NCBI GenBank assembly: GCA_900319485.1
Contig: ONOQ01000009.1
Coordinates: 1 to 48,987, forward strand
Direction of reading: 5' to 3'
DNA: 48,987 bases
Origin: an uncultured Bacteroidales bacterium
GTDB taxonomy: Bacteria; Bacteroidota; Bacteroidia; Bacteroidales; UBA932
Part shown: positions 1 to 48,987 of the stretch, in pieces
Layout: every line of letters starts with the position of its first letter
Numbering within the stretch: the first letter of the stretch is position 1
Notes under the pieces: generated by a model
Told to the model about the DNA's origin: nothing
The model's database searches: none
What the model saw: only the letters and a program-made list of their open reading frames with translations
Translations under genes and position numbers: made by a program

Positions 1-41
1 GCTTCCTGAATGTACGGTCCTTTTTTAAGTGAACGACTCAT
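1..41 (-). CDS. rpsS: 30S ribosomal protein S19, N-terminal end only
   Basis: Only the first 13 codons are inside the window; the gene runs off the left edge. They read MSRSLKKGPYIQE, the nearly invariant start of bacterial S19, which binds 16S rRNA in the head of the small subunit. The position directly after rplB on the same strand is the standard S10-operon order. The ATG is at 41-39. No strong Shine-Dalgarno sequence is seen in the 19-nt gap after rplB. Confidence 0.9.
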   Translation of the reverse strand, partial: MSRSLKKGPYIQE

Positions 42-60
42 AATCTGTTAGTTTATTCCG

Positions 61-885
61 TTATTTCTTACGTCTTTCAATGATGAACTTGTTGGACACG
101 GCCTTCGGGTTGCGGGTCTTGTAGCCCTTTGCAGGCAGACCCTTACGGGAACGCGGATGTCCACCGGAGGCGCGGCCTTCACCACCGCCCATGGGGTGAT
201 CGTGAGGGTTCATCACAACACCACGGTTGTGAGGACGACGACCCTGGTGACGGGTACGTCCGGCCTTACCGTCGGATTCCAGATTATGATCCGGGTTGGA
301 AACGGTACCAACGGTAGCGCGGCAGGCTACGGGAACCATACGGGTCTCACCGGAAGGGAGACGGAGGATGGCGTAGTTGCCTTCACGTGCTGCAAGCTGA
401 GCATAGGTGCCGGCGGAACGGGCCATTGCGGCGCCCTGTCCGGGACGGAGCTCGATTGCGTGTACCAGGGTACCAACGGGGATGTTGGCGAGAGGGAGGC
501 AGTTACCCATATCCGGGCTGGCGTTTGCACCGCTCTCCAGAACCTGACCTACCTTGAGGCCGTTGGGGGCGATGATGTAGCTCTTCATACCATCCTCATA
601 CTGGATGAGGGCGATACGTGCGCTGCGGTTGGGATCGTACTCGATGGTGAGCACGGTTGCCTTGAACTCATCACGGTTGCGGACAAAGTCCACCAGGCGG
701 TACATTCTCTTGTGTCCGCCGCCGCGGTAACGAACGGTCATCTGACCGGTGTTGTTGCGGCCACCGGTGCTCTTAAGGGGAGCAAGGAGTTTCTTGTAGG
801 GCTTCTTCGCGGTGATTTCGTCGAAGGAGCTGATAGCCTTGTTGCGCTGGCCGGGAGTTACCGGCTTGTACTTCTTGATTGCCAT
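61..885 (-). CDS. rplB: 50S ribosomal protein L2
   Basis: This is full-length L2 (274 aa), the 23S rRNA-binding protein at the subunit interface needed for peptidyl-transferase assembly. The N-terminal [14 protein letters not shown], the central [10 protein letters not shown] and the C-terminal [15 protein letters not shown] near residues 229-243 are all intact family signatures; the last contains the conserved histidine near the catalytic centre. It is the fourth gene of the S10-type operon, 15 nt after rplW. An AAGGAG Shine-Dalgarno sequence lies 8-9 nt before the ATG, which is unusual here because most genes in the window have none. Confidence 0.98.
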
Positions 886-900
886 AGTTTATTCTCCTTC

Positions 901-1191
901 TTAGATATTTGCGTAGAAATCAATCTTATCTTCACCTGCAAGAGTGACATATGCCTTCTTGAAGTGATTGGTGCGACCTTTCAGAAGACCGGCCTTGGTG
1001 TAGCGCTGCTTGCGCTTTCCGTGGTAGTTGATGGTGTTCACCTCTGCTACGGAAACGCCGTACATCTGCTCAACTGCAGCCTTGATCTGAAGCTTGTTGG
1101 CCTTGCGGTCAACGATGAAACCGTAGCGGTTGAGTTTTTCGCCCTCAGCCGTCATTTTCTCGGTTACGATTGGCTTAATTAAAATACCCAT
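901..1191 (-). CDS. rplW: 50S ribosomal protein L23
   Basis: A 96-aa L23 starting MGILIKPIVTEKM, the usual N-terminus. L23 sits at the exit of the ribosomal tunnel and is the docking site for trigger factor and SRP. The conserved stretch IDRKANKLQIKAAVE-type (here VDRKANKLQIKAAVEQMYGV) is at residues 28-47, and the C-terminal half has the usual GRTNHFKKAYVTL. The gene lies between rplD and rplB in standard order, 13 nt from rplD. The start has a good AAGGAG ribosome-binding site about 9 nt upstream. Confidence 0.97.
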   Translation of the reverse strand: MGILIKPIVTEKMTAEGEKLNRYGFIVDRKANKLQIKAAVEQMYGVSVAEVNTINYHGKRKQRYTKAGLLKGRTNHFKKAYVTLAGEDKIDFYANI

Positions 1192-1204
1192 TGTCTTTTC
1201 TCCT

Positions 1205-1831
1205 TTACTTTACTCTTGCTGCGAGGATGTCCTGCACGCCGTCCACAAGCACCAGGGAATGGGCATTCATAATGGCGTAGGTATTGATCTCGTCAACGGT
1301 TATAACCTGCACATTGGGCAGATTGCGGGATGACAGGAAAATATTGTTGGAGTTCTCAGGAAGTACGACAAGAACCTTGCGCTCACCGGCCTTGATGGCG
1401 GAGAGGATGTTCTTAAGCTCCTTGGTCTTGGGGGCGTCCATTGCGAAGGGCTCCACAAGGGTGATCTTGCCTTCAGCGGCCTTGTATGAAAGGGCGCTTA
1501 CGCGAGCGAGCTGCTTTACTTTCTTATTGAGTTTGAAGCGGTAATCGCGGGGCTTGGGGCCGAAAACGTTGCCACCACCTACGAAGATACCAGCCTTGAG
1601 GGAGCCGTGACGTGCACCGCCGCCGCCCTTCTGGCGTCCGAGCTTCTTGGTGGAATATGCAACCTCACTGCGGTCCTTGGTCTTGGCAGTGCCCTGACGC
1701 TGTGCTGCGAGGTACTGGAGAACATCCAGATAGATGACGTGGTCGTTGGGCTCTACGCCGAACACCTTCTCATCAAGGACAACTTTCTTTCCGGAAAGTG
1801 TGCCGTCAATCTTATAAACAGAAAGTTCCAT
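1205..1831 (-). CDS. rplD: 50S ribosomal protein L4
   Basis: A 208-aa L4, a 23S rRNA-binding protein whose extended loop lines the nascent-peptide tunnel. That loop is visible at about residues 45-100, with GTAKTKDRSEV, RQKGGGGARHGS and the FGPKPRDY motif. In Enterobacteria L4 also autoregulates the S10 operon; whether that happens here cannot be seen. The gene is 3 nt after rplC and carries a strong GGAGG about 8 nt before its ATG. It is the usual length and intact. Confidence 0.97.
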   Translation of the reverse strand: MELSVYKIDGTLSGKKVVLDEKVFGVEPNDHVIYLDVLQYLAAQRQGTAKTKDRSEVAYSTKKLGRQKGGGGARHGSLKAGIFVGGGNVFGPKPRDYRFKLNKKVKQLARVSALSYKAAEGKITLVEPFAMDAPKTKELKNILSAIKAGERKVLVVLPENSNNIFLSSRNLPNVQVITVDEINTYAIMNAHSLVLVDGVQDILAARVK

Positions 1832-1834
1832 AGT

Positions 1835-2461
1835 TTAGTCCTCCAGAATTAAGTAAGAACCTTTGGCTCCGGGAACGGAACCCTTAACTACTACAAGGTT
1901 GCTCTCAGGGATAACTTTGAGGACCTCAAGGTTGAAAACCTTAACGCGCTCGTTACCCATGTGACCTGCCATACGCATTCCGGGGAATACGCGTGAAGGC
2001 CATGAGGAAGCACCCATGGAACCAGGGTGACGGAGACGGTTGTGCTGACCGTGGGTCACACCACCGACACCGGCGAATCCGTGGCGCTTTACTACGCCCT
2101 GGAAACCCTTACCTTTAGAAGTACCAACAACGTCGATGAACTTGACATTCTCAGTGAAGATGTCAGAGACGGTGATGGTGTCTCCAAGCTTTACCTCTCC
2201 GGCGAAGTCTGCGGGGAATTCCACAAGTTTCTTCTTGGGAGTGGTGCCAGCCTTTTCAAAATGACCCTTCAGGGCCGCGCTTGTCCGTTTCTCTTTCTTT
2301 TCGTCATAGGCAAGTTGCACTGCTGCGTAACCATCGGTTTCCACGGTGCGGATTTGCGTGACAACACACGGACCAGCCTCGATGACGGTGCACGGTATAT
2401 TCTTACCGTCGGCACCGAAGACGGAAATCATTCCGACTTTCTTTCCAATAATACCAGGCAT
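1835..2461 (-). CDS. rplC: 50S ribosomal protein L3
   Basis: A 208-aa L3, which binds 23S rRNA near the peptidyl-transferase centre. The family core [22 protein letters not shown] lies at about residues 118-139, followed by [18 protein letters not shown], the extended loop that reaches the catalytic centre. It is the first gene of this operon copy: upstream is a promoter and then a divergent TonB-receptor gene, not rpsJ (S10) as in most genomes. The ATG lacks a Shine-Dalgarno sequence and is preceded by an A/T-rich leader of about 65 nt. Confidence 0.97.
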
Positions 2462-2534
2462 TGGTGTTTGTTAATTAATTGTTTATTAATACTTTAACGC
2501 TCATTGTAGGCCTCTTGGGCACAATTGCGGACCG

Positions 2535-2567
2535 CAAAGATACGGATAATTATTTTATTTTCCAAAA
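2535..2567 (-). promoter_or_regulatory. Promoter of the ribosomal protein operon
   Basis: Read on the minus strand, a -7 element TATCTTTG (2542-2535) follows a -33 element TTTTGG (2567-2562) after 19 nt. This fits the Bacteroidota primary sigma-factor consensus (TTG then TAnnTTTG). It drives rplC and the genes behind it with an A/T-rich leader of roughly 65 nt. Confidence 0.75.
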
Positions 2568-2610
2568 GTTATGAACATCATTTTCAACAGGGCATCCCCA
2601 TAAATGGTTA

Positions 2611-2641
2611 TTGTGTCTTTTGGTAAAAACTTGTATTTTTG
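2611..2641 (+). promoter_or_regulatory. Promoter of the TonB receptor operon
   Basis: A TTG at 2611-2613 (-33) and TATTTTTG at 2634-2641 (-7) are 20 nt apart. Transcription is expected to begin about 5-7 nt after the -7 element, which is at the GTG start codon at 2648, so the mRNA would be leaderless. This promoter and the divergent rplC promoter are about 70 nt apart. Confidence 0.7.
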
Positions 2642-2647
2642 CAGGAC

Positions 2648-5431
2648 GTGAAAAAGACAGGTATCATATTTATTCTGATGCTTTTGGCAGCCGTTACCGG
2701 CGCCGCTCAGGGACTGAACATTTCCGGCAAGGTGCTGGAGGCCGATACAGGCCTGCCGGTGCCGGGGGCCATTGTGAGGCTGGACAACAACTATCTGTGG
2801 GCCGTGACGGATGAGGACGGCGGGTTCCTGCTGGACGGCGCGCAGAGAGGAACGTATGTTCTGGAGGCGTCCTGCCTTGGGTATGTGACTTACAGCCGTG
2901 AGATAAAGGTGAAGGACAGTCTGAACGGCCTTGTGATAAGGATATCCCCCAGCACACTGGCCCTCAGGGAAGTAGTTGTTACGGCCGAAACATCCAAGGA
3001 CAACCTCAACACCACCCAGAAGATTGGCCGCACGGCCCTGGACCATCTCCAGATGAGCGGGGTGGACGGAATAGGGGCGCTCCTCCCCGGCGGCAAGACC
3101 ATCAATCCGGACCTTACGCAGAATAACGCGCTGTCGCTGCGCGCGGCGGGCTCCGACGCCGGCAACGCCGCGTTCTCCACGGCTGTGGAGGTGAACGGCG
3201 TAAGAATGGGAGACAACGCCAACTTTGCCGGGATGGCGGGAATCGGCACCAGAAGCATCTCCGTTGAGAACATAGAGAGCGTGGAGGTGATTACGGGCGT
3301 TCCAAGCGCCGAATACGGAGACCTTGGAAGCGGTATGGTACGCGTCACCACCAAGAAGGGCCGCACACCCTGGAACATAGTGTTTGCTGTGAATCCGCGC
3401 ACCGACGAGGTATCGGCCTCAAAGGGCTTTGAAATAGGGAAGGGCGTTATGAACGTGGGCCTTGAATGGGCCAACGCCACATCAAAACTCACCTCACCTT
3501 ATACTTCGTACACGCGAAGGGGCTTCACCCTGGATTACACCCGTACCTTCGCAAAGGTGCTGCGCCTGGAGGCCGGACTTAACGGAAACATCGGCGGAAT
3601 GAACTCAAAAAGTGACCCGGATGCATTCTCGGAGGCCTATTCAAAGGTGAACGACAACCTCCTCACGCCGCACTTCAAACTCACCTGGCTCCTCAACCGC
3701 AGTTGGGTCACGAACCTCACACTGGAAGGCAGCGTCTATTTCCACGACTCCCGGTCCCTGGACCACGCATACAACTCCAACGCCGCCATCCTTCCGGCGG
3801 TACACGCCACCCAAATTGGATATTGGATGGCCGATGCCCTCCCCACCACCTACTACTCCGACCAGGTTGTGGACTCCAAGGAACTGGATTACTCCGCCTC
3901 CCTCAAATACCACTGGCTCCACCACTGGGGCGCCGTCAAGAACCTCCTCAAGGCCGGCGTGCAGTGGAAGGCCGACGGTAACGTGGGTCGCGGCGAATGG
4001 TATGAGAATCCTGCCCTCGCCGCCAACGGCTACCGCTCCAGGCCTTACTCCGATTACCCCTATATGCACACCCTCTCCGGCTTTGTGGAGGATAACGTGA
4101 CCATCCCCATCGGCCGCACAAAACTTAACCTTATGGCGGGCCTGAGGTATGAGAACGTGTTTGTTGCGGGGTCTATGTACAACGGCCTCAACATACTCTC
4201 GCCGCGTTTCAACGCCAAGTGGGAACTCTCAAAAAGCGTTTCCCTACGCGGCGGCTGGGGCGTTGCCGGAAAACTACCCTCCTTCTACATCCTATACCCC
4301 AAGCCGGAATACAGGGACATCCGCACCATAGACTACTCCCACGGAACATCCGCTTCTTATATCTATTATACCCAGCCGTACAGGATGGAGTATAACCCTG
4401 AACTGAGGTGGCAGCGGAACCAGAACGCGGAAGTGGGCATTGACGTGGACTGGAAGGGCTTCAGGATCGGCCTTGTGGGATTCAGCAACATCACCAAGGC
4501 CCCCTATGAGATGGGTACGGTGTACACCCCCTTCTCCTATAATATATATCAGGTGCCCGCGGGATACGCAATGCCGGACAATCCCCAGGTGCAGGTGGAC
4601 CACCAGACCGGAATGGTGTACTTTATGGACCCTGACGGCTACTATGTCCCGTCGGAGTTCAAACTCACGGACCGCTCGTTTGCGGCTTCCCGCCGCCAGG
4701 AGAACGGGGCCGATATCCGCCGCCACGGCGTGGAACTCACCATAGATTTCCCGGAGATAAAGCCCGTCAAGACCACTTTCCGCCTGGATGCCGCCTGGAA
4801 CCACACGCAGTACACATCTGACATTTCCTCCAACCTCTACAGGGACGGCTGGTCCCACAGCACGCTCCCCGGAAGATCCTACGAATACGTTGCAGTATAC
4901 AAGGGCGGCACGTCCGTGTACAACGGCCGCATCACGGACAACGTGGACGCCAACCTTACCGCCATCACGCACATCCCAAGAGCCCGCCTTGTGATTACAG
5001 TACGCCTTGAGGCGGCGCTCCTCCGCAATTCCCGCTATACGTCGGACAAAGCCTTCACGGTGGACCAGGCCGGGAACAGGACAGGCGGTAACATCTATGA
5101 CGGCAACTCCTACACGGCAATATATCCGGACGCCTATATGGACCTTGACGGGGTTGTGCATCCCTGGACGGAAGAATCGGCCCAGGACCCCGCCCTCCAG
5201 AGGCTCATCATACGCTCCGGCAACATCTACACCTTTGCGCAGGACGGATACAATCCGTATATGTGCGCCAACCTCAGCGTGACAAAGGAAATAGGAGACC
5301 ACGTGTCCCTGTCCTTCTTTGCCAATAACTTCACAAACGCCCGCCCCGTAGTCACAAGCCGCGCAACAGGCGTGAGCGCAATCTTCACCCCCAACTTCTA
5401 TTACGGACTAAGATGCAGACTAAAATTTTAA
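2648..5431 (+). CDS. TonB-dependent outer-membrane receptor with N-terminal carboxypeptidase-like domain
   Basis: A 927-aa receptor for active uptake across the outer membrane. It has a signal peptide (residues 1-21, VKKTGIIFILMLLAAVTGAAQ), a carboxypeptidase-D regulatory-like domain (about 24-105, ISGKVLEADTGLPVPGAIV), a plug (about 110-225, ending EYGDLGSGMVRVTTKKG) and a long beta-barrel ending in aromatic FYYGLRCRLKF. I chose the GTG at 2648: it gives a normal signal peptide, and the TTG at 2639 overlaps the -7 element. No SusD gene follows; the partners are DUF4876 and DUF6850 proteins, so the substrate is not necessarily a glycan. It is the first gene of a five-gene operon and overlaps the next by 19 nt. 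The substrate is unknown. Confidence 0.9.
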   Translation: MKKTGIIFILMLLAAVTGAAQGLNISGKVLEADTGLPVPGAIVRLDNNYLWAVTDEDGGFLLDGAQRGTYVLEASCLGYVTYSREIKVKDSLNGLVIRISPSTLALREVVVTAETSKDNLNTTQKIGRTALDHLQMSGVDGIGALLPGGKTINPDLTQNNALSLRAAGSDAGNAAFSTAVEVNGVRMGDNANFAGMAGIGTRSISVENIESVEVITGVPSAEYGDLGSGMVRVTTKKGRTPWNIVFAVNPRTDEVSASKGFEIGKGVMNVGLEWANATSKLTSPYTSYTRRGFTLDYTRTFAKVLRLEAGLNGNIGGMNSKSDPDAFSEAYSKVNDNLLTPHFKLTWLLNRSWVTNLTLEGSVYFHDSRSLDHAYNSNAAILPAVHATQIGYWMADALPTTYYSDQVVDSKELDYSASLKYHWLHHWGAVKNLLKAGVQWKADGNVGRGEWYENPALAANGYRSRPYSDYPYMHTLSGFVEDNVTIPIGRTKLNLMAGLRYENVFVAGSMYNGLNILSPRFNAKWELSKSVSLRGGWGVAGKLPSFYILYPKPEYRDIRTIDYSHGTSASYIYYTQPYRMEYNPELRWQRNQNAEVGIDVDWKGFRIGLVGFSNITKAPYEMGTVYTPFSYNIYQVPAGYAMPDNPQVQVDHQTGMVYFMDPDGYYVPSEFKLTDRSFAASRRQENGADIRRHGVELTIDFPEIKPVKTTFRLDAAWNHTQYTSDISSNLYRDGWSHSTLPGRSYEYVAVYKGGTSVYNGRITDNVDANLTAITHIPRARLVITVRLEAALLRNSRYTSDKAFTVDQAGNRTGGNIYDGNSYTAIYPDAYMDLDGVVHPWTEESAQDPALQRLIIRSGNIYTFAQDGYNPYMCANLSVTKEIGDHVSLSFFANNFTNARPVVTSRATGVSAIFTPNFYYGLRCRLKF

Positions 5432-6615
5432 GTTTTATCGCAGCACTGGTCCTTGTGGCCGGCTGTATGGATAACGGAGTGCCGTATGCCCCGGAAAGCC
5501 TCAACCGCCTCACGGTAAAGGCAGTGTATCCGGAAGGCATCGCTCCCCGCGGCGGAGCCACCGTATCCGTAGTGGAAGTTTCCGGAATCACTTCATATAC
5601 CGTAAAGACCGGCAGTGACGGAAGCGTAGTTACGGAGGTTCCAAACGGCATTTACCGCATTACGGTAAGGGACCGCAGCGAAGACTTCATCTTCAACTCC
5701 ACAAAGGACAAAGTCCTTGTATCCGACAAAGACGTGAGCATAGAGATGGAACTTCAGCAGTCCAAGGCAGGCGCCATCGTGGTGAAGGAAATCTACTGCG
5801 GAGGCTGCTCCAAGGCCCCAAAGGAAGGCACCTACCAGAGCGACAAATACATCATCCTCCACAATAACAGCATAGACACGGAGTACCTTGACGGGCTCAT
5901 GATGGGAACCCTTTCCCCGTACAACAGCAACGCCGCAAATCCCTGGGTGGAAGACGGGGTTCTCCCGGACTTCCTTCCCGTGATCCAGGCCGTCCTGGCC
6001 ATTCCCGGCAAGGGAGAGGACTTCCCGCTTGAACCCGGAGAGGATGCCGTAATTGCCCTCTGCGGCGCAATTGACCACACGGCGGAATACCCTCTTTCAG
6101 TAAACCTGAACAGGCCTGACGTATTTACCCTCTATGACCCCGTCCTCTTCCCCAATGCCACGTACCACCCGGCTCCGGGGCCTCTTGTCCAGCCGCAAAG
6201 GTATCTTGACATCATAATAAAGACGGGCCAGGCCAACGCCTATACCCTTTCCCTGAACTCCCCCACCTTCATCCTTTTCAGGGCGCCTTCCGGGGTAGAC
6301 ATAAAGGAGTTCGTCCAACTGAACCAGAACCTGCCGCAGGTTCCGGGCAGCAATGAAAAGGTGGTTGCAATCCCCCGGGACTGGGTAGTGGACGGAGTGG
6401 AAGTATTCAACGGCGGCTCCAGCGGCAACCAGAAGCGTCTCCCCGCCTCCATAGACGCCGGGGCGGTGTATCTCTCTGAAACCTACAAGGGCCGCACGCT
6501 AATGAGAAAGGCCGATGAATCCCTCTCCGAAGAGCAGGGCTTCGAGGTTCTTATGGACTCAAACAATTCAACAGAAGACTTTTATGAACGCGAGACACAG
6601 TCACTTCACCAGTAG
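5413..6615 (+). CDS. DUF4876 family lipoprotein
   Basis: A 400-aa secreted lipoprotein with signal sequence and lipobox LVAGC (Cys18). Residues 30-120 look like a carboxypeptidase-regulatory or Ig-like fold (TVKAVYPEGIAPRGGATVSV, followed by TSYTVKTGSDGSVVTEVPNG). The larger part, with IVVKEIYCGGCSKAP, YIILHNNS and the late VVDGVEVFNGGSSGNQKRLP, matches my memory of the Bacteroidota family DUF4876. The function is unknown. It overlaps the receptor gene by 19 nt and the next gene by 32 nt, so translation is probably coupled. I infer a surface-exposed partner of the TonB receptor. Confidence 0.75.
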   Translation: MQTKILSFIAALVLVAGCMDNGVPYAPESLNRLTVKAVYPEGIAPRGGATVSVVEVSGITSYTVKTGSDGSVVTEVPNGIYRITVRDRSEDFIFNSTKDKVLVSDKDVSIEMELQQSKAGAIVVKEIYCGGCSKAPKEGTYQSDKYIILHNNSIDTEYLDGLMMGTLSPYNSNAANPWVEDGVLPDFLPVIQAVLAIPGKGEDFPLEPGEDAVIALCGAIDHTAEYPLSVNLNRPDVFTLYDPVLFPNATYHPAPGPLVQPQRYLDIIIKTGQANAYTLSLNSPTFILFRAPSGVDIKEFVQLNQNLPQVPGSNEKVVAIPRDWVVDGVEVFNGGSSGNQKRLPASIDAGAVYLSETYKGRTLMRKADESLSEEQGFEVLMDSNNSTEDFYERETQSLHQ

Positions 6616-8107
6616 AGCGCTGCTGGTTGTCCTGGGCGCCTGTCTCTGCGCTCAGGCCGCCTTTGCCCAGAGCCACTGGGCCGATGGCATCAACATAGCC
6701 GGAGAGGCCGTTCACCAGGAACTGGGGCACGAAGCCGAAGCCTCCGTAGGCGGAACGTTCACCTCCGGAAACTTCCGCGCCCCCTCGATGGGAAAGACCG
6801 TCTGGAGCACGCAGGCCGAGGCCGCTGCTTCATCGGCCTATGAAGACCTATACCTTACCGGCGTCTTTGGCTTTGACCTTTCCTACGGCACCGGAATGAT
6901 GGGCTCCATGTTCTCAGACCCCGGATTCTATCCCATTGACGTACTGGAATTCACCCCAGGAGACAAGGTGAAACAGACCTACAGCATAGGCGGCGGCTTT
7001 GCCTGGAAAAACGGCAGCCGCTGGACTCCCGGCGCCACGGCCTCCTTCCAGGGCGTCAACTACGCAAAGCGCAAGGACCTCCGCCACACCACCTACAGGC
7101 AGGAATTCGAGATAGCCCCGTCCATCCATTACAGGGGAGACGCCTTCGAGGCCGGCCTTACCGGCATTTTCCGCAAGGATTCAGAGTTTATCACCGCCGA
7201 GCAAGTGGGCCAGGCCAAGGCCGATTCCTATATGGCGTTCCTTGACAAGGGTATGCGCTACGGCACCATGCAGGTATGGGACGGCAGCGGCATCCACCTC
7301 AACGAGGCCGGCGTAAACCGCCTGCCGGTAAAGCAGTACACCTACGGCGCGGCCATCCAGGCAAGTTACGGAAAACTCCTCTACGGAGACGTTCAGTACA
7401 CCCGTTCTGTAGGCCAGGTTGGAGAAAAAGGCTACACTTGGTTCCGCTTCCCCGGCCAGGCGCTGGAGACAAAACTCACCCTCACAATCCCCGGAAACGG
7501 GATGGTCCACAACATCACCGCCGCCTATGAATGGCACGCTATGGAAAACAACGAGGTTGTTACCGAAAAGGTAACCGAAGGCGGCGTCACAACTCCCCGC
7601 ATATACGGCAGCAACACTGTCTTCCGTCACAGGGATATGAGCGCCGGGGTGCAGTATGCCCTTGGCCACAAAAACGGCTGGAGGGCTATGGGGGGCGTTT
7701 CATTTGAGCACGCCCGGGACCTCAGCACCCTGATGTACCCCTATTTTGACGACGACCGTTCCCTGCATATGGCCCTCAGCGCCGGCGGCGCGGTCAGTCT
7801 GGGCCGGTTCCTCATAAGGGCCAACCTGCGGTATATCCAGAAGATAGGAGAGCACAGCCACGTTGTGGATGTGGCCGATGCCTCCCTTGGCGTAAAGGAG
7901 CCCCCCACCCGCCTCCAGGACTGGTGGGACAGGGAGCAGGAAGCGGCCGATGCAACAAGGTATGTCCTTGTGGCGGCCGTAAGGTACAACTTCCCCAGCG
8001 GCATTTACCTTGAGGCAAACACATTGTGGATCCACGCCTTCAAGGTGGTGCTCATTTCAGGCAATGACCGCCAGACTTCCGGCCTTAAACTAGGTTATAA
8101 TTTTTAA
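6584..8107 (+). CDS. DUF6850-type outer-membrane beta-barrel protein
   Basis: A 507-aa protein with a cleavable signal peptide (MNARHSHFTSRALLVVLGACL, cut after AAFAQ) and alternating aromatic/polar beta-strands to a C-terminal GLKLGYNF, the typical barrel end. The family assignment (DUF6850, usually next to DUF4876) rests on composition and context. An in-frame ATG lies at 6584; reading further upstream would precede the signal peptide with an implausible polar stretch lying inside the DUF4876 gene. Its start overlaps the DUF4876 gene by 32 nt. The role is unknown; I infer an outer-membrane component working with the receptor. Confidence 0.7.
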   Translation: MNARHSHFTSRALLVVLGACLCAQAAFAQSHWADGINIAGEAVHQELGHEAEASVGGTFTSGNFRAPSMGKTVWSTQAEAAASSAYEDLYLTGVFGFDLSYGTGMMGSMFSDPGFYPIDVLEFTPGDKVKQTYSIGGGFAWKNGSRWTPGATASFQGVNYAKRKDLRHTTYRQEFEIAPSIHYRGDAFEAGLTGIFRKDSEFITAEQVGQAKADSYMAFLDKGMRYGTMQVWDGSGIHLNEAGVNRLPVKQYTYGAAIQASYGKLLYGDVQYTRSVGQVGEKGYTWFRFPGQALETKLTLTIPGNGMVHNITAAYEWHAMENNEVVTEKVTEGGVTTPRIYGSNTVFRHRDMSAGVQYALGHKNGWRAMGGVSFEHARDLSTLMYPYFDDDRSLHMALSAGGAVSLGRFLIRANLRYIQKIGEHSHVVDVADASLGVKEPPTRLQDWWDREQEAADATRYVLVAAVRYNFPSGIYLEANTLWIHAFKVVLISGNDRQTSGLKLGYNF

Positions 8108-8118
8108 TCTATACGCTT

Positions 8119-9744
8119 ATGAAAAAAATTCTGATTCTCATTTCTTTCGCAGCCGCCCTCGCAGCCTGCGAGAAGAACCAGGTTCCCACCTGGACCAATC
8201 CTGACCAGCAGGCAGTAACCCCTGACGGCCAGGCCTACGACGTACGCATCCTCCCCGTGATGACAAAGGTCACGGACACCGCATTTGAAAGCGGAGATGC
8301 AATCGGCGTATCCATTGCCCGCGCGGCAGGCGACTATGCCACCAACGAAAAGCTCACCTACAACGGTTCAGAGTTCTCCGGCAGCCTCAAGTGGTACGCG
8401 GAGGGCACCGAAGGTGCAACCGTAAGCGCATACTATCCTTATGCCGCTGCGGTTCCCGCATCGTTCAGCGTCCAGGCCGACCAAAGCGCTGGAACATCGG
8501 CCTCAGACTTTGTGGCCGGCGCCAAGACTGGCGTTCTTCCTTCCGCTTCTCCAGTAGTTGTCCCCTTCAAGCACAAACTCACTAAGATCATCCTCAACGT
8601 CACAAAGAACGTTGACGGAGACCTTGGCGCAGTGAAACTTGGCGGCGCACGCCTTGCCGCAAACCTGGATGCCGATTTCAACGCTTCCGTTGATGCCGCT
8701 TCCGCCGAAGGCACCATCACCGCCTTCAAGAAGGACGCTGCAACATACTGCCTCATCCTCCCTCCCCAGACCGTGGCTCTTGTTGCAACCGTAGTCACAA
8801 CCGGGGACAACGAACTTTCACAGATCCTTGAGGAAACCGCCCTTGCAGCCGGCAAGCAGTACACCATCAATATGATTGTGAACCCTTCAGACCTCAAGGT
8901 CACCTTTTCCGGAGACATCGAGGACTGGGAGGACGGCGGCAGCCTTGGCGCCGACAACACCCTCATCGAGAAACTCTCGGACGGCTACATCACCTACCAT
9001 GAGGCAAAGTACACCGTTGCCAAGATGAAGGACGGCAAGTGGTGGATGACCCAGAACCTCCGCTATGTTCCGGAAGGAATCACCGTGGACGGTTCCCTTG
9101 ACGGCAAGACCGTCACCAAGGTAGACGCCGGCATCTACTACCCCGTGGTTGTCAACGCTGAAAACACCCAGGCGGTATTCTCCAAGGACGTTGAGGTTAT
9201 CGCTGCACGCGGCTATCTGTACCAGACCGAAGTAGCCCTTGGGCTGAGCGTAGGAGCCATCACTTCCGTGGCCCAGGCCGAAGCCCTTGAAGGCGCGCAG
9301 GGTCTTTGCCCTAAGGGCTGGCACGTTCCCACAGGTGAAGATATAATCGGCCTTGTAGGAAAGGCCGTGCCCCCTCTCTCCAACAACCCCGACGCCCCGT
9401 ACTTTGACGGATCCAACGGTTCAATCGCCCTCCTGAATGCCGACGGCTTCAACATGGACGCTTTCGGCGCCGTTTCCATCCAGGACAACACCAAGACCAG
9501 CGGTACCCTTATGGGTTGGGCAACCGGTTATCCCGACAAGATTTCTTCCGGTATGTTCATCGGCTCAACCTACGGCGGCGTAACCTACAACACCTCAGGC
9601 GACGATACTTCAGGCATCAAGAACATCCAGTTTATGGGTCTTATGCCTATGACCAACAAGGCCAGCGAAGATGCATACACCTGCAACGGAACCAAGGTGA
9701 GTTACCGCATCGCCGGCCCTCTCCGCTGCGTCCGTAACAACTAA
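8119..9744 (+). CDS. Fimbrillin-like lipoprotein with C-terminal FISUMP domain
   Basis: A 541-aa lipoprotein (lipobox LAAC, Cys17). Residues about 35-280 resemble the fimbrillin/Mfa family of Bacteroidota surface proteins (FESGDAIGVSI, LTYNGSEFSGSLKWY, VSAYYPYAA, a later LPPQTVAL). Residues about 290-541 form a FISUMP-type domain, the paralogous module first named in Fibrobacter: KYTVAKMKDGKWWMTQNLRY, then GLCPKGWHVPTGEDI and a final GPLRCVRNN. The combination suggests a surface adhesin or pilus tip-like protein; the ligand cannot be read. It is 11 nt after the barrel gene and 5 nt before the peptidase gene. Confidence 0.75.
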   Translation: MKKILILISFAAALAACEKNQVPTWTNPDQQAVTPDGQAYDVRILPVMTKVTDTAFESGDAIGVSIARAAGDYATNEKLTYNGSEFSGSLKWYAEGTEGATVSAYYPYAAAVPASFSVQADQSAGTSASDFVAGAKTGVLPSASPVVVPFKHKLTKIILNVTKNVDGDLGAVKLGGARLAANLDADFNASVDAASAEGTITAFKKDAATYCLILPPQTVALVATVVTTGDNELSQILEETALAAGKQYTINMIVNPSDLKVTFSGDIEDWEDGGSLGADNTLIEKLSDGYITYHEAKYTVAKMKDGKWWMTQNLRYVPEGITVDGSLDGKTVTKVDAGIYYPVVVNAENTQAVFSKDVEVIAARGYLYQTEVALGLSVGAITSVAQAEALEGAQGLCPKGWHVPTGEDIIGLVGKAVPPLSNNPDAPYFDGSNGSIALLNADGFNMDAFGAVSIQDNTKTSGTLMGWATGYPDKISSGMFIGSTYGGVTYNTSGDDTSGIKNIQFMGLMPMTNKASEDAYTCNGTKVSYRIAGPLRCVRNN

Positions 9745-9749
9745 ACGCC

Positions 9750-11753
9750 ATGCGTAAGTGGCTCATAGCCATTGCCCTCGGCCTGTGCATCCTTCCGGGT
9801 GCGCGGGCCGATGAGGGTATGTGGCTGGTCCAGTGCCTGGACAAGGCCCTGGAGAAGAATATGAAGGCGCGTGGCTGCAAACTTGGCGCCCGCGAAATCT
9901 ACAACGAGGAAGCGGGAGGCCTCTCCGACGCAATAGTATCCCTTGGCTTCTACTGCTCCGGCAGCATGATTTCAGACGACGGCCTCCTTATCACCAACCA
10001 CCACTGCGCCTATTCCGACGTCTCAAGGCTCTCAACCCCGGAAAACAACCTTCTGGAAAACGGATTCTTCGCCCTCTCCAGGGCCGATGAAATCCCCGTC
10101 CCGGGCCTGGAGTTCTTTTTCCTGAGGCGCGTCATCGACGTAACGGACGAGGTTGCGGCGCTGAAGGAGGAACTTGAAGCCGCCGGAAAGCCCGCCGGAA
10201 GCCGCCGGCTAAGTTCCATCCTTGAAAAGAAGTACAAGGACGAAACCGGCCTGGAGGCTGGTCTGCAGGGGATGTGGGCCGGGGAGAAGTACTATATGTG
10301 CCTCTACTCCAAGTACACGGACATCCGCCTTGTGGGCGCGCCGCCCGTGCAGGTTGCGGCCTTCGGCGGAGACGAGGACAACTGGGAATGGCCGCAGCAT
10401 AAGGCCGATTTCGCGCTGTACCGCATCTACGATGGCGGTGAGCCCCTGCATCCCCGCCGTCACCTCAAGATAAGCACAAAAGGCTACAAGGAAGGCTCTT
10501 ACGCCATGATTATGGGATATCCGGGCCGCACGCAGAGGTATATATCGGCAGCGGAACTGGACCAGATGATTTCTGTGGAAAGGCCGGAAGTAAACCGCAT
10601 CAGGGCCGCCCAGATGGAGATTATCCGGAAGTGGATGGACCGTGACCCCGCGGTTAGATTCAAATACTCCGACAACTTCTTCTCCCTCTCAAATGTTTCC
10701 GAACTTCAGGAAGGCGAACTTGAATGCGTGAGGCGCTTTGGCGTAATTGAAAAGCGCCGCGCCTTTGAGGCAGGAATGCCGGATCAGGAACTTCTGAAAC
10801 GGCTTCAGGAGGAGATATCGGCCACATCTTCAATAGAAAAGCAGAAGGTGTATTTCCGCGAGGCCATCTTCCGCGGGCTCATCATTTCCCGTACGCTGAT
10901 GCGCATCGGAGGGGCCTCCAAGGACCTTTCCCAGCAGAAACGCTTCCTTGCCCAGGGGCTAGCGGAAACGGATTCCAGAGTTGAGCGTGAACTTCTGGAA
11001 GCATCCGTAAAGGAACTCTTCGGGGGCATTGACCCTGAACTCCTTCCCCCCTTCCACAAGGAACTGCTGGAGCGCTTCGGGAAGGATTACAAGGCTATGG
11101 CAGCCTGGATATGGGAGGGCTCCTTCCTGAAGGACTTTGGCGTCGTGCCGGATTCCGCAATTGTGGAGTCCTTTGACGGGAATATTGCCGACGATCCCCT
11201 CTTCCGCTACGTGAAGGACATCAATATGAACCTTTTCAACGGGAAGGAGCAGCACGTGGGAGACCCTATGAGTCTTCACCGGGACTATGTCCACGCAAGG
11301 TACCGCTACCTCCAGAGCCTTGACGTGCCGCAGTATCCGGATGCCAATTCCACAATGAGGCTTACCTACGGAAGGGTTTGCTCAATGCGTCCCCGGGACG
11401 GTGTCTACACCCACTGGCAAAGCACTGCGGCGGGGTTAAGGGAGAAGTATTCTGCCACGGCCTATGACTTCCACTATCCGGATGCCTTCCGTGACGCGCT
11501 TCCGCCCCTTGATTTCCCCGTAAACTTCCTCACGGACAACGACATAACGGGCGGAAACTCCGGATCTCCGGTCCTCAATGCGCGCGGGGAACTTATCGGC
11601 CTTGCCTTTGACGGCAACAAGGAGTCCCTGGCCTCCAACTTCGAGTCCGTTCCCGGCTACAATATGTGCGTGTGCGTAGACATCCGCTACATCCTCTGGA
11701 TCCTCCGCCACTACGCCCACCAGGACTACGTCCTCCAGGAACTTGGCCTCTAA
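9750..11753 (+). CDS. S46 family dipeptidyl-peptidase, DPP7-like
   Basis: A 667-aa serine peptidase that removes dipeptides from peptide N-termini in the periplasm. A signal peptide ends ARA (residue 20). The triad is visible: His85 in ITNHHCAY, an Asp near 220 in DFALYRIYDGG, and Ser near 604 in GGNSGSPV. The GGDEDNWEWPQH motif is also family-typical. The residue that separates DPP7 (Gly) from DPP11 (Arg) falls in AFDGNKE, where Gly predicts preference for hydrophobic rather than acidic P1 residues. It is the last gene of the operon, 5 nt after the fimbrillin-like gene, followed by a strong terminator. This suggests peptide processing coupled to the receptor upstream, which is an inference. 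Confidence 0.9.
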   Translation: MRKWLIAIALGLCILPGARADEGMWLVQCLDKALEKNMKARGCKLGAREIYNEEAGGLSDAIVSLGFYCSGSMISDDGLLITNHHCAYSDVSRLSTPENNLLENGFFALSRADEIPVPGLEFFFLRRVIDVTDEVAALKEELEAAGKPAGSRRLSSILEKKYKDETGLEAGLQGMWAGEKYYMCLYSKYTDIRLVGAPPVQVAAFGGDEDNWEWPQHKADFALYRIYDGGEPLHPRRHLKISTKGYKEGSYAMIMGYPGRTQRYISAAELDQMISVERPEVNRIRAAQMEIIRKWMDRDPAVRFKYSDNFFSLSNVSELQEGELECVRRFGVIEKRRAFEAGMPDQELLKRLQEEISATSSIEKQKVYFREAIFRGLIISRTLMRIGGASKDLSQQKRFLAQGLAETDSRVERELLEASVKELFGGIDPELLPPFHKELLERFGKDYKAMAAWIWEGSFLKDFGVVPDSAIVESFDGNIADDPLFRYVKDINMNLFNGKEQHVGDPMSLHRDYVHARYRYLQSLDVPQYPDANSTMRLTYGRVCSMRPRDGVYTHWQSTAAGLREKYSATAYDFHYPDAFRDALPPLDFPVNFLTDNDITGGNSGSPVLNARGELIGLAFDGNKESLASNFESVPGYNMCVCVDIRYILWILRHYAHQDYVLQELGL

Positions 11754-11811
11754 CCCCTTTATGGTTCTCCCCTTTTGGTGGAGCCTAAAACATTAACACT
11801 CAGCTACTTAC

Positions 11812-11849
11812 AAAGACTTCTACCAGAAAAAGTTCTGGTAGAAGTCTTT
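11812..11849. terminator. Bidirectional intrinsic terminator
   Basis: A perfect 17-bp inverted repeat (11812-11828 with 11833-11849) with a 4-nt loop. The stem starts AAA and ends TTT, so it can end transcription in both directions. It lies between the convergent peptidase gene and the GH43 pseudogene. Confidence 0.85.
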
Positions 11850-11872
11850 ATAATTCACTGATACAGAAGCGT

Positions 11873-13417
11873 TTAAGCTCCACCACATTCCTTGTAATTA
11901 AACCCTTGGAAGGAAGCCGTGCCCTTCTGGCAGTAAGGCCCCACGGTAACTCCGGTGAAGCCGCCGGCAATCTCAGTGCTTATGAGTTTGGAATCAAGGC
12001 GGGCAATCTCCCTGCCGTCAAGGAGGAACTCATAGTGGTCTCCGAAGGCTTTGACTTCAAGATTGGCTTTGGCCGATGAAAGGGGCACAGAGGCCTGTGT
12101 GTGAAGGATACTGTGAAGGCGTATCCTCACTTCCGCGCAGGGCTTTCCGCCCTTTTCACGGGAAACATAGAACTCAATGTGGCCGGAATGAGTCTGATAG
12201 ATTGCAATGCCGGCTTCACCTTCTCCCTGAAGTGATACCGTTGTCCCGAATGTGCAGTCGGGACTCTGCTGACGCCTGAGGAGTGCAGTCGGCCGGGCAT
12301 TTCCCCAGTCAAAACCGCTGCCATTACCTTTCAGGGTGAGGATACCGTCAGCCACGCTGTAATTATGGGCCTCCGGGTGCTGGATATGCATCCATTCCGG
12401 GCCGATAGAAGAGAAGTCGTATTCAACGGAAACGGCCTCAGGCACTGCCGGAGCCGTGCTCAGCGGCACCATCATCTCTTCCGCCACGGGCTTTCCGCCG
12501 TTCACGACAGGCCAGTCCTTTTCCCAGGTTACAGGGGCAAGGAATGTTTCACGGCCAAGGTGGTGGAAGTCTCCGCCGTACCTCCGGTATGCAAGGAATA
12601 CCATCCACCAGGAGCCATCTGCCGCCTGGAACATATCCCCGTGACCGGTTCCCTGGATATTGCTCTCCTGTCCGGCAAGGGAGCAGTGCGTGAAGATGGG
12701 GTTGCCGGGGAAGGCCTCGTACGGGCCGTAGATCTTGCGGCTCCTTGCAACGGTAAGTTTATGGGCAAGTTCCGTTCCGCCTTCAGAGATTAAAAGGTAG
12801 TACCACCCGCCCCTTTTGTAGATGTGCGGGCCTTCTGGGAATCGGCCCCCAGTACCTCTCCAAAGGGCTTTTCCGGGGCTTAGGGTGGCACCGGTTGAAG
12901 GGTCAATCTCACAGAGAGTGATGGTGGCGTCCGGGTTGGAAACCATATAGCACTTGCCGTCCTCAAAGTAGAGGGACGGGTCTATTCCCTGCTGCTCCAG
13001 CCAGATGGGCTCGCTCCACGGGCCGGCCGGGTCCGTAGCCGTGACCATGAAGTTGCCGCCGCCGGAAACGTTTGTGGTGATCATATAGAACACTCCGTCG
13101 TTGTAGCGGATGGTAGGGGCATAGATGCCAAGGGAGGCATTGGCATCGTCCAGCGGCAACTGGGAGGGCCTGTCCAGAACATTTCCTATCTGCTTCCAGT
13201 TCTGGAGATCGCGGCTGTGATAAACCGGAACGCCGGGGAAGTAGTGGAAAGTGGAGTTTACAATGTATTAGTCTTCACCCACGGCAACAATGGAAGGATC
13301 CGGATTGAAGCCGGGAATGATGGGATTCCTGAGGAGGCATTCGGGAGTGGGCTCAGTGTTCTGCGTGCATGCAAATGCAACAACCAGTACAGCAATGAAG
13401 GCCGGGAGTTTTTTCAT
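11873..13417 (-). pseudogene. GH43 family glycosidase (beta-xylosidase/arabinofuranosidase-like), interrupted by a nonsense codon
   Basis: Reading from ATG 13417 gives a lipoprotein signal (MKKLPAFIAVLVVAFACTQ) and the GH43 start NPIIPGFNPDPSIVAVGED. Codon 50 (13270-13268) is then TAA where the family has Tyr (usual DYY). After it the same frame continues without interruption as YIVNSTFHYFPGVPVYHSRD and runs to 11873, giving 514 codons in total. The catalytic base Asp of NPDPS lies before the stop; DPSLYFEDG and the catalytic Glu of PEGPHIY lie after it. Reinitiation at the in-frame ATG 13159 would yield 428 aa without the base. The C-terminal part (about 300-514) is a beta-sandwich of the DUF1349/concanavalin-like kind. 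I read it as a recent single-base nonsense mutation; a sequencing error or stop read-through is possible. Confidence 0.85.
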
Positions 13418-13437
13418 ATCAGTTTAATTGTGTTACG

Positions 13438-13445
13438 CAAAGATA
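13438..13445 (-). promoter_or_regulatory. -7 element of the GH43 pseudogene promoter
   Basis: TATCTTTG on the minus strand, about 20 nt before the ATG at 13417. It is back to back with the plus-strand promoter at 13479-13486. An intact promoter fits recent gene inactivation. Confidence 0.6.
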
Positions 13446-13478
13446 ATCCATTGATAATAATTGAGGCAATTTTTTTGC

Positions 13479-13486
13479 TATATTTG
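13479..13486 (+). promoter_or_regulatory. -7 element for the small membrane protein gene
   Basis: TATATTTG, with TTG triplets upstream at 13451 and 13461 as possible -33 elements. The leader to the ATG at 13517 is about 24 nt and A/T-rich. Confidence 0.6.
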
Positions 13487-13516
13487 CATAGGAAAACATT
13501 TTAAAATCTAATAGTT

Positions 13517-13705
13517 ATGCTTGGAACAATCCTTTACATCGCCGGTCTGGTACTGGCCATCCTTGCGGTTCTTGACATCCTCAAGAAGCCCATCTCCCTT
13601 GTTGGAAAGATCATCTGCTGCGTGCTTGTGCTTATCACCAGTTGGGTAGGCCTTCTTGTATACTATCTCTATGCAAAGGACCATATCGTAGAGTGGTTCA
13701 AGTAA
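13517..13705 (+). CDS. Small two-helix membrane protein, PLDc_N-like
   Basis: A 62-aa protein with two hydrophobic helices (about residues 3-20 and 31-51) separated by a short basic loop (DILKKPISLVGK), ending in YLYAKDHIVEWFK. Spacing and the ILKKP...LLVYYLYA pattern resemble the PLDc_N (phospholipase-D nuclease N-terminal-like) membrane segment found alone in many bacteria. No enzymatic domain is attached. It has its own TATATTTG promoter and is followed 8 nt later by a secreted protein gene, so the two are probably cotranscribed. Function unknown. Confidence 0.7.
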   Translation: MLGTILYIAGLVLAILAVLDILKKPISLVGKIICCVLVLITSWVGLLVYYLYAKDHIVEWFK

Positions 13706-13713
13706 GAAACTCT

Positions 13714-14211
13714 ATGAAAAAACTCTTTTTGGCGGTTGTACTGGCTTGTACGGCCGTTGTTTCTTATGCCCAGCGTGATGTCAAGCCGGGGCGCAGCCTG
13801 GAGGTTGCCAACGTAGAGCAGAACGACAACAACCTTTACATCTATAAGGTAAAGGACAATGATGGCAACCCCGCTTACTACTTCAGCGTGAGCCGCGTGG
13901 AGTACGCTTTTGAGGCGGAGATCCTGAATTCCACCACCACATTCAGTTCTTCAAACGGCATGGTGCTGCTTTTTGGGGAAACCTATGAGGATGCCCTGGA
14001 AAACCTTGAGGAACTCCTTGAGATGTTCACGGAGGATGACGGCGAGCAGAAGGAGTTCACCTGCCTTGACGGCACCAAGGTCCTCTGCACCCTCCATAAA
14101 GGCTGCCTTGGAAAGCACCTCAGCATTGGAGATGCTTCCCTCACAAAGGGCAGCATCAAATCTCTCCGTTACGGCCTGAAAGTTTCCAAGAAACTCCACC
14201 CGGATATTTAG
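13714..14211 (+). CDS. Secreted protein of unknown function
   Basis: A 165-aa protein starting with a clear signal peptide (MKKLFLAVVLACTAVVSYAQ). I did not recognise the mature part: it has YFSVSRVEYAFEAEI, an acidic stretch ENLEELLEMFTEDDGEQ near residues 95-112, and a basic C-terminus. The start at 13714 is chosen because it begins the signal peptide; an earlier in-frame start would put coding sequence inside the preceding gene. It probably shares an mRNA with the small membrane protein before it, ending at the terminator at 14253-14280. Confidence 0.75.
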   Translation: MKKLFLAVVLACTAVVSYAQRDVKPGRSLEVANVEQNDNNLYIYKVKDNDGNPAYYFSVSRVEYAFEAEILNSTTTFSSSNGMVLLFGETYEDALENLEELLEMFTEDDGEQKEFTCLDGTKVLCTLHKGCLGKHLSIGDASLTKGSIKSLRYGLKVSKKLHPDI

Positions 14212-14252
14212 CCGTTTTTGCTAAACGCCTTATTATCAGCGAATTACAACAT

Positions 14253-14280
14253 TTACTCCCGTCCAAACAGACGGGAGTAA
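14253..14280 (+). terminator. Intrinsic terminator after the secreted protein gene
   Basis: An 11-bp perfect inverted repeat (14253-14263 with 14270-14280), loop of 6 nt, followed by TTTG. An outer pair of arms (TTATTATCAGC at 14230-14240; GCTGATAATTA at 14293-14303) encloses it. Confidence 0.7.
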
Positions 14281-14300
14281 TTTGCATAAAGAGCTGATAA

Positions 14301-14312
14301 TTAACATGTTAA
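14301..14312. repeat. 12-bp perfect palindrome
   Basis: TTAACATGTTAA reads the same on both strands. It sits about 80 nt before the rsmE start, upstream of the expected -33 region, so it could be a regulator binding site; no partner is known. Confidence 0.35.
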
Positions 14313-14380
14313 CTTTTACGCCTTTTCTCTTTTGCGGACGTTTTTGAGAGCGGGAGCTTCGCGTCACCGTTTTTTTTAGT

Positions 14381-14388
14381 TATTTTTG
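14381..14388 (+). promoter_or_regulatory. -7 element of rsmE, leaderless arrangement
   Basis: TATTTTTG ends 4 nt before the rsmE ATG at 14393. The expected transcription start is at or next to the ATG. Confidence 0.65.
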
Positions 14389-14392
14389 TGGT

Positions 14393-15109
14393 ATGGAACT
14401 GTTTTATGCTTATGAAGTAGAGGGAAGCGTGTGCCGCCTGGATCCGGATGAAAGCGCACATTGCGTGAAGGTGCTGCGCCACAAGGCCGGGGACGCCGTG
14501 GATATCATTGACGGGCTGGGGACGCTCTATCACTGCCGCCTCACGCTGGACAGCCCCAAGGGGGCGGAGGCCCGGATCCTTTCAAAGGAGGCCGATTGGG
14601 GCTCCCATCCCTACCGCCTTACCATTGGCTGCTGCCCCACAAAGAACAATGACCGCTTTGAGTGGTTTGTGGAAAAGGCAACGGAACTGGGTGTAGACCG
14701 CATTGTGCCGCTGATTGGAGACCACTCTGAGCGCAAAGTCTATAAGACGGAGCGCGCGCAGCGCATTGCCCTGTCGGCCACAAAACAGTCCTTGAAGGCC
14801 AGGATTCCGGAAATCGATGAGCCGGTGAGCGTAAAGGATTTCATTGCCGATGGCGGCGACGGAATTAAACTCATAGCCTACTGCTTTGAGGATGAAACGC
14901 ATCCGCGCCGGAGCATAATGGACGCGCTGAGGGCATTCCAGGGCCGGGAGGTGACGGTAATCATCGGCCCGGAAGGAGACTTCTCAAAGGAGGAGGCCGA
15001 TGATGCCCTGGCGGCAGGCTACATCCCCGTACATCTGGGACCGTCCCGCCTCAGGACGGAAACTGCGGCAGTTACCGCCGCGGAGGCAGTGTATCTGAAT
15101 TTTATTTAG
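14393..15109 (+). CDS. rsmE: 16S rRNA (uracil1498-N3)-methyltransferase RsmE
   Basis: A 238-aa SPOUT-class methyltransferase that makes m3U1498 in 16S rRNA using S-adenosylmethionine. The N-terminal PUA-like domain contains the typical HCVKVLRHKAGD (residues 23-34). The C-terminal trefoil-knot domain has KNDRFEWFVEKATELGV, QSLKARIPEI, VIIGPEGDFSKEEAD and LGPSRLRTETAAVTAA, all classical RsmE motifs. The length is normal. The promoter lies 4 nt before the ATG, so translation is probably from a leaderless mRNA. It stands just before ahcY, which recycles the S-adenosylhomocysteine that such enzymes release. Confidence 0.95.
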   Translation: MELFYAYEVEGSVCRLDPDESAHCVKVLRHKAGDAVDIIDGLGTLYHCRLTLDSPKGAEARILSKEADWGSHPYRLTIGCCPTKNNDRFEWFVEKATELGVDRIVPLIGDHSERKVYKTERAQRIALSATKQSLKARIPEIDEPVSVKDFIADGGDGIKLIAYCFEDETHPRRSIMDALRAFQGREVTVIIGPEGDFSKEEADDALAAGYIPVHLGPSRLRTETAAVTAAEAVYLNFI

Positions 15110-15117
15110 TAACTTTG
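15110..15117 (+). promoter_or_regulatory. -7 element of the ahcY operon
   Basis: TAACTTTG overlaps the end of rsmE. The predicted leader of about 40 nt carries the GC-rich hairpin at 15131-15151. Confidence 0.55.
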
Positions 15118-15130
15118 CACTCTAAATGAG

Positions 15131-15151
15131 ACCCCCGGTCAAGCCGGGGGT
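15131..15151. repeat. GC-rich hairpin element in the ahcY leader
   Basis: ACCCCCGG and CCGGGGGT (8-bp perfect stem) are separated by TCAAG, flanked by GAG and GAC. The form matches a kind of short dispersed hairpin repeat seen between genes in many bacterial genomes. It would be transcribed just ahead of the ahcY ATG at 15165. Confidence 0.6.
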
Positions 15152-15164
15152 GACGTAGACATTT

Positions 15165-16400
15165 ATGAGCCACATCAGAGATATAAACCTTTGGGAAAGC
15201 GGAGAACTCAAACTCAGTTGGGTGCGCTCCCATATGCCCCTTCTGGACGGAATAGAGAAGGATTTCCGTAGGACACTACCCTTCAAGGGCCTTAAAGTAG
15301 CCCTCAGCGTGCACCTGGAGGCCAAGACCGCGCATCTGTGCGAGGTACTTGCCGCAGGCGGGGCCCAGATGTATATCACGGGTTCCAACCCCCTCAGCAC
15401 CCAGGACGACGTAGCGGCAGCGCTGGTGCACGAAGGCCTCAACGTCTTTGCCATCCACGGCTGCAATGAGACGGAGTACTTTGAGGATATCAGGAAGGTT
15501 TTATCGGCCGGCCCCAATATCATCATTGACGACGGCGGAGACCTTGTGACCACCATCCACAATGAATTCCCGGAACTGATTCCCGGGGTTATCGGCGGCT
15601 GCGAGGAAACAACCACCGGCATCCTGCGCCTGAAGGCAATGGACGCCGCCGGAAAACTCCGGTTCCCCATGATGCTGGTAAACGACGCAGACTGCAAGCA
15701 CCTCTTTGACAACCGCTACGGCACCGGCCAGAGCGTGTGGGACGGCATCAACCGCACCACCAACCTTATTGTGGCCGGGAAGAACGTTGTCGTGGCCGGT
15801 TACGGCTGGTGCGGTAAGGGCGTAGCAATGCGCGCAAAAGGCCAGGGCGCCAGCGTGATAGTCACGGAAATAGACCCCATCAAGGCTATGGAGGCCGTTA
15901 TGGACGGCTTCAAGGTTATGCCTATGATTGAGGCCGCCGCCCTTGGAGACATCTTTGTCACAGTCACAGGCTGCGAGGATGTAATCGGCCCGGAACACTT
16001 CCTGAGGATGAAGGACGGGGCCATCTGCTGCAACGCCGGGCACTTTGACGTGGAGGTGGCGGTAGCAAAACTGCGCGCAATGTCCGTCAGCCACGCCCCC
16101 GCAAGGGCCAACATCGAGGCCTATACCCTTGAGAACGGAAAACGCATCTACATCATTGCTGAAGGCCGATTAGTAAACCTTGCCGCCGGGGACGGCCACC
16201 CCGCGGAAATCATGGACATGTCCTTCGCCATCCAGGCCCTGAGCGCAAAATATCTGGCCGATAACAAGGGCCGCATCACCGGAAAACTCAACCTTGTACC
16301 CCGGGAAGTGGACCTTGACGTTGCGCGCCGGAAACTCTCCGACTGGGGCATCGAGATTGACACTCTGACAGAAGAACAACAGAAATATTTGTTTGGATAA
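15165..16400 (+). CDS. ahcY: S-adenosylhomocysteine hydrolase
   Basis: A 411-aa NAD-dependent enzyme that splits S-adenosylhomocysteine into adenosine and homocysteine, relieving product inhibition of methyltransferases. Family motifs include LSVHLEAKTAHL, GCNETEYFED, the catalytic NDADCKHLFDNRYGTGQS, the NAD-binding VVVAGYGWCGKGVAMRAKGQGA near residues 208-229, and CNAGHFDVEV. The length is of the short form, without the extra segment of about 40 residues found in some bacterial and plant enzymes. The stop codon shares one base with the nhaA ATG. The genome neighbours are rsmE and a DNA methyltransferase further on. Confidence 0.96.
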   Translation: MSHIRDINLWESGELKLSWVRSHMPLLDGIEKDFRRTLPFKGLKVALSVHLEAKTAHLCEVLAAGGAQMYITGSNPLSTQDDVAAALVHEGLNVFAIHGCNETEYFEDIRKVLSAGPNIIIDDGGDLVTTIHNEFPELIPGVIGGCEETTTGILRLKAMDAAGKLRFPMMLVNDADCKHLFDNRYGTGQSVWDGINRTTNLIVAGKNVVVAGYGWCGKGVAMRAKGQGASVIVTEIDPIKAMEAVMDGFKVMPMIEAAALGDIFVTVTGCEDVIGPEHFLRMKDGAICCNAGHFDVEVAVAKLRAMSVSHAPARANIEAYTLENGKRIYIIAEGRLVNLAAGDGHPAEIMDMSFAIQALSAKYLADNKGRITGKLNLVPREVDLDVARRKLSDWGIEIDTLTEEQQKYLFG

Positions 16401-17827
16401 TGGCACTTATTCCAATTCATTGGTGGAACAAAGAAGTCCGCAACTTTAAGATTTCCCAGGAAAGTTTCAGGAAACAGCCCTGGGCAAACGGCATAATCCT
16501 GCTGGGATGCGTGGTGATTGCAATGCTCCTGGCAAATCTCCCCTTCACAAAACACCTTTACCACGGCTTCCTTCACACGGAACTCACCATCCACGTGGCG
16601 TCCCCGGACGGCCTTCTGGACTGGTATTTCCCGCACGGAATGACCATGGAGAAGTTCATCAACGACATCCTGATGGTGATCTTCTTCTTCACCGTGGGCC
16701 TTGAAATCAAACGGGAGGTTGTGTGCGGGGAACTTTCCTCCTTCAAGAAAGCCATCCTCCCCGTGATAGCGGCTTTTGGAGGCGTTATTGTGCCTGCCAC
16801 CATCTATGCAATCGTGAACCACGGTACCGCCGCCGCTTCCGGCTGGGGTATACCTACTGCAACGGATATTGCGTTTGCTATCGGCATACTTTCAATCCTT
16901 GGAGACAAGGTTCCGGTGTCGCTGAAAGTGTTCCTGACGGCCCTTGCCATTGCCGATGACCTCATTGCCATACTTGTGGTGGCCTTCTTCTACGGCGGGC
17001 ATATAAATCTTCCTCTGCTGTTCATAGCCCTGGTTGTGATTCTCTTTGTGTTCCTGGAGAAAAAACTTGGAGAAAAACGCATAGCCTACTACATCGTTCC
17101 TGCAATCATAGTGTGGTTCCTGTTCTACTACAGCGGCATCCACGCCACCATGACCGGCGTTGTAATCGCCCTCCTCATCCCTATGGACGCCCGTTACAAT
17201 AAGGCAAAGTTCCACCGCAGGGCAAAGATCCTCTACGAAGGCCTTGTGGAAAGCGAGGAAGTGCACACATCCGAATCCTTCCCCAACGGCCCCCAGAGGT
17301 ACTACCTGAGGCACCTCAGCGGCCTCACCAAGAAAACCATACCCCCGTCATACAGGCTTGAGCACAGGCTTAATCCGGTTGTGAATTTCTTCATTATGCC
17401 GGTTTTCGCCCTTGCAAACGCCGGTGTTGAAATAACGGACATCTCCTACTTCAACGTGTTCCAGTGGAACCCCGCCCTTGGCGGAGTGGGACTTGGAATA
17501 TTCCTTGGACTGCTGCTTGGAAAGCCCATCGGCATTACCCTCGCCTCCTGGCTTGCAATCAAACTCAAAGTGGGCGCAATGCCTTCTAAGGCCTCCTGGC
17601 CTATGCTCTTTGCAGTGGCCTGCCTTGGCGGTATAGGATTCACGATGTCCATCTTTGTGGACACCCTGTCGTTCGGCGGAGCCAATATCACCCCGGAACT
17701 TACCCAGCACCTGAGGGACGCCGGCAAGATTGCCGTGCTTCTTGGGTCTCTTGCCGCAGGCGTTATGGGTTCACTGGCCATCACGGTTGTATCGGCCATA
17801 GAAAAAGGTAAAAAAGCAAAAAAATAA
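16400..17827 (+). CDS. nhaA: Na+/H+ antiporter NhaA
   Basis: A 475-aa inner-membrane antiporter that expels Na+ in exchange for H+. It has the NhaA signature helices: NDILMVIFFFTVGLEIKREVVCGEL near 94-118, WGIPTATDIAFAIGIL near 148-163 and LTALAIADDLIAILVVAFFY near 178-197, with the two ion-binding Asp residues in IADDLIAI. Typical of Bacteroidota versions, there is an added hydrophilic loop near 260-310. The ATG overlaps the ahcY stop (TAATG), so coupling is likely. The C-terminus is lysine-rich (EKGKKAKK) and fabG starts on the next base. Confidence 0.95.
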   Translation: MALIPIHWWNKEVRNFKISQESFRKQPWANGIILLGCVVIAMLLANLPFTKHLYHGFLHTELTIHVASPDGLLDWYFPHGMTMEKFINDILMVIFFFTVGLEIKREVVCGELSSFKKAILPVIAAFGGVIVPATIYAIVNHGTAAASGWGIPTATDIAFAIGILSILGDKVPVSLKVFLTALAIADDLIAILVVAFFYGGHINLPLLFIALVVILFVFLEKKLGEKRIAYYIVPAIIVWFLFYYSGIHATMTGVVIALLIPMDARYNKAKFHRRAKILYEGLVESEEVHTSESFPNGPQRYYLRHLSGLTKKTIPPSYRLEHRLNPVVNFFIMPVFALANAGVEITDISYFNVFQWNPALGGVGLGIFLGLLLGKPIGITLASWLAIKLKVGAMPSKASWPMLFAVACLGGIGFTMSIFVDTLSFGGANITPELTQHLRDAGKIAVLLGSLAAGVMGSLAITVVSAIEKGKKAKK

Positions 17828-18574
17828 ATGGGACTGTTAAACGGAAAAGTGGCCCTTGTAACGGGAGCCGCACGCGGCATTGGCAAGGCCATTGCCCTCA
17901 AATTTGCCTCTGAAGGGGCTTCTATAGCATTCACGGACCTTGTAATCAACGAGGCCGCGGAGGAAACCGTAAAAGAACTTGAAGCCCTTGGCGTAAAGGT
18001 TAAGGCTTACGCCTCCAATGCGGCCGATTTCGAGGCCACGCAGGAGGTTGTAGCAGAAATTGAGAAGGAGTTCGGCAGGGTGGATATCCTTGTAAACAAC
18101 GCCGGAATCACCAAGGACGGCCTTGTGATGCGTATGAGTGAGGCCCAGTGGGACGCCGTCATTGACGTCAATATGAAGAGCGCCTTCAATTTCCTTCACG
18201 CCGTTGTGCCCATCATGGCACGCCAGAAGGGCGGCAGCATCATCAATATGGCATCCATCGCCGGACAGACCGGCAATCCCGGCCAGGTGAACTATTCGGC
18301 CTCCAAAGCCGGCCTCATTGCAATGGCAAAGTCAGTGGCAAAGGAGATGGGACCCCGCGGAGTACGCGCCAATGCCATTGCTCCCGGCTATGTCATCACC
18401 GAAATGACGGAAGTCCTGCCCCAGGCCGTGAAGGATGAATTCATCAAGCTTATCCCCCTCAAACGCGGCGCAACCGTGGAAGAGATTGCCAATACAGCCC
18501 TTTATCTGGCTTCTGACCTCTCTTCCTATGTCACAGGCCAGGTAATTGCCGTGAACGGCGGAATGTACTGCTAA
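17828..18574 (+). CDS. fabG: 3-oxoacyl-ACP reductase FabG
   Basis: A 248-aa short-chain dehydrogenase, most likely the NADPH-dependent reductase of type II fatty-acid synthesis. Seen: cofactor motif TGAARGIGKAIA (12-23), NNAG near 89, catalytic Ser in NMASIAGQTGNPGQ, YSASK with the catalytic Tyr and Lys, and a C-terminal YVTGQVIAVNGGMYC. The last motif and the overall match favour FabG over other family members, but substrate cannot be proven from sequence. It starts directly after the nhaA stop and ends the ahcY-nhaA-fabG unit. Confidence 0.9.
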   Translation: MGLLNGKVALVTGAARGIGKAIALKFASEGASIAFTDLVINEAAEETVKELEALGVKVKAYASNAADFEATQEVVAEIEKEFGRVDILVNNAGITKDGLVMRMSEAQWDAVIDVNMKSAFNFLHAVVPIMARQKGGSIINMASIAGQTGNPGQVNYSASKAGLIAMAKSVAKEMGPRGVRANAIAPGYVITEMTEVLPQAVKDEFIKLIPLKRGATVEEIANTALYLASDLSSYVTGQVIAVNGGMYC

Positions 18575-18603
18575 GCAAAGCGCTGACGCTGAGACGTTTA
18601 ACA

Positions 18604-18637
18604 AAAGTCGGGTGCACCTCAAGGTGTACCCGACTTT
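18604..18637. terminator. Bidirectional intrinsic terminator
   Basis: A 16-bp inverted repeat with one G-T wobble (18604-18619 with 18622-18637), beginning AAA and ending TTT. It separates fabG from the convergent barrel gene. Confidence 0.8.
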
Positions 18638-18667
18638 GCGTAATTAACTAAGAATCAGTTAATTAGA

Positions 18668-19387
18668 TTACAGGCTGAAGATGAAGCCAAGCATAATGTT
18701 GGCGGAGTCTACGTCAAGACCTATACGGCTAACAGTGGTAGTGCTCTTGGAGTTGTCGGCATTGATCTGGGTCTGGGTAAGGTTCTGGAAACCTGCGGTG
18801 CCGATATGGGCCATAATGGAGAAGTGGCCGTCGAACTTTACGAGGAAGCCAGGACGTGCGCCAATCTCAAGAAGGCCATAGGTGGGACCCTGTACCCAAG
18901 CTCCTGTAGCCTGGTTGAGGTTTTCCTGTTTAATGGAGCTGTAACCGATGACACCATCTACAAAGAGGTCGAAACGGCGGCTGTTGACAATGGAGAAACG
19001 GAAGTAAGGTGCAAAACGGACACCGTCAATCTTACGTCCACCCACATTTACACCAACACTGTTGTTGGCAGAAAGTCTGTCACCGGAAACACCTGCGGCG
19101 GCGAGGAGAAGGCCCTTGTAATCATTGGGATCGAGAGAGCCGAGGGCTGCGATGCCGTGCATATAACCGATTGTTCCACCAACTGCCATACGGTCGTTGA
19201 TACGGAAACCGACTTCCGGCATAAACTTGAAGGAAGTACCGCTGGTCTTGGAGTTTGCGGTATTCTGTCCATCGTCAAAAGAACTGGTGGAGAATGCCAC
19301 GGAACCGCCAAAGTAAAGCTGGGCGTTTGCCTTGGTGCCGATGAGCATCATAAGAGCAGCAGCTGCTGCAAAGATGATTTTTTTCAT
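18668..19387 (-). CDS. Small outer-membrane beta-barrel protein
   Basis: A 239-aa protein with signal peptide (MKKIIFAAAAALMMLIGTKA, cut after NAQ) and strand pattern PEVGFRINDRMAVGGTIGYMHG, VRFAPYFRFSIV, ending in SANIMLGFIFSL, a barrel-type terminal strand. It belongs to the broad porin-like (OmpA/OmpW-sized) group common in Bacteroidota; no ligand can be assigned. It resembles, more distantly, the other barrels at 30501, 36275, 37048 and 37764. Transcribed toward fabG. Confidence 0.8.
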   Translation of the reverse strand: MKKIIFAAAAALMMLIGTKANAQLYFGGSVAFSTSSFDDGQNTANSKTSGTSFKFMPEVGFRINDRMAVGGTIGYMHGIAALGSLDPNDYKGLLLAAAGVSGDRLSANNSVGVNVGGRKIDGVRFAPYFRFSIVNSRRFDLFVDGVIGYSSIKQENLNQATGAWVQGPTYGLLEIGARPGFLVKFDGHFSIMAHIGTAGFQNLTQTQINADNSKSTTTVSRIGLDVDSANIMLGFIFSL

Positions 19388-19423
19388 AATGGTAGTTTTA
19401 AGTTGATTTGTTTATATTGGTTT

Positions 19424-20161
19424 CTAATATTTGTCGTCTATATCCTCAATCTTGTTCTCCACGTAGCTTAAAAAGCGCTTGCGGAGGTTTTCTGGATAAT
19501 TATCATTTTTCTTTACATCTTTCTCGATCTGATAGATCTTAGCTTCAATCTGTCCGGCCTTGCGGAGGTCCTTTTTACTCACGGCGCTCCTGTACTGATT
19601 GAGAAGGCCGTTTACTCCGGTGCGTTTGCAAAGCCAGGGAAGGGTATAGGGAATATCCTCCGGCTTTGTTTCTTCCTCCACAAAAATCTCCGAGTTAATG
19701 CTCAGACGTGCACCCTTTGTGTCTTCTATCATGGACTTGGCCTGTTTGTAGGGGAAACGCTTTTTACCTCCGTCCACCTCCGGCACGGAGAAAACAACGG
19801 CCTTTTCAACAGATGGTGCGCTATTGAAAACCGGCACCAGATTCTCCATCTCCTCTGCCTGCAGGGAGAAGGAATCACGGACGCGCAGACCGTTCTCATC
19901 AAGAAGCGAAAGTTCCATATCCAGGGCCGATATCACAGCATCTGTTTCCTTACGGACAGGGACTACGGCCTGGATGTTCCACAGCTTGGGATTATCCTGG
20001 TCCGGGGACATATACACACGGACATCGGCCCCGGGAGAGAAGGAATCGAATCCGCTGCCGGCAAATTCCATCTGGCCTTTGGGGACGAAGATTTCTACAG
20101 GTTTTTTTGCGCAGGAGCAAAGCGCCAGGGCCGACAAGGCCACAAGGATAAACTTTTTCAT
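19424..20161 (-). CDS. Lipoprotein of unknown function, copy B of a tandem pair
   Basis: A 245-aa lipoprotein (MKKFILVALSALALCSCAKK; lipobox Cys near 17-18). It aligns along its length with the gene before it: VEIFVPKGQMEFAGSGFDSFSPGADVRVY against TELYVPKNTVEFAGNAFTSFSLGADVKLY, the shared IQAVVPVRKE, the N-LVPV-NSA segment, and a C-terminal Lys/Glu-rich region ending in a (D/E)-rich tail. The C-terminal third looks helical and charged, possibly a coiled coil. The ATG at 20161 begins the signal peptide and follows the stop of copy A by 8 nt. No known domain was recognised. Confidence 0.8.
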   Translation of the reverse strand: MKKFILVALSALALCSCAKKPVEIFVPKGQMEFAGSGFDSFSPGADVRVYMSPDQDNPKLWNIQAVVPVRKETDAVISALDMELSLLDENGLRVRDSFSLQAEEMENLVPVFNSAPSVEKAVVFSVPEVDGGKKRFPYKQAKSMIEDTKGARLSINSEIFVEEETKPEDIPYTLPWLCKRTGVNGLLNQYRSAVSKKDLRKAGQIEAKIYQIEKDVKKNDNYPENLRKRFLSYVENKIEDIDDKY

Positions 20162-20169
20162 ACCTTGGA

Positions 20170-20922
20170 TCAATCGTAGCGGTCTTCAATTTGGTCTTCG
20201 CGGTCTTCTACGTACTCCACAAAGCGGTCACGGAGCCAGGACGGAACGCTTCCGTCGTTTTTTACCTTCTTCTCTATGGACCAGAGCTGATCCTCGATCT
20301 GCTTCGCGCGGCGGTTGTTGTCGTTGCGGAGAGCAGACTCATACTGGCTCAGGAGGCCATAGACGCCGTACTTCTTGCAAAGGGCGTCAAGGGTGTTGGG
20401 GTTTTCCTGCTTGGGCTGCTCTGCCACAGCGGCAACGCCTTTACTGGAAGCGACGTTGAAATCCATCCTCACTCCCTTGGTGTTTGCAAGCAGCTTTTCC
20501 GCTTCTTTCTTGGTGAAATACTTCTTCACGCCATCCTGAGCCACCGAGAACACTATTGTGCGCTCAATGTTATCGGCCGAATTGTACACGGGGACAAGGT
20601 TTGCAAGATCCTCTCCCTCAAGGACAAAACCGTCACGTATACGGATTCCGCGCTCATCAAGCGGAACAAGGTTGATGCTGAGGCCGTCAATTGCACCCTT
20701 CACCTCCTTGCGGACAGGGATTACGGCCTGGACTGTCCATTCTTTGGATGCATCGGGATTCTGCGACGTGTAGAGTTTTACATCGGCCCCAAGGGAGAAT
20801 GATGTAAAAGCGTTGCCCGCAAACTCCACCGTGTTTTTAGGGACATAAAGTTCTGTTGGTTTGTCACTTCCGCAGGCCCATGCCAATGCAGTGAAGCAAA
20901 AGAGAACGAACAGTTTTTTCAT
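20170..20922 (-). CDS. Lipoprotein of unknown function, copy A of a tandem pair
   Basis: A 250-aa lipoprotein (MKKLFVLFCFTALAWACGSD; lipobox Cys17). It is paralogous to the next gene (see shared motifs there), so the pair arose by tandem duplication and then diverged. A helical, charged C-terminal part contains CKKYGVYGLLSQYESALRND and ends DREDQIEDRYD. The start at 20922 is chosen because it opens the signal peptide. A good promoter (-7 at 20961-20954) lies 31 nt upstream, next to repeated sites that could bind the AraC-type regulator encoded beside it. Confidence 0.8.
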   Translation of the reverse strand: MKKLFVLFCFTALAWACGSDKPTELYVPKNTVEFAGNAFTSFSLGADVKLYTSQNPDASKEWTVQAVIPVRKEVKGAIDGLSINLVPLDERGIRIRDGFVLEGEDLANLVPVYNSADNIERTIVFSVAQDGVKKYFTKKEAEKLLANTKGVRMDFNVASSKGVAAVAEQPKQENPNTLDALCKKYGVYGLLSQYESALRNDNNRRAKQIEDQLWSIEKKVKNDGSVPSWLRDRFVEYVEDREDQIEDRYD

Positions 20923-20953
20923 ATGTTGAATGTGGTTTGTCTTACAAGCAACA

Positions 20954-20984
20954 CAAAGATAGACAACCACACCCGCGTGTGCAA
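20954..20984 (-). promoter_or_regulatory. Promoter of the lipoprotein pair
   Basis: On the minus strand TTG (20984-20982) and TATCTTTG (20961-20954) are 20 nt apart. CACAC-N4-GTGTG (20968-20981 region) lies in the spacer as a small inverted repeat. Confidence 0.7.
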
Positions 20985-21031
20985 CATACGCGCGTTACCG
21001 TTCGTAAAAACTATGTTGCAAATCGTAAAAA
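20980..21031. promoter_or_regulatory. Possible AraC-type operator: repeats upstream of the lipoprotein promoter
   Basis: TTTTTACGA occurs twice on the minus strand (21031-21023 and 21010-21002), exactly 21 bp apart, i.e. two helical turns on the same face, as AraC-family dimers prefer. An inverted pair TGCAACATA (20980-20988) and TATGTTGCA (21012-21020) interlocks with them. The block lies just upstream of the -33 element and just after the AraC-like gene. Confidence 0.45.
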
Positions 21032-21037
21032 GGAGCC

Positions 21038-22084
21038 TTATCCCTTGTGTTCCATCCACTCAGACGGGCTCACTCCGGTGATTTTCTTGAAACTGCGATA
21101 GAAGGACACACGGTCCGAGAAACCGGATCTGTCGGCCACTTCCGTGATGGAAAGCGGGGGCTTTTCCTCCATAAGAAGGCGGGCGTAACGGATGCGCCAA
21201 CTATTTACATAGTCGGAGAAGGACTGTTTTGCAAGCTGATTAATACAGGCCGATACATAGGTTCTGTTGGAACCAACCGCCTCTGCCAAATCGGCCACGG
21301 TCAGTCCCTTGGAGCGGAAAAGCTGCTGTGCCTGCATCTGGGCCTGGATCTTTTCCATCAGTGCCGCCTGGGAACTGTCGTCAGAGTCGGAAAAACCGTC
21401 CACAGATTCCGCAACCCTCACTTCATCGGCCGGAAACTCCGTCTTGTTCCCAAAATAGAAGATGGAAAACAGAAGGGCAGAGAAGCCCACAGACGGAATC
21501 ATCAGTTCCCAGGACCCCATAAAGTGATCGCGGCCAAGCAGATTCACCGTGAAAGACATCATTGCGGTGACAACCAGCAGCACCAGAAGGACAAACAGAG
21601 GGTCCAGTCGCTTTTCCTCAGGATTTGAGTAAAAGTTGTTTACGCTGAGGCGGAAACGGAACAGGTCACGAGCGGCTATTACGCTGGAATAGATTGTAAC
21701 CAGCGGGAACAGTGCCTGGGCGGCCATCTGGGCGCCGCCAAGGCCCTGCAGCCACCCGGCAAGGGAACATACAAAAACCGCCACTGCCGGTATAAACCAC
21801 CAGAGATACGTCCAAGTCCGGGGTACGCTCTTTCCGGTAAGGCACTTCACATAGAGGGCATAGAGAGGGTATACAGAGAGATTGCAAAGGTAATAGAGAC
21901 TCTCCGAAAAACGGCTCTGGAGCCCGTTAAAATGTAGATAGTGGCAGAAATACAGTGCCGATGTCACAATGCCGAAGACCGCCAGCGCAATATGTGCGCG
22001 GTCGGCCTTCCTTATCTGGAAAAGAAGGATGGCGGTCCATACAAGACACACCATGAACGGCATTGTGGTGGCCAGAGAGTACAT
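21038..22084 (-). CDS. Membrane-anchored AraC family transcription regulator
   Basis: A 348-aa protein whose first 215 residues form about six or seven membrane helices (e.g. PFMVCLVWTAILLFQI, TYLWWFIPAVAVFVCSLAGW, LFVLLVLLVVTAMMSFTVNLL). After a linker (about 220-245), a C-terminal AraC-type double helix-turn-helix (about 250-345) follows: LTVADLAEAVGSNRTYVSACINQ and ITEVADRSGFSDRVSFYRSFKKITG. It probably senses an envelope signal and regulates nearby genes. The adjacent lipoprotein pair with phased repeats at its promoter is the likely target (inference). Its own -7 element lies 5 nt before the ATG. Confidence 0.88.
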   Translation of the reverse strand: MYSLATTMPFMVCLVWTAILLFQIRKADRAHIALAVFGIVTSALYFCHYLHFNGLQSRFSESLYYLCNLSVYPLYALYVKCLTGKSVPRTWTYLWWFIPAVAVFVCSLAGWLQGLGGAQMAAQALFPLVTIYSSVIAARDLFRFRLSVNNFYSNPEEKRLDPLFVLLVLLVVTAMMSFTVNLLGRDHFMGSWELMIPSVGFSALLFSIFYFGNKTEFPADEVRVAESVDGFSDSDDSSQAALMEKIQAQMQAQQLFRSKGLTVADLAEAVGSNRTYVSACINQLAKQSFSDYVNSWRIRYARLLMEEKPPLSITEVADRSGFSDRVSFYRSFKKITGVSPSEWMEHKG

Positions 22085-22089
22085 TTATA

Positions 22090-22097
22090 CAAAGATA
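22090..22097 (-). promoter_or_regulatory. -7 element of the AraC-type regulator gene, leaderless arrangement
   Basis: TATCTTTG (minus strand) ends 5 nt before the ATG at 22084. Confidence 0.65.
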
Positions 22098-22111
22098 ATC
22101 AGAATACCTCA

Positions 22112-23710
22112 CTATTGCAAAGCCGCGCGCACAAACTCCACAAAAATGGGCTGGGGATTTTCCGGCGTACTTTTGAGTTCCGGATGGAACTGAACGGCCA
22201 CAAAGAACGGATGTGACGGTATTTCAACTATTTCCACAAGGTTGTGATCCGGATTCACCCCACTTACCACCATGCCGGCGTCTTCAAATGCCTGACGGTA
22301 TTTATTGTTGAATTCGTAACGGTGGCGGTGTCGCTCGGATATATAATCGGCACCATATATCCTCCGCGCCAGCGTTCCTTCCTTTATATGGCAGGGATAT
22401 GCCCCAAGGCGCATCGTTCCGCCTTTCATAGTGAGCTTTTTCTGTTCCTCCATCATATCTATTACCGGATAGGACGTGTTCGGATTGTCTTCCGTAGAGG
22501 CGGCATCGGCCCAGCCAAGCACATTGCGGGCAAATTCCACAACCGCCATCTGCATACCAAGGCATATCCCAAAGAAGGGAACCCCGTGCTCCCTGGCGTA
22601 TTTCACCGCACATATCTTCCCTTCCAGGCCGCGGGACCCGAATCCTGGGGCAACCAGGATGCCTTTCATAGGGCCCAGGACCTCTTCCACATTGGAGGGG
22701 TCTAGGTGCTCGGAATGGACGCAGTGAACATTTACCCTGCAGTGATTGGCCGCTCCGGCGTGTATAAAACTTTCCTGGATGCTCTTGTACGCATCCTGAA
22801 GTTCCACGTATTTTCCTACAAGGGCAATGTCCACTTCACTCTGAGGATTTTTCAGCCTTTCCAGGAAAGCCTTAAGGCCGGAAAGATCCGGCTCCGGGAG
22901 GCCCGGGATTTCAAGTTTATTAACAACAAGGGTGTCAAGATGCTCGGCCTCCATATTGAACGGGACCTGGTAAATGCTCCAGGCGTCCATAGACTCAATT
23001 ACGTGGCCGGGCTTGACATTGCAGAAAAGGGCAATTTTGCGGCGCAGTTCCGGCGTAAGTTCCTTTTCCGTACGGCACACAATGATGTCCGGATGCACGC
23101 CCTGAGACTGGAGTTCCTGCACTGAATGCTGTGTGGGCTTGGTCTTAAGTTCCTGAGCGGCCCTGAGGTAGGGAATCAGGGTAAGGTGGATGCTAAGGAA
23201 GTCCTCTTCCGGCAACTCCCATTGGAGTTGACGCATAGCCTCCACAAAAGGCTGGCTTTCCATATCGCCAACGGTGCCTCCAACCTCTGTGATAACAATG
23301 TCATAGTTGCCGGTTTGGCCAAGCAGAAGCATCCTGCGCTTGATTTCGTCAGTTATATGTGGCACTATCTGGACCGTTTTTCCAAGATAGGCGCCTTCCC
23401 TCTCACGCGTTATGACGGTGTTGTATATCCTTCCAGTAGTGACGTTATTGGCCTGGGACGTATGAATTCCAAGGAAACGCTCATAGTGGCCAAGGTCAAG
23501 GTCGGTCTCGGCCCCGTCCTCCGTCACATAACACTCCCCGTGCTCATAGGGATTGAGGGTGCCGGGGTCTATATTGAGATACGGGTCAAATTTCTGGATT
23601 GTTACGCGCAGTCCCCTTGCCTGAAGTAGTTTGGCAAGGGATGCGGCAATAATCCCCTTCCCAAGGGAAGATGCCACGCCTCCCGTTACAAAAATGTATT
23701 TTGTATCCAT
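22112..23710 (-). CDS. pyrG: CTP synthase
   Basis: A 532-aa enzyme making CTP from UTP, ATP and glutamine. The N-terminal synthase domain starts KYIFVTGGVASSLGKGIIAASLA with the P-loop. The C-terminal glutaminase has the nucleophile Cys in FFGICLGMQMAV (near residue 385) and the His/Glu pair in VQFHPELKSTP near 510. All regions expected for the family are present. It starts one base after the stop of the glutamine synthetase gene, which makes its substrate, so the two are probably one transcript. Confidence 0.97.
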   Translation of the reverse strand: MDTKYIFVTGGVASSLGKGIIAASLAKLLQARGLRVTIQKFDPYLNIDPGTLNPYEHGECYVTEDGAETDLDLGHYERFLGIHTSQANNVTTGRIYNTVITREREGAYLGKTVQIVPHITDEIKRRMLLLGQTGNYDIVITEVGGTVGDMESQPFVEAMRQLQWELPEEDFLSIHLTLIPYLRAAQELKTKPTQHSVQELQSQGVHPDIIVCRTEKELTPELRRKIALFCNVKPGHVIESMDAWSIYQVPFNMEAEHLDTLVVNKLEIPGLPEPDLSGLKAFLERLKNPQSEVDIALVGKYVELQDAYKSIQESFIHAGAANHCRVNVHCVHSEHLDPSNVEEVLGPMKGILVAPGFGSRGLEGKICAVKYAREHGVPFFGICLGMQMAVVEFARNVLGWADAASTEDNPNTSYPVIDMMEEQKKLTMKGGTMRLGAYPCHIKEGTLARRIYGADYISERHRHRYEFNNKYRQAFEDAGMVVSGVNPDHNLVEIVEIPSHPFFVAVQFHPELKSTPENPQPIFVEFVRAALQ

Positions 23711-23711
23711 A

Positions 23712-25859
23712 CTAACTTATAAAAAGTAATTCACGGTACTTTGGAAGCGGCCAGAGGTCGTTGTCCGTTATTTCCTCAAGGCTGTCTATGCCTTTTCTCA
23801 ATTCCTGGAGTATTACCGACGCTTTTTCCGCTGCCAGGGCCTTTTCAAAAGCGTTTTCGCAGGACTCGGCATATCCACGGGCGGCGTCAAGTTCATCGGC
23901 CTTGCCCCTTATGTCTGAAAGAAGGCCGCTGCATTCCTTGATGAGGGACATCTGGGTGGAGGCAAGGCTCTGCCAGTTATCCGGGAAATTCTGCCTCATA
24001 AGGTTGAGGTTATCAAGGAGCCTGCTCTGGTATTTCACTCCGGCGGGGATGATGTGGTTTACGGCCATCCTTCCGGCCACACGGGCCTCTATGAGAACCT
24101 TTTTGGAGTAGGTCTCCCACTTTACCTCGTTGCGGGCCTCCAGTTCTTTCCGGCTGTAAACTCCTGTTTGCGTGAATAATTCCACGCTGGAAGGGGATGT
24201 GAACTGGCAGAACATCCTGGGAATGCTGTTTTCCGTGTCAAGCCCACGCCGGGCGGCCTCCTTTTTCCATTCCTCGCTGTAGCCATTGCCATCAAAGCAC
24301 ACTGTATCCAGTACGCTTGAAATGAGAGGTTTGAGGCAGTCCATTATAGCCTCTTCAAGATTTGCCCCGCCGGCTACGGCCTTATCCACGGATGCCTTGA
24401 ACTCCGTAAGTTGCTGAGCCACGGCTGCGCTAAGAACGGTAAGCGCCCCTGCACAGTTGGCGCTGGAACCAACCGCCCTGAACTCAAAGCGGTTTCCGGT
24501 AAATGCAAACGGGGAAGTCCTGTTACGGTCTGTGTTATCCACAAAAATCTCCGGGATTTCCACAAGGCCTATGCCCCTGCCTCTTTTTCCCGTAATTTCA
24601 ATGCTGGTGCTGGAAGGAAGTTCCTGAAGGCGGCGCATCACCTCCGTCATAGTCTGACCAAGGAAGGCCGATATTATTGCCGGCGGCGCCTCCTGTGCCC
24701 CAAGCCGATGGGCGTTTCCGGCGCTTGCCACGCTGGCTTTGAGAAGGCCGTTATGTCGCTGGACTGCCGCCAGCACATTAACAAAGAAGGTCATAAACTG
24801 GAGGTTCCCCTTTGCGTCTTTTCCCGGGGCAAGAAGTTGAACTCCCGTATCCGTTCCCAATGACCAGTTGTTGTGCTTTCCGCTTCCGTTTATGCCGGCA
24901 AATGGTTTTTCGTGAAAAAGGACCACAAAACCGTGCTTTCTTGCAAGCCGGTTCATAACGTTCATAATCATCTGGTTGTGGTCATTGGAGAGATTGGCTT
25001 CCTCATACACCGGAGCCATCTCAAACTGATTGGGCGCAACCTCGTTGTGGCGGGTTTTCAGCGGTATTCCAAGTTTGTATCCCGCCGTCTCCACATCTTT
25101 CATAAATGCCGCCACGCGGGAAGGAATGGCGCCAAAATAGTGGTCTCCAAGTTGCTGATTCTTGGAGGAAGAATGCCCCATAAGGGTCCTTCCCGTAAGA
25201 AGAAGATCGGGCCTTGCCGCAAAGAGGTCCTCGTCCACAAGGAAATACTCCTGCTCCCATCCAAGATAGGTATTTACCCTGTTCACAGCCGGGTCAAACA
25301 GCCGGCATATAGGGACGGCAGCATCGGAAAGAGCCTTCAGGGCCTTTTTAAACGGGGTTTTATAGTCCAGAGCCTCCCCAGTGTAGGAGATGAAGACCGA
25401 TGGAATACAGAGAGTGTCGTCCTGGATAAAAACCGGGGATGAGGGGTCCCAGGCCGTATAACCGCGGGCCTCGAATGTGGCGCGGATGCCGCCATTGGGG
25501 AAAGAAGACGCATCCGGTTCCTGCTGCACAAGGGACTTCCCGTCAAACTGCTCTATCACGCCGTCACTGCCGTCGGGAATGATGAAGGCATCGTGTTTTT
25601 CCGCCGTCCCGCCCGTGAGAGGCTGGAACCAGTGGGTGACGTGGGTTGCCCCGTGGGCCATTGCCCATTCTTTCATTTCTCGCGCCACGATATCGGCCTT
25701 GGCGGCATCAAGGGGAGCACCGACGTTGTATTTCTTGAGTTTGTTGAGGCCGAAGACCAGAGAGCCAAAGTATTCTGAGGGCCTTCCTGCAGGGGTGTCC
25801 GTTTCCCGGGCCTTCTTCTTGAAGGCGTCCTGCACAACGCTAGATCTAAAATGTCCCAT
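23712..25859 (-). CDS. glnN: Glutamine synthetase type III
   Basis: A 715-aa GSIII, the large dodecameric glutamine synthetase typical of Bacteroidota, forming glutamine from glutamate, ammonia and ATP. Characteristic: ATHVTHWFQPLTGGTAEKHDAF near residues 70-90, the RHNEVAPNQFEMAPVYEEAN and GSGKHNNWSL regions of the active site, and NRTSPFAFTGNRFEFRAVGSS. An alternative GTG at 25886 overlaps the -7 element, so it would not be transcribed; the ATG at 25859 gives MGHFRSSVVQDAF, fitting family N-termini. It is followed by pyrG, and guaA, another glutamine user, lies upstream. Confidence 0.95.
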   Translation of the reverse strand: MGHFRSSVVQDAFKKKARETDTPAGRPSEYFGSLVFGLNKLKKYNVGAPLDAAKADIVAREMKEWAMAHGATHVTHWFQPLTGGTAEKHDAFIIPDGSDGVIEQFDGKSLVQQEPDASSFPNGGIRATFEARGYTAWDPSSPVFIQDDTLCIPSVFISYTGEALDYKTPFKKALKALSDAAVPICRLFDPAVNRVNTYLGWEQEYFLVDEDLFAARPDLLLTGRTLMGHSSSKNQQLGDHYFGAIPSRVAAFMKDVETAGYKLGIPLKTRHNEVAPNQFEMAPVYEEANLSNDHNQMIMNVMNRLARKHGFVVLFHEKPFAGINGSGKHNNWSLGTDTGVQLLAPGKDAKGNLQFMTFFVNVLAAVQRHNGLLKASVASAGNAHRLGAQEAPPAIISAFLGQTMTEVMRRLQELPSSTSIEITGKRGRGIGLVEIPEIFVDNTDRNRTSPFAFTGNRFEFRAVGSSANCAGALTVLSAAVAQQLTEFKASVDKAVAGGANLEEAIMDCLKPLISSVLDTVCFDGNGYSEEWKKEAARRGLDTENSIPRMFCQFTSPSSVELFTQTGVYSRKELEARNEVKWETYSKKVLIEARVAGRMAVNHIIPAGVKYQSRLLDNLNLMRQNFPDNWQSLASTQMSLIKECSGLLSDIRGKADELDAARGYAESCENAFEKALAAEKASVILQELRKGIDSLEEITDNDLWPLPKYRELLFIS

Positions 25860-25885
25860 AATGACTTCAAAATCAATACGGGACA

Positions 25886-25918
25886 CAAATTTGGCGATAT
25901 TTTAAAACAATTGCAAAA
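25886..25918 (-). promoter_or_regulatory. Promoter of glutamine synthetase III-pyrG
   Basis: On the minus strand TTTTG (25918-25914) and CAAATTTG (25893-25886) are 20 nt apart; the first base of the -7 departs from TAnnTTTG. Expected start near 25880, about 20 nt before the ATG. This decides the start codon against GTG 25886. Confidence 0.55.
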
Positions 25919-25939
25919 CTTATTTTGATTTTTTGAATG

Positions 25940-27517
25940 TCACTCCCATTCAATGGTTGCCGGTGGCTTGGAGGAGATGTCGTAGACCACCCTGTTTACC
26001 CCGCGCACCTTGCGGATAATCTGGTTGGAGACATCCCGGAGGAAGTCGTAGGGAAGCGGAAACCAGTCGGCCGTCATGGCGTCTGTGGAAATGACGGCCC
26101 TGAGAGCCACGGGATTCTCATAGGTTCGTTCGTCGCCCATTACGCCCACACTCTTTACCGGGAGAAGAATGACTCCGGCCTGCCAGATTGCGTCATAGAG
26201 GTTGGTAGCCATTTCTGCTGGATTTGCGGCCGATGGATAACCCATCCCCGTGCAGTCGTAACTGCGGAGGCCGCTTATGAAAATGTCATCGGCCTCCCTG
26301 AGGACGGAGAGTTTTTCCTCCGTGACCTCCCCTATTATGCGGATGGCAAGTGAAGGGCCGGGGAAAGGATGCCTGTTAATGAGTTCCGGGGGAACGCCAA
26401 GGGCACGGCCTACGCGACGAACCTCATCCTTGAACAGCATACTGAGAGGCTCCACCACCTTCAGGTTCATCTTCTCCGGCAAGCCGCCAACGTTGTGGTG
26501 GCTCTTGATTTTGGAGGCTATTCCGGGGATGCCGGCGCTCTCTATTACGTCAGGATAAATGGTGCCCTGGGCCAGCCAGCGGGCGTTTCCAACTCCGGCG
26601 GCGTATTTTTCAAAGGTCTCCACAAAGAGGCGGCCTATGGCCTTGCGCTTGGCCTCGGGGTCTGTAAGGCCTTTGAGGGCGCTGAGGAAATCATCGGATG
26701 CATCGGCCCCAATCACATTGAGCCCCATTTCCTTGTAGGAGGCAAGGACGTTTGTGAATTCGTTCTTTCTCAGAAGGCCGTTGTTAACAAAAATGCAGGT
26801 GAGACGGCTGCCGATTGCCTTGTTCAGAAGGACGGCGGCAACGGTTGAATCCACTCCGCCGCTGAGGCCAAGTATAACATTGTCCTGGCCGATTTTCTCC
26901 CTCAGGGCCTCCACGGTTGTAGAAATGAATGAATCCGGGGTCCAGTCCCCCTTGCAGCCACATATCCCAAGGGCAAAGTTGGAGAGCATACGTGCACCTT
27001 CCACGGTGTGGTAAACCTCAGGGTGGAACTGGACGGCAAAGGTGGGTTCCCCTTCAAACTGATAGGCGGCGTTGCAGACATCCTCCGTCGAGGCTATTAC
27101 CGAGGCTCCTTCAGGGAGGGCCGATATACTGTCTCCGTGCGACATCCAGACCTGCGTTTCCTCACTCACACCTTCAAAAAGAGGAGACTTTGCAACCAAT
27201 TTGAGGATGGCCCGGCCGTATTCACGGGTGTCTGAGGCTTCCACCTTTCCGCCGCACTTCCAGGCCAGATACTGGGCCCCATAGCATATTCCAAGAAGCG
27301 GAAGGCGGCCACGGAAAAGGGAAAGATCCACCTGCGGAGCATTGTCGTCCCTTACCGAGCAGGGGCTTCCGGAAAGGATTACGCCTCTCACGTCGGCGTC
27401 CAGTGCGGGCACTTTATTGTATGGGTATATTTCACAATAGACGTTGAGTTCCCTCAAGCGACGGCCTATCAGTTGCGTGACCTGGGAACCAAAATCCAGA
27501 ATGACAATTTTATCCAT
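25940..27517 (-). CDS. guaA: GMP synthase (glutamine-hydrolysing)
   Basis: A 525-aa two-domain enzyme converting XMP to GMP with glutamine and ATP. The N-terminal glutaminase (1-190) has [15 protein letters not shown], nucleophile Cys in [13 protein letters not shown] and [12 protein letters not shown]. The C-terminal ATP pyrophosphatase begins [12 protein letters not shown] (near 218) and ends in the dimerisation domain with RPF-like [17 protein letters not shown] and the final PPATIEWE. It overlaps the end of guaB by 8 nt, giving the common guaB-guaA order for guanine nucleotide synthesis. Confidence 0.97.
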
Positions 27518-28583
27518 TGTAATTTGGTGCTTTCTTGGCTATGGCAACGTCGTGGGGATGGTTTTCCTTCACGGTGGCGGGGCTTATCTTCACAAATTGG
27601 GCTTTGTGAAGGGCGATAAGGTCCCTGGCGCCGCAGTAGCCCATTCCGGAGCGGAGGCCGCCTTCAAGCTGGAACAGGACATCGGCCACGGGACCCTTGT
27701 AAGGGACACGGGCCACAACGCCTTCGGGGACCAGTTTCTTGGCGCCTTTCTGGAAGTAGCGGTCTGCGCTTCCGGCCTCCATGGCGTCTATGGAGCCCAT
27801 TCCGCGGTATCCTTTCATCTTCACGCCGTCCACCTCCACAATGTCTCCGGGGGCTTCGTCGGTGCCGGCGAACATACTGCCGCACATCACGCAGGATGCG
27901 CCAGCGGCAAGGGCCTTCACCACGTCTCCGGAGTAACGGAGGCCGCCGTCGGCGATGACGGGGATGTCTCCGGCAACGTCGGCGACATCGGCAATGGCGG
28001 TAAGTTGCGGCATCCCAACGCCGGCAACTATGCGGGTGGTGCAGATGCTTCCGGGGCCGATTCCAACCTTGAGGCCGTCGGCGCCGGCTGCTATGAGGTC
28101 TTTGGCTGCAGCGGCTGTGGCAATGTTGCCAACCACTACGTCTAGGGCGGGGAATGCGGCTTTTACGGCCCTGAGGGCATCCAGGACGCCCTTTGAGTGG
28201 CCGTGGGCGGAGTCAAGTACTATTGCGTCAACGCCGGTCTTCGCAAGTTTTTCAACGCGGTCAAGGACATCGGCCGTTATGCCAACTCCGGCGGCAACCT
28301 TCAGGCCCTCGGCCTTAACCTTAGCTACTTCATCGGCCTGCCTTTCCGCCGACATATTCTTATGGATGACGCCAATACCGCCTTTCCGGGCCATGGCTAT
28401 TGCCATCCGTGCCTCCGTGACGGTATCCATCGCGGCCGATGCAAAGGGGCTTTCAAGGCCGATATTACGGGAGAATCGGCCCTTAAGGGACACTTCACGG
28501 GGAAGGACCTCGGAGTATGCGGGAACCAGGAGGACGTCGTCGAATGTGATGCCTTCCTGCATTATTCTTTGGGATAGAGGCAT
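27510..28583 (-). CDS. guaB: IMP dehydrogenase lacking CBS domains
   Basis: A 357-aa enzyme oxidising IMP to XMP. The catalytic barrel is complete: [41 protein letters not shown], substrate loop [17 protein letters not shown] with Cys181, [12 protein letters not shown], and the flap region [14 protein letters not shown]. Usual bacterial IMPDH has about 490 residues with two CBS motifs (Bateman domain) between NMSxExQ and the xxGAAVG strand. Here [25 protein letters not shown] runs straight through, so the nucleotide-sensing domain is absent by clean loss. The gene begins 6 nt after the restriction endonuclease gene. Confidence 0.95.
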
Positions 28584-28589
28584 AATGAA

Positions 28590-29450
28590 TTAAACTGATA
28601 AATCTAATGGCAGATCTGATATGTCTTTGAGGCGCTTCCCTTCAACAAGAATATTAAGCATTTCTTTTGCGTCTTCCTCCTGTTCAAAGGAATTGACAGC
28701 ATTGATAAGTTCCGGCAATGCAAAATGATAAACGCAATCTATGTCGCCGGTTCCTAGCGCCAGAGAAGCAAGTCTGGACGGAAGCGGTTCTCCTGTAACA
28801 ACAACAATGTGAGGAAGATGCCCTTTCCTGTTTCTTATAAGCCCCAACGCTTCCGTACGGCTATTCTGAGCACGGTCACTCCTTATGGTCCATTTGGCAG
28901 ACACCGACGCGTGAAGAATAGGAAGTCCGGTAAATGACTTTCTTAAGTCCGAATGAGTAGAAACATTACTTCCCACTATCTCACAAGGGCTGTTGATAAA
29001 CTCATCTGTCTCCGGTTCACGATAGATTACAACATCCGGAGCGACCATATAGTCATTTCCTAAACTTGCGGCCAGTTTCGGGTCCTCCAGAGTCAAAGTT
29101 GCAAGATAATCGAGATGTTCATATTGAGCAAAACTGCTTGTCTTTATGCTGTTTCGATTCCCGAGTTTTGCCACTTTCCACTGTCCGGGCCTCAGATGCT
29201 GCAAGTTTGGAAAGGTCTCTTCAAGAAAGAGCATATTGATACTCTCAAATCGGGCGCCAGATGTCTGCCCAAGAGCTTTTGTTTGAACGTGGGCTTCCAG
29301 TTGCGATGCCACTTCTCTGGCAATTGCAACAGAAAGACGGCTGGACTTATCTGCGTTGCTGGGGATACCATCTTTATCGACAGATAGAATGCCTTCGTCA
29401 AGCAAACGCTTGTGATATCTGTTTCTTGCTTGTAATATCAGCGATTCCAT
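28590..29450 (-). CDS. Type II restriction endonuclease, NgoMIV family (predicted GCCGGC)
   Basis: A 286-aa enzyme closely resembling NgoMIV, which cuts GCCGGC as a tetramer. As far as I recall the NgoMIV numbering, its catalytic residues Glu70, Asp140, Lys187 and Glu201 correspond here to Glu69 (GARFESI), Asp139 (VAPDVVIYR), Lys186 and Glu200 ([11 protein letters not shown] then SRTE). The base-reading Arg191, Asp193 and Arg194 correspond to Arg190, Asp192 and Arg193. C-terminal VYHFALPEL and [16 protein letters not shown] also match. It is intact and probably active. It overlaps the methyltransferase gene by 53 nt in another frame. Base composition looks lower in G+C than the neighbours, suggesting acquisition by transfer. 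Confidence 0.93.
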
Positions 29451-30387
29451 TATCTAGGGCTTTTATGATTTCTATTCCTACTGCTTCTGCCACTGGTGGA
29501 GGAAAAGCATTTCCTATCATCCTGCAAGCACTTGTTTTCCTGACGCCAAAATACCACCCATCCGGAAAACCTTGTATCCTTGCCATCATCGCTGGAGACA
29601 ATTTGGGCATTCCCTGGAATGAGGCATCCGGAGAATCATCGGCAACTCCTCTGCCATCAACCCCCAATTCCGCCCAGGCTTGCCTTGCCCTTGTAGGGCC
29701 AAGGTCCGGACCTCCGTGTTTTTTACTTCCTCCAACAAGTGTTGGGGCAATTTTATCGGCCCGTCTTGCCCAGGCAGCCGAATGCGGCCACCCATTCTTA
29801 CTCATCAAGTCAAGAAGTGCCTCCCCAACAGTTACCGGAGGATTATCAAGTGGCTTTGGAAAATCAAAGTAATCCGGGATATCTCTTCTTATGGCAACAA
29901 TTACAGCACGAGGACGAAGTTGAGGGACACCGTAATCGGAGGCATTTAGAAGTTTGATATGCGGCCGATAGCCGGAGCGCATAAGAGCGTAGATTATGGA
30001 TGTGCGGTAACTGTCAAATTTAGGCTCCATAAAGCCTTTTACATTCTCTATAAGGACAGCACGAGGATTTATTTCGTTGACAAGGCGAAGCATTTCAGGG
30101 AACAGATCCCTTTCGTCATCTTGTCCCAGTTGTTTTCCAGCCACACTGAATGGCGGGCACGGAACGCCTCCAGCAAGCAAATCTATTTTCCCCCTGTATG
30201 GAATTCCGGAAAAATCACGCACGTCCTTGCAGATTACATTCCAGTCGGGTTTATTTACCTTCAAGCATTCGCAGTATTGCTCTTCAAACTCTACAAGGGC
30301 CATATGCCTGAAACCGGCAAGTTCAAGCCCCAGGGCCTGTCCTCCGGCTCCGGTACATATCTCTAGCGATGTGTAGCCCTTCTTCAT
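29398..30387 (-). CDS. DNA (cytosine-5)-methyltransferase of the NgoMIV-like system
   Basis: A 329-aa C5 methyltransferase. Motif I is SLEICTGAGGQALGLELAGF (7-26), motif IV GGVPCPPFSVAGKQ with catalytic Cys77, motif VI ENVKGF (114-119), motif VIII QLRPRAVIVAIRRD, and motifs IX-X RMIGNAFPPPVAEAVG near 293-308. It probably protects host GCCGGC sites from the endonuclease encoded behind it; many such sites occur in the window (for example near 3160, 3954, 7153, 8515 and 9131). The promoter -7 element is 4 nt from the ATG, so the methylase would be made first from a leaderless mRNA. Confidence 0.93.
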   Translation of the reverse strand: MKKGYTSLEICTGAGGQALGLELAGFRHMALVEFEEQYCECLKVNKPDWNVICKDVRDFSGIPYRGKIDLLAGGVPCPPFSVAGKQLGQDDERDLFPEMLRLVNEINPRAVLIENVKGFMEPKFDSYRTSIIYALMRSGYRPHIKLLNASDYGVPQLRPRAVIVAIRRDIPDYFDFPKPLDNPPVTVGEALLDLMSKNGWPHSAAWARRADKIAPTLVGGSKKHGGPDLGPTRARQAWAELGVDGRGVADDSPDASFQGMPKLSPAMMARIQGFPDGWYFGVRKTSACRMIGNAFPPPVAEAVGIEIIKALDNGIADITSKKQISQAFA

Positions 30388-30391
30388 TTTA

Positions 30392-30399
30392 CAAAGATA
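30392..30399 (-). promoter_or_regulatory. -7 element of the restriction-modification operon, leaderless arrangement
   Basis: TATCTTTG (minus strand) lies 4 nt before the methyltransferase ATG at 30387. Confidence 0.65.
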
Positions 30400-30500
30400 A
30401 TAATAAACAACTATTCAAGAAATCATACTCCTTCATTTTTACTCAAGAATACGGAATAATTTTTGCAACGGGTTGTTTCAAACAATTAAAACTCCTCCAT

Positions 30501-31148
30501 ATGAAAAAAATATTCCTCGCCATCCTGCTTGGATGTATCGGCATCAGTGTCTCGGCACAGGTATTTGTTGGCGGACAATTTGGCGTTAATCTCGCCAGCA
30601 CCAACAATAAACTGACTTCAGGTTCTGCGATAAGCACCTCATCTTTCAGCCTTGCGCCAAATGTGGGCTATAAGTTTAACGACAAGATTTCAACTGGCGG
30701 ACGAATCGGGTTGTCTTTTGGCGCCAACGGGGCCGATAATAGCAATCTGTTCGGGGTCAGAATTCAGCCCTATTTCCGCTATGCCCTGCTTTCTCTTGGC
30801 AATTTTTCCATCGCCGCCGAAGCCAATATCGGCTTTGGAGTCCAAAACACGAACGGGAAATCAGAAGGTATTGGAACGTCAAAGATGTCAAGCCTCAATT
30901 TTTCCGTTGCTGCCGTACCGGTTCTTCTTTACCAACTTAACAAGCACATTGCACTTGAAGCCAATCTCAACATCCTCCGGCTTGGCGTGAATGTCAACAA
31001 TACAAAAATAACTTCCACACCAAATGGAGGAAACCCTGTCACAACCAAAGACGACAACGTCACCTCCTTCATACTGGGGGCCAACGCTAACGATGTCTTT
31101 GGGAGCAATATTGGTGCTGTTACTATAGGGTTTACCTATGCTTTCTAA
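30501..31148 (+). CDS. Small outer-membrane beta-barrel protein
   Basis: A 215-aa protein with signal peptide (MKKIFLAILLGCIGISVSAQ) and barrel strands VFVGGQFGVNLAS, FSLAPNVGYKFNDKISTGGRIGLSFG, IQPYFRYALLSLGNFSIAAEANIGFG, ending IGAVTIGFTYAF. It belongs to the same porin-like group as the barrels at 18668 and 36275-38438. The ATG at 30501 opens the signal peptide. The upstream 110 nt is A/T-rich and contains a weak TAATTTTTG promoter candidate near 30458, divergent from the methyltransferase promoter. Ligand unknown. Confidence 0.8.
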   Translation: MKKIFLAILLGCIGISVSAQVFVGGQFGVNLASTNNKLTSGSAISTSSFSLAPNVGYKFNDKISTGGRIGLSFGANGADNSNLFGVRIQPYFRYALLSLGNFSIAAEANIGFGVQNTNGKSEGIGTSKMSSLNFSVAAVPVLLYQLNKHIALEANLNILRLGVNVNNTKITSTPNGGNPVTTKDDNVTSFILGANANDVFGSNIGAVTIGFTYAF

Positions 31149-31155
31149 TCCCAGA

Positions 31156-31731
31156 CTATCCTTCAGTTACGTGAATAAGTGATTTGACGGGGGCGATCCC
31201 TTCCAGTTTGGCGCGGCCGGGAAGGTCATCAATCTCTACCAGGAATACGAAGTCCTTTACCTTGACATTGTACTGCTTGCCACCGATGATGACCTTCTGG
31301 GCATTAAGGCCTTCGGCAAGGCCCTTTGCGGTGCCGCCGGTTGCAAGGATATCGTCAAAGAAGGTTATTTCCACGGTGTCCCCTGTGGGTTTGCTTGCAG
31401 CAAGGTCACTGTTACGGAAATACACGTGGTCCGGGCCATACTCCTTCATTATTTCCACCTGGACCAGGTCTCCTTCACTGAAAGGAAGTTTACCCTTCTT
31501 ACGGAGAGGGATTACGTTGTGAACGTTTGCGGCGCTGTAGAGCATGGGGGCGGCAAATAGGAAACCGCGGGCCTCGGGGGCGGCCACGTTTGGAGCGGCG
31601 CACATTGCGGCAAGGTCATCCACAAGGCTCCTGAAGAGTTGTTTGTCCTGAAGGAATGGGATGATGTCCACAAAGTTCACTCCCTTGATGGGGAAATCCG
31701 GATAGAATTTGATGAATTTACTGTAGTCCAT
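31156..31731 (-). CDS. apt: Adenine phosphoribosyltransferase
   Basis: A 191-aa purine-salvage enzyme joining adenine to PRPP to give AMP. The N-terminal FYPDFPIKGVNFVDIIPFL is the APRT signature, GFLFAAPMLYSA the substrate-binding part and TFFDDILATGGTAKGLAEGL (about 122-141) the PRPP loop. Length is slightly above the usual 170-180 because of an insert near 150. It starts 3 nt after the hemerythrin-LuxR regulator gene, so both are expected on one mRNA, an odd pairing. The stop is 7 nt from the convergent barrel gene. Confidence 0.92.
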   Translation of the reverse strand: MDYSKFIKFYPDFPIKGVNFVDIIPFLQDKQLFRSLVDDLAAMCAAPNVAAPEARGFLFAAPMLYSAANVHNVIPLRKKGKLPFSEGDLVQVEIMKEYGPDHVYFRNSDLAASKPTGDTVEITFFDDILATGGTAKGLAEGLNAQKVIIGGKQYNVKVKDFVFLVEIDDLPGRAKLEGIAPVKSLIHVTEG

Positions 31732-31734
31732 AAC

Positions 31735-32664
31735 TTATTCTATTGAGTTCATATCTATCAGGTTGTTCAGGAGGGCATACACCGTAAGGCCGGCAACGGT
31801 TTTGATGCCGGTTTTTCGGGTGATGTTCTTGCGGTGGGAAATGACGGTGTAGATAGAGATGTTGTAAAGATCGGCAATCTCCTTGTTGAGCATTCCCTTG
31901 GCAACGGCCACAAGTATTTCCTTTTCGCGGGCGCTCAGTTCCCCGCCTTCGCCGCGCGGAGCCTCCGATTCATCCTCCATCCGGCTCACTACGGGCACCA
32001 GGATGCCGTCCTCAATGAAGGTGTGGCGCTCAAGGTCGCTCTCCAGGCTATAGAGGTAGAAAAGCACCCTGAAGCAGTCCTGGGAACTGCTCTGGGAAGG
32101 CTGATACATTGTGACCAGTTTTTTAAGGTCATCCAGTTTCTCCTCCACGTTAGAGTGGTTCTTCTCATATTCACCGATGGTGTAGGGTTCCCTCTCACGG
32201 CTGTCAATCATAGCCTCCACATACGGGAAAACCGTCTTTTCCTCATAGTCAAAGTGACGCTCCAGTTCTTCCTTGTAATCCCCGAAGAACTTACGGATCA
32301 CCTTCTTGTGCATATCGTCACAGGGGCCGATCATATCCTCGATGGCGGCTGCAAGGGCCGGCACCATAGTTTCCAGATAATAGGTGTGGGAAAGACGGAG
32401 ATAACGGACAATATCCTCAAGGCAGGCTCCTTCCATCTGCTCCCTGGAAGGCCGATAACCGTCAAAAGCGTAAACCTTGCAGATGATGAGGAAGGTTTCA
32501 GGGTCTATGCCCATGCCGTCACAGACCTCCTTTACCGTGGCCTCACCAAAGCCGTAACTCATCCCAAAGCGGGAAAATACCCCAAGAATAGAAAAATTGA
32601 CGTCCAGCAGGTCTGCCATCTTCATGGCCGGACTGATGGACGTTATGGACACCTGAGGTTTCAT
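31735..32664 (-). CDS. Hemerythrin-domain regulator with C-terminal LuxR DNA-binding domain
   Basis: A 309-aa fusion. Residues about 10-75 resemble the ScdA/RIC N-terminal domain (DUF542: MKMADLLDVNFSILGVFSRFG), residues about 80-225 a hemerythrin-like four-helix bundle with iron-ligand-type residues (LSHTYYLE, ERHFDYEEKTVFPYVE, EKNHSN, ERHTFIED), and residues about 240-305 a LuxR-type helix-turn-helix (LSAREKEILVAVAKGMLNKEIA, YTVISHRKNITRKTGI). RIC proteins repair iron centres after nitric oxide or oxygen damage; fused to DNA-binding it looks like a di-iron sensor controlling transcription (inference). It is leaderless-type, and repeat array 1 starts 52 nt upstream of its ATG. Confidence 0.88.
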   Translation of the reverse strand: MKPQVSITSISPAMKMADLLDVNFSILGVFSRFGMSYGFGEATVKEVCDGMGIDPETFLIICKVYAFDGYRPSREQMEGACLEDIVRYLRLSHTYYLETMVPALAAAIEDMIGPCDDMHKKVIRKFFGDYKEELERHFDYEEKTVFPYVEAMIDSREREPYTIGEYEKNHSNVEEKLDDLKKLVTMYQPSQSSSQDCFRVLFYLYSLESDLERHTFIEDGILVPVVSRMEDESEAPRGEGGELSAREKEILVAVAKGMLNKEIADLYNISIYTVISHRKNITRKTGIKTVAGLTVYALLNNLIDMNSIE

Positions 32665-32668
32665 CTTA

Positions 32669-32676
32669 CAAAATTA
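32669..32676 (-). promoter_or_regulatory. -7 element of the hemerythrin-LuxR gene, leaderless arrangement
   Basis: TAATTTTG on the minus strand lies 4 nt before the ATG at 32664 and 39 nt from the nearest motif of repeat array 1. Confidence 0.55.
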
Positions 32677-32715
32677 GAAAAAATTTGGATAGTCTGTGCC
32701 GATTTTTCGGGAAAT

Positions 32716-33030
32716 GTCGCAGGTGGTAGGGCAAAGTGTCGCAGGTGGTAGGGCAAAGTGTCGCAGGTGGTAGGGCAAAGTGTCGCAGGTCAAGCAGTGA
32801 TTCGTCGCAGGTGGCGGGGCAAAGTGTCGCAGGTCTGCGTTTTTGGCGTCACCTGCGACGCAAATCGGCCACAGGAGCAAAAAAACGTCGCAGGTCCGGC
32901 GTTTTTTGCAGACCTGCGACGGAATGAGTCAGAACTTGCGACGGTGTAAACTTTGACCTGCGACGGTACGGGCCAGAACTCGCGGCGGAGCAGATGGCCA
33001 CCTGCGACATATCGGCCAAGCACCTGCAAC
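32716..33030. repeat. Phased repeat array 1: 22-bp GTCGCAGGT lattice with a 95-bp double-hairpin core
   Basis: GTCGCAGGT starts at 32716, 32738, 32760, 32782, 32804 and 32826, exactly every 22 bp, most followed by the 13-nt linker GGTAGGGCAAAGT or a variant. The core (32826-32920) contains hairpin 1 (32826-32859) and hairpin 2 (32887-32920), each GTCGCAGGT-N16-ACCTGCGAC, separated by 27 nt. The reversed motif ACCTGCGAC or a variant then follows at 32912, 32934, 32956, 32978, 33000 and 33022, again every 22 bp. The array fills the 389-bp gap between the RAYT gene and the hemerythrin-LuxR gene. It is not coding: the period is not a multiple of three. Confidence 0.95.
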
Positions 33031-33053
33031 ACCAGGTGCTCCCGGCTGCGGCG

Positions 33054-34013
33054 CTAAACCATCGGCACCATCTTTCCCGCCGATGTTTTTGCGCCCATCG
33101 AAGACAGCAATCCGGCCACTACATCGCGGGGCATTCCCAGACATCTTGAGAGCTGCGGTACCGTGGTCCTGTACGACCTGTACAAATATGGCAGGAGTCT
33201 AGCCTTTACTTCCGGGGTCATTTCGGGGATGGTTTTATGGTACCATTTATCGGCCAGTTGCTTTATCACGGCCAACATCTCGGTGTCTGTCCGGGAGTGG
33301 CGTCCGCTGCTGACCAGCATCTGCTGCATTTCCGGGACATTGACTGAGCCGATCGTTTTGAGAAAGAACGCCTGGTCGTTGGAAAAAGCGCTCTCAAGAT
33401 AAGCATAGTCGCAGGCGCTCGCGGGCTCCACACCGCCATCGGCATTTACGAGCCATGGCACTCCGGACAAATCTTCGTGGGTATGGAAGACCGCTTCCCG
33501 TTCCCTCCGGCTCATATCGGCAACCCGGCGCACGGCTTCGGGACACCTGCCATCAGCAAACATTCCCCGGTATCCGGACCAGCGATAGTCCTCCACGCGC
33601 GAGCCGGCATCTATTGCGTTGCGGGGAATATACGCCAGCGCATTACGGACGTACCAGTCAGAATCCAGATACTTTACACTTATATCAGAGCGTGCCAGGA
33701 CAGCCTTCTCCTTATATTTCCAACTCAAGTATTGGGAATGGCGCTTTGTTATCAGGGAAGCCGTATTGAAGGCCGATTCAATACTCTCTGCCAGCAAGGA
33801 GCAGTGCCCGTGATTAGACATTGCTATTGCAATTATTACAATGCAATTAGCCATATGGGCCGATACATAGAAGCACTTTTCAAGATGGTCATAGTCTTCA
33901 TCGTCCTTGCAGAGAAGAGCAGTCTCCATCCCCTCCAGACTTATATGGAAGGGAAACACCTTGCACACTTTACCGTCAGGCAAAGTGCGCGTTACGATTC
34001 GCTGGAATGCCAT
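33054..34013 (-). CDS. REP-associated tyrosine transposase (RAYT), IS200-like Y1 family
   Basis: A 319-aa protein. The HUH metal-binding motif is HGH at 68-70 (AIAMSNHGHCSLL); a probable nucleophile Tyr128 lies in NALAYIPRNAIDAG, matching the YIHRNPV-type segment of RAYTs, followed by YRWSGYRGMF. About 90 C-terminal residues (HSRTDTEMLAV onward, with TVPQLSRCLGMPRDVVAGLL) look like a helix-turn-helix DNA-binding part. RAYTs are single-copy domesticated relatives of IS200/IS605 transposases that handle REP hairpins. No terminal repeats typical of a mobile IS are seen; structured hairpin arrays stand on both sides. The gene is 2 nt after a small partner gene. Confidence 0.88.
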   Translation of the reverse strand: MAFQRIVTRTLPDGKVCKVFPFHISLEGMETALLCKDDEDYDHLEKCFYVSAHMANCIVIIAIAMSNHGHCSLLAESIESAFNTASLITKRHSQYLSWKYKEKAVLARSDISVKYLDSDWYVRNALAYIPRNAIDAGSRVEDYRWSGYRGMFADGRCPEAVRRVADMSRREREAVFHTHEDLSGVPWLVNADGGVEPASACDYAYLESAFSNDQAFFLKTIGSVNVPEMQQMLVSSGRHSRTDTEMLAVIKQLADKWYHKTIPEMTPEVKARLLPYLYRSYRTTVPQLSRCLGMPRDVVAGLLSSMGAKTSAGKMVPMV

Positions 34014-34015
34014 AG

Positions 34016-34441
34016 TCAGTTCACCGGCTTGCCGATATCCGAGAATGATAACCCCATAGGGAAGACCCCGCTGATCGGACGGATTATATTTGACGGGTCA
34101 AAACCATAAGGCTTTTTCAGCGAAGAGGAATACTTCTCATAGTGAGGTATAAAACTGAACATCATGGTACTCCAGAGCTGCTCGGCATTGTCATACGGCT
34201 CTGCACACGAAATAATCTCACCCATTGACAGGTAGCGGATAGCCTTGCTGACGTTCAGGTTGTGGTCACGCCATATTGCATTCACAAGCCCGCGCATCAC
34301 CTGCCTGTACCTCTGGTCTACGAGTTTTGCCACCTCATCTAAATCCATAGGAGGAGATTCCAGGGAATCGGAAAACTCAAAATCCGTACTGAACAGCATT
34401 TCGCCGTTGTCGTCCACCAATACTTCCAAAAACTTTTTCAT
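34016..34441 (-). CDS. Small protein of unknown function, operon partner of the RAYT
   Basis: A 141-aa acidic protein with no signal peptide or membrane segment and no domain I recognise. Visible features are MKKFLEVLVDDNGEMLFSTDFEF at the start, a helical middle (DEVAKLVDQRYRQVMRGLVNAIWRDHNLNVSKAIRYLSM) and a Pro/Gly-rich end. I chose the ATG at 34441: the mRNA start predicted from the promoter at 34538-34568 leaves a leader of about 90 nt. The stop is 2 nt before the RAYT ATG, which implies coupled translation. A role in RAYT function or its control is a guess from position. Confidence 0.7.
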   Translation of the reverse strand: MKKFLEVLVDDNGEMLFSTDFEFSDSLESPPMDLDEVAKLVDQRYRQVMRGLVNAIWRDHNLNVSKAIRYLSMGEIISCAEPYDNAEQLWSTMMFSFIPHYEKYSSSLKKPYGFDPSNIIRPISGVFPMGLSFSDIGKPVN

Positions 34442-34537
34442 AACGATAATTATTATATGGTTTATATGATTGTGCAAGGCCTGGCAGGATTGCCCAGAGG
34501 CACTTGGATTGAGAGATTTTGGGAAGTAGCCCGATTG

Positions 34538-34568
34538 CAAACATATGTTTTTTAATATCCTGCAGCAA
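34538..34568 (-). promoter_or_regulatory. Promoter of the small-protein/RAYT operon
   Basis: On the minus strand TTG (34568-34566) and TATGTTTG (34545-34538) are 20 nt apart. Unlike many units here, the leader is long, about 90 nt. Confidence 0.65.
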
Positions 34569-34607
34569 GACGTCTGTGCAGATTTTTACGTTTTTTGTGA
34601 ATTATGT

Positions 34608-34639
34608 GTTGTTTCACGGGGTTCTTCACCTGAAACAAC
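34608..34639. repeat. Hairpin between the RAYT operon and repeat array 2
   Basis: GTTGTTTCA (34608-34616) and TGAAACAAC (34631-34639) form a perfect 9-bp stem with a 14-nt loop. The surrounding 34569-34756 stretch has no gene that I can support; it is A/T-rich up to about 34690. Confidence 0.5.
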
Positions 34640-34756
34640 AAAAGAAATCTGTCCTGCCGCATATTTTTTTTGTGATGTTTTTGGCTATCCCGAGGCTTTT
34701 GGCTGATGGCCCTTGGAAAAAATGCCCCCTGTGGGAGGCAGATGACGGGGCAAAGT

Positions 34757-34917
34757 GTCGCAGGTGGCGGAGCAAAGTGTCGCAGGTCTGCAAAAAACGC
34801 CGGACCCGCGACGCTCTTTTGCTTCTAGGGCCGATTTGCGTCGCAGGTGGCACCAAAAACGCAGACCTGCGACGGTTTATCGAAGGACCTGCGACGTGGA
34901 GTGATGAGACCTGCGAC
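34757..34917. repeat. Phased repeat array 2: inverted copy of the 95-bp core with 22-bp lattice
   Basis: GTCGCAGGT starts at 34757 and 34779; the core is 34779-34873 with hairpins 34779-34812 and 34840-34873; reversed motifs follow at 34865, 34887 and 34909, every 22 bp. A degraded unit precedes 34757. The core is the reverse complement of those in arrays 1 and 3, with about 87 of 95 bases matching array 1 by hand alignment. The right end stops 8 nt before the -7 element of queH, so it covers that gene's -33 region. Confidence 0.95.
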
Positions 34918-34925
34918 GTTTTTAT

Positions 34926-34933
34926 TATCTTTG
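34926..34933 (+). promoter_or_regulatory. -7 element of queH, leaderless arrangement
   Basis: TATCTTTG lies 4 nt before the GTG start at 34938. Repeat array 2 ends at 34917, inside the -33 region. Confidence 0.65.
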
Positions 34934-34937
34934 TACC

Positions 34938-35543
34938 GTGAAACAGAAATACCAGATAGAAGTTCCGGGAGGCGGGGACAAGAAGATCCTTCTTCACGCG
35001 TGCTGTGCTCCGTGCTCGGGGGCCATTGTGGAATACCTGGTAAAGCACGGCGTGAGGCCCGTAATCTTCTTCTCAAACTCCAATATCACTCCCCTTGAGG
35101 AGTATAGCCATAGGTTAAACGAGTGCATCCGCTACGCCAGAGAGTTTGGCCTGGAGGTGGTTGAGGATAACTATGACCACGATTCCTGGCTTACCTGCGC
35201 CTCCGGTCTGGAGACAGAGCCGGAACGTGGCGCCCGCTGCCTGGAGTGTTTCAAGCACAGACTCCTAAGAGCCGCGCAGTATGCTGCGGCCAACGGTTTT
35301 GAGGTACTCACAACCACCCTGGCCAGTTCCCGCTGGAAGAGTCTGGAGCAGGTGAACGAAGCCGGCGCCTGGGCCTGCTCACAGGTCCAGGGAGTGACGT
35401 GGTGGGGCCAGAATTGGAGAAAAGGCGGTCTTCAGGACCGCCGTAATGAGATTATCAGGGAGCAGAACTTCTACAACCAGCTGTTCTGTGGCTGCGAGTT
35501 CTCTCAGAGAACAGGTTCTGCAGAACCGTCAGAGGCTTTATAG
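34938..35543 (+). CDS. queH: Epoxyqueuosine reductase QueH
   Basis: A 201-aa QueH (former DUF208), which reduces epoxyqueuosine to queuosine in tRNA and replaces the unrelated QueG. The metal-binding cysteines are visible: HACCAPCS (Cys22, Cys23, Cys26), GARCLECFKHRL near 95-106 and the late FCGCEF. LTTTLASSRWKSLEQVNEAG and WWGQNWRKGGLQDRRNEIIRE also match. It begins with GTG 5 nt after its -7 element, so leaderless translation is likely. Its last 40 nt overlap the convergent gene on the other strand, with a palindrome GGTTCTGCAGAACC (35514-35527) there. Confidence 0.93.
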   Translation: MKQKYQIEVPGGGDKKILLHACCAPCSGAIVEYLVKHGVRPVIFFSNSNITPLEEYSHRLNECIRYAREFGLEVVEDNYDHDSWLTCASGLETEPERGARCLECFKHRLLRAAQYAAANGFEVLTTTLASSRWKSLEQVNEAGAWACSQVQGVTWWGQNWRKGGLQDRRNEIIREQNFYNQLFCGCEFSQRTGSAEPSEAL

Positions 35544-36007
35544 TCAAACTTGGAGCCGTGCCAGGTCCAGGAGAGAAGGGCGCTGCCGCTTCGGATGGAA
35601 AGGACCTGACGGAATACGCGGATTTCCGTTGCTTCCGGAGAACCAACCTTGCCGGCAAGTTTCCAGTCACCACCTTCCAGAGTATACACATTGGCATAAA
35701 CTCCGCCATCTCTGCGCCTTGCAATCACAAGGTCCGGGGCTCGGTTTCCGGTGAAATCATGAATGCCGATAACTGTGTCTCCTTCCCCGGATTCCAGGTC
35801 TGTGCCATTGATAGAAACGGCCCCAGAGGCCAGTGAGGCCTTGAAACTGGCCTTGTCAATTGAGAAGTCAAGCGTTCCGCTTTCACCAAAGAAATAACTC
35901 TCAAGGCCCACGATAAAGGTCTTGGACTCATTGTCTGAATAAGTACGCATTTGGGCATAGGCCGTAAGCCCGGCCAGAAGGCATATTATGGTTAGTAGTC
36001 TTTTCAT
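35504..36007 (-). CDS. Secreted protein of unknown function
   Basis: A 167-aa protein with signal peptide MKRLLTIICLLAGLTAYAQ. The mature part has an FG-GAP/VCBS-like stretch (VIGIHDFTGNRAPDLVIARRRDGG) but only one copy, then YANVYTLEGGDWKLAGKVGSPEATEIRVF. The start at 36007 is chosen because another ATG at 36016 lies inside the -7 element. It converges with queH and overlaps its end by 40 nt; both stop codons are clear. Function unknown. Confidence 0.75.
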   Translation of the reverse strand: MKRLLTIICLLAGLTAYAQMRTYSDNESKTFIVGLESYFFGESGTLDFSIDKASFKASLASGAVSINGTDLESGEGDTVIGIHDFTGNRAPDLVIARRRDGGVYANVYTLEGGDWKLAGKVGSPEATEIRVFRQVLSIRSGSALLSWTWHGSKFDYKASDGSAEPVL

Positions 36008-36013
36008 TATGTG

Positions 36014-36021
36014 CAAATATA
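36014..36021 (-). promoter_or_regulatory. -7 element of the secreted-protein gene, leaderless arrangement
   Basis: TATATTTG on the minus strand, 6 nt before the ATG at 36007. Repeat array 3 begins 61 nt further upstream. Confidence 0.6.
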
Positions 36022-36082
36022 CACATTTTTCACAATATGCATACCCATCGGCCCTTTCTACGTGGCATATCGGCCACGGAGC

Positions 36083-36265
36083 GTCGCAGGTGGCGAGGCA
36101 AAGCGTCGCAGGTCTGCGTTTTTGGCGTCACCTGCGACGCGAATCTGCCACAGGAGAAAAAAAGTGTCGCAGGTCCGGCAAATTTTGCAGACCTGCGACG
36201 AAAACGCTTGGGACCCGCGACGCCAAAGGGCTGGACCCGCGACGCCAAAGGGCAGAACCCGCGCC
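36083..36265. repeat. Phased repeat array 3: 95-bp double-hairpin core with 22-bp lattice
   Basis: GTCGCAGGT starts at 36083 and 36105; the core is 36105-36199 with hairpins 36105-36138 and 36166-36199; reversed motifs ACCTGCGAC, ACCCGCGAC or ACCCGCGCC follow at 36191, 36213, 36235 and 36257. All intervals (22, 25, 36, 25, 22) equal those of array 1. About 87 of 95 core bases match array 1. The left end faces the promoter at 36014-36021, the right end lies 9 nt from the stop codon of the barrel gene at 36275. Confidence 0.95.
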
Positions 36266-36274
36266 ACTAAAGGC

Positions 36275-36976
36275 TTAGAAGGAGAATCCTATACCAACCT
36301 TAATCTGGGAACGGGATGTGTAAGAGTCTTTGATCTTGGAGAAGTTCAGCATGCTGTGATCATAGCCGATGATAACCTGGATGTCACCAGCCTGGAGACC
36401 CACGCCGCCACCGAGGTAGATGTTGAAGGGATTGGAGATACCGCCCTCGTTCAGGGTGGCAACTTCCTTGTTATCCGGGCCGTACAATTTTCCATTGAAG
36501 TAATTCAACGTGTATTTTCCGGTAGATTGCACAAATGTGCCGATTCCGGCAGAAGCCTCAGAGGTTCCTTTACTGCTGAAGGCCATTTGGAAAACAGGGC
36601 CGGCATAAACGAAGAGATTGAAATCCCGGCCGAACTCGAAAGTATAATTCAGGTTGATGGGGACATTGATTGCAAATTCCCTGTAGGTCTCTCTTTCGCT
36701 CTTAAAAGTACCATAAATGGCCTCACTGTTGTTCCTTCTGTCAAAAAGGGTGCTGAAGTACACTCCGGGAGCCACACCAAAGCCTTCAACCACATTGAGG
36801 TTGTACTGGCCTCCAAGGTAAAGGCCATTGAGGTTGGTCTTGTCCGGATCTCCGCTTGTATACTTTGTTATTTCCGTTGAATTCAGCCAACCTGCACCAA
36901 ACGAGAGCTGGGCGTGGGCCTGGGTTCCAAGAAGCAGTGCCGCTGCGCTGAAAACAATAGCAACTATTTTCTTCAT
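36275..36976 (-). CDS. Outer-membrane beta-barrel protein, tandem paralogue 3
   Basis: A 233-aa porin-like protein with signal peptide (MKKIVAIVFSAAALLLGTQA, cut after HAQ). It is clearly related to the next gene upstream: both share LSFGAGWLNST or LSVGAGWLNST, a DPDKTNLNG or DPSKTNLNG segment, YVYAGPVFQ-type strands, NPFNIYLGGG and the end SRSQIKVGIGFSF. Eight-strand barrel size. The ligand is unknown. It is separated from paralogue 2 by a strong terminator, so it may be transcribed weakly by read-through or from an unseen promoter. Array 3 follows 9 nt after the stop. Confidence 0.85.
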   Translation of the reverse strand: MKKIVAIVFSAAALLLGTQAHAQLSFGAGWLNSTEITKYTSGDPDKTNLNGLYLGGQYNLNVVEGFGVAPGVYFSTLFDRRNNSEAIYGTFKSERETYREFAINVPINLNYTFEFGRDFNLFVYAGPVFQMAFSSKGTSEASAGIGTFVQSTGKYTLNYFNGKLYGPDNKEVATLNEGGISNPFNIYLGGGVGLQAGDIQVIIGYDHSMLNFSKIKDSYTSRSQIKVGIGFSF

Positions 36977-36992
36977 TATCTTACTGTTTTAC

Positions 36993-37025
36993 AGAAAAAG
37001 CCCTTTACGGGAAAGGGCTTTTTCT
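36993..37025 (-). terminator. Intrinsic terminator between barrel genes
   Basis: A 14-bp perfect stem (36993-37006 with 37012-37025), 5-nt loop, A-rich left arm and T-rich right arm, so it can work on either strand. It sits after the paralogue 2 gene. Confidence 0.8.
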
Positions 37026-37047
37026 AAGTGGTTTATCACCTAACAGA

Positions 37048-37746
37048 TTAGAAGGCGTAACCTACACCAAGTTTAATCTGGGAACGGGAAGCGGTTTCGT
37101 TGCTGTTCTTGGAGAAGTTAAGGAGGCTGTGATCATAACCGATGATAACCTGGAAAGCTCCGGCCTGGATACCAGCGCCGCCACCAAGATAGATGTTGAA
37201 GGGATTCTGATAGCCACCGTCGTGCTGACCAACTTCTTCATTCTTTGCGTTGTAAGTCTTTCCGCTGTAGTTGTCAGTGGTATACTTTCCGGTGGATACA
37301 CCAAGACCGCCTGCTGAGAGAGAGGCCTCATATGAAGCCTTGCTCACGATACCAAGCTGGAAAACAGGGCCTGCATAAACAAACACCTTGAAATCTCCAC
37401 CGATTTCAAATGCATAATTCACGTTTACAGGAACATTGAGATCAAACTCCCTGCTGGATGCATTTGTGCTACCAGAGACACCATAAGCAGAATCGCTGTT
37501 GTTCACTTTTGCGAAAATACCGGAGACATACAGTCCGGGGGCTACGCCAAGACCGGCAACAATGGGAAGGTTGTACTGACCACCTACGTAAAAACCGTTA
37601 AGGTTTGTCTTGGAGGGATCGTTATTTCCACTCTTTACAGTCTCTGTTGAATTGAGCCAACCTGCACCAACTGAAAGCTGTGCAAAGGCGTTTGTTCCGG
37701 ACAGCATAAGGGCTGCGCCAAGAACGATTGCAAAAATCTTTTTCAT
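37048..37746 (-). CDS. Outer-membrane beta-barrel protein, tandem paralogue 2
   Basis: A 232-aa porin-like protein (signal peptide MKKIFAIVLGAALMLSGTNA, cut after FAQ). Strands include LSVGAGWLNSTETV, FYVGGQYNLPIVAGLGVAPGLYVSG, FDLNVPVNVNYAFEIGGDFKVFVYAGPVFQLG, and the end IKLGVGYAF. It is closest to the 36275 gene and more distant from the 37764 gene, indicating two rounds of duplication. It starts 17 nt after paralogue 1 and is probably on its transcript. Confidence 0.85.
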   Translation of the reverse strand: MKKIFAIVLGAALMLSGTNAFAQLSVGAGWLNSTETVKSGNNDPSKTNLNGFYVGGQYNLPIVAGLGVAPGLYVSGIFAKVNNSDSAYGVSGSTNASSREFDLNVPVNVNYAFEIGGDFKVFVYAGPVFQLGIVSKASYEASLSAGGLGVSTGKYTTDNYSGKTYNAKNEEVGQHDGGYQNPFNIYLGGGAGIQAGAFQVIIGYDHSLLNFSKNSNETASRSQIKLGVGYAF

Positions 37747-37763
37747 TGTTAAACTATATTAGG

Positions 37764-38438
37764 TTAAAAATTATATCCAAGTCCTATCCTGAGGAGACCG
37801 CGGGTAACCTTTCCGTTGGGATCTGTGGTAAGGTTGAGAAGACCGAAGTCATAACCCGCATTCACGTGGATAAGTTCAGAAACCTCAACACCAAGGCCGA
37901 TTCCGAGATAAAGGTTGATGAGGTTACGGGCATCTATAGCCCTTGACTTGACCGTGCCGGGAATTGCCTTGTATTGGTTGTAGATCATTGTAGGGTTGTC
38001 GTCGGTGTCTATGACGCGGTCATAAAGTCCCAACTGGAAGGTGGGACCAGCCCAGGCCTCAAGCTTGAAATCGGGGGTGATCTCAAACAGATACTGGACG
38101 TGCAGCGGGACGTTCAGAGCTATCTGGTTCATGACGGCCCTGTTGTCAAGGGGATCGAAAACATCCATCTGCGCATGGCGGCCAAAGAGGAAAGAGACAT
38201 TTGCACCAGGTGCAAGGCTGAGACCTTCAGTGATGCTGTCAAGGCCGATACGATATTTTGCTCCGGCATAGAAACCGTCAAGCATGTCACTGCCGGAAAC
38301 CGTCACGTCACCACTTGCGAGTTTTTCCGTGAAGGTGCTGTTTTCTGTAGCGTGGAGGTATCCGCCATTAAAAATAAGCTGTGCATTTGCCTGCATTCCG
38401 ATGAGCAGGGCGGCTGCAATAACAAGTAGTTTTTTCAT
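37764..38438 (-). CDS. Outer-membrane beta-barrel protein, tandem paralogue 1
   Basis: A 224-aa porin-like protein (signal peptide MKKLLVIAAALLIGMQA, cut after NAQ). It shares the layout of the two following genes (GGYLHATENS, DGFYAGAKYRIG, IALNVPLHVQYLFEITPDFKLEAWAGPTFQLG, end LLRIGLGYNF). It is first of the three and has a clear TATCTTTG promoter 23 nt upstream, overlapping the end of the DUF4249 gene. Function unknown. Confidence 0.85.
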   Translation of the reverse strand: MKKLLVIAAALLIGMQANAQLIFNGGYLHATENSTFTEKLASGDVTVSGSDMLDGFYAGAKYRIGLDSITEGLSLAPGANVSFLFGRHAQMDVFDPLDNRAVMNQIALNVPLHVQYLFEITPDFKLEAWAGPTFQLGLYDRVIDTDDNPTMIYNQYKAIPGTVKSRAIDARNLINLYLGIGLGVEVSELIHVNAGYDFGLLNLTTDPNGKVTRGLLRIGLGYNF

Positions 38439-38461
38439 TTCAAACTATCAATTTAATCATA

Positions 38462-38469
38462 CAAAGATA
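38462..38469 (-). promoter_or_regulatory. -7 element of the tandem barrel genes
   Basis: TATCTTTG on the minus strand, 23 nt before the ATG at 38438 and 8 nt after the DUF4249 stop codon region. Confidence 0.6.
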
Positions 38470-38477
38470 GCAATTTT

Positions 38478-39302
38478 TTATTTAACCGTAACTTTTGCGT
38501 AAGTTACACCGTACCCGGCCCAGTACCCGTATGCTCCCTTCATGTTGCTTTTCGGATTGCTTGTGATAGGGAAAAAGCCCATTGTACTGATGGTTGAAAT
38601 GCCGTCAAAACCGTCCCAGAACTGCCATATATCCTCCTCAACCCGGCAGAACTTGATATTCACCGTTTCCCCAAGGATGTACAGCGGCCGCCAGCCCTTG
38701 CCCACCATAGTCCAGCCCCTCATCACGGTAACTGCGCCGGCCCTGTTGGTGGCAAGCTCACCGCTCAGCAAACATGGATGATACATTGTATCTTTTCCGT
38801 CTACCAGGGTGAAGAAGCGGTGATAATGGTCAGGGTCGTTGAAATAAGCGGTAACGACATACATAGTGTCGTACCGTTCCGATTTTGTGACCTCCACCCG
38901 GTCCAGGGGCGGAGGCTCAGGCACGCGTGACGTGGCTTTTGCCACGTGGTTGCCGTACATCACCTTCAGGGTATAGCTGTGCCCGGAAACGCCTGCCATC
39001 TCGTCAGTAGTGTAAACATACGGTGGCAGATACCGGGTGTCCTTGCGCCCAGTAAGACGCACCTCCGTTCCGGTATCCTCGTCTTTCACGGTTACATAGG
39101 CCTTGGTGTAAACGTTGCCGTCAAGGTCATCCACAGATTGCGTTACTTCCGTTGCCGCCACGGGGGATGTGACCATTACCACCGGGGCCGCTCCAGAGTC
39201 TATCCAGCCCTCCACGACCAGACGGTCAGGATCCCGCTGCAAAGGCTCCGTGGCGCAGGCTACGGCAAGAAACAGGAATATGGCTGGAATGGTCTTTTTC
39301 AT
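38478..39302 (-). CDS. DUF4249 family lipoprotein
   Basis: A 274-aa lipoprotein (MKKTIPAIFLFLAVACATEP, Cys16). The mature start DRLVVEGWIDSGAAPVVMVTSPV, then VTVKDEDTGTEVRL and the HSYTLKVMYGNHVAKATSRVPEPPPLDRV segment is typical of DUF4249, a Bacteroidota family with Ig-like beta domains found beside TonB receptors. It follows the receptor gene by 2 nt, so the two act together. Function unknown; a surface ligand-binding or receptor-lid role is inferred from the pairing. Confidence 0.85.
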   Translation of the reverse strand: MKKTIPAIFLFLAVACATEPLQRDPDRLVVEGWIDSGAAPVVMVTSPVAATEVTQSVDDLDGNVYTKAYVTVKDEDTGTEVRLTGRKDTRYLPPYVYTTDEMAGVSGHSYTLKVMYGNHVAKATSRVPEPPPLDRVEVTKSERYDTMYVVTAYFNDPDHYHRFFTLVDGKDTMYHPCLLSGELATNRAGAVTVMRGWTMVGKGWRPLYILGETVNIKFCRVEEDIWQFWDGFDGISTISTMGFFPITSNPKSNMKGAYGYWAGYGVTYAKVTVK

Positions 39303-39304
39303 TG

Positions 39305-41311
39305 TCAGAACTTGTAGAAATAGGAGATGGACGGCAGGAAACGCAGATACAGCGACATCGGCCTGTAGGCAAAAGTCTTTGCGTCGTCGCTGGGGTCAAG
39401 CATATAGAAGACGTCGTTCTTGTATCCGGCAACGTTATACACGGCCAGGGTAAGGCCGTGGCCGCGTCCGTCGGGAAGGCGGCGGAAATAATAGGAGGCC
39501 GATATGTCCAGCCTGAAATACGGCTTCATCCGGGCCGAGTTGCGTGGCGACATCTCCGCCACTATCATTCCTCCAGTCATAAGGAAAGAATCGGCCTTTG
39601 TGTATGGCAGACCGGAGGCCAGCACCATCACGCCGCCAAAATCCCATCGGCCCTTCGTATAATTGCCAACGGCATTCAGCTCGTGGATACGCTCGTGGTT
39701 GGACGGAATGGTTTCCCCGTCAAACGTGCGCAGGGAACGGGAAAGCGTGTAATTGATCCAGCCCGTGAAATCACCCGCCTGCTTGTGGAGGGTGAGGCAG
39801 AAACCGTAGTTCTGGCCATATCCCGTCCTGAGGTATTTTGGGGTACTGTAATCCGGGTCCAGGTAATCCATAAGGGTGCCCGTATAATCCAGCTGGTTTG
39901 TCAGATATCTGTAAAACAGGGATGCCGATATTGAGTAGCGGTCTCCCTTGTAGCTGCGGCCCCAGGAAAGGGACGCGTGACGGGAGCCCTGGGGCAAAAG
40001 GTCCTTGCCGGCAAGATACCAGAATTCAATGGGAAGGCCGATTGAAGAGACGCCCGTCTGGAACAGGTTCTGGCGGCTCAGGCCCGCCACAAGCTCAAAC
40101 TTGCCGGCCCAGTAAAGGTCCCAGGACAGCTTTAGCTCCGGAATTACTGCGGGGTAATTTGCGCCATCGGCCGAATGCCAGAAAATGCCCTTGAGAGACG
40201 CTGCAAGGCCGAAGTTTGAAGTTATGGGCCAGCTATACTGCACCCGGGCCGATGCCTCCACCGCCGCCTGGCTCTCGTCCGGGGCGGCCTGGGAGATATC
40301 CTTGTTACGCACCTGGGTCTGTTGAGGGTTGGAGTGGTGCCCCTCCACGCGCACCTCGCCAAGCCATTGGCCCGCATTGAGGGTGGACGAATAACCCAAG
40401 GTGCCGATGATGGAAGGCAGGTACATATCGTAAATGTCGTGCTCCAGGTCCACCGCCAGGTTAAGGCGGGTGTAATACAGTACCTGGTGCAGGTCTCCCC
40501 AGCTCCATTTATGCCGGTGATGCAGAGAGCCCTTTATGTTCATCCATTCAAGGCCGAAGCTGTATCCGCCGCGGGAGCTGCGGAACTTGATATCGTCGCC
40601 GCCCATCATAAAATCGGCCCAGACACGGTCGTTTTTGCCGGGCTCCCAGTACCAGGTGAGGTTCCCGTCCGTAAAACCGTATTTGAAACTGTACACGTCC
40701 ACCCTCAGGAAACTGCCGTAAAGAAGGTTGATATAGGAGCGCCGCAAAGACAGGAAAAGGGCGCTGTTGCGGCCAGTGGGAATATCCAGGGTGCCTTCCG
40801 CCTCAAAAAGGCTTGCGGAAATCTGGCCCCTTATGCGCCCCGGAATGCGGTCCGGGAGCTTCATGTCCACCGTGCCGCCAAGACGGTTGGCCCCTGAGTC
40901 GTAGGGGGCGAAACTCATTCCGCCGTAATGGCTTGGAATAAAGGTTGAAAACAGGCCCAGGACGTGTGTGGCGCCATAAATTGGCGCGCCGTCTACGGAA
41001 ACCAGCGAATGGGAATTCTCCGTTCCAAGGATATGGAGGCCGGCGTCAAACTCGGCGCCCGTCTGCACGCCGGGAAGGAGTTTCACTATACGGATAGGGT
41101 CAGGCGTGCCGGTGATGGAAGGGATACGCCTGAGCAGGTCTGTGTTTATGTAAATAGGCCTCGTCGGGGCGATTTCCAGAATGGAGGTGTGAGACTCTGA
41201 CGTAAACACCGTGCTGTCCAGACGCTCCTGGATGGCGGCGGAATCCGGTTCCTGGCCCCAAAGGACCGTGGCCCACAGCAACAGAAAGCCTATGGTCAGA
41301 ACACGCCTCAT
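39305..41311 (-). CDS. TonB-dependent receptor paired with DUF4249 lipoprotein
   Basis: A 668-aa outer-membrane receptor with signal peptide (MRRVLTIGFLLLWATVLWGQ), a plug (about 40-170: RRIPSITGTPDPIRIVKLLPGVQTG, HILGTENSHSLVSVDGAPIYG, NRLGGTVDMKLPD) and a barrel ending LYLRFLPSISYFYKF. It lacks the N-terminal carboxypeptidase-like domain that the receptor at 2648 has, and is shorter. Its ATG overlaps the stop of the preceding lipoprotein gene (ATGA), and the DUF4249 gene follows 2 nt after its end: a three-gene uptake module. Substrate unknown. Confidence 0.9.
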   Translation of the reverse strand: MRRVLTIGFLLLWATVLWGQEPDSAAIQERLDSTVFTSESHTSILEIAPTRPIYINTDLLRRIPSITGTPDPIRIVKLLPGVQTGAEFDAGLHILGTENSHSLVSVDGAPIYGATHVLGLFSTFIPSHYGGMSFAPYDSGANRLGGTVDMKLPDRIPGRIRGQISASLFEAEGTLDIPTGRNSALFLSLRRSYINLLYGSFLRVDVYSFKYGFTDGNLTWYWEPGKNDRVWADFMMGGDDIKFRSSRGGYSFGLEWMNIKGSLHHRHKWSWGDLHQVLYYTRLNLAVDLEHDIYDMYLPSIIGTLGYSSTLNAGQWLGEVRVEGHHSNPQQTQVRNKDISQAAPDESQAAVEASARVQYSWPITSNFGLAASLKGIFWHSADGANYPAVIPELKLSWDLYWAGKFELVAGLSRQNLFQTGVSSIGLPIEFWYLAGKDLLPQGSRHASLSWGRSYKGDRYSISASLFYRYLTNQLDYTGTLMDYLDPDYSTPKYLRTGYGQNYGFCLTLHKQAGDFTGWINYTLSRSLRTFDGETIPSNHERIHELNAVGNYTKGRWDFGGVMVLASGLPYTKADSFLMTGGMIVAEMSPRNSARMKPYFRLDISASYYFRRLPDGRGHGLTLAVYNVAGYKNDVFYMLDPSDDAKTFAYRPMSLYLRFLPSISYFYKF

Positions 41312-42222
41312 AGTACCACCGCTCTAAGGATATGAGGGAGGAGGTTGTTCCAGGCGTTGTAGAACGCTGATTTCTCGTCGTTGTCGCTGGCCATGAACTG
41401 GTCCACGAAAAAGGTATTGCGGTCTACTTTGGTGCCATCGGCGGCCATCAGAACCAGCTCCCAGGTCCAGTAATCGTCGTAACGGTTCTTATAGTGCAGG
41501 GGTACCACAGTAACGTAGCCTCGGGCTTCCGAGAGGTCACCTTCATAATAAACCTTTATATCTATGGCCGATGCGGCTTTCTCCACCAGGGGCACAGCAT
41601 CCTCCTCCGTCTCTGCGTCCGTGAGTTCGCGGAGCGTCTTCCAGAGGCCGTCGGCGTCAACGCAGCCACGGAAACTTATGCCGGTGATAATGTCCTGTGA
41701 CACCTCAACGTTCTCCATCGGCCCGTTTGCTTCAAAGGTGCCTAGCACCACGCCGTCAACCGCCAAAGTGATATTTGCCTCCACCCGGGTGCTGCTGTAA
41801 ACCAGCGGATTTGCATCCAGCCTTATCCCCGTCGATTCTCCCGAATAAACGTCTCCGTCTTTCCGGAATTGCCCCACCAGGGCCCCTTTCCTGAAGATGT
41901 CCAGGCTGGCCTTTTCACCGTCCTTTACGTATACGGCTTCACTGGGAACTCCGTCCGTTTCAAAACTGAGGGTTCGTGACTCTTCCCAGCCGCCATCGGC
42001 CCTGCTTATTGCCACGTAGGCCGCATCCAGGGTGCGCATTTCCTTTTCCCTGACTCCGGGATCAAGGTGCTTGTGAAATTCCCTTTCGCAGTTTTCCCAC
42101 TGGGCTCTTTGCCAGGAAGAACTCTCTTTGAGATTGACCGGCACGGCCTCCTGTTGAGCCTTGCCGCAGGAGAATAGCAGCGGCAAGGCGACAAGGATAA
42201 AGTATGCAAGGAGACGCCTCAT
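41308..42222 (-). CDS. DUF-type lipoprotein of a TonB receptor module
   Basis: A 304-aa lipoprotein (MRRLLAYFILVALPLLFSCGK, Cys19). The mature part is rich in beta-type sequence with VYVKDGEKASLDIFRKG and a closing WNNLLPHILRAVVL; I did not recognise a domain. The start at 42222 opens the signal peptide. It overlaps the receptor start by 4 nt (ATGA), so translation is coupled, and the product is probably a third component of the receptor system. Confidence 0.7.
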   Translation of the reverse strand: MRRLLAYFILVALPLLFSCGKAQQEAVPVNLKESSSWQRAQWENCEREFHKHLDPGVREKEMRTLDAAYVAISRADGGWEESRTLSFETDGVPSEAVYVKDGEKASLDIFRKGALVGQFRKDGDVYSGESTGIRLDANPLVYSSTRVEANITLAVDGVVLGTFEANGPMENVEVSQDIITGISFRGCVDADGLWKTLRELTDAETEEDAVPLVEKAASAIDIKVYYEGDLSEARGYVTVVPLHYKNRYDDYWTWELVLMAADGTKVDRNTFFVDQFMASDNDEKSAFYNAWNNLLPHILRAVVL

Positions 42223-42229
42223 CAATATG

Positions 42230-42237
42230 CGAAGATA
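42230..42237 (-). promoter_or_regulatory. -7-like element before the receptor module
   Basis: TATCTTCG (one base off the consensus) on the minus strand, 7 nt before the ATG at 42222, within the gap after the phospholipase-D-like gene. Confidence 0.45.
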
Positions 42238-42246
42238 CAAATAATA

Positions 42247-43425
42247 TTAGAAAACCTTGCCCAGCCCGCGGAAGAACCATTTGAAGTTCCTTTGCCAGGC
42301 CGGATAATCGGCTATCATCTCCGGGGTCACTTCATAACAGTTTTCCAGGTCGTCCACTATAAACTGCTTTACCTGGGCGGCAACGCCGCAGTCATAAAAA
42401 AACAGGTTGCTTTCATAGTTGGAAACCATTGAAAGGACATCGAGGTTTATGGATCCGACGGCCGAAAGATAATCGTCCACAACCATAAGCTTGGCGTGGT
42501 CAAACTGGTCCGTACGCATAAGGATATGCACCCCGGCCTTTACCATATCATCAAAGTACACCCTTTCGAACGGCACCACTACCGCTGCAGGAGAGTCCTT
42601 GTGCTCCGGAATAACGATTCTTACGTCCACGCCACGGAGGGCCGCATCCGCAAGTGCATCGGCAAACTCCTTGGGAGGCTTGAAATAAGGAGTCTTGGCA
42701 TAAAAATAGTGCCTGGCATGCTCCAGAGCCCATATATACGCCTTAAGGCTCAAGTGGTCATTCTCTTTTGGATCCTCATCTACTGACTGGACAATTACAC
42801 CCCCCTCGTATGGCTCCGCCACTTTTGTTTCATAGGCCGATGGCTTCCCGTGACGGCGCGCCCACATCTTGGCGAAGGCCTTCTCCATCTTCTCCACAAC
42901 AGGGCCACGGAGACGCACCACCATATCATCCCAGTCGCAGAAATAGTCTCTGGCCACGTTCATTCCTCCCGTATAGCCCACGGTGCCGTCCACAAGCACG
43001 TATTTCTGGTGGTTGCGGGGCCTCAGGGGCAGGAACGGATGATGTTTTACGGATACTCCGCTTTTCTTCATACGGTCTACGAAGTCCGCCCTGGTTGTGA
43101 AATCTTCGGCAATAAACTGCACCTCAACCCCGTCCAGGGCCTTCAGGCGCAAGGCGGTGCGTATGACGTTGCCGGCAAAATCGGCATCAAAGATAAAGAA
43201 CTCCATATGGATGCTTTTCTTTGCCGCCATAATGTCGTCCTGCAAAAGCAGGAACTGTTCCGGGCTGCTGGGGAGCAGTTCCACAAGATTTCCTTCCGTG
43301 GGTTCCCTTTCCGGAAGCGTGGACAGCATCTGCGTCAAAGGCAGGTATTCCTCCCGAATCTGCGCCTGCAGGGCAAGCGGAATCAGGAGGAATGCTGTAA
43401 CCGATATACAGAATGCCCGTTTCAA
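42247..43425 (-). CDS. Phospholipase D family protein, cardiolipin synthase-like
   Basis: A 392-aa protein with two HKD motifs: HQKYVLVDGTVGYTGGMN near 137-154 and HAKLMVVDDYLSAVGSINLD near 305-324, the full catalytic pair of the phospholipase-D superfamily. Between them are FIFDADFAGNVIRTAL and FPKGW-free linkers usual for bacterial cardiolipin synthases. An N-terminal hydrophobic stretch (residues 6-20, ISVTAFLLIPLALQA) looks like a signal peptide, so it may act in the periplasm. The start is a TTG directly after the stop codon of the peptidase gene (TAG-TTG), an uncommon start; no ATG gives a better N-terminus. Confidence 0.85.
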   Translation of the reverse strand: MKRAFCISVTAFLLIPLALQAQIREEYLPLTQMLSTLPEREPTEGNLVELLPSSPEQFLLLQDDIMAAKKSIHMEFFIFDADFAGNVIRTALRLKALDGVEVQFIAEDFTTRADFVDRMKKSGVSVKHHPFLPLRPRNHQKYVLVDGTVGYTGGMNVARDYFCDWDDMVVRLRGPVVEKMEKAFAKMWARRHGKPSAYETKVAEPYEGGVIVQSVDEDPKENDHLSLKAYIWALEHARHYFYAKTPYFKPPKEFADALADAALRGVDVRIVIPEHKDSPAAVVVPFERVYFDDMVKAGVHILMRTDQFDHAKLMVVDDYLSAVGSINLDVLSMVSNYESNLFFYDCGVAAQVKQFIVDDLENCYEVTPEMIADYPAWQRNFKWFFRGLGKVF

Positions 43426-45519
43426 CTACATGCCGGTGTTGTGCATTATGAAGGAGTAGATATCGGCCTGTTCCTCAAGCACTTTGGCAAGCGGTTTGCC
43501 GCCGCCGTGGCCGGCCTTGGAGTCTATCCTGATAAGTTGCGGCTTGTCTCCGGCGTTGCACTCCTGGAGGGTTGCGGCAAACTTGAAGGAATGGGCGGGA
43601 ACAACCCTGTCGTCGTGGTCGGCGGTGGTCACAAGAGTTGCGGGATAGGCCGTTCCGGGCTTCAGGTTATGAAGCGGGGAATATCCAAGGAGATAGCGGA
43701 ACATTTCCTCCGAGTCCTCTGATGTGCCGTAATCCGGAGCCCAGTTCCAGCCGATAGTGAACTTGTGGTAGCGGAGCATATCCATAACGCCCACCTGGGG
43801 AATTGCAACTGCGTAAAGATCAGGTCTTTGCGTCATGCAGGCGCCAACCAGGAGGCCGCCGTTGGAGCCGCCCACGATGGCAAGTTTCTGAGAGGAGGTG
43901 TAGCCATTTGCGATGAGCCATTCGGCCGCCCCGATGAAATCGTCAAACACGTTCTGCTTGTTCATCTTGGTTCCCGCAAGGTGCCAGGCCTCTCCGTACT
44001 CTCCGCCGCCGCGGAGGTTCACCTGCGCGTATATGCCGCCTGCCTCAAGGTAAGGCACTCTCATTGCGCTGAATGACGGGGAAAGGGAGATGTCAAATCC
44101 GCCGTAGCCGTAAAGGTAAACGGGGTTGGAACCGTCCAGTCTGATACCTTTCTTATAGGTAAGGAACATAGGGATGCGGGTGCCGTCCTTTGAGGGGAAG
44201 AACACCTGCACCGTCTCAAATCCGGAGAGGTCAAAAGCGGTCTTGGGCTGCTTGTAGACAATGCTGTCGCCGGTTTCGATGTTCCAGAAATAGATGGTTC
44301 CGGGGGTTGTGAAACTGGAATAGGAGTAGTAGCACCAGGGCTCTCCGAGTTTTGCAACAAAGGAAGCGGAGCCAACGCCCGGAAGGTGCAGTTCCTCTAC
44401 GCGACGGCCGTCATGGCGGTCGTAGAGGTAGGCGTGCGTGGAGGCGTCCTTGGAGTAATTTGCAATGATGAAGCCGTCGGTTATGAAAGACACGCCGTTA
44501 AGCACGCAGTCCCATTCCGGAATAAGGTCCTTCCACACTTTTGGATTGCCGATGGTTGTGACCACAAGTTTATTCATCGGTGCATCCACGTTGGTGAAAA
44601 GGTATATAAGTTCGCCGTCAGTCTCCACGGGGTAACAGGCGTTCTTCATATCCCGGGTGATCTGCACAAACGGGGAATCGGCCTTCCTTAAATCCTTGAC
44701 ATAGAGATTATTGCCGATATCGGCCCCGTCCTCGTAGAGGAAGCCCATAGTCTCTGCCTCGTTGACCGTGAACTGGTAGAAGCGGAGGGGCTCGGCGGGA
44801 TTCTCAAAGAAGAGGACGTCTTCCGACTGGGGCGTGCCGATCTTATGGTAGTAGATCTTGTGGCCCTCGTTCTTGCCGCTGTAGGCGTGGTCCTCGCCGG
44901 GGCGGTCATAAGCGCTGTAGTAGAAACCGTCCCCGCACCAGGCCGCTTCCGTGAACTTGGCCCACTCTATGTGGTCCGGAAGGAGTTCCTTCGTCCGGGC
45001 GTTCATAACGTAGATTTCCTCCCAGTCACTGCCGCTACGGGAGATGGTGTAGGCCATGTATCGGCCATCATTTGAAAAATAGCAGCCCTTCAGGGCAACG
45101 GTGCCGTCTTCGGAAAGGGTGTTGGGGTCCAGGAAAACCACCGGGACATCCTCCGGAGAATCCATCTCGTAGAGGACGCTCTGGTTCTGGAGGCCGTTGT
45201 TCTTATAGATGTACCACTTGCCGTTTTTCTCATGGAAGGGCACGCCAACCTTCTCATAGTTGGCCACTTCCTTGAGGCGCTTCAGGAGTTTCTCCCGGCC
45301 AGGGAGGCGCTTCAGGTAATAGTCCGTCACCTTGTTCTGGGCCTTCACCCATGCGGCTGTTTCTTCGGAGGAATCGTCCTCCAGCCAGCGGTAAGGATCC
45401 GGAACCTCTGTGCCGAAATATGTGTCTACGGTGTTGTCTTTGCGCGTTACCACAGGCTTGGGTGCGCAGGCGTCAAATGCAATTGCTGCCATTAGGAATA
45501 GAATCAGTGAACGTTTCAT
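43426..45519 (-). CDS. Prolyl oligopeptidase, S9A family
   Basis: A 697-aa serine peptidase cleaving after proline in short peptides. The N-terminal half is a seven-bladed propeller (e.g. DPYRWLEDDSSEETAAWV, YFGTEVPDPYRW). The catalytic part has GGSNGGLLVGACMTQRPDL (Ser near 545), YPATLVTTADHDDRVVPAHSFKF (Asp near 630) and GHGGGKP (His near 667). It has an N-terminal lipoprotein-like or signal sequence (MKRSLILFLMAAIAFDACAPKP; the FDAC box is a poor match), so it acts outside the cytoplasm. The -7 element is 5 nt before the ATG. The next gene starts on the next base. Confidence 0.93.
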   Translation of the reverse strand: MKRSLILFLMAAIAFDACAPKPVVTRKDNTVDTYFGTEVPDPYRWLEDDSSEETAAWVKAQNKVTDYYLKRLPGREKLLKRLKEVANYEKVGVPFHEKNGKWYIYKNNGLQNQSVLYEMDSPEDVPVVFLDPNTLSEDGTVALKGCYFSNDGRYMAYTISRSGSDWEEIYVMNARTKELLPDHIEWAKFTEAAWCGDGFYYSAYDRPGEDHAYSGKNEGHKIYYHKIGTPQSEDVLFFENPAEPLRFYQFTVNEAETMGFLYEDGADIGNNLYVKDLRKADSPFVQITRDMKNACYPVETDGELIYLFTNVDAPMNKLVVTTIGNPKVWKDLIPEWDCVLNGVSFITDGFIIANYSKDASTHAYLYDRHDGRRVEELHLPGVGSASFVAKLGEPWCYYSYSSFTTPGTIYFWNIETGDSIVYKQPKTAFDLSGFETVQVFFPSKDGTRIPMFLTYKKGIRLDGSNPVYLYGYGGFDISLSPSFSAMRVPYLEAGGIYAQVNLRGGGEYGEAWHLAGTKMNKQNVFDDFIGAAEWLIANGYTSSQKLAIVGGSNGGLLVGACMTQRPDLYAVAIPQVGVMDMLRYHKFTIGWNWAPDYGTSEDSEEMFRYLLGYSPLHNLKPGTAYPATLVTTADHDDRVVPAHSFKFAATLQECNAGDKPQLIRIDSKAGHGGGKPLAKVLEEQADIYSFIMHNTGM

Positions 45520-45524
45520 ATTCC

Positions 45525-45532
45525 CAAAGATA
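45525..45532 (-). promoter_or_regulatory. -7 element of the prolyl oligopeptidase gene, leaderless arrangement
   Basis: TATCTTTG on the minus strand lies 5 nt before the ATG at 45519. Confidence 0.65.
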
Positions 45533-45623
45533 GTGAAATTGCGGTAATTAATGAAATTTCCGGTGGGATTCCCGGTAGGCGGTGGAGGTTAAGTTGCTGA
45601 TACGTAGCCATTTGCAGAGTTAG

Positions 45624-45662
45624 CACTACGGTACCTGTGCCCTTGTTAATGAGGTCGACGGC
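45624..45662 (-). pseudogene. Fragment related to the gene at 47309
   Basis: Directly after the hipT stop, the minus strand reads AVDLINKGTGTVV. The gene at 47309 has AIDLINKGTITIN, and 14 consecutive bases are the same. Only this short piece is recognisable; the rest of the 45533-45665 gap shows no other gene. It looks like the remains of a duplicated copy bracketing the hip operon. Confidence 0.4.
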
Positions 45663-45665
45663 TAC

Positions 45666-46592
45666 TTATACCTTCAGTCTCCTGTGAAGCAGATCAATAT
45701 ACGATGCTTTGAGTTCATCGGAAAGGAACGAGCGCTGAATTTCTTCCTCAAACTTAGGAAGGAGATTCACATACTTCTTCCTGACGTGGTCAAATACAAT
45801 TTCAGGGACTCCGCACGTTCGGTAGGCAGCCCTAAAATCAGCATCCTTAATACGCCTTTTTTTCCCGTTCAGATTAAGTGCCAGTTCTTCGTCATCGTCA
45901 GGATTGCTCAATACGGCGTTCAGAAGGTCGTAGGCCGGAGTGAGAACGGGCTCGTCTGCAGGAGAATACAAGGAGAAATTCTTCAGGTGCATATCGTTGT
46001 TCCCTGTCAGCCAGGAGAAAAACACCAGTTCAAGGAAATCCACCATATCCAACTGGGCAGAGGTTGAATATTTCCGGATGGCCTTGCCTATCTGTTCGTA
46101 GGAACTACGATACTTGTTCTCTGTCTGCCGTTCCGTTAACTGGCACATATCTTCCATCGCAATCTTCTGTCCATCGGCCTTACGGTCAATCCGCTTAGTC
46201 AGGTAACCAATGCTGTCGTCTTTCATTCGGATGAGCGTATGGGGAACAACCTTCAGTTTTGCAATCTGGGCAAGGTGCATAGTCACGTCTTCGTTCTCGG
46301 GCAGCATCGCAAAGCGATCCGTCTGAGGCTTGAAGATATAATCGCCCCAAAGGCCAACGATTGTGAGTTTCTGTGAATCCTTGTGCTTGTCAAGGTTCAA
46401 GGATAACTTGGGCTGTACACCTGTGAGTGTTGTCTGCGACTTGATTACCTGGGCGGCCAGTTCATCCATCTGCGAACGCGTATAATCCAAAGAAGGAGCC
46501 GTGGGGGTTCCGAAGAATTTCCTGCAACAGGATTTGTGGAAATCAACCTCTCCGGGGTTGAGTTCCTTGTAGCAATACAAACATTTACTCAT
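45666..46592 (-). CDS. hipT: HipT-like toxin kinase (HipA C-terminal domain)
   Basis: A 308-aa Ser/Thr kinase of the HipA fold. It starts with a CLYC...HKSCC cysteine cluster (residues 4-23, possibly metal-binding), then the phosphate loop LTGVQPKLSL (56-65), the catalytic Asp200 in LTGNNDMHLKNFSL with Lys204 and Asn205, and Asp222 in PAYDLLNAV as metal ligand. The N-terminal subdomain of single-chain HipA is not here but encoded by the preceding separate gene, as in HipBST systems, where HipT phosphorylates a tRNA synthetase. It overlaps hipS by 8 nt. The toxin target cannot be read from sequence. Confidence 0.88.
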   Translation of the reverse strand: MSKCLYCYKELNPGEVDFHKSCCRKFFGTPTAPSLDYTRSQMDELAAQVIKSQTTLTGVQPKLSLNLDKHKDSQKLTIVGLWGDYIFKPQTDRFAMLPENEDVTMHLAQIAKLKVVPHTLIRMKDDSIGYLTKRIDRKADGQKIAMEDMCQLTERQTENKYRSSYEQIGKAIRKYSTSAQLDMVDFLELVFFSWLTGNNDMHLKNFSLYSPADEPVLTPAYDLLNAVLSNPDDDEELALNLNGKKRRIKDADFRAAYRTCGVPEIVFDHVRKKYVNLLPKFEEEIQRSFLSDELKASYIDLLHRRLKV

Positions 46593-46917
46593 CGCCGTCC
46601 TCCTTTATGGGTATTACACTTACAGCGCCAATGCAGTCCTTGCAACACAGAAGAAGCAGGGAGAACCTGTCCAGTTCACTGATGTCCGTGTTGCGCAGCG
46701 CTACATCCAGGAGCCAGCCTTCCGGAATAAGGCCGTCGAAGAACGGGAAAAGAACCGTAGATTTGTAGGGCTTCACCGACAAAGGAAGTGTAAGGCTGAC
46801 GGGTTTGGAGGTCTCATCAGCAAGATACTCTTTGTCATACTGGAACTCATAGCCTTCATCCGTCTCTTTTAGGATGCCGGCTGCCTTCCCTTTGTATTGA
46901 ATCAACGCTTTACTCAT
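46585..46917 (-). CDS. hipS: HipS-like antitoxin (HipA N-terminal subdomain alone)
   Basis: A 110-aa protein corresponding to the HipA N-terminal subdomain 1, standing alone: GILKETDEGYEFQYDKEYL, SLTLPLSVKPYKS, LFPFFDGLIPEGWLLDVA and LLLLCCKDCIGAVSVIP. The last motif is the usual GDCxGAVxVxP of HipA with LLL before it. In the known HipBST systems the separate HipS is the antitoxin for HipT. The Trp in the IPEGW loop may face the kinase. It overlaps hipB by 4 nt and hipT by 8 nt, so the three are coupled. Confidence 0.85.
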   Translation of the reverse strand: MSKALIQYKGKAAGILKETDEGYEFQYDKEYLADETSKPVSLTLPLSVKPYKSTVLFPFFDGLIPEGWLLDVALRNTDISELDRFSLLLLCCKDCIGAVSVIPIKEDGDE

Positions 46918-47120
46918 TTCACCTTCTTTTGAGGAACCAGTTCGTATCCGAACAAATCAAACACCTGGGCAACTTTATCCATACGGACAGTGGCCTTTCC
47001 CTGCTCCAACTCACGGACGAAGTTCAGGCCTACGCCGGACTTCATTGCAAGGTCAACCTGCGTCAGACCGTGCTCTTTCCGCAGTTGCTTTAATGTTGAA
47101 GATATGACGTTACTATTCAT
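46914..47120 (-). CDS. hipB: HipB-like XRE family repressor
   Basis: A 68-aa helix-turn-helix protein: STLKQLRKEHGLTQVDLAMKSGVGLNFVRELEQGKATVRMDKVAQVFDLFGYEL is a single XRE domain, as in HipB. The start at 47120 is preferred: an earlier in-frame ATG at 47162 would lie upstream of the expected transcription start (-7 at 47147-47140). It is probably the DNA-binding autorepressor of the operon; operator O1 lies 2 nt before its start codon. Confidence 0.9.
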   Translation of the reverse strand: MNSNVISSTLKQLRKEHGLTQVDLAMKSGVGLNFVRELEQGKATVRMDKVAQVFDLFGYELVPQKKVK

Positions 47121-47121
47121 G

Positions 47122-47224
47122 ATTACATTCGTTCGGATGCAAATATATGAATTATTTCTCAAATTACATCACAACGAATGTAATTTTCAAAGATTGAGGC
47201 CAATTACATCCGAAAGGATATAAA
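47122..47224. promoter_or_regulatory. hipBST promoter with three phased operators
   Basis: Three inverted repeats of the form ATTACAT-N8-ATGTAAT occur: O2 at 47163-47184 is perfect, O1 at 47122-47143 (right arm ATGCAAA) and O3 at 47203-47224 (right arm ATATAAA) are partial. They start 41 and 40 bp apart, four helical turns. The -7 element TATATTTG (47147-47140) overlaps O1. Binding of HipB would block the promoter. Confidence 0.7.
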
Positions 47225-47234
47225 ACTCTATCTG

Positions 47235-47283
47235 AAAAAGAAGTGCCGCCACCTCGGGACCCGAGATAGCGGCAGTTCTTCTG
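47235..47283 (-). terminator. Intrinsic terminator after the 47309 gene
   Basis: On the minus strand a stem with AGAA-C-TGCCGC and GCGGCA-C-TTCT arms, an inner CTCGGG/CCCGAG pair and a final TTTTT. It keeps upstream transcription from entering the hip promoter. Confidence 0.65.
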
Positions 47284-47310
47284 TCATCCTGAGGCGATGC
47301 CGAAGGATCT
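47282..47310. repeat. TGTCATCCTGAG...CGAAGGATCT dispersed hairpin repeat
   Basis: ATCCT-ga-GGC-gat-GCC-ga-AGGAT forms a stepped stem. The TGTCATCCTGAG and GAAGGATCT ends match a short dispersed repeat form seen in intergenic DNA of many bacteria. It overlaps the end of the 47309 gene by 2 nt. Confidence 0.55.
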
Positions 47311-47743
47311 ACTTTCCCCTCACAAAGTGCCGGTAATCAGAGCCCCATGAGCCCACAGAATACGTTGTACCCTCCTTCTGCCAGGCCATCTCCCTGGATG
47401 TCAACTTCACAAGCTTGTATGTGACATTGCTGAAGTCCGACATCGACGGATTGATGGTAATAGTGCCCTTGTTAATCAGGTCAATGGCATAGTGGCCGCT
47501 GTAGTCGTGCGATTCACCGCTTAGGGCATCATAAACGTGAAGTTGATAACCGTTGTTCCCATCAAAGGTGAACGTCACCGAACCATCCATCGCGAACACC
47601 GTGGGGTCATATTGCTCAGTCCAGGTGCCTTCCAGCTTGTTCACATCGATCTTCTCACAACCGCTCAGCCCCGTATCCACAGCCTCGCGCCACTTTTCCG
47701 TATATCCGCCGAACTTCCAGGTAAGGGCTACGCCAATCTTTCG
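47309..47743 (-). pseudogene. Chimeric remnant: barrel-protein C-terminus fused to a lipocalin-like secreted protein
   Basis: The open stretch after TAG at 47746-47744 reads RKIGVALTWKFGGYTEKWRE AVDTGLSGC and continues EKIDVNKLEGTWTEQYDPTVFAMDGSVTFTF to the stop at 47309. The first part is a classic end of an outer-membrane barrel (LTWKFGGY...VDT, usually followed by SRFG). The second looks like a small lipocalin-like secreted protein (WTEQYD, YAIDLINKGTITINP) without its own signal peptide. The only possible start is a GTG at 47680 inside the barrel part, giving 123 aa. The simplest reading is a deletion joining two neighbouring genes. Confidence 0.6.
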
Positions 47744-47791
47744 CTATTCCTACCCCTTGGAAATCTTGAAGCAACATACAGCAAACTACCA

Positions 47792-48987
47792 CTACAACTT
47801 ATCACTTACCTCCGTCTTCCTGGCGTGCTTGAAGTTGATTGAGGTCTTGCCAAAGCGCCAGGTCAGGCCTAGGCGGAACTGGCGGGGATTGTACCAGCCT
47901 TCATTGTGCTGATAGTATGTATCCGTATAAGTATCGCGGACGGGACCGGCATAACGGTTCTGGAAGGGCATGATGGCCGATACAGACAAGACAAGCCGGT
48001 TCTGGAGGAAGCCTTGCCGCAGGCCAAGGGAATACTCATAGTCAACGCCGTGGTAGGTGCGCTGCAGGGTGATTTCGCCTCCTCCAGCATCTGCGGACGC
48101 ATACGCCATAGCTCCTTTCCATAGGAACACGTTGGCGCTCAGGCTGACATTCCAATTGATGCCGTCGTTCTTCTGATCCAACGAGGGCGCGTAATAATAG
48201 TCGTACCCGACCAGGGCCGATGTCTGGAGACTGAACTTGTCGGAGGGATTCCAGTTGAAACTGAGCATCTGGTCGATATGGTTGTATTTCACCGCGTTCT
48301 CGTAGGTCGATACCTTGACGCCATCCGGACCAACCACGGACAGATATTCAATCTTGTTTCCCGAGTGACTGCCATAGGTGCGTGCCGTCAGGTCCCATTT
48401 GTCCCCGCTGGTGCGATACGTGAGCGTCAGGGCATCGGAGACAACGGTCCGCAGATCGGGATTCCCGTGCGCCCTGCTATAAGGAGATTCCTCGAAGATA
48501 TAGGGATTGAGGTAGCTCACGCTGGGCCTGCCCAGGCGGCGGGTATAGGATAGCGCAAGCGAGTTCTTCGGATCAATCTGCCAGGCCGCATTCAGATACG
48601 GCACGATGTTGAAGTTGCTGTTATCAAAGGTGATGTCCCTGGAAGCGCTCTTGGAGAGTCCCCGGTTCAAGGTGTATTCCAGCCGGGTGCCGGCCTTTAA
48701 GGTGAGCTTGCTAAACTTGTACCCATAGCTGGCATAGGCCGCAAAGATGTGTTGCTTGTAGTCCAGGTCGTTGACATTGGAATTGTCAATGAACCACTCA
48801 TTCTTAGCGTAGTCCCACAATTCATCCTTGGAATCGGCCACGTGGCTGCGCAGCGTGTATTTGCCTCCGGCTTCAATCTGGTGCTTCTTGTCATTTCCTG
48901 ATTTAGGTTGACTCCGATTGGAGTCTTTCCCTGATAGAAGTTGACTCTGGTTTAACTTATAACTGATAGATATTGACTCGTAGTCGT
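47792..48987 (-). CDS. Outer-membrane beta-barrel (TonB receptor-like) protein, C-terminal part
   Basis: The frame is open from the window edge to the stop at 47792: about 398 codons without the N-terminus. It has barrel strands of the outer-membrane family PF14905 type: KHQIEAGGKYTLRSH, AAYASYGYKFSKLTLKAGTRLEYT, LSYTRRLGRPSVSYLNPYIFEESPYSRAHGNPDL (a hallmark region of that family), ending FRLGLTWRFGKTSINF plus a Lys/Arg tail. The plug and regulatory domain would lie beyond the window. Function is unknown; proteins of this type are receptor-like without an assigned substrate. Confidence 0.85.
   Translation of the reverse strand, partial: DYESISISYKLNQSQLLSGKDSNRSQPKSGNDKKHQIEAGGKYTLRSHVADSKDELWDYAKNEWFIDNSNVNDLDYKQHIFAAYASYGYKFSKLTLKAGTRLEYTLNRGLSKSASRDITFDNSNFNIVPYLNAAWQIDPKNSLALSYTRRLGRPSVSYLNPYIFEESPYSRAHGNPDLRTVVSDALTLTYRTSGDKWDLTARTYGSHSGNKIEYLSVVGPDGVKVSTYENAVKYNHIDQMLSFNWNPSDKFSLQTSALVGYDYYYAPSLDQKNDGINWNVSLSANVFLWKGAMAYASADAGGGEITLQRTYHGVDYEYSLGLRQGFLQNRLVLSVSAIMPFQNRYAGPVRDTYTDTYYQHNEGWYNPRQFRLGLTWRFGKTSINFKHARKTEVSDKL

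Follow-up and report, generated by a model that had tools for sequence, protein, structure and literature searches.

The DNA analysed here (the window, a stretch of 48,987 nucleotides from an uncultured Bacteroidales bacterium) carries three intergenic arrays that are quite likely the cognate REPIN-type repeats of a divergent RAYT (REP-associated tyrosine transposase), with a core that would act as single-stranded DNA, 9-bp sites that would be read in the duplex, and a lattice that would lie on one DNA face. They are best taken as a new subtype of RAYT/REPIN system in which recognition of the sites would occur in duplex DNA, along a single face. We propose that the arrays would constitute a nonautonomous REPIN-type element, served by the RAYT encoded between arrays 1 and 2 (Table 1). 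In line with what has been proposed for REPINs, the Y1 HUH enzyme would cut and move the 95-bp core, with its two inverted double-foot hairpins, in single-stranded form. A short helix of the RAYT (residues 168 to 178 of the window protein) would in addition recognise the 9-bp site, NNNNNAGGT, in duplex DNA. Residue 172 would be responsible for letter 4, residue 178 for letter 5, and residue 168 probably for letter 2 and perhaps letter 3. Since the sites recur every two helical turns and are aimed at the core, RAYTs bound to them would align along the same face of the DNA and would load onto the core. Within this explanation, direct base contacts, binding to duplex sites, cleavage, transposition, and any role of orfA are what we infer.

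Table 1. Positions of the arrays, the two genes, and the putative recognition segment in the window
Feature	Position	Strand	Description
Array 1	32716..33030	+	5 outer units, core 32826-32920 (95 bp), 5 reversed outer slots, some degenerate
Array 2	34757..34917	-	Core 34779-34873, reversed relative to core 1; outer units, 1 left and 2 right
Array 3	36083..36265	+	Core 36105-36199; outer, 1 unit left and 3 slots right (degenerate)
RAYT-like Y1 HUH transposase, divergent	33054..34013	-	319 aa; flanked by arrays 1 and 2
Codons of RAYT residues 168-178 (RREREAVFHTH)	33477..33509	-	Putative segment for site recognition; motif letters correlate with residues 168, 172, and 178
orfA	34016..34441	-	141 aa; directly upstream of the RAYT gene; mostly helical model

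Arrays, core, and spacing

Exact copies of GTCGCAGGT occurred 22 times in the window, compared to a mean of 0.27 and a maximum of 4 in 100 shuffles. The outer units stepped by 22 bp and, in all three arrays, pointed inward (rightward on the left side and leftward on the right side), while the core intervals of 25, 36, and 25 were identical in arrays 1, 2, and 3. Core 1 shared 92% identity over 95 positions with core 2, taken as its reverse complement, and likewise with core 3. The motif counts, coordinates, and intervals bear out a sequence-only reading of this DNA, which had described a 22-bp lattice around a 95-bp core in three arrays, with equal internal intervals, variable outer repeat number, and about 87 of 95 core positions matching between array 1 and the others. 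Not all hairpins and slots are perfect, since one core arm in array 2 reads ACCCGCGAC (a single mismatch), several outer right slots in arrays 1 and 3 have one or two mismatches, and one slot in array 1 was so diverged that it was skipped in the scan.

With 200 dinucleotide shuffles as the comparison, the three window cores had the better in silico folds (z, -4.8 to -6.8). (One further shuffle control, separate from those for motif counts and folds, permuted two-base blocks and so did not strictly keep all dinucleotides.) The best fold of each was one long nested hairpin, with the outer ends paired and the inner motifs paired, rather than two side-by-side hairpins. That the core ends can pair had been noted in the sequence-only reading. 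In its sequence and predicted fold, the core has the two inverted REP units, able to form a single-strand hairpin, that mark a REPIN.

The lattice step was usually 22, sometimes 21, and rarely 31 to 34, and steps of 24 to 30 were not seen; gaps between hairpins fell into classes of 36 to 37, 47 to 49, and 58 to 60. Lattice steps and hairpin gaps advance by roughly one helical turn. A circular statistic on the nine distinct gap values gave R of 0.61 to 0.71 at every period tried from 10 to 12 and thus singled out no helical period. Placed on a tree, the gap classes required at least nine changes, some of them artefacts of noncognate cores (e.g., at L120). These spacings bear on an alternative that we regard as unlikely, namely, that the RAYT reads single-stranded DNA only, that the outer motifs pair across the core and so fold the entire array into a single long hairpin of 9-bp stems with 13-nt loops, and that equal spacing serves pairing alone. 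The left and right units are indeed inverted and equally spaced, the cores fold far better than shuffles and mostly as the long nested hairpin (5 of 6 cores tested), and known RAYTs act on single-stranded REPs, according to the available part of PMC8266576. However, the numbers of units on the left and right are often unequal, and pairing alone requires neither steps near two and three helical turns, with none of 24 to 30, nor gaps near 36, 48, and 58.

The genome that contains the window had 10 full or nearly full cores, dispersed (matches below 60 bits were short and were excluded from this count). Core matches numbered 16, 17, and 14 in three relatives, some of them partial or counted on both strands; absence of the core from related genomes had been named in advance as grounds for refuting the element. 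Dispersed intergenic copies of this kind are also a REPIN trait. Forty arrays were taken for placement, and two were dropped because they had no core by a strict test. Among the 38 that were placed (orthologues included), 19 lay between tandem ORFs, 10 between convergent ORFs, and 1, with uncertainty, between divergent ORFs; 8 had no assignment. An ORF 3′ end lay within 50 bp in 27 of the 38. This mostly tandem or convergent setting would suit an RNA element or terminator that works in mRNA 3′ ends and was merely spread by the RAYT, but we judge this improbable: single outer motifs conserve both letters and spacing, the motif follows RAYT residues (see below), and an Rfam search of positions 32000 to 37000 matched no family up to an E value of 1.

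Four polymorphic sites were examined. Two were insertion-like presence/absence polymorphisms, with arrays next to stop codons, and two (L181 and L191) were not clean insertions. At L181, the relatives differ, and in one of them the motif pair looks collapsed, which allows no claim of either insertion or loss; L191 was rejected as a clean insertion because the neighbouring gene is inverted between genomes. One genome (G201) was rearranged at site L175 and was left out of the scoring there. Neither a target-site duplication nor an excised intermediate was seen.

The RAYT, its relatives, and orfA

The RAYT encoded in the window has the motif SNHGH at residues 65 to 69 and a catalytic-type Tyr127 in YIPRNA (numbered on a 318-aa piece without Met1). 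Its predicted fold is closest to that of the E. coli RAYT; searches of Pfam and NCBIfam and a PDB sequence search gave no convincing match. Tyr127, Arg130, Asn131, and Ala132 were invariant in 18 of 18 sequences, and more distant relatives carry RNP. A Y1 HUH transposase adjoins its cognate repeats, as in REPINs and REPtrons. The enzyme did not fit the class 2 motif of TnpAY1 proteins, Y---NP (Quentin et al. 2018, whose class includes known RAYTs; PMC6006769, in the part available), having YxxRNA instead, nor did it show the Y---Q motif of subclasses 1.1 and 1.2 in class 1 (IS200/IS605 type). An IS200/IS605 insertion sequence was also rejected, as near-identical copies were not found: the draft genome gave three transposase matches, the other two being 45% and 25% identical.

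A link with a RAYT, proposed as a check in the sequence-only reading, extends beyond the window. At 83 of 98 loci, RAYT relatives, mostly from ruminant-gut Bacteroidales, had beside them arrays that share this plan but use other 9-mers of the form NNNNNAGGT; an anchored core was not seen in 15 of the 98. A filter left 10 of the 98 without a clean RAYT ORF, giving 88 rows, and some loci were fetched twice (84 different among the 88), which slightly inflates the counts by locus. The first five letters of NNNNNAGGT were of 32 kinds across the family, and AGGT was the common part of the sites. The foot of the canonical GTAG REP family, GT[AG]G, was found neither in the window motif, GTCGCAGGT, nor in the family motif. 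Regular same-face spacing similar to that seen here is also a property of operator and iteron arrays, and a host regulator or nucleoid protein might bind the arrays, with the RAYT adjacent by chance. This is very improbable, however, as the motif of an array varies with the RAYT beside it, both across loci and inside this genome.

orfA was found again in 54 of the 88 RAYT loci and was not found in 34. The window orfA matched no Pfam family, and a fold search gave no matches at an E value of 0.001 or better (best, 1.9). One of 38 orfA members, by eye that of L052, had an HRDC match (Pfam, 2.3e-18).

RAYT residues and motif letters

We compared 105 natural RAYT/repeat pairs (75 training and 30 unseen); the rows are related, and the correlation is statistical. 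Motif letter 4 tracked RAYT residue 172, and letter 5 tracked residue 178. For the unseen set, 66 loci were offered; 3 were dropped without an ORF match, 26 because they were at least 90% like training or another test row, and 7 more because they had no exact-AGGT core (L256, L292, L295, L300, L301, L312, and L315). A frozen rule was correct for letter 5 in 28 of the 30 unseen pairs and for letter 4 in 26, with misses including L299 (letter 4), L289 (letter 5), and L257 (letter 3); the nearest relative alone predicted letter 5 in 26 of 30. In a column control, the columns for letters 4 and 5 beat every other column, prediction of letter 3 was marginally better than the majority, and that of letter 1 was no better. 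A relation between letter 1 and residue 169 (training z, 10.5) was rejected, as it depends on three non-G rows and predicted no better than the majority in this control. Six independent-pair tests gave one median P value of 0.03 and others of 0.06 to 0.5.

That some letters are largely predictable from a few RAYT residues suggests how the enzyme may recognise its own repeats. Because hairpin stems are double helical too, the correlation alone cannot separate duplex sites from single-strand stems. A more ambitious form of the duplex reading, which we hold only tentatively, would have a near-modular residue-to-base duplex code and a helically phased row of monomers on the inward lattice that loads on the duplex sites first and then acts on the hairpin core; the arrays could then anchor a domesticated RAYT chromosome-wide.

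In the field, it is still an open matter how REPs are selected and spread by RAYTs. The tests of Corneloup et al. (2021) covered three enzyme/repeat pairs, as reported in the available part of that paper (PMC8266576). The 105 related natural pairs offer a readable residue-letter relation and a rule that is predictive on unseen cases, which makes recognition testable in vitro, and this RAYT family could supply natural HUH enzymes with predictable sites.

Comparison with known systems

The sequence-only reading knew of no described kin, a view that did not survive: the core follows the plan of the REPIN, in which two inverted REP units, located next to a RAYT, can take up a hairpin or clover fold (Bertels and Rainey 2011, PMC3116915, in the part available). 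Its interpretation is partly supported: the rigid plan with equal internal intervals and variable outer number stands, as does the RAYT link, and Rfam gave no name to the arrays. Literature searches on BrickBuilt, RAYT/REP/REPIN, motif letters, Bacteroidetes, and Prevotella returned the plan in no title among the matches listed.

BrickBuilt elements of Porphyromonas gingivalis, in the available text of PMC4596501, are likewise intergenic Bacteroidales elements with 23-nt units, but we find it hardly credible that the arrays are a MITE or minisatellite of this type without a dedicated enzyme. The BrickBuilt 23-mers run head to tail without spacers, with a leader and a tail, and neither a double-hairpin core nor a RAYT is described in that text; here the units point inward from both sides, the spacers have diverged, there are a double-hairpin core and a linked RAYT, and the consensus is unrelated.

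Compared with the REPIN/RAYT systems (REPtrons) in the parts of PMC3116915 and PMC6006769 available, the likenesses are the paired inverted palindromes, dispersed and extragenic, with a hairpin or clover fold; the adjoining Y1 HUH transposase, paired with a repeat family of its own; and several RAYT/repeat pairs per genome. The differences are that there is no GT[AG]G foot here but a 9-bp NNNNNAGGT site and an inward 22-bp lattice of single sites, that the RAYT has about 304 to 319 aa and YxxRNA rather than Y---NP, and that an upstream gene is conserved. The same part of PMC6006769 describes two further parallels. TnpAY1 subclass 2.6 (Bertels group 5) is also from Bacteroidota, with an NHuH-type motif and atypical REPs flanking the gene, but its length and motif in the published table differ from those here (median of 179 aa and YIH[QN]NP, compared to about 310 aa with Y[IV]xRNA). 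The double-foot REPs of subclass 2.4 also have a motif and its complement at both hairpin ends, but their foot is GT[AG]G/C[TC]AC, and a lattice is not described there. Four features do not appear in the REP/REPIN literature compared, as far as its available text goes: the residue-letter correlation, the outer lattice with its helical spacing, the gene conserved upstream of the RAYT, and NNNNNAGGT as a 9-bp site.

Arrays and cores in the window and its close relatives

The three window arrays follow the rigid plan proposed in the sequence-only reading: each holds a 95-bp core (a double-hairpin, REPIN-like unit) with sites at intervals of 25/36/25, and its outer sites, which are single 9-bp motifs, lie at 22-bp steps and are directed toward the core. 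Exact GTCGCAGGT occurs 22 times in the window, against 0.27 expected. With the anchored detector, window positions 1-32600 and 37001-48987 gave no core, and neither did a further 15 loci (44,688 bases). The draft genome holding the window (2.5 Mb, 91 contigs) has 10 core matches spanning 93-95 positions at 78-100% identity, 3 of them inside the window, as well as shorter ones. The related genomes in which that reading had proposed to look for the core also contain it: three near relatives, found via loci L089-L091 and carrying a REP-associated tyrosine transposase (RAYT) 97-99% identical to that of the window, gave 16, 17, and 14 matches with E no higher than 1e-5, a tally that includes partial matches and ones seen on both strands. 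In orthologous arrays the core is retained and the number of outer units varies. Each of six cores tested folds better than its own shuffles (z, -4.8 to -7.7); the preferred fold is one long nested hairpin in five and two hairpins in that of L138.

Features and loci (G000 is the genome holding the window; C numbers are its contigs)
Feature	Location	Strand	Observation
Array 1	window 32716-33030		motif sites round core
Array 2	window 34757-34917		motif sites round core
Array 3	window 36083-36265		motif sites round core
Three tandem ORFs	window 36275-38438	-	by eye, related outer-membrane beta-barrel proteins; first with weak OMP_b-brl match
ORF	window 28590-30387	-	by eye, resembles C5 cytosine methyltransferase; adjoining ORF may be its restriction enzyme
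Gene of ~1.1 kb	L191 1642-2783, compared with G000:C83		directly beside array; inverted between close relatives
L223	G000:C46:107000-114000		second family RAYT
L224	G000:C57:24000-30500		more distant RAYT relative
Tandem array	L053 1173-1400		13-bp unit (GCCTGACCG plus 4) after family RAYT; core not detected there
orfA form	L052 1034-1492 (also L097)		apparent C-terminal HRDC domain

Four arrays, each present in a relative, were searched against four genomes. At L175, about 174 bp in G200 directly follow an ORF stop codon, where the window's genome (C75) is continuous; the array is also absent from G199, with additional bases missing, and G201 is rearranged at the site. At L178, 284 bp in G200 correspond to 5 bp in the window's genome, G199, and G201, and by parsimony this array would be a gain in G200. 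No target duplication was seen at L175 or L178, and the L181 and L191 sites are complex. At the L181 site (L214/L217), G200 and G201 carry an unrelated ~150-bp stretch with CGTCAACACGGC repeats where G199 has an array; this stretch may be a different small repeat element that occupies the same position. Of 40 arrays examined for gene context, orthologues among them, 38 could be placed: 19 between tandem ORFs, 10 between convergent ORFs, and 8 unassigned, with a single divergent case whose placement is uncertain because an ORF also spans the array. An ORF 3' end lies within 50 bp of 27 of the 38.

One plan with different letters across RAYT relatives

The nearest named relatives of the window RAYT come from uncultured Bacteroidales, mostly of ruminant guts. 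A search of 199 family genomes supplied 30 loci and a genome-contig scan another 80, kept from 169 confirmed; 12 of these 110 loci hold distant RAYTs and 98 closer ones. The sources are draft assemblies, mostly metagenome assembled, and the counts are not independent observations because the loci include duplicates and every row is related to the others. An unanchored detector, whose sole requirement is the pattern w, w', w, w', gave a core at 88 of the 110 loci and at none of 110 block-shuffled copies; anchored on NNNNNAGGT, it gave cores at 83 of the 98 closer ones. Among 134 cores with exact AGGT (the common part of the sites) and no more than 4 mismatches, 263 of 268 hairpin pitches were 25 or 26, and the gap between hairpins (17-79 allowed) was 36-37 in 84, 47-49 in 36, 58-60 in 12, and 20 and 68 in one each. 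Outer sites within 200 bp of 138 cores pointed inward in 313 instances and outward in 28. Neighboring units in 171 nonredundant arrays gave 306 steps (12-34 allowed), of which 267 were 22, 24 were 21, 10 were 31-34, and 5 were 19, 20, or 23; none fell at 24-30 bp. Where neighboring spacers had diverged, the step was still exactly 22 in 89 of 103, and spacing is therefore conserved as spacer letters drift. The steps lie near two or three turns of the helix and fix its period only approximately.

Enzyme and repeat belong together. Cores flank the RAYT gene on both sides in 44 of 75 loci, which bears out the RAYT link that the sequence-only reading had put forward for checking. The five variable letters that open the 9-bp site were the same in 49 of 66 within-locus core pairs, one apart in 15, and three apart in 2; they were identical in 9.3% of between-locus comparisons. 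A second family RAYT in the window's genome (L223), 45% identical, is flanked on either side by a motif of its own, GGACCAGGT; exact hairpins of GGACCAGGT number 3 genome-wide.

Several observations lie at the edges of the family. More distant RAYT relatives (L224, L069, L070, and L073), about 25-30% identical and several with RNP instead of RNA, lie near repeats of other sequence with periods of 52 bp (L070, L073, and L224) or 84 bp (L069) and possibly belong to a wider class of array-associated RAYTs. One member of orfA, the gene directly upstream of the RAYT gene, has an HRDC match at 2.3e-18, attributed to L052 by eye. Three family loci (L108, L125, and L141), each on a contig of <4 kb, are in bins that carry the label Fibrobacter or Lachnospiraceae, perhaps through binning error or transfer.

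RAYT residues and site letters

We compared RAYT residues (numbered on the 318-aa piece lacking Met1) with site letters by mutual information in 75 RAYT/array training pairs (effective number, 55.5). Residue 172 stood out for letter 4 (z, 10.3; G with Glu in 42/42, C with Arg in 23/27) and residue 178 for letter 5 (z, 8.2), which was C with His or Arg (32/32), A with Gly or Ala (32/32), and T with Asn (5/5). Residue 168 was related to letters 2 and 3 (z, 6.5 and 5.4), and residue 169 to letter 1 (z, 10.5), yet non-G rows there number only 3. In the structure model, all four residues lie on or beside a predicted helix, 168-175 (mean pLDDT, 94 over residues 161-170 and 90 over 171-180).

The residue-to-letter rule was fixed before further relatives were fetched. 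Of 66 loci offered, 3 without an ORF match, 26 near-duplicates, and 7 without a core were left out, leaving 30 unseen pairs with <90% identity to training. The rule called letter 5 correctly in 28 (1 wrong, 1 no call), letter 4 in 26 (1 wrong, 3 no call), letter 3, with Arg read as C or A, in 24 (1 wrong, 5 no call), and letter 1 in 23 (0 wrong, 7 no call). When, as a control, each protein column was tried as predictor on these pairs, letter 4 was predicted best by column 172 (28/30, versus 23 for the next column, 24 for the nearest training relative, and 6 for the majority), letter 5 by column 178 (28/30; 25, 26, and 2, respectively), and letter 2 by column 168 (24/30; 23, 21, and 21). For letter 3, column 168 reached 22/30 versus 23 for the best column and 20 for the majority, and letter 1 was uninformative (majority, 28/30, versus 26/30 for column 169). 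Phylogenetically independent pairs were taken from a 105-row tree made without residues 160-184; these pairs were few, never ran in the opposite direction in six tests, and gave a median P of 0.03 in one test and 0.06 to 0.5 in the others.

In the major groove, Glu prefers C, Arg and His prefer G, and Asn prefers A. The observed pairings agree with these preferences when the complementary strand is read, and this agreement suggests that a double helix is what is recognised, in duplex sites or hairpin stems. The main rival explanation would confine RAYT recognition to single-stranded stems; the unequal unit numbers and the quantised steps speak instead for duplex recognition. Most likely, judging from these sequence patterns, RAYT would recognise each 9-bp site as a double helix, with the sites along a single DNA face, and would process the core while it is single-stranded.

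Relation to known REP systems

The sequence-only reading knew of no described element with this plan. The system is of the RAYT/REPIN kind, and to that extent the claim is not borne out. The lattice, the gene upstream of the RAYT, and the relation between residues and letters were not found in the available portions of PMC3116915, PMC6006769, PMC3733652, PMC8266576, and PMC4596501, nor in the titles of the literature-search matches listed. The features tested differ from those of canonical GTAG REPs and place the system outside them, and outside the Y motifs published for TnpAY1 class 1 and class 2 in the available part of PMC6006769. REPINs are described in the accessible part of PMC3116915 as having a hairpin-or-clover fold alternative, and the nested-hairpin and two-hairpin folds of the cores tested here match it.
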